From the NCBI GenBank assembly GCA_023665555.1, contig JAMPDR010000016.1, forward strand, positions 1 to 38,052: a DNA stretch of 38,052 nt, read 5' to 3'. The stretch is from Ruminococcus sp. (lineage in GTDB: Bacteria > Bacillota > Clostridia > Oscillospirales > Acutalibacteraceae). Under the pieces are notes generated by a model that was not told where the DNA came from, did not search any database, and was given only the letters and a program-made list of their open reading frames with translations. The first letter of the stretch is position 1, and each line of letters begins with the position of its first letter. The translations under genes and the position numbers were made by a program. Of the stretch, positions 1 to 38,052 are shown one piece after another.

Positions 1-244
1 TCTTCTTTTCTTATAGCACCACGGGTTAATTTAAGAACAATTAGTTAATAAAGTTAATACATTACCACGTTGGCAAGGCAAATTTAATTTTAATCAAGAT
101 TCAAATAAAATCGTGCTTAGTACTTACAAAGAGGTGGAGAGTTTAATTGATTTATTTGATGAAAGATATACACGTTCTGATGTGACTGATACAGAGTATG
201 ATACCGATGTAAAAACAGTAGCCCAGCCAATGGAACAAAATTAG
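1..244 (+). pseudogene. C-terminal fragment of KwaB-like (DUF4868) protein, frame-broken and cut by window edge
   Basis: The frame ending at the TAG at 242-244 reads without a stop from 35 onward and includes NTLPRWQGKF, KIVLSTYKEVESLIDLFDER and YTRSDVTDTEYDTDVK. This pattern (IxL-x-KEV-x-LIxLLDExYTRSxxT-x-EYD) resembles the end of DUF4868 proteins, the family of KwaB from the Kiwa anti-phage system. The same frame has stops at 14-16 and 32-34, while frame 1 is open from base 1 to 45 (ending PRVNLRTIS), so one indel near 35-46 would join them. It is therefore either a frameshifted gene or a sequence error. Any partner such as kwaA would lie off the window. The next gene starts 12 bp downstream, suggesting one transcription unit. 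The family call is from memory of the motif pattern and is moderate. Confidence 0.45.
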
Positions 245-256
245 GAGAAATGAAAA

Positions 257-1192
257 ATGAACGCAAATATTATAAATTATAATGAGTCTATTTTAGTAAC
301 ACTAATGGAAAATGCACTTTTAAATTCTGTAAGATGGATTTCTAGTAGATGTAGACCGCAAGAACCAGATTATGTGTTTGCTTTGTCGACTCAATTTATA
401 AAAGAACTTTTCAATATATTGGTAGCAATTTTTCCAAACTATGATTTTTCAATTTCCAGTGTATATTGCCATCAAAAACCGATAGTAGATATTGGTTTAG
501 ATAAGAAAGCTGAGTTGGGAGATATTTTATTTGTTTATGCAGATAGAAGGGCAGATGGTGAAAAAACACTAAATTCTCTATTACTTCAAGCTAAGATATC
601 GGATCATCCTTTGTTAAGAGTACATAAAAATGAGAAACATCAGTTAGAACTATATAGAAAATGGCCTGAATTTAGTTATTACCGTGCAGGTTTTTTAAAC
701 GGCGAGAAAAGAAATGTTTTTCCTAAAACAATCAATAATGTGGCACAATTTTTGTTAATTGATAACAATCCATTAACAAATGGAATCTGCTTTGGAAAAG
801 GTATGTTTCCATTTGGGTGTGCTGTGCCAGATGATATTTTATATGTTAATGATAGTTTATCTAAAGATCTTATAAATTTATTAAAATTTAAGTCAGGTCG
901 TACATTCGGTTGTAATCCTTATTTAACAAAAGATGATTGGTCAAAAATGATATGGGATTTATTAAGGATTGCTGCTTGCAAATATTCTAAAAGAAAAAAT
1001 GCTAAATCAAACTCATTTCCTAGAAGTAATGAATATAATCACTTTTTTACAGAAAATATGGGTAATACAACACTATTAGATGAGATGCAGGAAAATTTTG
1101 TGAATAAAATGGAGAAGATTGAGGATGATAGTGGCGTATCAGTAGTGCTAATTGAAAGCTTATTAAATAGAAAACAAGAAGAAAGAGAATGA
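257..1192 (+). CDS. Putative PD-(D/E)XK nuclease-like protein, unknown family
   Basis: A 311-aa soluble protein that I do not recognise as a named family. Residues 86-113 read E-L-G-D (D89) ... LLLQAK (Q111, K113), the core GD-x(n)-hhh-Q-x-K pattern of PD-(D/E)XK nuclease folds, in which Gln often replaces the acidic residue. There is no signal peptide or membrane segment, and the C-terminus (from about 235) is charged and helical. The ATG at 257 has AGGAG at 243-247, 9 bp upstream; the ATG at 250 is out of frame and runs only a few codons. It directly follows the KwaB-like fragment by 12 bp, so the two were probably cotranscribed. Base composition is much more AT-rich than the right half of the window, consistent with transfer. 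The nuclease role is an inference from motif and context. Confidence 0.6.
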   Translation: MNANIINYNESILVTLMENALLNSVRWISSRCRPQEPDYVFALSTQFIKELFNILVAIFPNYDFSISSVYCHQKPIVDIGLDKKAELGDILFVYADRRADGEKTLNSLLLQAKISDHPLLRVHKNEKHQLELYRKWPEFSYYRAGFLNGEKRNVFPKTINNVAQFLLIDNNPLTNGICFGKGMFPFGCAVPDDILYVNDSLSKDLINLLKFKSGRTFGCNPYLTKDDWSKMIWDLLRIAACKYSKRKNAKSNSFPRSNEYNHFFTENMGNTTLLDEMQENFVNKMEKIEDDSGVSVVLIESLLNRKQEERE

Positions 1193-1327
1193 GAGTGACT
1201 TAGTAGTAATGTGGTGATTATATTATCATTGTTTAAAAGTTGAATTGAGGAATAGCCTAATCAAAGTAATACAGATTGACAAGACAAAATAGTTGTCATA
1301 GCCCATGAAATATATGTTTTATCGGTT

Positions 1328-1549
1328 GTTGATATGTTTCCCCAAATAACCTAACTATCACATGTCGAGTGCGTAGTGTTGATGTCAAAAGTACAGAAGT
1401 AAATACCGAAAAAGGCTTGAAAACAAGGCATTTCCGAGCAAGCGGCATATTATTTGATGGCTGCCGAACGGAAGATTTATCAGCTGAATTATGTCGGAAT
1501 TGATAGGTTGAGTTGACAGGTTGAAAATGGGCAAGGTTGAGTGGATAAG
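1328..1549 (+). repeat. Attachment-like scar, copy 1: degenerate rlmD/rumA 3' end plus paired 14-mers
   Basis: This lies in the 389-bp gap between 1193 and 1581, which holds no gene. In one frame, 1328-1402 reads VDMFPQIT, a stop, then LSHVECVVLMSKVQK and a stop, matching the C-terminal signature of 23S rRNA (uracil-5-)methyltransferases (RlmD/RumA/RlmCD: VDMFPxTxHVExVxLL). Only the tail is present. Copy 2 at 19752-20023 matches it; over 27 bp (1361-1387 against 19810-19836) 24 bases agree and all three differences are synonymous. GTTGAGTTGACAGG at 1507 and GTTGAGTGGATAAG at 1536 are repeated in copy 2 at the same 29-bp spacing. The bases 1193-1327 show nothing recognisable. Confidence 0.6.
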
Positions 1550-1581
1550 ACGATTATCTTGCGACAAGGAGGAACTGCACC

Positions 1582-2508
1582 ATGATAAATTTAGGAAAAC
1601 TTAAAGAAATAAAAGATTTACGAAAGGTATGGCTACATGAGGCGTTAGACTTCACTCCTTGGCTTGCGGAAGAGGATAATCTTACCCTGTTGGCAGATGC
1701 CGTTGGATTAGAGATAACCGTTGATGAGACGGAGTCAAGTGTCGGAGATTTCAATGTTGACATTTATGCAACTGAAACCGGGACGGACAGAAAAATCATT
1801 ATCGAGAATCAGCTTGAAGATACAAACCATGACCACCTTGGTAAGTTGATTACATATGCGTCCGGCAAATCTGCTGATATTGTGATTTGGGTTGTAAAGA
1901 GAGCAAGAGAAGAACATCGCTCTGCAATTGAGTGGCTGAATAATCACACCGATGAGAATATTGCATTCTTCCTGGTAGAAATCAAATTGTACCAAATTGG
2001 CAGTTCTGATATCGCCGTTAAATTTGAAGTGGTAGAAAAACCGAATGACTGGACAAAGGAAATCAAGCGTAACACCAGTAATTCCCCTACACTGCAGGCA
2101 AGATATGATTATTGGGTTGCTTTCAATGATTATGCATTCCAAAACCATGCATTCGCAAAGCAGTTTAATAAGAGGAAGGCAAGCACAGACCATTGGATGA
2201 CTATGAGCGTGGGTTCCTCCGCTTGTCATATCAGCATCAATCAGATTCGCAAGGATAATCAAATTGTTGTAGAATGGTATATTTACGATGATAAAGAACT
2301 GTTCCACAAGTTTCATTCCCATAAGACGGAAATTGAAACGGATATGGATATGAAACTTGACTGGAGAGAATTGCCGAACAAGAAAGCCAGCAGAATCATT
2401 ATATCCCATCTGGCAGATTTTGATAATAAGGATAAGTGGTCTGAACAGTTCGACTGGGCGATGGATGTTGCATTGAAGATGAAAAATGTCTTCAAGAAAT
2501 ACTTATAA
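1582..2508 (+). CDS. DUF4268-family restriction-endonuclease-like protein
   Basis: A 308-aa protein of the DUF4268 type, which has a PD-(D/E)XK nuclease-like N-terminal half and a C-terminal DUF4268 domain (about 170-308). The N-terminal core is visible as VDIYATETG (D60) followed by KIIIENQLEDTNHDHLGKL (E75, Q77), an ExQ form of the usual (D/E)xK motif. The family is common in restriction and defence islands, but its biochemical role is not established. The ATG at 1582 has AAGGAGG at 1566-1572. It stands alone: a hairpin terminator follows at 2520 and a new promoter lies before the next gene. It sits just inside the left scar repeat, as the first gene of the bracketed island. Confidence 0.75.
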   Translation: MINLGKLKEIKDLRKVWLHEALDFTPWLAEEDNLTLLADAVGLEITVDETESSVGDFNVDIYATETGTDRKIIIENQLEDTNHDHLGKLITYASGKSADIVIWVVKRAREEHRSAIEWLNNHTDENIAFFLVEIKLYQIGSSDIAVKFEVVEKPNDWTKEIKRNTSNSPTLQARYDYWVAFNDYAFQNHAFAKQFNKRKASTDHWMTMSVGSSACHISINQIRKDNQIVVEWYIYDDKELFHKFHSHKTEIETDMDMKLDWRELPNKKASRIIISHLADFDNKDKWSEQFDWAMDVALKMKNVFKKYL

Positions 2509-2519
2509 GTTGTAAATGA

Positions 2520-2563
2520 GTTCCGAGTGCTAAATATTTTTGTGAATGCTCGGAACTTTTTTT
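2520..2563 (+). terminator. Rho-independent terminator after DUF4268 gene
   Basis: GTTCCGAG (2520-2527) pairs perfectly with CTCGGAAC (2549-2556) and is followed by seven T at 2557-2563. It separates the DUF4268 gene from the type I restriction operon. Confidence 0.85.
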
Positions 2564-2605
2564 ACTCAAACCACCACGCAAACAGACAGAAATTATATCA
2601 AACCA

Positions 2606-2634
2606 TTGAAAACTTAATATCGAACGGGTATAAT
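2606..2634 (+). promoter_or_regulatory. Sigma-70-type promoter of the type I R-M operon
   Basis: TTGAAA at 2606-2611, a 17-bp spacer and a perfect TATAAT at 2629-2634. It lies 50 bp before the small HTH gene and is the only strong promoter seen upstream of hsdM. Confidence 0.75.
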
Positions 2635-2684
2635 GTTCAGTGAAGTATTATATGCAGAACAGAGTCATGTAAAAGGAGATTTCT

Positions 2685-2882
2685 ATGAGTGCAATAATCA
2701 AAGAAGAAAATTGGATAGGGATAAATGAGGCTGCAGAGTTCCTTGGAGTTAAACCCGCTACTATACGTGATTGGATACGCAAAGGAAAAGATATTCCAAG
2801 ACGTAAAATCGGAAAAGCATGGAAGTTTAAGTATTCTGAGTTAGAGGAATGGGCCCGTAGTGGCAGAGCGGCTGACGAATAA
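2685..2882 (+). CDS. Small excisionase/MerR-type HTH DNA-binding protein
   Basis: A 65-aa protein consisting almost only of a winged HTH_17 (excisionase family) domain: WIGINEAAEFLGVKPATIRDWIRKG (helix-turn-helix, residues 11-35) followed by the wing IPRRKIGKAWKFKYSELEEW. It has a good Shine-Dalgarno (AAAGGAGA) before ATG 2685. It lies 38 bp upstream of hsdM on the same strand, behind a strong promoter, so it is probably cotranscribed with the restriction operon. A role as autoregulator that delays or balances R-M expression fits the position. Without a recombinase nearby, a true excisionase role looks less likely. Domain assignment is firm; the role is inferred. Confidence 0.85.
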   Translation: MSAIIKEENWIGINEAAEFLGVKPATIRDWIRKGKDIPRRKIGKAWKFKYSELEEWARSGRAADE

Positions 2883-2920
2883 AATACACGTCAAACATGG
2901 CGTTATAGGAGGATTGATTT

Positions 2921-5686
2921 ATGAACAAGCACCAACTTGCATCTACACTTTGGGAGTCTGCAAATCAGATGCGTTCCAAAATAGAAGCAAATGAGTATAA
3001 GGATTTTATTCTTGGTTTTATATTTTATAAATATTTATCGGAGCGTGAACTCGAACTGTTTCGCAAAGAAAAGTTGAGTGACGAAGAAATCAAAAAGGTT
3101 GATGAAACTGATGTCCAGTATGCAAAGCACGTAAGGGAGACATTGGGATATTTTATTGCCTATGATAATCTTTTTTCTACTTGGTTAGATAAGGGCAATG
3201 ATTTTGATATAAAGAATGTAAGAGATGCTTTGTCGGATTTTGACCAGAATATTGACGATGTCTATAAAAAGGTTTTTGAAAAAATATTTAAAACGCTTCA
3301 AACTGGTCTTTCAAAATTGGGTGAAACATCTGGTTCTCAGACAAAGGCAGTTAAAAAGCTACTCAAATTAATCAAGAAAATTCCGATGGATGGGAAACAA
3401 GACTATGATGTTCTGGGCTTTATTTACGAATATTTGATTAGTAACTTTGCGGCGAACGCAGGAAAGAAAGCCGGAGAATTCTACACTCCACACGAAGTTT
3501 CTGTTCTGATGTCTGAAATAGTAGCAGAACATTTGAAGAATAGACAGCAAATTAAAATATATGACCCGACATCCGGTTCGGGTTCCCTGCTTATTAATAT
3601 AGGAAAATCGGTAGCAAAGTATATTTCCGGCGAAGGTAAGATTGATTACTATGCACAGGAGTTAAAAGAGAACACGTTCAATCTTACAAGAATGAACCTT
3701 GTTATGAGGGGAATTAAACCTGCAAATATCAACGTAAGAAACGGAGATACTTTGGAGGATGATTGGCCGTTCTTTGAAGAAAATCAAAAGGAAAAGACAT
3801 ATCGTCTTGTGAAAGTAGATGCCGTTGTAAGCAATCCACCTTACTCACAGAAGTGGGATCCGAAAAACAAGGAGTTTGATTTAAGATACAAGTATTACGG
3901 AGTGGCTCCAAAAGCGAAAGCAGACTTTGCTTTCTTGTTGCATGATTTGTATCACCTTGAGGATGATGGCATTATGACCATTGTTCTTCCGCATGGTGTT
4001 TTGTTTAGAGGTGGAGATGAAGCATCAATTCGTGAAAATCTAATTGAGAAGAATAACATCGATGCTATCATCGGCTTGCCAGAGAATATTTTCTTTGGAA
4101 CAAATATCGCAACGATTGTTATGATTCTGAAGCGAAACAGACCTACATCCGATGTTCTCATTATTGATGCCTCGAAAGGTTTTGAAAAATCTGGAAAAAA
4201 CAACAAGTTAAGAGCTTGCGATATAAAGAAAATCGCAGATACTGTAAAAAACAGAACTGTGATAGAAAAATACTCAGCAGTTGTTTCTAAGGAAACAATA
4301 CGGGAAAACGAATATAATTTAAATATTTCAAGATATGTGGACTCTTCTGATGAACCTGAAAGGTGGGATATCCGCGCAACTATGTTTGGCGGAATCCCTA
4401 AAACAGAGATTGAAGAACTACACGATTATTGGGATGCCTTCCCTGGCTTAAGAGAAGCACTGTTCGAATGCATATCTGAAGAATATATGCAGGTGAATAT
4501 CGAGAACATCAGAGAAATGGTTGAACAGTTTACTTCTGTTGACACATATAAGAAATCTTTTGAAACTGCATTTGATGGGTTATATGATACATTACAAGAA
4601 GACCTGATAGACGGTATTTTGGATGTTTCCATTGAGCAGGAAAAAGAAAAAGTAACAGAAGATATTTTCAGCAGAATTGCTCTGGTAAAATTGGCTGACA
4701 AATATGTTGCGTATCAGATTTTCGCTAAGTATTGGGATACTATTTCTGCAGATATTGAGATGTTACAGACAGAAGGATTTGACGTCATCACGCAGGTTGA
4801 CCCGAATATAGTTATCAAGAAAAATAATAAAAGTGATGATGACGATGAAGTTACGGAAGTACAAGATGGTTGGGTTGGACACATTTTGCCATTTGAGTTG
4901 GTCCAGAAGGAATTGATGCCTGCTGAAGTTGAAAATATAACTGCTTTAGAAGAACGCCTGGTGGAAATCAGTGCAGAATACTTGGAGATAATTGAAACTT
5001 TAGAAGAGGATGAGAAACAAGCAAGTTATTTGAATGAAGGTAATGATGCCTTTGTTTCGAAGGAACTCAAGTTGGCTGTTGATGAAATCCTTCAGGATAT
5101 TGAAGATGATGAAATAGTAGCCTTGAAGAAGTATCTGGAGTTGTCGAAGAAAAAGGATAAATTGGACTACATTCAGATGTGCGATAAGGTAAATTGGGCG
5201 GTTATTGATAAAGGTGCAGACGGGACTTGCAAGAAAGTAGCAGTGAATAATCGGATTCAGGAAATAAGGCGAGACTTTAACTTTGCCGAGAATTCAATCG
5301 ATTTCAAATTGGTTTCCGCACTTAAACTCATGGATGAGGAAAGTGCGATTAAGAAAGAAGTGAAGCAAAAAAAAGATGCTCTTCACATAAAGACCAAGGA
5401 AGTTATTGAAAATCTTACGGAAGAGGAAGCATTACTGATTCTTGAGCATAAATGGATAAAATCGTTGGTGTCTGATTTGGTTGCTATTGCGGATTCTATT
5501 TTGCTGAATGTGAGCGAAGAACTTGAATACATTTCTCAAAAGTATAAGACTACTTTGCATGATATTCAAAGTGAAAAAGGTGAAATAAAAACCCTTCTTT
5601 CTGAGATGGTGGGCCTACTTAATGCAACGGGTTCAGACTTAGAGGGGTTGCAAGAGTTTAGAAAGATATTAGGAGGACAGGTTTGA
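2921..5686 (+). CDS. hsdM: Type I restriction-modification N6-adenine methyltransferase subunit HsdM (long form)
   Basis: This subunit methylates adenine at the sequence chosen by HsdS, using S-adenosylmethionine, within the M2S complex. An HsdM N-terminal domain is followed by the SAM motif DPTSGSGSLL near residues 215-224 and the catalytic motif IV NPPY at 305-308, then KADFAFLLHDLYHL and VLPHGVLFRGG as in N6-MTases. At 921 aa it is far longer than the usual 480-550 aa. The extra 400 residues after about 510 are helical and highly charged, with coiled-coil-like stretches to the C-terminus. AGGAGG precedes ATG 2921. The stop shares one base with the hsdS start (TGATG), implying translational coupling. 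Confidence 0.95.
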   Translation: MNKHQLASTLWESANQMRSKIEANEYKDFILGFIFYKYLSERELELFRKEKLSDEEIKKVDETDVQYAKHVRETLGYFIAYDNLFSTWLDKGNDFDIKNVRDALSDFDQNIDDVYKKVFEKIFKTLQTGLSKLGETSGSQTKAVKKLLKLIKKIPMDGKQDYDVLGFIYEYLISNFAANAGKKAGEFYTPHEVSVLMSEIVAEHLKNRQQIKIYDPTSGSGSLLINIGKSVAKYISGEGKIDYYAQELKENTFNLTRMNLVMRGIKPANINVRNGDTLEDDWPFFEENQKEKTYRLVKVDAVVSNPPYSQKWDPKNKEFDLRYKYYGVAPKAKADFAFLLHDLYHLEDDGIMTIVLPHGVLFRGGDEASIRENLIEKNNIDAIIGLPENIFFGTNIATIVMILKRNRPTSDVLIIDASKGFEKSGKNNKLRACDIKKIADTVKNRTVIEKYSAVVSKETIRENEYNLNISRYVDSSDEPERWDIRATMFGGIPKTEIEELHDYWDAFPGLREALFECISEEYMQVNIENIREMVEQFTSVDTYKKSFETAFDGLYDTLQEDLIDGILDVSIEQEKEKVTEDIFSRIALVKLADKYVAYQIFAKYWDTISADIEMLQTEGFDVITQVDPNIVIKKNNKSDDDDEVTEVQDGWVGHILPFELVQKELMPAEVENITALEERLVEISAEYLEIIETLEEDEKQASYLNEGNDAFVSKELKLAVDEILQDIEDDEIVALKKYLELSKKKDKLDYIQMCDKVNWAVIDKGADGTCKKVAVNNRIQEIRRDFNFAENSIDFKLVSALKLMDEESAIKKEVKQKKDALHIKTKEVIENLTEEEALLILEHKWIKSLVSDLVAIADSILLNVSEELEYISQKYKTTLHDIQSEKGEIKTLLSEMVGLLNATGSDLEGLQEFRKILGGQV

Positions 5687-6900
5687 TGATAAATAATGAA
5701 AACAAGCCTGAAATCAGAATAGAAGGCTTTCAAGATACTTGGAATAAACATAAGCTATCGGAAGTTGCTAATGTGTACGATGGTGTTCACCAAACGCCCC
5801 AATATACAGATAGTGGTGTGATGTTCTTGTCTGTTGAGAATATTTCTACCCTCAAATCCAAAAAATACATCTCGGAAGAAGCTTTTGAAAGAGATTTTAA
5901 AGTTTTTCCGGCAAAGGGCGATGTGTTAATGACGAGAATTGGTGATGTGGGCACTACTAATGTAGTCGAAACTGATGATAAAATGGCATTTTATGTTAGT
6001 TTGGCATTGCTTAAACCAATCAATGTTGAATCATATTTTTTGAGCAATGTAATCAAATCACCTTTATTTAAAAAAGGGCTAAAAGAAAGGACATTGACAA
6101 CCGCAATTCCTCAAAAAATAAATAAGGATGAAATAGGGAAAGTCGAAGTTGTTGTGCCAGATTCTTTTGAAGAACAAGAGCAGATAGGCAAATACTTTCG
6201 ATGGTATGATGAGTTAATTAAGCTTCATCAACGAGAAGTGGATAGATTGGTTCGTGTTAGAAAAGCAATGATTGACAAGATGTTCCCACAAAACGGAAAT
6301 AATGTTCCTGCTGTAAGGTTTGAAGGATTTGATGCTCCTTGGGTACTGAAACCATTCTCAGAAATCTTTACTGAGCGTCATATCATTGATACTATTTCTG
6401 ATGAATACCCGCAGTTATCCTTTACGATTGAAGAGGGAGTTATTAGACCGGAAGATAAGAAAACGAACAAGCGTGATTTTCTGATTCTTGATAAAGCTAA
6501 CAAAAAGTATCTTCAGACTGAGTACGATGACATTATTTATAACCCGGCTAACGTAATTTATGGTGCGATTCACAGGAATGCTTTGGGTAAAGGCTGTGTC
6601 TCCCCTATTTATAAGATTTTTTCAACAGACCAGGATTCTATGTTCATGGAATGTATTGTTCGACATCCGCGCTTCATTAAAGAAATATCAAAGAGCATGG
6701 AAGGAACAGTGAAAAAACTTAGGACATTGAAGCCGAAAGCTTTTCTGGAAATGAGTGCATATATTGCACCAACAATTGATGAGCAGAAAAAAATAGCTGA
6801 GTATTTCTGTAAAATGGACAGGCTGATTGAGATTGAAAAAGAAGAACTGGAAAAACTCATGCATATTAAAAGTGCTTGTACTGGAAAAATGTTTGTATAA
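5686..6900 (+). CDS. hsdS: Type I restriction-modification specificity subunit HsdS
   Basis: This subunit provides DNA sequence recognition for the type I methyltransferase and endonuclease. Two target-recognition domains are visible: TRD1 from about residue 15 (WNKHKLSEVANVYDGVHQTP) and TRD2 from about 220 (WVLKPFSEIFTERH). Each is followed by the conserved helical spacer: EEQEQIGKYFRWYDELIKLHQREVD and, at the C-terminus, DEQKKIAEYFCKMDRLIEIEKEE. At 404 aa it is a normal length. I chose ATG 5686 rather than the in-frame TTG at 5683 because AGGAGG at 5671-5676 gives a 9-bp spacing and the ATG overlaps the hsdM TGA. No inverted second hsdS or recombinase lies beside it, so phase-variable shuffling is not apparent. 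Confidence 0.93.
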   Translation: MINNENKPEIRIEGFQDTWNKHKLSEVANVYDGVHQTPQYTDSGVMFLSVENISTLKSKKYISEEAFERDFKVFPAKGDVLMTRIGDVGTTNVVETDDKMAFYVSLALLKPINVESYFLSNVIKSPLFKKGLKERTLTTAIPQKINKDEIGKVEVVVPDSFEEQEQIGKYFRWYDELIKLHQREVDRLVRVRKAMIDKMFPQNGNNVPAVRFEGFDAPWVLKPFSEIFTERHIIDTISDEYPQLSFTIEEGVIRPEDKKTNKRDFLILDKANKKYLQTEYDDIIYNPANVIYGAIHRNALGKGCVSPIYKIFSTDQDSMFMECIVRHPRFIKEISKSMEGTVKKLRTLKPKAFLEMSAYIAPTIDEQKKIAEYFCKMDRLIEIEKEELEKLMHIKSACTGKMFV

Positions 6901-6914
6901 AGGGGGTGCCGTTA

Positions 6915-9900
6915 ATGATTTTTGATAAAGAATCAGTTTTTGAAGAAGCGGTCATCAATGCTTTAGTAGAACGCGGATGGGAGCCAGAAGTTATTAAACA
7001 TCCTACAGAAGCGGATTTGTTGAAGAATTGGGCAGATATCCTTTTTAATAATAACAGGCAAAGAAACTGTCTGAACGAGTGTCCTTTGACAGACGGAGAA
7101 ATGCAGCAGATTATGGAGCAGATTATCAATTTGCATACTCCGTTAAAACTTAATAGTTTTATTAATGGTAAAAGTGTATCTATCACAAGAGATAATCCAG
7201 CCGATGAGCTGCACTTTGGAAAAGAGGTCAGCCTCAAGATATATGACCGTCAAGAAATTGCCTATGGCGAAAGTAGATACCAAATCGTTCAGCAACCGCA
7301 TTTTAATACCAAATCTCCGATATTGAACGATAGACGTGGAGATTTGATGTTGCTTATCAACGGAATGCCCGTCATTCATATTGAGCTTAAGAGAAGCGGA
7401 GTGCCTGTCAGTGATGCATACAATCAGATAATTAAGTATTCACATGAAGGAGTATTTCGTGGAATTTTCTCGTTAATCCAGGTCTTTGTGGCTATGGAAC
7501 CGGAAGAAACGGTTTATTTTGCGAATCCGGGAGAGGATGGGATTTTTAACAGGTCATTCTTTTTCCACTGGGCAGATTTCGATAATGTTCCTATTAATCA
7601 GTGGGACAATGTTGTAGCAGGTTTGCTGAACATACCGATGGCACATATGCTGATAGGGTTTTACACTATTGCCGATACGGATGACGGTATTTTAAAGGTA
7701 ATGCGTAGTTACCAATATTATGCTGCTATTGGTATTGCAGATAGAGTCACCAAACGCAACTGGAAAGAAGATACTCCCGAGACGCAGAGGGGTGGTCATG
7801 TATGGCATACGACGGGTTCAGGAAAAACCATGACCAGTTTTAATTCGGCACAGCTTATAGCCAGTTCTCACGATGCAGATAAAGTAGTATTCTTGGTGGA
7901 CAGGAAAGAATTGGGGGTTCAATCACTAAAAGAATATAGGTCATTTGCAACAGAAACTGAGTCAGTACAGGCAACAGAGAATACCGATATTTTAATTTCC
8001 AAGTTAAAGAGTGACGATCAGGACAATACTCTTATTGTGACTTCCATACAGAAATTGAGCAATATTTCTGAAGAAATGGAAGGCCTAAAGGATGCTGATT
8101 TAAAGAAAATCAAATCGAAAAGAATGGTAATTATTATCGATGAATGCCATAGGTCTACTTTTGGAGAAATGCTTTCTACGATAAAAGAAACATTCAAGCA
8201 TTCTATTATTTTTGGGTTTACAGGTACGCCAATACAAGATGTAAACATAAAAAAAGATAGTACAACCACAACTATCTTTGGTAGCGAAATTCATCGATAC
8301 ACCTTGGCTGATGGTATCAGAGATAAAAATGTTCTTGGTTTTGACCCATATATGGTAAAAATCTATGATGATGGTGATTTGAGAGAACAAGTTGCTCTTG
8401 AACGTGCAAAAGCAGATTCTGTTGAAGAAGTGATGCTTGACAAGAAAAAACAGAAAATATTTTATAAATTCATGGACTCATCACAGATTAAAATGGAAGG
8501 AGAAATGGTTGGAGATAAATGGGTTAAGGGTATAGAAGACTACATTCCAAATGAGCAGTATCAAACTGAGGAATATAAAACAGGAGTTATTTCGGATATC
8601 AAGAAAAAATGGTTAATATACAGCCGAGGCGGAAAGTTCCATGCTATTTTTGCGGCATCAAGTATTCCAGAGGCGGTTGAGTATTACCGAATGATGAAGA
8701 AGACACTGCCTGATCTTGCGATTACTGCCATGTTTGACCCGAGTATCGACAATGAGGGTGGTACTGGTTCATTAGAAAAAGAAGGTGGAATTGTAGAAAT
8801 GTTGGAGGATTATAACCAAAGATATGACCAATCGTTCACAATTCCTACCTATGATAATTTCAGAAAAGATGTGAGTTTGAGACTTGCACATAAAAAGCCT
8901 TATGATAACTTGGAAAAAGAACAACAACTTGATATTTTAATCGTTGTAAATCAAATGTTGACGGGGTTTGATTCTAAGTGGGTAAATACGCTCTACTTGG
9001 ATAAGGTAATGCAATATGAAAATTTGATTCAAGCCTTTTCCAGAACCAACCGTTTGTTTAATGAATCTGAGAAACCGTTCGGCATCATCAAGTATTATAG
9101 AAGACCTAACACTATGGCAAAGAACATTGAAGCCGCAGTTGAGGCCTATTCAGGTAGTATCCCGATGGGACTCTTTGTGGATAAATTGCCGAGAAATCTT
9201 CGTAATTTAAACCGAACTTATGAAGAAATAGTCGAAATATTTGATGCGGAAGGTATACAAGACTTTGAACGCTTACCTGAAGAACATTCAGAAAAACGCA
9301 AATTTGCTAAGTCGTTTAATCAGTTTGATACATATCTGCAAGCTGCAAAAATCCAGGGCTTTGTGTGGTCTCGCAATGTATATCCGGCAGAAGATGGGTC
9401 AGATATAGTCATGAAATTTGACGAAATGACATACTTGATTCTCTTGGCACGATATAAAGAACTTGCTCAAGGTGGCGGTGGCGGACGTGGAGGAGATGTC
9501 CATTATGATGTGGCAATTCATATTACGGAATATGATACCGCAAAAATAGATGCAGAATATATGAATTCTCGCTTTGAGAAGTTTTTAAAGTTAATTCAGG
9601 GGGAATATGACCAAGCAACATTGGACAAAACTCTCAAAGACTTGCATAAATCTTTTTCTATGTTGTCATCGGAAGAACAAAAATATGCAAATGTTTTTAT
9701 ACATGATGTGCAGGCTGGTAATGCGAGAATCGTAGCAGGTAAATCCTTCCGAGATTATATCTCCGATTTAATGAAGGGAGCTGAGAACTTTAGAATCAAG
9801 CGAGTGGTTGAGCGTTTAGGGTGTTATGAAAAACTCCTTCGTGAAATGCTTGCGAGAAAAGTCACGAAAGAAACTATCGAGGCTCATGGAAAGTTTGATG

Positions 9901-10901
9901 AATTGAAAGCATCGGTAGACAACAAGAAGGCTACGGAATTTTTTGTTGTTGTTGAACAACAAAATTTCAAACCATCGCGCTTGGCAATGTTGGTAGATGC
10001 ATATTTAAGGGCGTTCCTTTTATCTGGTGGACAAGACCCTTATCCAGAGAGTGAATTCGATAAAAAGCAGAAGGCCCAAAGACAGGAGCAAGCGCATGAG
10101 TATGAAAGGCGCGAACCAATTGGCGTAGTCCTTTCTGATGAAAACCTTTCTGGAAAGCATATAACTGCATCTGTAAAGAAATCTAAACTGAGGGATTGGT
10201 ATTCAGAGAGTAAAGCATTGGCTTGCATTGTAGATACAGGCTGTTTCGCTTATGTTGATAATAAACTATGCGTTTACAATGAAAAATACTTAGAGAAAGA
10301 TGACAAGGGCAATTATTTCTTTACTAAGTATGCACAGGAACATGAAGAAGAATGCTTCTTGCAATTTGTTGTGGATGATAAGACAGGTGAACTACATTAT
10401 TTGACTTTGCCTGAATCAATGGCGAGTAAGTCGTTCAATTATTATGATGAACTTTCTGAGTTGTCTGATAACGATATGCTAAAATTGGGTTTGGTGAGTG
10501 AGATATGTATAGAGATGCTTACAGCGATAAACGGACTTGAATTTGGCGATGCTCTGACAAAACTAATGAGTGAAAATATCTGCAAATGCAGTGTCAGAAC
10601 GTTGAAGTCGCAAACAGGCCTTGATAACACAACGATAAGCAATCTCAAGAAAAATCAAAATTTGACAAAATCTAATGTTGTGTCTGCCTGCCTTGGCATT
10701 CACATACCATTCAGAGTAAGTACCAAACTGTTGCAATTGGCAGAGGTAACGATAGATGTTACTTTGCCAGGAAAGAAAGGCATGGAAAACGGTATTTATT
10801 CGCAAGTTCTTCAACTCAATTGGGCAATGGATTATTCTGATACTTATGATGAACTTAAAGATGAGCATTATGAATATCTAATCCATCAACCACCGCTATA
10901 A
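6915..10901 (+). CDS. hsdR: Type I restriction endonuclease subunit HsdR with C-terminal HTH-like extension
   Basis: The ATP-dependent translocase and nuclease of the type I complex. The PD-(D/E)XK nuclease is at D143 ... E157-L-K159 (RGDLMLLINGMPVIHIELKR). Helicase motifs follow: Walker A TTGSGKT 299-305, DECH 409-412, FTGTP 435-439, and the second RecA domain with LIVVNQMLTGFDSKWVNTLYLDK and QAFSRTNR. The ATG at 6915 is preferred to the upstream in-frame ATG because GGGGG lies at 6902-6906 and the upstream codon falls inside hsdS. At 1,328 aa it is longer than common HsdR (about 1,000-1,100). The last 100 residues (about 1,226 on: VRTLKSQTGLDNTTISNLKK) look like an XRE-type helix-turn-helix plus a small helical tail. 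The gap to hsdS is 14 bp. Confidence 0.94.
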   Translation: MIFDKESVFEEAVINALVERGWEPEVIKHPTEADLLKNWADILFNNNRQRNCLNECPLTDGEMQQIMEQIINLHTPLKLNSFINGKSVSITRDNPADELHFGKEVSLKIYDRQEIAYGESRYQIVQQPHFNTKSPILNDRRGDLMLLINGMPVIHIELKRSGVPVSDAYNQIIKYSHEGVFRGIFSLIQVFVAMEPEETVYFANPGEDGIFNRSFFFHWADFDNVPINQWDNVVAGLLNIPMAHMLIGFYTIADTDDGILKVMRSYQYYAAIGIADRVTKRNWKEDTPETQRGGHVWHTTGSGKTMTSFNSAQLIASSHDADKVVFLVDRKELGVQSLKEYRSFATETESVQATENTDILISKLKSDDQDNTLIVTSIQKLSNISEEMEGLKDADLKKIKSKRMVIIIDECHRSTFGEMLSTIKETFKHSIIFGFTGTPIQDVNIKKDSTTTTIFGSEIHRYTLADGIRDKNVLGFDPYMVKIYDDGDLREQVALERAKADSVEEVMLDKKKQKIFYKFMDSSQIKMEGEMVGDKWVKGIEDYIPNEQYQTEEYKTGVISDIKKKWLIYSRGGKFHAIFAASSIPEAVEYYRMMKKTLPDLAITAMFDPSIDNEGGTGSLEKEGGIVEMLEDYNQRYDQSFTIPTYDNFRKDVSLRLAHKKPYDNLEKEQQLDILIVVNQMLTGFDSKWVNTLYLDKVMQYENLIQAFSRTNRLFNESEKPFGIIKYYRRPNTMAKNIEAAVEAYSGSIPMGLFVDKLPRNLRNLNRTYEEIVEIFDAEGIQDFERLPEEHSEKRKFAKSFNQFDTYLQAAKIQGFVWSRNVYPAEDGSDIVMKFDEMTYLILLARYKELAQGGGGGRGGDVHYDVAIHITEYDTAKIDAEYMNSRFEKFLKLIQGEYDQATLDKTLKDLHKSFSMLSSEEQKYANVFIHDVQAGNARIVAGKSFRDYISDLMKGAENFRIKRVVERLGCYEKLLREMLARKVTKETIEAHGKFDELKASVDNKKATEFFVVVEQQNFKPSRLAMLVDAYLRAFLLSGGQDPYPESEFDKKQKAQRQEQAHEYERREPIGVVLSDENLSGKHITASVKKSKLRDWYSESKALACIVDTGCFAYVDNKLCVYNEKYLEKDDKGNYFFTKYAQEHEEECFLQFVVDDKTGELHYLTLPESMASKSFNYYDELSELSDNDMLKLGLVSEICIEMLTAINGLEFGDALTKLMSENICKCSVRTLKSQTGLDNTTISNLKKNQNLTKSNVVSACLGIHIPFRVSTKLLQLAEVTIDVTLPGKKGMENGIYSQVLQLNWAMDYSDTYDELKDEHYEYLIHQPPL

Positions 10902-10918
10902 AAAATATAATATCAGAA

Positions 10919-10949
10919 AATAGACTGGAGAAATCCGGTCTATTTTTTT
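10919..10949 (+). terminator. Rho-independent terminator after hsdR
   Basis: AATAGACTGGA (10919-10929) pairs with TCCGGTCTATT (10934-10944) through one G-U pair across a GAAA tetraloop, and runs into a T tract. It closes the restriction operon. Confidence 0.9.
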
Positions 10950-11329
10950 GCCTAAAAATTTTTTAAATCAGTTGTTGAACTTTCTTCAACACTTAATCTG
11001 CGAAATCCAGTCATTTTTTTTGCATCTCGATGAAGAAAAACATAGCAAATAAAGGATTTTGGTGTTGGTGTTTCTTCAACGGGCAAAAAAGCCGAATGTG
11101 ATAGTCTTTAAGTATAAAAAATATTCCAAAGCCCGAAGTGGTCGACCTTAAGGTGGCGGGATACATCAAGAGTCAAATTCACGGTATAGCCGTGGACTGA
11201 CCGCAGATGTACCCACCGTGCTTTGTCATGCCCATTTTCGGTATCAGAGTCGGTGTGTACCATCACATCGGCTCTTTTTGTGTCCCTGCCGCCACCCAAT
11301 CGGGCGGAAAAGAAAGGCAGGGACTTTAT
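10950..11329. other. Gene-free stretch between R-M operon and sigma-like gene
   Basis: I find no credible gene in these 380 bases. They hold several TTCTTCAAC copies (near 10980-10998 and 11070), one forming a 6-bp hairpin GTTGAA/TTCAAC, and a short CACGG/CCGTG hairpin near 11180-11195. The GC content rises from about 11,130 on, marking the border between the AT-rich restriction module and the integrative-element remnant. A terminator or attenuator hairpin at 11247-11279 precedes the next gene. Confidence 0.5.
11247..11279 (+). terminator. Hairpin with T tract upstream of sigma-like gene (terminator or attenuator)
   Basis: GAGTCGGTGTG (11247-11257) and CACATCGGCTC (11264-11274) form an 11-bp stem with two G-U pairs and a 6-base loop, followed by TTTTT at 11275-11279. 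Since it lies 50 bp before a start codon with no gene ending just upstream, attenuation of the downstream gene is as likely as simple termination. Confidence 0.65.
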
Positions 11330-11833
11330 ATGAGAAAGTTCAAAACAGCGGCGAAGAACCGCACCAATTACATTTATTACACAGCAGAAGGAAAGCCGAT
11401 TGTCATTACTCCTGGGATGGTTGGCGAAGATGGCAAGGCAGTAACCGAAAGCCTCATTACTATGCTCCATGATTGGGATGACGATGATGTGGATGCAGAA
11501 CGCCATGAGGAATATCATTGTCCGGTTCACTATGACGGCTACCACGATGGGGACGGTGACGATGCGGATGACCGCAACCCGTATTTTGAAGATGAAACCT
11601 ACAATCCTTTGCAGCAGATTCTGACCTCCATCGCAAACGAGGAGCGTTCTCTTCAGATTGAAAAGCTGAAGGTTGCTTTGTCACAGCTTACGGACAAGCA
11701 GAAGGATACCGTGGTTAAGAAGTTTTATCGAGGCATGACCAATGTGGATATTGCAGCAGAAGAAGGTGTTACTGAAGCGGCTATCCGTAACCGCTTAACG
11801 AAGATTTATGCGGCATTGAAAAAGAAAATCTAA
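11330..11833 (+). CDS. Sigma-70 region 4-like protein of integrative conjugative element type
   Basis: A 167-aa protein. The C-terminal 55 residues (LSQLTDKQKDTVVKKFYRGM-TNVDIAAEEGVTEAAIRNRLTKIYAALKKK) form a sigma-70 region 4/LuxR-like helix-turn-helix. The N-terminal part includes a strongly acidic, His-rich stretch (residues about 50-90, DDDDVDAE ... HDGDGDDADDRN). No region 2 is present, so it cannot act as a full sigma factor by the usual rules. Proteins of this shape are common in Tn1549-like conjugative elements of gut clostridia, where they are thought to be regulators. ATG 11330 is preferred over an upstream in-frame start at 11207, since the earlier residues overlap the hairpin and read as non-protein-like sequence. 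No conjugation genes remain nearby. Confidence 0.8.
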   Translation: MRKFKTAAKNRTNYIYYTAEGKPIVITPGMVGEDGKAVTESLITMLHDWDDDDVDAERHEEYHCPVHYDGYHDGDGDDADDRNPYFEDETYNPLQQILTSIANEERSLQIEKLKVALSQLTDKQKDTVVKKFYRGMTNVDIAAEEGVTEAAIRNRLTKIYAALKKKI

Positions 11834-11844
11834 AAATTTTCATT

Positions 11845-11872
11845 TGAGGGGGTTCGATTCCCCCTCATTTTT
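11845..11872 (+). terminator. Rho-independent terminator after sigma-like gene
   Basis: TGAGGGGG (11845-11852) and CCCCCTCA (11860-11867) form a perfect 8-bp GC-rich stem with a 7-base loop, followed by TTTTT at 11868-11872. Confidence 0.9.
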
Positions 11873-11943
11873 CGCTTATGGACAGAGGGGTGAGAAAAAC
11901 TCCTCGGAAAGGAGCCAAGTGCAATGGGAATTAAACACAAGGT

Positions 11944-12135
11944 ATGTATCAACATTCCGCATTTAACACCGATGAGATGGAAGAACACTCTGACGGCTAT
12001 GTGGAGTTTGTATTAGAACCGCTTGAAAAAGCAAAGCAGGGTGTTTTCTGTTACAAAAAGTTCATGAGCAGTTTATGTGGGCGTATTGTAATTTGGAGAA
12101 TCATGTGGTATAATAAATTATCTTATTTGTGTTAG
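11944..12135 (+). pseudogene. Remnant of a small integrative-element ORF
   Basis: A 63-codon frame whose middle (TDEMEEHSDGYVEFVLEPLEKAKQG) reads like real protein while the tail (GRIVIWRIMWYNKLSYLC) does not. A better start, ATG 11924 after GGAAAGGAG, is in a different frame (MGIKHKVCINIPHLTP) that soon stops, so the gene seems to have lost its start by a frameshift near 11935-11945 and its 3' end by a deletion near 12070. The following promoter lies inside the meaningless tail. No function can be assigned. Confidence 0.3.
12086..12114 (+). promoter_or_regulatory. Promoter of the small XRE/HTH gene
   Basis: TTGTAA at 12086-12091, a 17-bp spacer and a perfect TATAAT at 12109-12114, 57 bp before the ATG at 12171. 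Confidence 0.65.
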
Positions 12136-12170
12136 AACTAACGAGCCTTGCGAATAGGAGTGGCAAATGT

Positions 12171-12383
12171 ATGATTAGAAACAATATAGAAGTAGATGTG
12201 AAAGTAAAGTGCATAGAGAATGAAACTACGCAGGCGCAGCTTGCAGAAACCATCGGAACAACAGGTCAGTATGTAAACCGCATCATCAAAAAGAAGGACG
12301 GAGTTGTGAATAAGACCTTCGTGCAGATGCTTGAGGCTCTTGGATACGATATTGAATTGACCTATGTAAAACGAGAGGGATAA
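12171..12383 (+). CDS. Small XRE-family-like HTH protein
   Basis: A 70-aa protein with a Cro/CI-type helix-turn-helix: TTQAQLAETIGTTGQYVNRIIKKKDGVVNKTFVQMLEALGYDIELTYVKRE. The ATG at 12171 has AGGAG at 12156-12160 (10-bp spacing); the longer in-frame reading from 12129 runs through the promoter region and is rejected. It stands first in a possible cassette with the 335-aa protein and the zinc-ribbon peptide downstream, on the same strand, and its size and position suit a repressor of that cassette. Such short XRE proteins are frequent in gut-clostridial mobile elements. The regulatory role is inferred. Confidence 0.8.
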   Translation: MIRNNIEVDVKVKCIENETTQAQLAETIGTTGQYVNRIIKKKDGVVNKTFVQMLEALGYDIELTYVKREG

Positions 12384-12390
12384 GTTCTGA

Positions 12391-12418
12391 TTTGCGAGAT
12401 ACTTTCTTCGCAAATTTT
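12391..12418 (+). terminator. Weak hairpin between HTH gene and 335-aa gene
   Basis: TTTGCGA (12391-12397) pairs with TCGCAAA (12408-12414) and is followed by TTTT. A possible restart promoter follows (TTCGCA 12407-12412, 17 bp, TATAGA 12430-12435). It might partly uncouple the two genes. Confidence 0.35.
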
Positions 12419-12460
12419 ACAAGTGTTGTTATAGAGAACAACAGAAAGGAACGAACTTTT

Positions 12461-13468
12461 ATGGAAGAAACAATTTATATCTCGCCAGATGATATAGAAG
12501 TAATTGATGCTGAAGACTATAGTTATGAAGTGGTTGAGCATTTTTCGAATATGCCAGAAGTGGCGAAACCGCTACTGAAGGGTGCTAAAAAAGCGTTCAA
12601 GAAAATCGAGGAAATGTTATATACTGCACCTGCCTTTATCAATATGGTAAAAGCAAGCATTCCAGAACAGGCATTCCAAGCTATTTTGACGGATGAGCAG
12701 AAGACTCAGATTGCCAACGGTGCTTTAAAACTCATGACGAAAAAAGACGGCACTCTTATGGCTAATCTGGTTAACCCAGAAACAAATAAAATTGTATCAA
12801 CGATTTCGCTAAAGAGCGTTGACCTGTCTCCGGCATTATCAGAAGCAATGACCAGTTATGCAACTCAAATGCAGATGGCTCAAATCGCGGAAGAAATCCA
12901 TACGGTTCAGCTTGCAATCGAAGAAGTAAGACAGGGGCAGGAATTTGACAGACTTGCAATGGCCTATAGCTGTCAGCAAAAACTGTTACAAGCCATGCAG
13001 ATTAAAAATCCGGAATTAAAGGCAATGACTCTTTTGAGGATTGCTTCCGATGCGGAAGATAGCCGAAACTTGTTGATGCAAAGTCAAAATGCTAATTTGA
13101 CCTTTATAAAAGAGCAACCAGAATCATTTTGGGGCAAGCTGATATCTGGTGCTAACCCAGAAAAGATAAGTCTGCGAATGAATGAAATCCGTGAAAGTTT
13201 ATCTGCTGTGAATATGGTTTCGTTGGCAGAGGCTATGACATATCAAGAATTGGGTGAAAGTGCGGCAGCACGTCAGAGCCTCCAATACTACGCGGGATAT
13301 TTACAGAGTGCATATTTGTCAACGGAAGGCTTAGTACAAAGATTGGATTTGATAGACCCTGCACCAGAGAATTACTGGTCTAAAACATTACCCGATATTA
13401 AGCAAAAAATACAAGCACTCCCTTGTGTAGAGAATGTGCCAATGTTAGAAGGAGAAGACGATGGATAA
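12461..13468 (+). CDS. Unrecognised 335-aa helical protein
   Basis: I do not recognise this family. The protein is soluble and almost wholly alpha-helical, rich in Gln, Met and Ala (YATQMQMAQIAEEIHTVQLAIEE; LLQAMQIKNPELKAMTLLRIA), with an acidic start (SPDDIEVIDAEDYSYEVVEHF). No catalytic motif, signal peptide or membrane helix is evident. The ATG at 12461 has AAAGGA about 11 bp upstream; the longer frame from 12392 would run through the hairpin and is rejected. It overlaps the next gene by 8 bp (13461-13468), so the two are translationally coupled and probably act together. Location among restriction and nuclease genes suggests a defence or toxin-antitoxin role, but nothing in the sequence proves it. 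Confidence 0.8.
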   Translation: MEETIYISPDDIEVIDAEDYSYEVVEHFSNMPEVAKPLLKGAKKAFKKIEEMLYTAPAFINMVKASIPEQAFQAILTDEQKTQIANGALKLMTKKDGTLMANLVNPETNKIVSTISLKSVDLSPALSEAMTSYATQMQMAQIAEEIHTVQLAIEEVRQGQEFDRLAMAYSCQQKLLQAMQIKNPELKAMTLLRIASDAEDSRNLLMQSQNANLTFIKEQPESFWGKLISGANPEKISLRMNEIRESLSAVNMVSLAEAMTYQELGESAAARQSLQYYAGYLQSAYLSTEGLVQRLDLIDPAPENYWSKTLPDIKQKIQALPCVENVPMLEGEDDG

Positions 13469-13655
13469 TAAGGTATGCAAGAAGTGTCAAAAACCACTTC
13501 CAGAAGGATATAAACATAAGAAGTGTGAGTCCTGTAGAAATGCACAGGTACAAGGTGTAAAAAATGGATTGAAAGCGGCTGCTGGGGTCGCAGGAGCAGT
13601 TGCCAGTTTTGCGGTTGTGGTCGTTACAAAAGGAAAAGTAAATCCTAAAAAATAG
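13461..13655 (+). CDS. Zinc-ribbon peptide with single hydrophobic helix
   Basis: A 64-aa protein with two parts. Residues 5-26 are a zinc ribbon (CKKCQKPLPEGYKHKKCESC: CxxC ... CxxC). Residues about 34-57 (NGLKAAAGVAGAVASFAVVVV) form one Gly/Ala-rich hydrophobic helix, followed by a basic tail TKGKVNPKK. A zinc-binding head on a single membrane-inserted helix suggests a small membrane protein. Its start lies inside the end of the 335-aa gene, so the two make a coupled pair. Function is unknown; a membrane effector or sensor partner for the 335-aa protein is one possibility. Confidence 0.75.
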   Translation: MDNKVCKKCQKPLPEGYKHKKCESCRNAQVQGVKNGLKAAAGVAGAVASFAVVVVTKGKVNPKK

Positions 13656-13680
13656 TGATTATTTGGAAAGGAATCATGTT

Positions 13681-14325
13681 ATGAGTGATTTAATACCCTA
13701 TGGTGAGCAATTTGAAAAAATTGTAGATATAATCGAGTCTGCAAAAGAACGTGCATACCGGAAAGTGAATGAGGAATTGATTTTAATGTATCGTGATATA
13801 GGCGAATACATTAGCAACTGGGAATGTTTTTCTTGATAATTATGTGCTTGATTTTCTTGATGTGCCAGAAACAGTTTCTGAACGTGATTTGCAAAATCTA
13901 TTATACGAAATCTGAAAGATTTTATTCTTGAAATCGGTAAGGACTTCACCTTTATTGGAGAAGAGTATCGAGTGCAGGTCGGTAAACACGATTATTACAT
14001 TGATTTGCTGTTTTATCATAGAGGACTTTCCTGTCTTGTGGCATTTGAACTGAAAATCGGAGAGTTCAAGCCAGAGTATGTCGGTAAGATAAACCTTTAC
14101 TTGGAGGCACTTGACCGAGAAGTGAAAAAGGAAAACGAAAATCCGAGCGTTGGCGTTATCCTTTGTGCAAGCAAAGATGATGAGGTTGTCGAATTTGCTC
14201 TCAGTCGTAGTTTGTCCCCAACGATGGTTTCTGAATACAATCTGAAGTTGATTGATAAGAAACTGTTGCAGAAGAAATTAAAGGAATATGTTGAATTAGC
14301 GGGAACAGTTCCTGGCGAAGAGTAA
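13681..14325 (+). pseudogene. Decayed DUF1016 (YhcG-type) PD-(D/E)XK nuclease gene
   Basis: The 5' end reads as the N-terminal domain of a DUF1016 protein (MSDLIPYGEQFEKIVDIIES ... RDIGEYISNWE) up to a stop at about 13834. In the next frame it resumes with FLDNYVLDFLDVPETVSERDLQNLLYEI, then after another shift near 13915 with LKDFILEIGKDFTFIGEEYRVQVGKHDYYIDLLFYHR and continues to the stop at 14325. The last block is the nuclease core (YYIDLLFYHR ... VAFELKIGEF, D and E-x-K). The family is normally about 350 aa, so roughly 130-150 residues between the two domains are missing. One deletion and two frame changes make this a clear pseudogene. The intact family is a presumed Holliday-junction-like or defence nuclease. 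Confidence 0.85.
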
Positions 14326-14469
14326 ATACGATACTACGAAAATAAACCTGCAAATAAAAAGTCAAGGTAAATTTTAAAGAACATTGAAAATTTTATACAG
14401 GTTGAAAATTAGGCATCAAAATAAAACCGCCAGATTATGCCGGTCTAAAAAAGAAGCATATGAGGATTG

Positions 14470-15676
14470 CTATGATATAGGCAGGGATGCAAGATATTCC
14501 TTTACCCTTCCATAGTAGATGCGCAAAAACTTGTTTGCTCCGGCAGTCATATAGACATAGTAAGGTTTACCTGAGCGCGTTTCTTGTCCATGAACAAATA
14601 CACAGGGTCATCCTGTGGGCTTGTTTTGATAAGGCAGTCCATGACTTGAAAAAGTGTTTTTCTAAGTTCTGCCGAGCCTCGCTTTGATGTTGGCACACTT
14701 TTCTGCTCATAAGAGCCGGATTCGTTTACGCCGGGGTCAACACCGGCAAATGCAGTAATGGCACCTTTATGGGTAAAACGTGTCACATCGCCGATTTCTG
14801 CCATTAACTGGGGACCGAGGGAAGATCCGACGCCTTTCATAGCCATTACGACAGGATATTCAGGCAGCCTAGCGGCAGTTTCATTCATCAATATGCGGAG
14901 CGATTCCACAGTGTTTGAGGCAGTATTCAACTGGTCTACAGCCTGTTTCGCGATAAGTTTGGTTGCTTCATCCTTTGGAAGTACAGGAATAAGTTCCTTT
15001 GCTTTCCCATAGATTTCTTCAGCTTTTGATTTGCTGAAGTTGTACTTCTTTCGTTTGCACCAGTTTTGATAATGCTCTATGAAGGCATTTAAGGACATTT
15101 TGCGGACACAGTCCACATGCCAGTATGTAGTTGCAAAACAACCCATTTCTGGTTGCCGTCACTGCGGGCAGGGCTGTCAAAATAGGTGTTGACGCCGGGA
15201 TATGTTTGGTCGAGAATGCCAATGAAGTTGTTCTTTATGGCAGTCTTGTGTTTCATGTAGAAACCAAACTGACGGTTCATAGTCTTAAGCTGGGTTCGTA
15301 TTTCATCCATAAGACTATACTGCCGAAGTTCTGTCCAAGTGTCAAGGGCATAACGGGCAATCTTGACCGCATCGGCTTTATCCGATTTGACCTTACGGAG
15401 GGAATTATCGCTGAAATCCTTGATAAGCTTGGGATTGACCGCACTGACAAAAAGACCTGCTTCTGCGAGTTTACGGACAATGGGTTCATAATAACGCCCG
15501 GTATGCTCCATAACAATGCGGGATTTACCATCAATGGATTTTATCCGTTCAATAAGTGAATTGAGATTACTGGAGGTATGTTTAACCTCGAATGGAGAGG
15601 CAACTATCTCACCATAGGGTCTGAGGATAGCAACCATGCTTTTGCCTTTGAAAACATCAATGCCTACTGCGTTCAT
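14470..15676 (-). pseudogene. IS110-family transposase, frameshifted
   Basis: On the minus strand the gene starts at 15676 (MNAVGIDVFKGKSMVAIL) and shows the IS110 DEDD/RuvC-like N-terminal domain (GIDVxK; IVMEHTGRYY; SDKADAVKIARYA). Near 15146 the frame changes (FDSPARSDGNQKW, then YWHVDCVRKMSLNAFIEHY). The Tnp2 domain follows with VVMAMKGVGSSLGPQLMAEIGD, FAGVDPG, S-x-KRGSAELRKTLF. After MDKKRAQ near 14570 it shifts again to GKPYYVYMTAGANKFL ... GRVKEYLASLPIS, ending at a TAG at 14470-14472. All parts of the family are present in order, so two indels, not deletions, have silenced it. Length without the shifts (about 400 aa) is normal. Confidence 0.88.
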
Positions 15677-15689
15677 AAATTTGTCACTC

Positions 15690-15872
15690 CTTAAGATTTA
15701 TTGCAATGGATAAATACCAGTTTTACTCATTGCCTATTCTATCTACTGTGGTGTGACACGAATGCACCTGTGGCGATTCAACCTGCATAAAACGAACGCT
15801 GCAAATGAGGAGCTAGTTATCAGTCTTTATTACGGACGCGGAGTCCAGGAATGGAAGACGATATACCATTGC
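15690..15872 (-). ncRNA. Candidate IS110 bridge RNA
   Basis: The roughly 260-bp region upstream of the IS110 transposase holds no gene. On the minus strand an extended -10 promoter, TGTTATAAT, lies at 15887-15879, and its transcript would start near 15872 and run about 180 nt to just before the transposase start. IS110-group elements such as IS621 express a bridge RNA of about this size from this position, with loops pairing to target and donor DNA. A 7-bp hairpin (AACATCC/GGATGTT, about 15908-15926) lies just upstream of the promoter, close to the presumed element end. I have not been able to fold the RNA or match loops to flanks, so this rests on position and promoter. Confidence 0.35.
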
Positions 15873-15975
15873 TCCATCATTATAACACCTTAAGCAACAA
15901 GATGGGTAACATCCTAGCTGGATGTTAGGAATATTAACCATAAATATATTGTAGTAGAATGGGAGGTATACCACA

Positions 15976-17514
15976 GTGGCTGATATGAAACAAATACACG
16001 ATTTCGCTGTGAAATGGTGTGATAAATTCAGAGACCAAAACATCAACTACATAGAACTCGTTGACCACTATATGGCTGACGACTGCGATGCTCTTGACTT
16101 TGAGATGGACTGTGGTCATGCCTTTTCAGAGAAATACGGTAACGCTACAAACAATCATGAGTCTTTAGACAGAATTATCGATGACGTGACCGATATCCCC
16201 TTGCTTGGCTCTGCAATCTATTCGAGGTGGCGCTATTTTAATCATTGGGCATACACAGGAGCAGAAATTTTGGAGCCGGAAAACCGTGCATGGTTTATCC
16301 TGGCATTAAGCAGGCTGGCATTGCTGTCCGGGGAGAACCCTTTTATATTCCAAGGCACACTAAAGAAGATGCGTATCGTATCAAATAATATCTGCTATGG
16401 TCCTATGCCGGAGCCGGATGAAGAGGTAGAACAGCATCTGACCATCAATAGCGAAGGTCGTGTTTGGTTTTCCGGATACAACTTTGGTCGCGGCGGAAAA
16501 CGATACGAGAAAGCCAGAAGTAAGAACTTCAAAATTGATAAGTCGGCGGCAGACAAGTTGTTTGGAGCAATCGCAGCGTATTTCGGCAACGAATATACAG
16601 AAATTTTTGCAACGGATATTGGTGATTGGATTATGGAATTGACCAATACCGAAGGCGTCACATATAAATTCAGAGGCTCTTTGTGTGCTGACTTCGATTA
16701 TGAAGGTACAGATTTATCAGACCTTGTCCGTGATACTGTTGGTATTGATGATTTGTATGTTTTTGATGGAAACTGCAAACCGGACGTGATAAATAAAATC
16801 ACTCTGGATTACCACAGGGTCACAAAAATAAAACCTGGTCAGAAACCAGAAGACGCAGACTGGGAATTTGTAACCTGGGATTATACCGAGCAGCTGATTA
16901 TCGATAGAGCCACGGAAACATTGGAGCATATTCAGAATATTGGCACCGGATGTAAGGTTTCTCGCAAGTATGAAATCGAAGGCGGAATTGAGAGCTTGCT
17001 TGAAAATTTCGATGCCGAGGACTTGTTTGCCCACATTGAAGGAAATCCCGATGATGTGATAGACACACCAAACGAAACTAAGGATTACACCATAACAATT
17101 GAGTATAAGAAAAATCCGAGACGAACCATTACGGGGAGCTACGATAAAAATGGGTTGCCAGAGGATTTCGCAGATTTTGCAGAAACAGTATTTGACTTCA
17201 TTCGTTTCTACGGTTTGGGAGAAATCCTTGACCCATCGGTCTACGGCAAAGCAAAACGCCGCGAGTCGGAATACATCTTTTGCAGCGTTACCTTTGACGA
17301 AGGATATAAGAGTTATTATTATCTGACCGAAGATGACAGCATGGAAATCGGTGATTTCGTGCTTGTACCCGCGGGCAAGGATAACCATGAGGCAGTTGTA
17401 GAGGTAGTGAACATCGAATACTTCGATGAAGAGAACGTTCCGCTACCTGTCGAAAAGACAAAACGAATCATCCGAAAGTGTACAGACGAGGATTTTGATT
17501 TGCCGCAAAACTAA
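15976..17514 (+). CDS. Unrecognised 512-aa protein
   Basis: I cannot place this acidic, soluble protein in a named family. Features seen: an N-terminal region of about 135 residues with aromatic and acidic repeats (HYMADDCDALDFEMDCGHAF; SRWRYFNHWAYTGAEILEPENRAW), a central beta-rich part (RVWFSGYNFGRGGKRYEKAR; EIFATDIGDWIMELTNTEG), and a C-terminal part (about 440-512) with YYYLTEDDSMEIGDFVLVPAGKDNHEAVVEVVNIEYF, which looks like a compact beta-barrel interaction domain. The start is GTG at 15976: GGGAGG at 15961-15966 gives 9-bp spacing, whereas ATG 15985 would be 18 bp away. It lies between an IS110 and the interrupted DUF4238 gene, 42 bp before the latter, and could be cotranscribed with it. 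Confidence 0.75.
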   Translation: MADMKQIHDFAVKWCDKFRDQNINYIELVDHYMADDCDALDFEMDCGHAFSEKYGNATNNHESLDRIIDDVTDIPLLGSAIYSRWRYFNHWAYTGAEILEPENRAWFILALSRLALLSGENPFIFQGTLKKMRIVSNNICYGPMPEPDEEVEQHLTINSEGRVWFSGYNFGRGGKRYEKARSKNFKIDKSAADKLFGAIAAYFGNEYTEIFATDIGDWIMELTNTEGVTYKFRGSLCADFDYEGTDLSDLVRDTVGIDDLYVFDGNCKPDVINKITLDYHRVTKIKPGQKPEDADWEFVTWDYTEQLIIDRATETLEHIQNIGTGCKVSRKYEIEGGIESLLENFDAEDLFAHIEGNPDDVIDTPNETKDYTITIEYKKNPRRTITGSYDKNGLPEDFADFAETVFDFIRFYGLGEILDPSVYGKAKRRESEYIFCSVTFDEGYKSYYYLTEDDSMEIGDFVLVPAGKDNHEAVVEVVNIEYFDEENVPLPVEKTKRIIRKCTDEDFDLPQN

Positions 17515-17556
17515 AAATAGTTTGTTTGCAAAGCTTGTTCATCGGGAGGCGAAATA

Positions 17557-17930
17557 ATGGGAGAAACACAAGCGAAATATCACCATTTGATACCGCAAAC
17601 ATATATGTCAGCCTGGGCAAATGATGCAGGTACATTAGAGGTAGAGTTTTTAAGTAATCCAGGGGCTTTTGAACCCAAAAACAAAGACAATATTGCAGGC
17701 ATAACAGATTACCATTCTATAAAAGCGGGGATGATAATCTGTACGAAAGACGATGCCGATAAAATATTCGCTCCATTAAGAAACTATACTGTAGAAATTG
17801 ATGGACAGGTTGTTACGGATACATTAGAGATGAATCAAAAGTTTTATGATTTTGATAGTTGGGTAATTAGGCGAAGTGATGGCTCACTTGTAAGCAAAAA
17901 GGGTATCAAGCGTGAATTCGAGAAAATAAA
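17557..17930 (+). pseudogene. DUF4238 protein, 5' part (interrupted by IS5-family element)
   Basis: ATG 17557 with GGGAGG at 17545-17550. The frame begins GETQAKYHHLIPQTYMSAWA, the H-H-x-x-P-Q-x-Y-x-x-x-W/F start that marks DUF4238 proteins, and runs for 124 codons until the insertion at 17930. DUF4238 is a family of unknown biochemistry, frequent in defence islands and prophage-like regions. Joining this part to 19063 after removing the element and one TAAA copy restores an unbroken frame (REFEKIK then IKDIESNW), so the insertion is recent and the rest of the gene is still readable. In its present form the protein would end a few residues into the element. Confidence 0.85.
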
Positions 17931-19058
17931 GGCAACACCGCACAACCCTTGCAAATTATCAATCAAAGTGGTAAAATAAAAACATGAACAAACAAATGAC
18001 ATTATCAATGATAACCGACGAGCTGTCAAAAGCCAAAACAAACAAAAAAGAATTTCTGGAAAAAATGGAAAAACTCATACCATGGAAAGAGTGGATAGGG
18101 ATAATAAAGCCGGTTTACTACGAAGGAGAAGTCGGTAACAAGCCCTATGATCTTGAACTGATGCTGAGGATTTTCGTATTGCAAAATCTGTATGATTTGG
18201 CAGATATGAAGGCAATGTACGAGGTGATAGACAACCGTGCGTTTTCCGAATTTTGCGGAGTGGATTCCCCAAATCAAGTGCCAAACGGGGATACAATAGG
18301 AAGATTCAGAAATATACTTGAAAAAAATGAGATTCAAGAAAAACTGTTTCAAGAAGTATCTGATATTCTCATACAAAACGGACTGATATTAAAACGTGGA
18401 ACAATAGTTGATTCAACATTGATAGCTACGCCCTCATCAACCAAAAATGCAGAAAAGAAAAGGGATCCCGAGGCTCATTCGGTCAAAAAGGGAAATCAAT
18501 GGCATTTTGGATACAAAGCACATATCGGTGTTGATAAAGATACGGGATTAATCCACACAGTTAAGGTTACATCAGCTAACGAGCATGATGTTACGATAAC
18601 ATCACAGCTTCTTCACGGAGAGGAAGACGATGTGTACGGAGACAGCGGATATATAGGAGCAGATAAACGAAAAGAGGCAATTTTAAGGAAGAAATCGGGA
18701 AAGAAAATCAAATATAAAATCAATCGCAAGCCTTCACAAATCAAGAAATTATCACCAAGCGGACAATACTATGCTAAAAAAGCAGAACACAAAAAATCAT
18801 CGGTCAGAGCAAAGGTTGAACACGTTTTTGCGGTTGTTAAACGACAGTTGGGTTATCGACGAATAAGGTGTCGGGGTCTGAAGAAGCAGACCCAAAAATT
18901 GAGTATTATGTTTGCTTTGGCGAACTTAATTTTGGCTGACAGGGTTTCTCTGACAGCCTAATTGAGTTTGCCCTGCGAACGAAGTATGGGGAAGGTTTTG
19001 CTTATTTTGTTTTTTTCTATGGCAAGACTGCTATTGGAAGCTGTTGTGCGGTGTTGCC
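17931..19058 (+). mobile_element. Complete IS5-family insertion sequence, 1,128 bp
   Basis: It is bounded by perfect 16-bp terminal inverted repeats, GGCAACACCGCACAAC at 17931-17946 and its reverse complement at 19043-19058. A 4-bp target duplication TAAA lies outside at 17927-17930 and 19059-19062. The sole gene is an intact DDE transposase. Perfect ends, an intact gene and a host reading frame that is exactly restored on excision point to a recent insertion. Confidence 0.95.
17984..18961 (+). CDS. IS5-family DDE transposase
   Basis: A 325-aa transposase that cuts and rejoins the element's ends. An N-terminal helical DNA-binding domain (KPYDLELMLRIFVLQNLYDLADM) is followed by the RNase H-like catalytic domain: first Asp in GTIVDSTLIATPSS, second in DVYGDSGYIG, and the Glu in RAKVEHVFAVVKRQLGYRRIRCRG, with the Y-x-x-x-R-x-x-x-E-x-x-F-type signature of the IS5 group. 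Length and frame are intact, so it is probably active. It lies alone inside the 16-bp inverted repeats. Confidence 0.95.
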   Translation: MNKQMTLSMITDELSKAKTNKKEFLEKMEKLIPWKEWIGIIKPVYYEGEVGNKPYDLELMLRIFVLQNLYDLADMKAMYEVIDNRAFSEFCGVDSPNQVPNGDTIGRFRNILEKNEIQEKLFQEVSDILIQNGLILKRGTIVDSTLIATPSSTKNAEKKRDPEAHSVKKGNQWHFGYKAHIGVDKDTGLIHTVKVTSANEHDVTITSQLLHGEEDDVYGDSGYIGADKRKEAILRKKSGKKIKYKINRKPSQIKKLSPSGQYYAKKAEHKKSSVRAKVEHVFAVVKRQLGYRRIRCRGLKKQTQKLSIMFALANLILADRVSLTA

Positions 19059-19062
19059 TAAA

Positions 19063-19714
19063 GATTAAAGATATCGAATCAAACTGGTCAACTAAGTATG
19101 AAAATGAATGGAATAAAGTCGTACATGATTTAGAAACAACAATTTTCTCATCAAAATTAGAAAGTATACCAGCCATACATAAGGACTATTTAATGAAATT
19201 TTTTGTTGCGTTAGATTGGAGAAGCATTCAATCCAATGATGAATTTCAAAAAGCATTCCGACCTTTTGCTGATGCATTGCTTGACGAAATTGAAATACCG
19301 GAGGAAGAGAGAATCCTACCAAGTCTGAAAACTGCAACAGATGAAATGAAACATAATTTACTTCTGAAATACTATAGAAAGTATTTGGATGATGATGGTG
19401 TGATTTATACTCACGCAATAGAGAGTTTGAAACATACAAACTTTCATTTTCTAATTGCAGACGGACCAACATACTTTATCACATCGAACAATCCATCCTT
19501 TGTTTTTATCAGAGAGGATGGTTTAAAAGAAGGACTCATGCCTCTTACTCTGCGTATTCTTATGGCTCAGGGAAGATGCACAGAGGATGCAGATAAATAT
19601 TTTATTACACATATTTCTAATGAGGCAGTAAATAGGTATAATAAGATAATTAGAGCCAATGCTAATGAATTTGTGATTCACCCACATACAACTTTGATAA
19701 ACGGAAGTAAGTAG
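19063..19714 (+). pseudogene. DUF4238 protein, 3' part
   Basis: This continues the frame broken at 17930: IKDIESNWSTKYENEW ... NFHFLIADGPTYFITSNNPSFVF ... ALRxLM-like end ... NRYNKIIRANANEFVIHPHT. The block FITSNNPSF (expected D/S-N-P) and the final 'NRxII-x-A-xxFVI' are typical of DUF4238 C-termini. It has no start of its own; the open frame from 18962 lies mostly in the insertion element. The stop at 19712-19714 overlaps the first VDMFP-coding scar, so the gene's end touches the attachment-like region. Confidence 0.85.
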
Positions 19715-20023
19715 ATATGTTCCCACAAACAGCCAAAGCACGGAAAAGGCTGTGGATATGTTCCCTTGCTCGTAAAATCGGCAAAGACATTCAGCCTATC
19801 CAGTCAAGCCATGTCGAATGTGTGGTGTTGATGTCAAGGGTGGAGAAATAAGAGTACAAAAAAGTGTAGAAAACAAGGGACTTCCGGGAGTGTGAGATGT
19901 CGCAGAGGCATTTCAAGCTCTCGGATTTTTTTCGTTTCTTAGGATTGTGGGAACTGGTCAACTTTGAAAAATGATATAGGGTTGAGTTGATAGGATTGTT
20001 AAAATAGTGGTCGAGTTGATAGG
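19711..20023 (+). repeat. Attachment-like scar, copy 2: two rlmD-tail starts, HVECV tail, paired 14-mers
   Basis: This fills most of the 469-bp gap 19715-20183. 19711-19734 codes VDMFPQTA; 19752-19769 codes VDMFPCS followed by a stop; in another frame 19807-19851 codes SHVECVVLMSRVEK and a stop. These are pieces of the RlmD/RumA C-terminus. GTTGAGTTGATAGG at 19981 and GTCGAGTTGATAGG at 20010 match the copy 1 pair at the same 29-bp spacing. Two VDMFP starts 41 bp apart suggest more than one integration or excision event. The orientation is the same as copy 1, making a direct repeat about 18.4 kb apart. Confidence 0.6.
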
Positions 20024-20113
20024 ATTTCTTGATGTAAGTTTATAGATTAAGTTGGTATAAATGTTTTCTTCTTTTTAGATATTATCTGATAATGTTAGAA
20101 ACATTCTGACAAT

Positions 20114-20142
20114 TTGACTTTTCTCCTTTTATATGTTATAAT
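20114..20142 (+). promoter_or_regulatory. Strong promoter of XRE-cupin / MBL operon
   Basis: TTGACT at 20114-20119, a 17-bp spacer and TATAAT at 20137-20142, about 42 bp before the TTG start. It is the first core-like element right of the scar region. Confidence 0.8.
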
Positions 20143-20183
20143 ATAATAAAATACGTTAAAACATTATATGGGAGGTCGTATTA

Positions 20184-20726
20184 TTGAACGAATTGAATAT
20201 CGGTCAAAAGCTAAAAACAGTCCGTCAAAAAAGAAATCTTACTTTGGATGAAACTGCAGCTTTAACAGGAGTCAGCAAACCGATGCTCGGACAGATTGAG
20301 CGTGGACAATCTTCACCAACTATTACTACACTTTGGAAAATTGCAACCGGTCTGAAAGTGCCTTTGTCATCATTTTTACAGGAGGAAAAGACAAACTATT
20401 CTATAGCCTGTGTATCTGATGAAAATGCAGTATCTGCTGAAAATGGCACTATGAGAGCATATACACTCTTTTCGTATGATCCCATACGGAATTTTGAAGC
20501 ATTTTATATTGAGTTTGATCCGGGCTGTATCCATACTTCGGATAAACATAATGACAATGTGGAAGAAACAGTCTATGTCATAAGCGGAAGGCTTGATATG
20601 GTCATAAACGGTGAAAAAATAACACTTGAAGAGAAGCAAGCAATACGTTTTTCGGCAAATGTTACCCATAGTTACCAAAATAATTACAGCGAACCATGTA
20701 TTGTTTACAATACGATTTTTTATTAA
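20184..20726 (+). CDS. XRE-family transcriptional regulator with C-terminal cupin domain
   Basis: A 180-aa regulator. Residues 6-65 are a Cro/CI helix-turn-helix (IGQKLKTVRQKRNLTLDETAALTGVSKPMLGQIERGQSSPTITTLWKIA), and residues about 95-180 form a small-molecule-sensing cupin (FDPGCIHTSDKHNDNVEETVYVISGRLDMVINGEKITL ... AIRFSANVTHSYQN). The start is TTG at 20184, with GGAGG at 20171-20175 at 8 bp; no nearby ATG fits the conserved N-terminus. It is followed 11 bp later by a metallo-beta-lactamase-fold gene and shares its promoter and terminator, so it probably controls that gene and itself. The ligand is unknown. Confidence 0.9.
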   Translation: MNELNIGQKLKTVRQKRNLTLDETAALTGVSKPMLGQIERGQSSPTITTLWKIATGLKVPLSSFLQEEKTNYSIACVSDENAVSAENGTMRAYTLFSYDPIRNFEAFYIEFDPGCIHTSDKHNDNVEETVYVISGRLDMVINGEKITLEEKQAIRFSANVTHSYQNNYSEPCIVYNTIFY

Positions 20727-20737
20727 GGAGAATTTTT

Positions 20738-21616
20738 ATGTACGAGTTAAATCAAGTTGGAGATAAAAGCTATTATATCAACTGTCCTGCAAAAATCGGA
20801 ATATACCTTGCTGATGATAAAAATGTGTATCTCATTGACAGCGGCAATGATAAAGATGCAGGCAGGAAAGTCTGCAAGATACTGAATGAAAATGGGTGGA
20901 ATCTTTTAGGCATTCTGAATACCCATTCTAATGCAGACCATATCGGAGGAAATCAGTATCTTCAGCAGCAGACCGGGTGCAAAGTTTTTTCGTGCGGAAT
21001 TGAAAAAGCGTTTACCGAGTACCCAATCTTAGAGCCGTCATTTCTCTATGGCGGTTATCCCTGTAAAGATTTAAGACATAAGTTTCTGCTTGCAAAGTCA
21101 AGTTCTGTAACAGATTGTTCCGATATATCATTTCCAAAAGAGATTGAAATAATTCCACTAAGTGGTCACTTTTTTAATATGGTAGGGTTCCGCACTCCCG
21201 ATGATACAGTGTTCCTTGCTGATTGTCTTTCAAGCAAAGAAACGCTTGATAAATATCAGATTGGATTTATTTATGATGTGGCAGAATATCTGAAAACGCT
21301 TGAAATAGTAAAATCGATAAAAGCGAAAATGTTTGTAGCTTCTCACGCTCCCGTAACCGATGATATTACAGAGCTTGCTGATATCAATATTGCAAAAGTA
21401 CATGAAATCGCTGATAAAATTCTGGCGGTATGCAATAAACCGATATGCTTTGAAAATATCCTGCAAAGACTATTTTCTGATTTTTGCTTAACAATGAATT
21501 TTGAGCAATATGTGCTTGTGGGAAGTACTGTCCGTTCCTATCTATCGTGGCTGAAAGACTGTGGAAATCTGAATGCTTATTTTGAAAATAATATGTTGCT
21601 TTGGAAATGTATTTAG
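20738..21616 (+). CDS. Metallo-beta-lactamase-fold hydrolase
   Basis: A 292-aa cytoplasmic hydrolase with the MBL zinc motif NTHSNADHIGG (H63, D67, H68; the usual second His is Asn), PLSGHFFNMVGF, the bridging Asp in VFLADCLSS, and a distal His in FVASHAPV. The C-terminal 80 residues (IADKILAVCNKPICFENILQRLF) form a helical, winged-helix-like extension as in lactonase or glyoxalase II relatives. ATG 20738 follows AAGGAG; the longer frame from 20696 would overlap the previous gene and is rejected. It forms an operon with the XRE-cupin regulator. The substrate cannot be read from sequence. Confidence 0.88.
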   Translation: MYELNQVGDKSYYINCPAKIGIYLADDKNVYLIDSGNDKDAGRKVCKILNENGWNLLGILNTHSNADHIGGNQYLQQQTGCKVFSCGIEKAFTEYPILEPSFLYGGYPCKDLRHKFLLAKSSSVTDCSDISFPKEIEIIPLSGHFFNMVGFRTPDDTVFLADCLSSKETLDKYQIGFIYDVAEYLKTLEIVKSIKAKMFVASHAPVTDDITELADINIAKVHEIADKILAVCNKPICFENILQRLFSDFCLTMNFEQYVLVGSTVRSYLSWLKDCGNLNAYFENNMLLWKCI

Positions 21617-21631
21617 TGGTATATGATAAAT

Positions 21632-21673
21632 AAAGTGGTTAGTTAACATTTTCATACGTTAACTAACCACTTT
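21632..21673. terminator. Strong hairpin terminator between convergent operons
   Basis: A perfect 16-bp stem, AAAGTGGTTAGTTAAC (21632-21647) with GTTAACTAACCACTTT (21658-21673), and a 10-base loop. It lies between the MBL gene (plus) and the small membrane protein gene (minus), with T or A tracts at its edges, so it could stop transcription from both sides. Confidence 0.85.
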
Positions 21674-21756
21674 TATGCAAAAATAAGCGCCGGAACCTTT
21701 ATTCTTCAGTTTGTATATACCCATTAAAATACATGATTTCTGGGCTATTCTCTCCC

Positions 21757-22002
21757 TTACTCCTTGTCCTTCTTCTTCAACTTCGGCAGTATCAAACACA
21801 CTGTAATTGCAACAACAGCTGCTGCGATCAGTGCAATCGGAACAATATAGTCAAGATCATTATCGCCGGTTTTCGGTGTAACTGCTAAAATAGCTGCTGA
21901 GCCGTCAACGGCGAATACTTGAAGCAGAACCGCAACTGCGCTGAGAATCATCAATCCTGCGAGAATCAGGCTGATAACTTTAATCATTTTTTTTGACATC
22001 AT
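21757..22002 (-). CDS. Tiny exported protein with TPKTGD sorting-like signal
   Basis: An 81-aa protein with an N-terminal signal or anchor helix (MIKVISLILAGLMILSAVAVLL), about 20 polar residues, then TPKTGDND, a hydrophobic helix (YIVPIALIAAAVVAITVCLIL) and the basic tail PKLKKKDKE. This is the layout of a sortase substrate (xPxTG, helix, positive tail), with TPKTG in place of LPxTG, but with almost no exported domain. It may equally be a two-helix membrane peptide. It lies 16 bp after the phosphomutase gene, with its ribosome site next to that gene's stop, so the two are cotranscribed. The role is unknown. Confidence 0.75.
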   Translation of the reverse strand: MMSKKMIKVISLILAGLMILSAVAVLLQVFAVDGSAAILAVTPKTGDNDLDYIVPIALIAAAVVAITVCLILPKLKKKDKE

Positions 22003-22018
22003 AGCTTTTCACCATTCC

Positions 22019-23734
22019 TTATTTCATATATTTTTCCATGTCGCTTTCGAGGGCAGCAGCTATTTTATCTGCATTGGCGCTGCTGTCTGCACAAGCGGTG
22101 AGATATACCTTGATTTTCGGCTCGGTGCCGCTCGGTCTTACAATGACTCCGTTCGATGAGGGGAGGGCATATGCAAGAACATTTGACTTAGGAAGTTCAA
22201 TGGCTGTTTCTTCTCCGGTTTCAATGTTTTTCGTTGTGCTTACCTTATAGTCTGCAACGGACAGAACATCCAAACCACCGATTTGCTTCGGGGCATTTGC
22301 ACGAAGAGAATCCATGATTTCTGCCATCTTTTGCATACCTGCCGCACCCTCAAAGGCGAAGTTGAGCACTTTGTTAAGATACATGCCGTGTTCAGCATAT
22401 ATATCCTGCATAACCTCGTAAAGACTTTTTCCTTTTGATTTGTAATAGGCGGCCATTTCACAAATGAGCGTGGAAGCAACAACAGCGTCTTTATCTCTTG
22501 CATGTATACCCGAAAGATAGCCGTAGCTTTCTTCCATACCTGCCACAAAGCGTGATTCTTCGCCGTTCTTTTCAAGTTCAGTGATGAACTCACCGATGTA
22601 TTTGAATCCTGTGAGAAGATTTTTTACTTTAGCACCGTATTTAGCTGCAACTGCTTCAACAAGGTTGGTGGTTACAAATGACTTAACAATAACAGGTCTT
22701 TCCGGAAGCGTTCCGAGTTCCTTCCTTCTTGAAAGGAGATACTCGGTAAGCAGTGCGCCAACTTCGTTTCCGCTCATGAGCTTGTATTCGCCATCAGCGA
22801 GAACTGCAATTCCGACTCTGTCGCAGTCGGGGTCGGTTGCAAGCAGTAAATCAACTTTTTCGTCTTTAGTCATATCAATCGCCAGTTCAAAAACCTGCTT
22901 GATTTCGGGGTTGGGATAAGGGCAGGTGGGGAAGTTACCGTCAGGAAGTTCCTGCTGTTTAACAACACTCACATTTTTGATGCCGATTTTATCAAGCATA
23001 TGGCGAACATGTTTGTTGCCCGTTCCGTTGAGCGGCGTGTATATAACTTTAAGATCGGTATTTTTGCATATGTCAAGACTCAGACAAGCATTTTCAACAT
23101 GCTCATAAAATTCGTCAATGAGCCATTGTTCGATGTATTCTATCTTACCGTCAGCAATTCCGCTTTCAAAATCAATATGCTTAACTCCGTCAAACATGTC
23201 GGTTTTGCTGATGAATTCATATGTTTTGGCGGCGGCTTCATCCGTCATCTGGTAGCCTTCCGGATCGTAGCACTTGTAACCGTTGTATTTTGCAGGGTTG
23301 TGGCTTGCGGTGATGATGATACCTGATTTGCACGAAAGTCTGCGTACTGCAAATGAAAGCATCGGTGTTGGAACAAGTTCAGGATAGAAATATACTTTGA
23401 TGTTATTAGCGGCAAGTACTCCCGCGGCATATTTTGCAAATACATCGGATTTTATTCTTGAATCATATGCAATTGCAACGGCAGGTGCGTCAAACTCGCT
23501 GTTGAGATAATCAGCAAGTCCTTGAGTAGCTTGGCCGACAGTGTATATATTCATACGGTTTGTGCCCGCTCCGATAACACCGCGAAGTCCCGCTGTGCCA
23601 AATTCAAGATTTTTATAGAAACGGTCGAGTATCTCATCTTCGCTTCCGTTTATATCGACGAGTTCACTTTGAAGGTCGCTGTCGCCAACAGCTTTTTCTT
23701 TCCATAATTTATAAAGAGCATGAATGTCGTTCAT
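22019..23734 (-). CDS. Phospho-sugar mutase (phosphoglucomutase/phosphomannomutase family)
   Basis: This 571-aa cytoplasmic enzyme interconverts hexose 1- and 6-phosphates, feeding nucleotide-sugar and storage-polymer synthesis. All four domains of the alpha-D-phosphohexomutase superfamily are present: the active-site serine loop TASHNPAKYNGYK (S144), the metal-binding loop DPDCDRVG (301-308), the sugar-binding GFKYIGE and EESYGYL motifs, and the phosphate-binding RPSGTEPKIK near the C-terminus. The length (about 570 aa) fits the PgcA type of Firmicutes. TAGGAGG precedes ATG 23734. It is the first gene of a two-gene operon with the small sorting-signal protein. Confidence 0.95.
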   Translation of the reverse strand: MNDIHALYKLWKEKAVGDSDLQSELVDINGSEDEILDRFYKNLEFGTAGLRGVIGAGTNRMNIYTVGQATQGLADYLNSEFDAPAVAIAYDSRIKSDVFAKYAAGVLAANNIKVYFYPELVPTPMLSFAVRRLSCKSGIIITASHNPAKYNGYKCYDPEGYQMTDEAAAKTYEFISKTDMFDGVKHIDFESGIADGKIEYIEQWLIDEFYEHVENACLSLDICKNTDLKVIYTPLNGTGNKHVRHMLDKIGIKNVSVVKQQELPDGNFPTCPYPNPEIKQVFELAIDMTKDEKVDLLLATDPDCDRVGIAVLADGEYKLMSGNEVGALLTEYLLSRRKELGTLPERPVIVKSFVTTNLVEAVAAKYGAKVKNLLTGFKYIGEFITELEKNGEESRFVAGMEESYGYLSGIHARDKDAVVASTLICEMAAYYKSKGKSLYEVMQDIYAEHGMYLNKVLNFAFEGAAGMQKMAEIMDSLRANAPKQIGGLDVLSVADYKVSTTKNIETGEETAIELPKSNVLAYALPSSNGVIVRPSGTEPKIKVYLTACADSSANADKIAAALESDMEKYMK

Positions 23735-23766
23735 AACAAATACCTCCTAAAAATATTAACCATCTT

Positions 23767-23795
23767 ATTTTATCATTGTATCGTCAAAGTGTCAA
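23767..23795 (-). promoter_or_regulatory. Promoter of the phosphomutase operon
   Basis: On the minus strand, TTGACA (23795-23790), a 17-bp spacer and TAAAAT (23772-23767), about 33 bp before the ATG. The rest of the 23735-24172 gap is AT-rich and holds a plus-strand promoter at 23976-24004 but no gene. Confidence 0.75.
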
Positions 23796-23975
23796 CAAGA
23801 AAACAGTCATATTTTCTGACAGCTACAAAGATTGCTTATGCGGTGAAATGAATATGTTTTTGTTATTTTGTTGATCACGGTATTATCATAGATTTTTTAC
23901 TTTTTCTCAATATCGAATTATGACTTATGTTTCTTTATATAAAACTCGAATATGCTTGGTTTTTGTCTGAAATAC

Positions 23976-24004
23976 TTGCAAAATATGGCAGAATATGTTA
24001 TAGT
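23976..24004 (+). promoter_or_regulatory. Promoter of the surface-polymer operon
   Basis: TTGCAA at 23976-23981, a 17-bp spacer and TATAGT at 23999-24004 with an upstream TGT (extended -10). It leaves a 5' leader of about 160 nt before the chosen ATG. Confidence 0.6.
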
Positions 24005-24172
24005 GTATAAAAATAAATGTATCATTGGTGTACTTTTTTTGAATGAACAGCACAAACTAAATCAGAATAGCTGTTTATCGATTGAATTTTTATTCTGCAC
24101 ACATATTTTGCATGACTACAGCAGGGTATGAGTAACTATTTATTTGTAGTCGGAAAGGCATGGTATTCAACT

Positions 24173-24898
24173 ATGAATATTGGAATGATTTTTGCCGGCG
24201 GAACTGGAACAAGAATGAACACAAAGTCTTGCCCGAAACAGTTTTTGAAATTATACGGAAAAGAGATTATTATATACACACTGGAGCATTTCCAGCGTCA
24301 TAGCGATATTGATGCAATTGCTGTGGTTTGTCTTGAATCATGGATTCCGTATCTGGAGAATCTTATTAAAACATATAATCTCACCAAGGTTAAGTGGGTA
24401 GTACCCGGCGGAAACAGTGGTCAGCAATCAATCTATAACGGTCTTAAAGCTGCATATGACGGAACCGATAATAATGATGATGCTATCGTTCTCATTCATG
24501 ATGGTGTTCGACCGCTTATAAACGGTCAGCTGATTTCAGACTGTATTGAAAGCGTTAAGAAAAACGGTTCGGCAATTACAACTGTTCCTGCAATTGAAAC
24601 CATTGCCATTGTTGATGATGAGGGCGGAATTACCGGAACTGTAGATCGTTCGAAATGTATGATTGCAAGAGCACCGCAATGCTTTTATCTCGGTGAAATT
24701 ATGAAGAATCATTTCAAGGCCATTGATGAAGGCAGAAGTGACTTTATTGATTCTGCATCGCTTATGCAGAATTACGGTCACAGTCTGTTTGTTGTTCCCG
24801 GTCCGATGGAGAACATCAAAATAACAACTCCGTCTGATTATTATACATTTAAAGCATTTATTGAGCGTCAGAATGATGCTGATGTTTTCGGAATATGA
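24173..24898 (+). CDS. IspD/TarI-family cytidylyltransferase (probably polyol-phosphate)
   Basis: This enzyme transfers CMP from CTP to a sugar- or polyol-phosphate. It starts MNIGMIFAGGTGTRM and continues SCPKQFLKLYGKEIIIYTLEHF, the CTP-binding GGxGxRM-x(n)-PKQ motif, then HDGVRPLI and ARAPQCFYL of the IspD/TarI family. At 241 aa it is TarI-sized. ATG 24173 places the motif at the N-terminus as in the family; the longer frame from 24128 has its ATG directly against GCAGGGT with no spacing. Downstream genes are an SDR and a TagF-type transferase, so ribitol or a similar CDP-polyol is more likely than the isoprenoid step. CDP-ribitol itself is not proven. Confidence 0.85.
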   Translation: MNIGMIFAGGTGTRMNTKSCPKQFLKLYGKEIIIYTLEHFQRHSDIDAIAVVCLESWIPYLENLIKTYNLTKVKWVVPGGNSGQQSIYNGLKAAYDGTDNNDDAIVLIHDGVRPLINGQLISDCIESVKKNGSAITTVPAIETIAIVDDEGGITGTVDRSKCMIARAPQCFYLGEIMKNHFKAIDEGRSDFIDSASLMQNYGHSLFVVPGPMENIKITTPSDYYTFKAFIERQNDADVFGI

Positions 24899-24960
24899 GG
24901 AATCTCTGAGTTTAATTAAGGAGTTTCTGAGTACCGATTTATTTAATTTTTAAGAAAGGA

Positions 24961-26061
24961 ATGGTGCGGACTTTGTCCGTATCGACTATTGCTATGGCAT
25001 CTCAAATTGAAAAGCAAGATATAGCCGCTGTATGTGGAAATGAAATAATGAAATCACTTTACGGTAGCAAAATTCTCATAACAGGTGCAACAGGTTTGAT
25101 AGGCTCATTTTACGTTAAATGTATTTCAAACCTTAATAAAACTGATAATGCAAATATTACTTTATATTTGCTTGTCAGAAATCGTGAAAAGGCTGAAAAA
25201 CTTTTCGGCGGTCTTAATGATGAGAATATCAACTATGTTGTAAGTGACATTTGTGATTTGCAGGATGTTGATGCTGAACTTGATTATATTATTCACGGTG
25301 CAAGCATCACAACATCAAAAATGATGGTTACAAATCCTGTCGAAACAATTGATATTGCAATAAACGGAACAAAGAACATGCTTGAAATTGCCCGTAAGCA
25401 GAAAAATCTTAAAGCATTTTTGTATATGTCATCACTTGAAGTCTACGGTGTTACTGATCCGTCGCTGGAATACATCGGCGAAACTGATTACGGATATATC
25501 GATCAGCTTAATGTTCGTTCAAGCTATTCACTCGGCAAGCGTATGGTTGAATGTATCTGTGCTTCATATGCAAGTGAGTACAATGTTCCGACGAAGATTG
25601 CAAGACTTACACAAACTTTCGGTACAGGTGTTCAGTATAACGACGTTAGAGTTTTTGCGGATTTTTCACGCTGCGTAATTGAAAACCGCAATATAATTCT
25701 TCACACAAAGGGTGAAACAGTTCATAATTATTGCTATCTTTCAGATGCAGTTACAGGCTTGACCACTGTTCTTGTTAAGGGCAATGTCTGTGAGGCATAT
25801 AATGTTGCAAATGAATCAACCGACATATCTATTTATGATATGGCTCAGATGCTGTGTGATATGTATCCTGAGAAGAATTTGAGCGTTGTTGTTGAGGATA
25901 ACGGAAATGCCGCTAAACTCGGATATCCGCCTGCAAACAAAGCAAGACTTGCAACAAAGAAGATTGAAAGCCTCGGTTGGAGTGCAACCGTTGATCTTAA
26001 AGAGATGTTTAACAGATTAATTCAGGATATGATTTTTCAGACACAGGAAGGCGTGGAATAA
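24961..26061 (+). CDS. Extended SDR, NAD-dependent epimerase/dehydratase family
   Basis: A 366-aa extended short-chain dehydrogenase/reductase that acts on a nucleotide-linked sugar. The Rossmann motif GATGLIG is at 42-48, MSSLEVYG contributes the catalytic Ser, and YSLGK has Y189 and K193 as the YxxxK pair; R-L-T-Q-T-F-G-T-G and NYCYLSDAVTGL follow as in epimerases. ATG 24961 is only 1 bp from AAAGGA, so the true start could be GTG 24964 or TTG 24973; this does not affect the domain. In this operon it may make or alter the CDP- or NDP-sugar used by the downstream transferase, in place of the alcohol dehydrogenase TarJ. The exact substrate is unknown. Confidence 0.88.
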   Translation: MVRTLSVSTIAMASQIEKQDIAAVCGNEIMKSLYGSKILITGATGLIGSFYVKCISNLNKTDNANITLYLLVRNREKAEKLFGGLNDENINYVVSDICDLQDVDAELDYIIHGASITTSKMMVTNPVETIDIAINGTKNMLEIARKQKNLKAFLYMSSLEVYGVTDPSLEYIGETDYGYIDQLNVRSSYSLGKRMVECICASYASEYNVPTKIARLTQTFGTGVQYNDVRVFADFSRCVIENRNIILHTKGETVHNYCYLSDAVTGLTTVLVKGNVCEAYNVANESTDISIYDMAQMLCDMYPEKNLSVVVEDNGNAAKLGYPPANKARLATKKIESLGWSATVDLKEMFNRLIQDMIFQTQEGVE

Positions 26062-26063
26062 TA

Positions 26064-28988
26064 GTGAATAACAGTGTATTGTTTTCTGTTGTAGCATATA
26101 TTGACGACAAGGAAAAAATTGCTGAATTTATTAATTCAATCAGCACTGAAAATTGCATTGATAAGACTGAAGTAATTTTAGTTGCCGATGGAGAAAACAG
26201 CATTGAAATTGAACAGCAGCTTGATGAGTTGAAACAGGATTTTCCGTTTGTGCGCTTTGTTTCTGCTGACTCATCTTCAACTGCCGCCTGTTATAACGCA
26301 GGTATGAAATCAGCAATAGGTAAATGGATTCATTTTACCTATATTTCGGCAACTTATTCAGAATTTGCGCTGTCAAAAGTGCTTTCAAATGTTGAAGTTA
26401 CGTATAAATATGCTGTAAATGAGGAAGGCAAAGTTAATTGTGTAACCTGCCTGCCTTATGAGGCCGAGGGACACACATGTGTTGCGTGTATGTCACCGTA
26501 TGTAATGAATAGATTTGATACCCAAAATTCATTATACAGAATGCGTGCGAAAAAGGGAAATATGGTTGATTTGAATATCAACACAAACTCTGTTAACCTT
26601 GCACTGTTTTCTTTCATCATGAAAACTGATTTAGCTAAAGAAATCGGTTTCAATGAAGAGAATATATATGAAGCTGAACATGAGTTCCTTTTGCGTCTTT
26701 TTGTTAAAGAACCGATTTTCTACAATGTTAAAAAATGTCAGGTTCACATACCGATGAAATCGGAAACAGCTCTTTGCGATTTTCAATATGCGAGAGTAAA
26801 AGGTTGGTACACCGATGCTGTTAAGGCTATGCAAAAAGTTTTTGATGATGCTCAAAACATCCTTGGATATATACCCGTATATTTGCAGATTGCCGCATAT
26901 TATATTATTAATAATAAATACAGCACAAACTATTTTGAACGTGACACAGGAACACTTAACCGTGATGAAGCTTTTGAGTTTGATAATGAATGTGCTGAGA
27001 TTTTCCGACTTTTGGATGATAAGGTTATATTCTCAAATTATCCGATTTCTTATTCTGTTCCGCCGCAAATTCAAATGCATGTATACCGTTCAAAATACGG
27101 TCAGCTGAATAGTAGCAGCAATGATTTACTTCCGTATAAACCTGCTGTTTTTGCTGATAAGCTTTTCTACATTCCGAAGCAAAAAAATATTTCTGAATAT
27201 AATCTGACTGCGGATGAGAACGGAAATTATAATTTTGCAGATTTTGATGATTTGATTTTCCTTACCGATATATCAAAGCAAACTATCACAATGCAGGTTA
27301 TTAACTGCATAGACAATCAACTTGAATTTGATTGCAGACTCAGTGACGAATATTTTCACGGCTTTGAGCATAAGCTGATTGCTGTAATCGCTGATAATAA
27401 GTTCAATAACAACTGTATTGTGGATTCTTCTTATGAAGCGGTGGATATTGTGGATACTGATGTATATTCTGCTTACAAGTGTTTCGGTATCACACTCACA
27501 AAATTCAGAAGAGTACATCTTTCAATTGACCCGTCAAAACTTATCGGTAAGAAACTTGTGTTTGCTCTTGAATTTGATAACGTCAGATATTCATTTAATA
27601 TTAACTATATTCGTGCCTATTCAAGATTATCAGGCGGCAGATTCAACTATTGGATGTATGCAAAACATCAGATTGCATCGCCTGAGTCTAAAGCTATTAA
27701 ATTTAAAAAGTGCGGACCTTTGAAGCACTTCGGCTATGAAATGGCATTTATGGCTGATAACCTTCTTCGCGGAAAAACAATGTCTTTCAAAGACAGACTC
27801 TATTGCGTATTGCTCAGATTCTTGGCAGATATCTTATATCCGATTCACCGAAGAAAGCACATATGGATGACTTTTGATAAGCTTTATAAAGCAGGTGATA
27901 ACGGCGAGTATATGTTCAAATACTGCAACGAGAATCAGAAGAAAGTCAATTGCTATTATATCGTAAGTCCGGAGTCGCTGGATTACGAAAGACTTAAAAA
28001 GGCATACGGAAGAAAAATATTGGCTCATCAAAGCTTCCGACAGAGATTGCTTGCATTAAATGCAGAGGCCGTACTTGCAACCCATGCAACCGTTATGAGA
28101 TATTGCGGTTACAATAATACAATGCAGCCATTCTTTAAAGATAAGTTTAAATCAACAATTATTTGTATTCAGCATGGACTTACAATTCAGAAAATTGCGC
28201 AGTATCAGAGCAGAGTTTTTGATAATATCAGACTTTATACTCTTGCCTCAAAATATGAGTGGGAAAATATCTGCAATGAAACTTACGGATTTACTGACAA
28301 GCAGCTTAGACTTACAGGTTTACCGCGTTATGACGGATTGAAGAATAACGATCAACATCAGATTCTTATCACACCTACATGGCGACGCAACGTTGTAAAC
28401 GGCGGCATTGCATTCCAGAAAAAGACTCATAATGACTCTTTCAAGAACAGCACCTATTATAAGATCTATAACGGTCTTATAAATGACCAAAGACTGATTG
28501 ATTGCGCAAAAAAGAACGGATACAGACTTATTTATTTGTTGCATCCTGCAATGAGCGCACAAGCCGAGGACTATGAAACCAATGATTATGTTGAACTTGT
28601 TCAAGCAACAGGTGACATGAACTATGAGAAGATTCTCACTGAAAGTTCACTCATGCTCACTGACTATTCGGGTGTTCAGTTTGACTTTGCATATCAGCGT
28701 AAGGCTCTTGTCTACTATCATCCTGATACTTTGCCGCCGCATTACGATCCGGGCAAAATTGATTATGAAACTATGGGCTTTGGTCCGATTTGCAGAAACC
28801 ACGAGGAAATTGTTGCAACGCTTTGTGAATATATGAACAACAACTGCAAGAATCCGGAAGAATATATTCGCAGAGCAGATGATTTCTTTGCATTTGATGA
28901 TTTCAATAACTGCAAAAGAATATATGAGTATATAACTCAGTTTCTTGAAGAGGAATATAAGAGCAACAATAACAACATCAGATATTAA
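26064..28988 (+). CDS. Bifunctional GT2 glycosyltransferase / CDP-glycerol-type polymer transferase
   Basis: A 974-aa protein in three parts. Residues 1-about 330 are a GT-A family 2-like glycosyltransferase (VLFSVVAYIDDKEKIAEFIN; RFVSADSSSTAACYNAGMKSA). Residues about 330-580 form a beta-rich linker. The C-terminal 380 residues are a TagF/TarL-type polyol-phosphotransferase: HIWMTFDKLYKAGDNGEYMF, ICIQHGLTIQKIAQYQ, LRLTGLPRYD, ILITPTWRRN, and MLTDYSGVQFDFAYQRKALVYY, including the H-G and S-x-x-x-D family residues. The start is GTG at 26064, with AGGAAGG 12 bp upstream and only 2 bp after the SDR stop, so the genes are coupled. It probably works at the inner membrane face, building a glycosylated polyol-phosphate polymer. 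Confidence 0.9.
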   Translation: MNNSVLFSVVAYIDDKEKIAEFINSISTENCIDKTEVILVADGENSIEIEQQLDELKQDFPFVRFVSADSSSTAACYNAGMKSAIGKWIHFTYISATYSEFALSKVLSNVEVTYKYAVNEEGKVNCVTCLPYEAEGHTCVACMSPYVMNRFDTQNSLYRMRAKKGNMVDLNINTNSVNLALFSFIMKTDLAKEIGFNEENIYEAEHEFLLRLFVKEPIFYNVKKCQVHIPMKSETALCDFQYARVKGWYTDAVKAMQKVFDDAQNILGYIPVYLQIAAYYIINNKYSTNYFERDTGTLNRDEAFEFDNECAEIFRLLDDKVIFSNYPISYSVPPQIQMHVYRSKYGQLNSSSNDLLPYKPAVFADKLFYIPKQKNISEYNLTADENGNYNFADFDDLIFLTDISKQTITMQVINCIDNQLEFDCRLSDEYFHGFEHKLIAVIADNKFNNNCIVDSSYEAVDIVDTDVYSAYKCFGITLTKFRRVHLSIDPSKLIGKKLVFALEFDNVRYSFNINYIRAYSRLSGGRFNYWMYAKHQIASPESKAIKFKKCGPLKHFGYEMAFMADNLLRGKTMSFKDRLYCVLLRFLADILYPIHRRKHIWMTFDKLYKAGDNGEYMFKYCNENQKKVNCYYIVSPESLDYERLKKAYGRKILAHQSFRQRLLALNAEAVLATHATVMRYCGYNNTMQPFFKDKFKSTIICIQHGLTIQKIAQYQSRVFDNIRLYTLASKYEWENICNETYGFTDKQLRLTGLPRYDGLKNNDQHQILITPTWRRNVVNGGIAFQKKTHNDSFKNSTYYKIYNGLINDQRLIDCAKKNGYRLIYLLHPAMSAQAEDYETNDYVELVQATGDMNYEKILTESSLMLTDYSGVQFDFAYQRKALVYYHPDTLPPHYDPGKIDYETMGFGPICRNHEEIVATLCEYMNNNCKNPEEYIRRADDFFAFDDFNNCKRIYEYITQFLEEEYKSNNNNIRY

Positions 28989-29000
28989 GCTTAAAAAATT

Positions 29001-29040
29001 ATCCGAGATTCACATTTGTACGTGAATCTCGGATTTTTTT
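29001..29040. terminator. Bidirectional terminator between polymer operon and fuc operon
   Basis: A perfect 13-bp stem, ATCCGAGATTCAC (29001-29013) with GTGAATCTCGGAT (29022-29034), is followed by a T tract on the plus strand; on the minus strand, AATTTTTTAAG follows. It serves two convergent operons. Confidence 0.9.
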
Positions 29041-29051
29041 AATTTGTGAGT

Positions 29052-30836
29052 TTATTTATATAGAGGACCGTAATTCTGACAAGCACGGAAATCTGCTGAT
29101 TGAGTATCCTCTGTGCCGAAAGCAGACCAAGCATGTGGACGGAAAATTTTTGATTCGTCAACATTGTGCATGTTAACAGGGATACGCAGCATGGATGCAA
29201 GTGTGATCAAATCAGCACCAACATGTCCGTAGACTGTTACACCGTGGTTAGCACCCCAGTTTGCCATAACGCTGTAAACATCCTTAAATGCGCCGTTTCC
29301 TGTGAGATTCGGAACGAACCATGTTGTCGGCCATGACGGATCGGTTCTCTTGTCGATTGTATTGTGGATTTCATCAGGCAAATCAACGGTATATCCCTCT
29401 GCAATCTGAAGAACAGGACCGATACCGTCAACAACATTCACTCTGAGCATCGTAACAGGCATCTGTGCACTACAGCGGAAGTGACTGGAGAATCCGCCGC
29501 CGCGGAAATATTCATAGTTTGCTCTGCACCAGTCGGTAGCGTCAAGGCAAGCTTTAATGTCTTTTTCCGTCATATCCCAGAAAGGTTTCATGCAGCCTTC
29601 ACCGTCAGCATTTTTAGATGCACCACTGCCGTCAAGTGCCGTTGCACCTGAATTGATAAGATGAATAAAGCCATTCTTTGCAACACCGTCAGGACGAACA
29701 CCTGTCACACGTTCGCATGCATCGGGACTCCAATATGTGCGAACATCATGGAAACAGGGAGCAGAGTGGGAAACAAGAGTTCCGAGCATCATTGAAACAC
29801 CGTTGAGTGTGTCGTTTTCAGTTGCGAACGGAGTGGGCATTTTTGCGCCGTTCCAGTCAAAGGTTGATGCCATAATAGCTTCTGTGAAGTCTGCGTTCGG
29901 GAGCCAGTCTGTCCAGTTGCGCTGACCTTGGAAACCGCCTGCAACAGCGTTTTTGCCGAGTGCTTCTTCATGCCAGCCCATTTCATCAAGCTTTTTGTTA
30001 CCGTAAAGAATGTCGCGCATAACCATAGTCATTTTGGTTACAAATTCCCAGTCTTTTTCGGGCGGTACAACCTTAGATTTTCTGATGATTTCGGGCAGAT
30101 CTTTGCCTTCATTAAGGTCGAAGCCTTCTTTGCAGTTCTCCTTGACCCATGCGAGAGCCTTCTCATATTCATCGTGGTCGTATATTTCGAGCGTTATTCT
30201 GCGAACGATTTCTGTCATGTCAACCCATTCAGCACGGATGCCGAAATATTTCTGGAACATGTCCGCATTGCAATATGAGCCAGCGATACCCATTGCAACA
30301 CCGCCGAGGTTAACATATGCCTTGTTTTTCATCCAGCCTACTGCAACAGCAGCCTTGGCGAAACGAAGAATTTTTTCGGCAACATCGGCAGGTACTTCTG
30401 TGTCTGTCATGTCTTGAACATCATGGCCGTAGATTGAGAATGCCGGCAACCCTTTCTGCGCAAATGCAGCCATAACAGCGGCAAGATAAACAGCACCCGG
30501 ACGCTCTGTTCCGTTAAAACCCCATACTGCCTTAATTGTGTTAGGATCCATGTCAAAAGTTTCCGAACCGTAGCACCAGCACGGTGTTACTGACAGGGTA
30601 GCAACAACATTTTCGGTTGAAAATTGTTCTGCACATTTGGCTGCTTCAGCGCCGCCGCCGATGGTGGTATTGCTGATTACGCATTGAACAGGAGTTCCGT
30701 CAGGATAGCGAAGATTTGATTCAATGAGATTCTTTGCTGCGATAGCCATGTTCATTGTTTGAACTTCAAGGCTTTCGCGAACACCGCCCCATCTGCCGTC
30801 GATAGTTGGACGTATGCCAATTTTAGGATAATTCAT
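29052..30836 (-). CDS. fucI: L-fucose isomerase FucI
   Basis: It converts L-fucose to L-fuculose with Mn2+. The 594-aa length and sequence match the family closely: [21 protein letters not shown] at the start, [57 protein letters not shown], and the metal and substrate residues within [19 protein letters not shown] and the C-terminal domain. GAGGT precedes ATG 30836, 10 bp after the kinase stop. It is the last gene of the operon fucA-fucU-kinase-fucI. No fucose transporter is in the window. Confidence 0.97.
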
Positions 30837-30846
30837 AAATTTTACC

Positions 30847-32280
30847 TCACTTATTATTTATTGTTGTTTTCTGCAAGACCGTGCAGAATGTTTTATATGC
30901 TTTCAGCCATGTTTCATTGTTGGTTGGAAAATATGTTTTAACACTTTCCTGCGTTTTTATGAGCGCTCTGCCTTCGTCAATGTTATTGATATCACCGAGT
31001 GCGATAAGCTGAAGCAAAATGTTGCCAAGTGCTGTTGCTTCGCATGGACCTGCAACAACAGGAAAACCAAGGCTGTCAGCTGTCATTTGACAAAGGAAAC
31101 CGTCTTTAGTTCCGCCTCCGAGCAGGTGCAGAACTTCGAAGTTTTTGTCTGTGTTTTCTTCAATCTGCTCAATTGCAAATTTATATTTCATTGCAAGGCT
31201 TTCATATATGCAACGTACCAAAGCACCGTCACTTTGAGGAACAGTCTGATTTGTTCTCTCACAGTAATTGCGAATTTTTTCAGGCATTTTGCCTGCTGTT
31301 GCAAACTCAGGTGCATCAGGATCAATAAAACAACAAAAAGGTTTCTCTTTTTTTGCAAGCTGTTCCATATCGTTGAATGTATACGCTTTTCCTTCTGCTT
31401 TGAAGTTACGGCGTATCTCCTGGATGAGCCATAAACCGCTGATATTTTTCAGATAGTCAACCTTTCCGTTTGCACCGAATTCATTTGAAAGTTCGTCTGC
31501 CATACTTTTTTCGGTGAGTACTGCACTTTCAAGTTCGCACCCGATAAGCGACCATGTTCCGCAGGAAAGAAAAGCACTGCACTTATCTTTATCAGCCGGC
31601 ATTGCAGCAATCGCACATTGGGTGTCATGTCCTGCAACCTTTATAACCTTGATTCCGTTATATTCACCGGCAATTACAGAACTGTCAACAAGTTCTTGAA
31701 GAATACTTGCATCAATGCCGTTTATATCGGCAATTTCATGTGCCCATGCATTTTTGTTAAAATCATACATCTGCGATGTTGATGCAATAGTTCTTTCTGC
31801 TGATTTGTTGCCGCAAAGCGCCCAAACAAAAAGGTCAGGCATGAAAAGCAGCGTTTTACCGCTTTTCTTATCTTCTGCAACAAGCTGAAAAAGCGTATTG
31901 ATAGGCATAATCTGATTACCTGTTGTTTCATATAAATCGCAAGCGGATATTTTTTCAAACACTTTTTCAGGTACATTGTTTGTGCGTGTATCACGGTAAT
32001 TCACGGGCAAACCGATAAGATTATCGTTTTCATCAAGCAGGCCATAGTCAACACCCCAAGTGTCAAAAGCAAGTGAATCAACTTTGCCGCACATGTCAAT
32101 TGCCTTTTTTACCTCACCTATAAGATAAGGAAAATTCCAGCAGAGATGACCGTTGTCATCGTGAGTCGGTATATTCTCAAACCTGTGCACTTCGCTGTAG
32201 GTGAGTTTCTTACCGTCAAATTCGGCTTTGATCGCTCTTCCTGTTGAAGCACCGAAATCAAATGCAAGAACTTTACTCAA
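30847..32280 (-). CDS. FGGY-family kinase, L-fuculokinase in context (RhaB-like sequence)
   Basis: It phosphorylates L-fuculose to L-fuculose 1-phosphate within the operon. The sequence is a full FGGY sugar kinase of 477 aa: ATPase motif [12 protein letters not shown], substrate region [18 protein letters not shown] and [15 protein letters not shown] and [22 protein letters not shown]. It is more like rhamnulokinase (RhaB) than enterobacterial FucK. Since all neighbours are fucose genes, fuculose is the likely substrate, although the two 6-deoxyketoses are related and both might be used. The start is TTG at 32280, overlapping the fucU stop (TTGA), with GGGAG about 10 bp upstream; this implies translational coupling. 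I withhold the symbol fucK because of the RhaB-like sequence. Confidence 0.88.
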
Positions 32281-32717
32281 TGGGTGACAACTCCCTTCTT
32301 TAAAAGTACATTGGCATATATTGCAGTTTCGCCCGTGGCGATTATGAGATAGGCATTTTTTGCCCTTTCATAAAATGCAAAGCGCTCAGTCATTTCAACC
32401 TCGTGATGATCAGGTTCATATTTGCTCAGTATTTCTTCATATGTACCCCATATCTCAGGAGTAGGGCAGTTGTCGCCTTTAACCACCTCCATGTAAGCTA
32501 CAGGTTTCTCAGTGTATCTGTCAAGTGGGATAAGGCTCAGTATAGCGTCCAAAATTTCAGCTGTTCCGTGGCCGTCTGCGCGAATAACAACGGAGTTTTT
32601 TCCAACGCTTTCACACGGAAAATTGCCGTCTGCAATAACAAGTTCGTCACCGTGACCCATTTCACAAAGTGCTTTCAAAAGCTCCGGAGAGATGATGGGA
32701 GGAATTCCTTTAAGCAT
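32277..32717 (-). CDS. fucU: L-fucose mutarotase FucU (RbsD/FucU family)
   Basis: It interconverts alpha- and beta-L-fucopyranose to feed the isomerase. At 146 aa it carries family features: LKGIPPIISPELLKALCEMGHGDELVIADGNFP (catalytic H and D region), IRADGHGTAEILDAILSLIPLD, and the C-terminal ERFAFYERAKNAYLIIATGE-x-AIYAN. The ATG at 32717 follows AAGGTGA and lies 9 bp after the fucA stop; its end overlaps the kinase start by 4 bp. Second gene of the operon. Confidence 0.95.
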   Translation of the reverse strand: MLKGIPPIISPELLKALCEMGHGDELVIADGNFPCESVGKNSVVIRADGHGTAEILDAILSLIPLDRYTEKPVAYMEVVKGDNCPTPEIWGTYEEILSKYEPDHHEVEMTERFAFYERAKNAYLIIATGETAIYANVLLKKGVVTH

Positions 32718-32726
32718 AATTTCACC

Positions 32727-33437
32727 TTAATCTTTCTTGTGTAAAATCGGATCGTCGGGATTAAAAGTCTTATAGCCGGGATGTCTGCCGGTTACTCTGT
32801 AATAGCCTCTCAAATCGATCAGTTTCTGAATGTTCTCTCTGCTGATGTCATGGCTGCCGCCGAGAATAACAGCATTGATTGTTATTTTTGCCCAAAGTTC
32901 AAGGCTTTCCATTCTGTAAAATGCAGTTACAACGTCACTGCCGACTGCAAGCGCACCGTGATTCTCAAGCAGCATAACATCGTGTTCTTCGAGATACGGC
33001 TCGATTGCATCAGGAACTTCTGATGTAGACGGTGTACCGTACGGTGTGAGTGGAACTGCACCCATAACAGCAACATCCTCAATCATGTTATACATGTCCA
33101 TTGCCTTGTGTGCAACCGCAAATCCTGTTGCTCCCGGCGGATGTGCATGAATGACGCTCATAACATCATCACGTTTGTCATAGCAGCGAAGATGCATCTT
33201 GATTTCACTTGAAGGACGAAGTCCCTCAGCGGCTTCAAGCACATTTCCCTTACTGTCGATTCTTATAAGTTTTTCGGGTGTAATGAATGATTTGCTCATT
33301 CCGGTCGGTGTTGCAAGAATTGTGCCATCGTCAAGTTTAACACTGACATTGCCATCGTTTGCCGCAACCCAACCAAGCTGCCACATTTTATGACAAATGT
33401 CACAGATAAGTTCTTTTTGTGTTTCTATATTGCTCAT
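32727..33437 (-). CDS. fucA: L-fuculose-phosphate aldolase (class II aldolase family)
   Basis: It splits L-fuculose 1-phosphate into dihydroxyacetone phosphate and L-lactaldehyde using Zn2+. The 236-aa protein shows AANDGNVSVKLDDGTILATPTGMSK (phosphate site), PSSEIKMHLRCYDKR with the catalytic Glu, the zinc ligands in VIHAHPPGATGFA, and LLENHGALAVG with the third His. AAAGGAGC precedes ATG 33437. First gene of the operon behind the promoter at 33509-33537. Sequence alone cannot wholly exclude rhamnulose-phosphate aldolase, but size and context favour FucA. No lactaldehyde reductase (fucO) is adjacent. Confidence 0.92.
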   Translation of the reverse strand: MSNIETQKELICDICHKMWQLGWVAANDGNVSVKLDDGTILATPTGMSKSFITPEKLIRIDSKGNVLEAAEGLRPSSEIKMHLRCYDKRDDVMSVIHAHPPGATGFAVAHKAMDMYNMIEDVAVMGAVPLTPYGTPSTSEVPDAIEPYLEEHDVMLLENHGALAVGSDVVTAFYRMESLELWAKITINAVILGGSHDISRENIQKLIDLRGYYRVTGRHPGYKTFNPDDPILHKKD

Positions 33438-33472
33438 ATTTTTGCTCCTTTCGGTATCTTGATTTGCTTTAA

Positions 33473-33484
33473 ACTGAATTCAGT
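33473..33484. promoter_or_regulatory. Candidate operator of fuc operon
   Basis: ACTGAATTCAGT is a perfect 12-bp palindrome lying between the -10 box and fucA, where a bound repressor would block transcription. A second near-palindrome centred on GATATC follows at 33483-33494. No regulator gene is adjacent. Confidence 0.45.
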
Positions 33485-33508
33485 CGATATCAACTTAAAG
33501 ATAATATC

Positions 33509-33537
33509 ATTATAGTTGATTTAATCTTCAATTGCAA
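33509..33537 (-). promoter_or_regulatory. Promoter of the fuc operon
   Basis: On the minus strand, TTGCAA (33537-33532), a 17-bp spacer and a perfect TATAAT (33514-33509), 72 bp before the fucA ATG. Confidence 0.8.
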
Positions 33538-33575
33538 GATTTTTACATTATAATTGCATAACATATTAAAACTGG

Positions 33576-33616
33576 AAAACGTCTTCCCAAAACAGCATTG
33601 ATCGGGAAAACGTTTT
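33576..33616. terminator. Terminator of the DUF4430/alpha-barrel operon
   Basis: A 13-bp stem, AAAACGTCTTCCC (33576-33588) with GGGAAAACGTTTT (33604-33616), has one G-U or A-C position depending on strand. Read on the minus strand it lies 39 bp after the stop of the last DUF4430 gene and before the fuc promoter. Confidence 0.6.
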
Positions 33617-33654
33617 TAATTAGTAATATTATATTTAATGTTACAGCGTGGCAA

Positions 33655-34197
33655 TTAAGCCATAAATGCGCAGTCAACATCTTTTCCAAGGTCGCAGGTA
33701 TAAACCCACTCAACTATGTCGCCGTCTTTCAGCTTGTATTTTGAACAACCGTAGTTCGGATATTTCCCGTTCACACGATACATCCAACCGGAAAGCGGAC
33801 CGCAGGAAAACTCATAGAGATAGTGGATACCTTGAATATATACACTGCCGAATTTGTTTACGTCAGCACCTTGGTATTCCATTTGAATTTTGTTGTAACG
33901 CACTGCTCTGTCAAGAATATCAAATACGGTATCACCCTCACGAAGAACATATTCGGTTTCAGAAAGTATGATGCCGTCATTCGGAACATATTCCTCGGAT
34001 TGCAAAACAGGGTCAAGATTGCTGTAATTTTCAAGTACGGTGTCACATCGTATGCTGATTTTAACAGTTTCACTGTCCTCGGTAATGTCGTCAATATGCG
34101 TTAGATAATATTCATCTACCGATTGAAAATTAGTACCGCTTATAACAAGAACAATGGCAAGTATAACAGCAAAAATAACAAGCAAATCTTTTTTCAT
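33655..34197 (-). CDS. Exported DUF4430 (transcobalamin C-terminal-like) protein
   Basis: A 180-aa protein with an N-terminal signal or anchor helix (LLVIFAVILAIVLVISG) and one DUF4430 domain (about 75-175): LREGDTVFDILDRAVRYNKIQMEYQG ... GIHYLYEFSCGPLSGWMYRVNGKYPNYGCSKYKLKDGDIVEWVYTCDLG. The GWMYxVNGxxPxxG-x-YxLxDGDxVEWxYT block is diagnostic. DUF4430 corresponds to the beta domain of vertebrate intrinsic factor and transcobalamin, which closes over bound cobalamin. The start ATGA overlaps the stop of the preceding alpha-barrel gene, so it is the last gene of a coupled three-gene operon. Lacking a cell-wall motif, it is either membrane-tethered or released. Confidence 0.85.
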   Translation of the reverse strand: MKKDLLVIFAVILAIVLVISGTNFQSVDEYYLTHIDDITEDSETVKISIRCDTVLENYSNLDPVLQSEEYVPNDGIILSETEYVLREGDTVFDILDRAVRYNKIQMEYQGADVNKFGSVYIQGIHYLYEFSCGPLSGWMYRVNGKYPNYGCSKYKLKDGDIVEWVYTCDLGKDVDCAFMA

Positions 34198-36083
34198 GAA
34201 TCATCACTCATTTCATCGGCATATTCGTTGGCAAGCGCATCCATTTCAAGCTGTTTTCTGTTACGACGATTTTTAACGCGATTAACTACAATTGTTAGCG
34301 CTATAGCGACGGCACACAAAAGTATAACAGTAATTGCAATTGCTCGAAGTTCATTATCTATCTTCGTTTTGGTTTTTATCACATCTTCATAGCGTTCTAT
34401 TTTACCTTTGTCATAATCGCTCAGAGCATGATAACGTTTAACGATGTTGTCAACGGTTTTCTTGTCCTTGACTGAGATTGATTCAAACGGATAGAGTTTA
34501 TCGAGAATTTCTTCATTTATGCTGTCAATTTCATTTTGTATGGAGGCAATTTCATTTTTTGCAGCTGTTAGTTTTTCAACATATTTGTCTTTTCCGTTAA
34601 AGTCAGGGGATAGATTCAGTTTTTCAAGTAGTGTTGTTACCTTAACATAGTGTTCTCCCGTCAGCTTTTCCGGTAAGGAATCAACTTCTTGTTTGTCTTT
34701 ATCGGCAAAAGTGACGCTGTTTGTTTCCGATTCATCGTCAGCAGGACTTTCAATGATTTTTGTTTCAACTGAAATCTTTTCTGTATTAATGCTTAAACTT
34801 TTTGCCTTGTCTGCAAGAAGATAATAATTATACACATATGAGCGTTCATTTTCGGGAATTGTGAAATATCGAACCAATAAATTTTCAACCTCAGCATTGA
34901 CGGATGTTTCAGTAAGATTGGATATATCATCATTCAAAACTGAAATACGCTTTTTTAATGCTGTGCTTTGCTCCTCGCGGAAATCATACAGTGTCCGCAT
35001 ATTTTGCTCTCTTCGCCAAAGTGCCGCCATGGTATAAAGAACCTGTTCCCCTGCCATGGTATTAGATTTGTCGGGTAGGGCAGTAGGATTATCAGAATCA
35101 TATGAAAATGAATGTATAAATCCGCCGTCTTTCATCTGATAACGCAAAATTCCGTCAAGCAGTGTATTTCCTTTTTTTATAAAACGTTCATCTGCGAATG
35201 GATCGATACCTAAACAGCAAAGTGCAACCACAACCTGACATGTACTTTCAACGTTTTGAGTTCCCCAACTTTCATAGTCACCTGTGTCAAGCTGAATTTC
35301 CGAAAGACAACTTATTGCTTCGTTCACCACTTGACGAACCGTTTTTGAAGTTTTTGCGGAATCCGATTTTTGAATATATGTATAGATTCTTTCACTGTTA
35401 TAGTATGGCGAAAGAGCCTGCACCGCCATGGCTGTGATGTCGGGGTCTGCCGCATCTCCGCTCAAAGCAAAGCCGCCGTCAGTAAGTTGTTGGCTCAATA
35501 TTTCGCAGATGATGTCATCACGGCTGTAATATGCATCTTTCGGAATTTCATATCTCATGCTGTCAAGCGCAATCAAACCCCATATCCATCCGTTTATGCC
35601 TTGTCTGCCAAGCGGTGTGACATTACCGCGGTTGTATGTTCCGTCGGCAATCAAGTTGATTGCTTGTCCGCTTTCATCTTTGCCGAAACTTGTCGGATTT
35701 CCGCCCGATGCCAAAATCGCAAGTGAAATTCGATGCCATTCCGTGGCTTTTGCCGCACTCAATTTGCCTTGCTGACGGTAACGTTCTTCAACTTGGTCTT
35801 TCAGAACTGCAAGATAACCATCATAATTATCATCAATTCCGAGTCTTCCAAGACCTATAGGATACCAGTCGCCGGCAGTGGTTCCTGCCTGTTCGAGAAA
35901 TGTGCTGTTAATCAAAAAGTCATCTGTTGAACCGTTATCTGACTTTTTCCATTTTACAATATCATTGGCGATTGATAAAAATCTGTCCGTATCATTCAGT
36001 GCGTTTATCGGTATTATCGCCAAAGAAAGCATAACGCATAAGACAAGTAAAATGCATATAAGTTTTTTTAGTTTATTCATCAT
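34194..36083 (-). CDS. Surface alpha/alpha-barrel (prenyltransferase/squalene oxidase-repeat) protein
   Basis: A 629-aa exported protein. It has a signal peptide (LKKLICILLVLCVMLSLAIIPINA), then about 330 residues of alpha/alpha-toroid repeats (GINGWIWGLIALDSM; QQLTDGGFALSGDAADPDITAMAVQALSPYY; QNVESTCQVVVALCCLGIDPF; YQMKDGGFIHSF; TMAGEQVLYTMAALWR). A long charged coiled-coil stalk (about 400-580) follows, then a C-terminal membrane helix (AIAITVILLCAVAIALTIVV) and a basic tail. The toroid resembles the alpha domain of intrinsic factor/transcobalamin more than a soluble terpene cyclase, since it is exported and anchored and lacks a DxDD or polyprenyl-binding motif. Overlaps 11 bp with the upstream gene and 4 bp with the downstream gene. 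Confidence 0.85.
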   Translation of the reverse strand: MMNKLKKLICILLVLCVMLSLAIIPINALNDTDRFLSIANDIVKWKKSDNGSTDDFLINSTFLEQAGTTAGDWYPIGLGRLGIDDNYDGYLAVLKDQVEERYRQQGKLSAAKATEWHRISLAILASGGNPTSFGKDESGQAINLIADGTYNRGNVTPLGRQGINGWIWGLIALDSMRYEIPKDAYYSRDDIICEILSQQLTDGGFALSGDAADPDITAMAVQALSPYYNSERIYTYIQKSDSAKTSKTVRQVVNEAISCLSEIQLDTGDYESWGTQNVESTCQVVVALCCLGIDPFADERFIKKGNTLLDGILRYQMKDGGFIHSFSYDSDNPTALPDKSNTMAGEQVLYTMAALWRREQNMRTLYDFREEQSTALKKRISVLNDDISNLTETSVNAEVENLLVRYFTIPENERSYVYNYYLLADKAKSLSINTEKISVETKIIESPADDESETNSVTFADKDKQEVDSLPEKLTGEHYVKVTTLLEKLNLSPDFNGKDKYVEKLTAAKNEIASIQNEIDSINEEILDKLYPFESISVKDKKTVDNIVKRYHALSDYDKGKIERYEDVIKTKTKIDNELRAIAITVILLCAVAIALTIVVNRVKNRRNRKQLEMDALANEYADEMSDDS

Positions 36084-37812
36084 TTTGTTCCTTGTGTTGA
36101 TTTTTATTTTTCATATAAATGCATCCTGTTGCACATGTCAGAGCGATGAACACAAAAGCAGCTATGAGTACTGTGCCGTTATGATTATCAGATGGCTGTA
36201 CCGCTGATTCAGCTATTACAGGACTTATTTCGTCTGTGCTTGTATAGAGTGGGGCAACTTCATCAGTTAATGCAATTTGTTCCAATGCGGTGCTTTGTGT
36301 ATCAGTTTCGGAAACTGCAACTGTTGTTTCGGTTTCGTCTGACTGCGCGGATTCAATAGTTTTGATTGATGTCTTTGCTTCATCAGATATTGTTTGCTGA
36401 ATCACCGAACTTGCACTTTGCGGCTGTGAAACGGCACTACTGCTTTTTTCTGTCTTTACGGAAGTTGTGTATTGATATATTGAAGTTGTCACCGTGACAT
36501 TTTTATTTGTTTTTTCAGTTACCGCATCGACCATGCTTGTTGATGCCGACGTTTTTGTTGATTGAGTCTTTCGTGTTGTTGTTACAGCTTTTGTCTGGCT
36601 GGTAATTTTAGCAGGTGCCGTGGTATGCGGTACAGCTTTTTTTGTTGTTGTAACCGCTTTTGTTGTTGTGATAACACGGTCATCAGAGGGATTGTTCAGC
36701 GCTGAGTTAAGCGATTTTACTGCACTGTCAACAGTTGACTGAGATGCATCAAGCGTTTTAGCCGCAATGATAGCATTTTGATATGCTTGTTTGACGTTGG
36801 ACCTTGATGAATATGCGGACGAGCGTGTACGGCTGATTGCTTTTGTGAGTGCATCTTTATTGGCTGTTTGATAATATCCCGAATTCGGCTGATTGCCTAC
36901 ATCAGGAATTTTTGAACCCATTGCGCTGAATCCGCCGATGTCCGCACCGTAGCCGAGTGTAAACTGAACCCGAACCACGTCACCGTCAGATAAATAAGTA
37001 TCCGCAAAGCTGACGTTAGGAAAGCTGTTGTTGACAGTATACATCCAACCCGAACCGTTGGTAATTACAAATTCACCGAGGTAGCCATTCCAATTTTTCT
37101 CATAATCATTAGGATCGAAAAAAGTCATGGTTTTATTTAGTTGAGAAACAAGATTTGGCGGAATTGAAACATTCAGATTCATCTTTTTGGGATTTTTCGC
37201 GGTTCCGCTCTTTTGATATCCGTTATATTTTTGCGCTGATGATGTTCCGTCAGCTATATATCCGAGATAAAATGACTGCTTGAGTGTACCGCCGTAATAC
37301 CCGATAAGACCGTTTTCGTGCAGCAGGTGTATCAGCTGTTCTGCGGAAGTTTCGCCTTCATAGATATCCATTTCCGTTGGATAAATGAGATAACCGCACC
37401 CAATTGTAAAAACTTCAACACTCCATGTTGCTTTACCGATAGATTCGCCGTTTTTGGCTTTTTCATATGTGATGTTATATGTAAGCTGTTTCTTTCTTCC
37501 ACCATCGGATGAAGCAGAGATGATGACAATGTTTTTTCCTTCCTTGGTAAAGTTAAGAATATAGCTTGATTTTTCATCATCATCCCATATCGGCGACAGA
37601 GTTGCTCCGTTGAAAGTGACAGTAGCTTTGATTTTTTTACCGGCACTGTTTCTTGCTCGAACCTCAAATGTTTTTTTGCTGCCTTTTTGCACTGTGTTAT
37701 CAGTCAGTGTTGTTGTGATGGATGGTCCTGATGCGGCGCTTGCCGAAAAGCAGGGGAGTAACATCGTCAAAATCAGCAAAATACTGAGGGCACAGGCGAT
37801 TTTTTTCTTCAT
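36073..37812 (-). CDS. Membrane-anchored surface protein with DUF4430 domain and Thr/Ser-rich stalk
   Basis: A 579-aa protein in this order: signal peptide (MKKKIACALSILLILTMLLPCFSASA), an Ig/bacterial-Ig-like beta domain (SITTTLTDNTVQKGSKKTFEVRARN, about 30-120), a DUF4430 domain (about 130-300, ending GSGWMYTVNNSFPNVSFADTYLSDGDVVRVQFTLGYG), a helical FIVAR-like segment (NKDALTKAISRTRSSAY ... SALNNPS), a low-complexity Thr/Ser/Lys stalk of about 170 residues (TTTKAVTTTKK repeats) and a C-terminal membrane helix (TVLIAAFVFIALTCATGCIYM). ATG 37812 is preferred to the longer frame from 37866, because AGAGGT is 8-10 bp upstream and the signal peptide begins there. The stalk suits display through the cell wall. 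First gene of the operon. Confidence 0.88.
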   Translation of the reverse strand: MKKKIACALSILLILTMLLPCFSASAASGPSITTTLTDNTVQKGSKKTFEVRARNSAGKKIKATVTFNGATLSPIWDDDEKSSYILNFTKEGKNIVIISASSDGGRKKQLTYNITYEKAKNGESIGKATWSVEVFTIGCGYLIYPTEMDIYEGETSAEQLIHLLHENGLIGYYGGTLKQSFYLGYIADGTSSAQKYNGYQKSGTAKNPKKMNLNVSIPPNLVSQLNKTMTFFDPNDYEKNWNGYLGEFVITNGSGWMYTVNNSFPNVSFADTYLSDGDVVRVQFTLGYGADIGGFSAMGSKIPDVGNQPNSGYYQTANKDALTKAISRTRSSAYSSRSNVKQAYQNAIIAAKTLDASQSTVDSAVKSLNSALNNPSDDRVITTTKAVTTTKKAVPHTTAPAKITSQTKAVTTTRKTQSTKTSASTSMVDAVTEKTNKNVTVTTSIYQYTTSVKTEKSSSAVSQPQSASSVIQQTISDEAKTSIKTIESAQSDETETTVAVSETDTQSTALEQIALTDEVAPLYTSTDEISPVIAESAVQPSDNHNGTVLIAAFVFIALTCATGCIYMKNKNQHKEQNDE

Positions 37813-37836
37813 TGAAATACCTCTTTTACATGACAC

Positions 37837-37876
37837 TGAGGCGAAGCCGATTTTTATCGGATTCACCTCATTTTTT
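37837..37876. other. Large intergenic hairpin with T tract on the plus strand
   Basis: TGAGGCGAAGCCGAT (37837-37851) pairs with ATCGGATTCACCTCA (37856-37870), with one mismatch and one wobble, and TTTTTT follows at 37871-37876 on the plus strand. The genes here run on the minus strand, where no T tract follows. It may be a terminator for antisense transcription or a processing or stabilising structure in the mRNA leader. Confidence 0.6.
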
Positions 37877-37882
37877 GATTGA

Positions 37883-38052
37883 TTATTTCACTTTAACAGT
37901 CTTAACAGTACTGAAACTGCTGTTAATAGTTTTTCCGCTGACTGTTTTGTATGCTCTGACCTTGAAGTAGTACGTTGTGCCTTTCTTTAGGCTCTTTTTT
38001 GTGTACTTCACTGTGCCGTTTTTCTTGATTGTGGTTACTTTCTTGTAGCCGC
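37883..38052 (-). CDS. C-terminal end of a fibronectin type III-domain protein (partial)
   Basis: The minus-strand frame is open from the window edge to a TAA at 37883-37885 (55 residues): GYKKVTTIKKNGTVKYTKKSLKKGTTYYFKVRAYKTVSGK ... SSFSTVKTVKVK. The L-x-x-G-T-x-Y-x-F-K-V-R-A-Y segment is the end of a fibronectin type III domain, usual at the end of secreted carbohydrate-active or adhesive proteins in gut clostridia. The rest lies outside the window. It ends 70 bp before the ATG of the DUF4430 anchor protein and may share its transcript. Confidence 0.85.
   Translation of the reverse strand, partial: GYKKVTTIKKNGTVKYTKKSLKKGTTYYFKVRAYKTVSGKTINSSFSTVKTVKVK

What the first reader, a model, noticed from the sequence alone, without database searches (positions are those of the whole stretch)
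33655..37812. Split intrinsic factor-like surface apparatus: alpha-barrel and two DUF4430 proteins in one coupled operon
Three overlapping genes encode exported proteins. Two carry DUF4430 (related to the beta domain of vertebrate cobalamin carriers) and the middle one an exported alpha/alpha toroid with stalk and membrane anchor (like the alpha domain). In animals both domains sit on one chain and clamp cobalamin between them. Here they are on separate, translationally coupled, surface-held chains, one on a long Thr/Ser stalk. This suggests a cell-surface corrinoid (or other small ligand) capture device in a Gram-positive bacterium.
Basis: partly seen in the sequence, partly recalled or inferred. 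Interest (0 to 1): 0.72.

Follow-up and report, generated by a model that had tools for sequence, protein, structure and literature searches.

The report
Bacterial split vitamin B12 surface clamp
Three linked genes in a gut-type bacterium appear to make, as separate membrane-held proteins, the two halves of the clamp that animal vitamin B12 carriers have on one chain, and in many relatives the same genes sit behind a B12-sensing RNA switch and beside a B12-type importer.

Summary
In detail: three overlapping minus-strand genes (g1 DUF4430 on a Thr/Ser stalk; g2 alpha/alpha toroid; g3 DUF4430), each with hydrophobic anchors. The contig ends upstream, so the operon is cut. The genome's only above-threshold cobalamin riboswitch stands about 460 bases before another toroid-bearing ORF that runs off another contig. 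In 40 toroid-bearing family genomes, 25 of 36 riboswitch matches (22 of 32 over Rfam's cut-off) have a toroid within 10 kb downstream, same strand. Of 80 loci found by g3 similarity, 72 have a toroid, 69 EcfT and 54 EcfS; the two S components tested are closest to ECF-CbrT (6FNP). Relatives fuse toroid and DUF4430 through two membrane segments, or carry both on one exported chain, as transcobalamin does. CbiD was not found in 40 of 40 genomes. Corrinoid capture for an ECF importer is therefore very likely. The alpha-beta cleft could not be modelled (structure prediction was off), and no profile reached the solved animal carriers. The idea is not new: Burroughs et al. 2007 proposed B12 scavenging by bacterial toroid/SLBB proteins beside CbiO/CbiQ. 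Added here: the separate toroid chain, riboswitch, CbrT link and membrane-span fusions.

The parts
36073..37812 (-). g1: exported stalked DUF4430 (transcobalamin beta-like) protein with C-terminal membrane anchor, 579 aa from the ATG
   Evidence: DUF4430 27.6 bits against a cut-off of 23.8
36958..37065 (-). DUF4430 match inside g1 (second half of the domain)
36217..36684 (-). Thr/Ser-rich stalk of g1 (approximate limits, by eye)
   Evidence: read from the translation
36118..36174 (-). C-terminal hydrophobic anchor of g1
   Evidence: hydropathy, 547-565
34194..36083 (-). g2: exported alpha/alpha-toroid protein, helical stalk, C-terminal membrane anchor with basic tail, 629 aa
34968..35987 (-). 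alpha/alpha toroid of g2 (residues about 33-372)
   Evidence: alignments A2 and A5; profile match to solved squalene-hopene-cyclase-type proteins
34284..34340 (-). C-terminal hydrophobic anchor of g2
   Evidence: 582-600
33655..34197 (-). g3: signal-anchored DUF4430 (beta) protein, 180 aa
   Evidence: (69 bits)
33697..33936 (-). DUF4430 domain of g3
34132..34188 (-). N-terminal signal anchor of g3
   Evidence: 4-22
37883..38052 (-). 3' end of an upstream ORF with a surface-protein (Fn3-like, by eye) tail, cut by the contig end; possibly the end of the second toroid protein whose start is on contig C41 (inferred)
   Evidence: contig C28 is 38052 bases; no exact overlap of the two contig ends

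Best explanation
The three genes encode the extracellular part of a corrinoid (vitamin B12 family) uptake system of the transcobalamin-like kind, with the clamp divided over separate membrane-held chains. Proposed working: the stalked DUF4430 protein g1, and probably the large surface protein upstream, catch corrinoids in or near the wall. g3 holds its DUF4430 beta domain at the membrane through an N-terminal anchor and is the core binding subunit that hands the ligand to a CbrT-type S component. g2 holds its alpha/alpha toroid next to g3 through a C-terminal anchor and closes over the ligand as the lid, as the alpha domain of transcobalamin does. A cobalamin riboswitch turns the genes down when coenzyme B12 is plentiful, and EcfT-EcfA-EcfS imports the ligand. 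Shown by tools: gene order, domains, riboswitch linkage, the ECF subunits and their CbrT similarity, natural fusions, no CbiD match. Inferred: corrinoid binding, alpha-beta closure in trans, hand-over to CbrT, the repressing sense of the switch, and that contig C41's operon continues into this window.
For: Riboswitch: RF00174 at C41:27152-27355 (53.2 bits, cut-off 31.5), about 460 bases before an ORF whose toroid is 47% identical to g2 over 381 residues. In 40 toroid-bearing genomes there are 36 RF00174 matches in 28 genomes, four of them below Rfam's cut-off; 25 of 36 (22 of the 32 over the cut-off) have a toroid match within 10 kb downstream on the same strand and 0 lie within 10 kb in another orientation (48 toroid places used, 8 secondary matches in the same genes or genomes left out). 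In 80 loci fetched by g3 similarity, a home-made riboswitch model gives 56 hits at E up to 1, 55 on the operon strand. Transporter: of the 80 loci, 72 have a toroid ORF, 69 EcfT, 66 an EcfA-like ATPase, 54 EcfS on the same strand. The L037 EcfS has 6fnp chain A as best solved relative, E 1.4e-11; the own-genome EcfS gives 4.8e-12; 6FNP is ECF-CbrT (PMC5997447; that chain A is CbrT is my inference). The own genome holds EcfT/EcfA at C22 behind a weaker riboswitch (28.4 bits, below cut-off) and EcfS at C33. Fusions: L052, L097 and L115 join toroid and DUF4430 through two adjacent hydrophobic segments, matching g2's C-terminal plus g3's N-terminal anchor; L114 (463 aa) and L133 (539 aa) have both on one predicted exported chain. 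No CbiD match in 40 of 40; a B12-binding protein, methionine-synthase-like by eye, is present. In animals the two domains sandwich one B12 (PMC1796856), and the TC beta domain alone binds cobalamin at the same site (PMC5599065), so a split clamp is physically reasonable.
Against: No structure or complex could be computed. Profiles of the toroid, of DUF4430 and of the fusions do not reach the solved animal carriers at E up to 10, and g2 does not match Pfam's animal cobalamin-binding family. Family libraries do not name the S component as a B12 protein: Pfam gives a riboflavin-type S family (46.4 bits, over the cut-off), NCBIfam only a sub-threshold folate-type S family (26.5 bits, cut-off 60). 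In this genome the ECF genes are not in the operon; a fucose operon follows g3. The riboswitch is on another contig, and the contig ends do not overlap. RF00174 also occurs in 25 of 40 toroid-less genomes of the family, so co-occurrence alone means little. Two same-genus genomes gave no g2 match. The third DUF4430 protein of this genome shows no corrinoid neighbour.
Confidence: 0.83

Rival explanations
1. Same surface capture device, but each chain works on its own: the DUF4430 proteins bind and relay the corrinoid, and the toroid is an independent binder or a spacer rather than a lid.
For: Of 12 riboswitch regions fetched from toroid-less genomes, 6 have DUF4430 beside ECF genes without any toroid match (two of them, L147 and L158, by weak scores of 20 and 18 bits), so beta may serve CbrT-type importers alone. 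TC beta alone binds cobalamin (PMC5599065).
Against: Toroid in 72 of 80 loci found by g3 similarity, one-chain alpha-beta proteins with a short linker (L114, L133), and alpha/beta distances still correlated after removing EcfT and EcfS (partial r 0.35, 45 loci).
Confidence: 0.2
2. The ligand is another small molecule (haem, another tetrapyrrole, a cobalt or nickel complex, another vitamin) and the riboswitch merely co-regulates it.
For: DUF4430 (SLBB) members are thought to bind diverse ligands (reviewer comment and author reply in PMC1796856). CbiQ-type EcfT is shared with cobalt importers, and Pfam files the S component with riboflavin-type S proteins.
Against: The S components tested are closest to the CbrT structure among solved chains. 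The only riboswitch class over threshold in the 36 loci scanned with Rfam is RF00174.
Confidence: 0.06
3. An adhesin or structural surface complex; the toroid and DUF4430 domains act as protein- or glycan-binding modules.
For: Stalks, Ig-like and SLH domains in g1-like and large upstream proteins and relatives (a FIVAR-like stretch in g1 read by eye).
Against: Riboswitch linkage and ECF neighbours in many genera.
Confidence: 0.04
4. g2 is an exported terpenoid cyclase or prenyltransferase-like enzyme.
For: Profile similarity to squalene-hopene cyclases; Prenyltrans and SQHop_cyclase_C each match 47 of 64 toroid rows at E up to 10, best 2e-9 and 1.3e-7; in L097 both are over their cut-offs.
Against: g2 itself stays below the family cut-off; predicted exported location; the neighbours identified concern B12 uptake.
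Confidence: 0.02

Closest known systems
[quoted passage not shown] 2007, PMC1796856)
   Same: Same domain (DUF4430/SLBB) with an alpha/alpha toroid, surface location, stand-alone as well as multidomain SLBB proteins, a second paralogous SLBB protein in the operon, CbiO/CbiQ neighbours, usual lack of B12 synthesis, proposed B12 scavenging (passages read).
   Different: In the passages read the toroid is described only as fused to SLBB; here it is on its own, translationally coupled and oppositely anchored chain. The word riboswitch does not occur in that text; CbrT is not named in the passages read. Figures and supplements were not seen.
Animal transcobalamin, intrinsic factor and haptocorrin
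   Same: Toroid plus DUF4430 domain; DUF4430 is the C-terminal domain of TCN proteins (PMC4350170, passage).
   Different: Animals have both domains on one chain (PMC1796856); here two or more membrane-held chains next to an importer. No direct sequence match to the solved animal proteins.
ECF-CbrT / CbrTUV vitamin B12 transporter (6FNP, PMC5997447)
   Same: EcfT-EcfA-EcfS in relatives and dispersed in this genome; the two S components tested are most similar to 6fnp chain A.
   Different: No extracellular capture protein is mentioned in the passages read on the Lactobacillus delbrueckii system.
Bacteroides surface B12 lipoproteins (PMC6143338; title and start of abstract in a search listing only)
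   Same: Surface capture of corrinoids for an importer in gut bacteria.
   Different: BtuG is a beta-propeller on an outer-membrane TonB-dependent system (recalled); no shared domain (recalled).

Membership tests
Transcobalamin-like SLBB (DUF4430) proteins of Gram-positive bacteria | DUF4430 over Pfam's cut-off | tested here: met
   g3 69 bits, g1 27.6 bits, cut-off 23.8
Transcobalamin-like SLBB (DUF4430) proteins of Gram-positive bacteria | Exported or surface-held | tested here: met
   hydrophobic signal and anchor segments by hydropathy; prediction only
Transcobalamin-like SLBB (DUF4430) proteins of Gram-positive bacteria | Associated alpha/alpha toroid | tested here: met
   g2 toroid; fused forms in relatives
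Transcobalamin-like SLBB (DUF4430) proteins of Gram-positive bacteria | CbiO/CbiQ (EcfA/EcfT) genes in the operon | tested here: inconclusive
   met in relatives (69 of 80 loci with EcfT); in this genome EcfT/EcfA are on contig C22 and EcfS on C33
Animal intrinsic factor / transcobalamin / haptocorrin | Toroid and beta domain on one chain | tested here: not met
   separate genes in the window; fusions only in relatives
Animal intrinsic factor / transcobalamin / haptocorrin | Detectable sequence similarity of the toroid to the animal carriers | tested here: not met
   no solved animal carrier at E up to 10; the animal family is not among the three Pfam families listed for g2 at E up to 10
Animal intrinsic factor / transcobalamin / haptocorrin | Cobalamin sandwiched between the two domains | not testable with these tools
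   structure prediction switched off
CbrT-type ECF vitamin B12 transporter | S component homologous to CbrT | tested here: met
   own-genome EcfS against 6fnp_A, E 4.8e-12, next hit 4hzu_S at 0.015; but curated families give riboflavin-type or sub-threshold folate-type names to the L037 relative
CbrT-type ECF vitamin B12 transporter | Corrinoid transport | not testable with these tools
   needs an uptake assay
Cobalamin riboswitch (RF00174) regulon | Aptamer over the gathering score upstream of the genes | tested here: inconclusive
   met on contig C41 for the second toroid ORF and in relatives; none within the window, whose operon start is missing
Squalene-hopene cyclase / prenyltransferase enzymes | Family model over its cut-off | tested here: not met
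   g2 SQHop_cyclase_C 15.5 bits, cut-off 26.1; one relative, L097, is over the cut-offs

The most novel reading that the evidence does not exclude
A two-chain, membrane-anchored transcobalamin. The beta chain (g3) docks on the CbrT-type S component and receives corrinoid, and the toroid chain (g2) closes on it from a neighbouring anchor. The series beta-only, split alpha/beta, alpha-double-membrane-span-beta and exported one-chain alpha-beta, all seen in bacterial genomes here, would then record the steps by which the soluble one-chain clamp used by animals arose. The beta-only operons (6 of 12 regions, two of them weak), the fusions and the partial distance correlations (beta-S 0.41, alpha-beta 0.35, alpha-S -0.06) fit this but do not prove it.
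Probability: 0.45. Interest if true: 0.72.

Novelty: new variant of a known kind. Interest (0 to 1): 0.52.

Why it matters
[quoted passage not shown] A riboswitch-linked surface clamp beside a CbrT-type importer is a concrete candidate in many Clostridia and Bacillales; in the 40 family genomes tested no CbiD was found. It would also be a living bacterial counterpart of intrinsic factor with the two halves separable for study. My searches showed no experimental test of the 2007 proposal; they cover only open-licence papers, and most results were seen as listings.

Tried and rejected
Reaching the animal carriers by sequence: two single window proteins and four alignments against solved structures gave nothing relevant or cyclases. 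NCBIfam gave no name for the three window proteins. A riboswitch or other Rfam family inside the window: none. Terminators and promoters around the genes: not above shuffled background. Joining of contigs C41 and C28 by shared end sequence: no exact overlap of 10 or more bases, so adjacency rests on gene order in relatives only (a large toroid protein before g1-g2-g3 in L057, L058 and, with one extra DUF4430 gene between, L061). The third DUF4430 gene of the genome (C36) was considered part of the system and set aside: lipoprotein-like by eye, no corrinoid neighbour seen. Co-occurrence of riboswitch and toroid per genome as evidence: rejected, because toroid-less genomes have the riboswitch about as often (25 of 40 against 28 of 40); only the linkage counts. 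The chance estimate (about 1e-55) assumes random placement and independent genomes and is only a guide.
Full report
1. What is in the window. The window is the whole of contig C28 (38052 bases) of a draft genome of 2.6 Mb in 120 contigs. On the minus strand, entering from the right edge, lie the 3' end of an ORF cut by the contig end (stop at 37883), then g1 (37812..36073), g2 (36083..34194) and g3 (34197..33655). g1/g2 overlap by 11 bases and g2/g3 by 4. DUF4430 is over its cut-off in g3 (69 bits) and g1 (27.6 bits). g2 alone has only sub-threshold cyclase matches, but 15 relatives align over the toroid. A profile of 64 toroid rows (three genes entered twice, from two collections) matches solved proteins of the squalene-hopene-cyclase kind (best 7xq4, E 2.2e-12; 1gsz, E 3.5e-11). 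Hydropathy puts a signal and a C-terminal anchor on g1 and g2 and a single N-terminal anchor on g3. A fucose operon (aldolase, FucU, FGGY kinase, fucose isomerase) follows on the same strand.

2. The missing start of the operon. The genome has one cobalamin riboswitch over threshold (C41:27152-27355, 53.2 bits; aligned). It stands about 460 bases before a 1430-residue open frame that runs off the end of C41 and carries a toroid 47% identical to g2 over 381 residues; the toroid match itself begins 1.7 kb after the riboswitch. In L057 and L058 a large toroid protein stands just before g1-g2-g3, and in L061 too, with one more DUF4430 gene between. It is therefore likely, but not shown, that C41 runs into C28; the ends share no exact overlap of 10 bases or more.

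3. Relatives in the same family. Of 200 genomes drawn from the family, 56 have a g2 match, the own genome included. In 40 of these 56, RF00174 gives 36 matches in 28 genomes, four of them below Rfam's cut-off (31, 28.4, 23.7 and 23.3 bits). For 25 of the 36 (22 of the 32 over the cut-off) a toroid match lies within 10 kb downstream on the same strand; none lies within 10 kb in another orientation. As a control, 25 of 40 toroid-less genomes also have the riboswitch. Of 12 such regions fetched, 6 have a DUF4430 match next to EcfT and/or EcfS without a toroid match (L147 and L158 only weakly, 20 and 18 bits), and 6 have no DUF4430 match.

4. Named relatives. On the g3 strand, 72 of 80 have a toroid ORF, 69 EcfT, 66 an EcfA-like ATPase (a few may be other ABC proteins), 54 EcfS, and 49 have all four; many loci are cut by contig ends. 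A riboswitch model built from 14 of the family's elements (only 5 base pairs, so mostly sequence) gives 56 hits at E up to 1 in 45 of 80 loci, 55 on the g3 strand; two of these, L056 and L077, are elements the model was built from. By my count of the table, 48 of the 55 lie upstream of g3. Rfam at its own threshold was run on 36 of the 80 loci, 30 of them loci that the model had missed. It found RF00174 in 12 of 36, always on the g3 strand, six of them among the 30. So 51 of 80 have one by either method.

5. The transporter. In L037 the genes after g3 are a CbiQ-type EcfT, a double-ABC EcfA and an ECF S component, which Pfam places with riboflavin-type S proteins and NCBIfam, below its cut-off, with folate-type ones. 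Its best solved relative is 6fnp chain A (E 1.4e-11). 6FNP is ECF-CbrT, a transporter shown to carry cobalamin and cobinamide (PMC5997447, passages). In the window's own genome EcfT/EcfA lie at C22 behind a weaker, below-threshold riboswitch (28.4 bits) and EcfS at C33, again closest to 6fnp (E 4.8e-12).

6. Fusions and split. L052, L097 and L115 carry toroid and DUF4430 on one chain with two adjacent hydrophobic segments between them. That is the topology expected from joining g2's C-terminal anchor to g3's N-terminal anchor, and it would place both domains outside. L114:17688-19079 (463 aa) and L133:780-2399 (539 aa) have both domains on one chain with only an N-terminal hydrophobic segment. 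DUF4430 is over the cut-off in the five fusions scanned with Pfam (L114, L133, L115, L073, L097). L072, L073, L080, L084 and L094 carry the pair inside larger proteins.

7. Physiology. CbiD, needed for the anaerobic corrin ring pathway, gave no match in 40 of 40 toroid-bearing draft genomes, while the control search rings in 6 of 14 known genomes. All 10 genomes tested have B12-binding-domain proteins, in this genome one that looks like a methionine synthase part by eye. The picture is that of corrinoid users that must import.

8. Mechanism. In transcobalamin the toroid and the beta domain sandwich one B12 (PMC1796856), and the beta domain alone binds it at the same site (PMC5599065, figure legends seen). 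The likely order here is beta first, toroid as lid, hand-over to CbrT. Distances between operons, with the other subunits partialled out, link beta to S (0.41), alpha to beta (0.35), alpha to T (0.32) and beta to T (0.19) but not alpha to S (-0.06) (45 loci). This agrees with beta in the middle, though such correlations also arise from shared descent. None of this shows binding.

9. What is known. Burroughs et al. 2007 (PMC1796856; abstract, outline, passages and section 11 read) described the transcobalamin-like SLBB clade in Gram-positive bacteria, stand-alone and multidomain forms, toroid fusions, paralogous surface SLBB proteins, CbiO/CbiQ neighbours and the usual absence of B12 synthesis. 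They proposed B12 scavenging and transfer of the one-chain form to animals. The word riboswitch is not in that text. Other papers found by my searches do not test it, as far as the listings and the passages read show. The finding is therefore a well-supported variant (toroid on its own, oppositely anchored chain, riboswitch linkage, CbrT-type importer, membrane-span fusions) of a kind predicted in 2007.

10. Limits. No structure, complex or binding evidence; riboswitch and transporter lie on other contigs in this genome; the 80 loci were selected by g3 similarity; relatives are not independent; stalk limits and Fn3/FIVAR-like names are by eye.

Noticed in passing
window 2921-10901: Type I restriction-modification set: HsdM (N6_Mtase), HsdS, HsdR.
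   Followed up: partly
window 17984-18961: DDE transposase; further transposase-like short ORFs at 14547-15676 (by eye).
   Followed up: no
window 24128-28988: IspD-like cytidylyltransferase, epimerase/dehydratase and a large CDP-glycerol glycerophosphotransferase in a row, resembling a teichoic-acid-type cluster.
   Followed up: no
window 29052-33437: L-fucose operon right behind g3 on the same strand. Fucose breakdown can yield propanediol, whose dehydratase uses B12 in some bacteria (recalled); no such gene was sought.
   Followed up: no
L139:5905-6345 (G000 contig C36): Third DUF4430 protein of the genome, small and lipoprotein-like by eye, without ECF or riboswitch neighbours seen; DUF4430 alone is not a sign of corrinoid uptake.
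   Followed up: partly
L128:2536-2736 and 2806-2993; G038:C17:8318-8508 (-) and 8589-8796 (+): Two cobalamin riboswitches in tandem (home-made model), and in another genome two head to head 80 bases apart (Rfam).
   Followed up: no
L084:2-2243 and 10413-13990: Two EcfA/EcfS sets around the same toroid-DUF4430 genes, suggesting two related importers side by side.
   Followed up: no
L147:3050-4049, L156:4527-8513, L157:8190-12152: Operons without a toroid match: DUF4430 directly beside EcfS or EcfT-A-S near a cobalamin riboswitch, one in the window's own genus (L147, weak score).
   Followed up: partly
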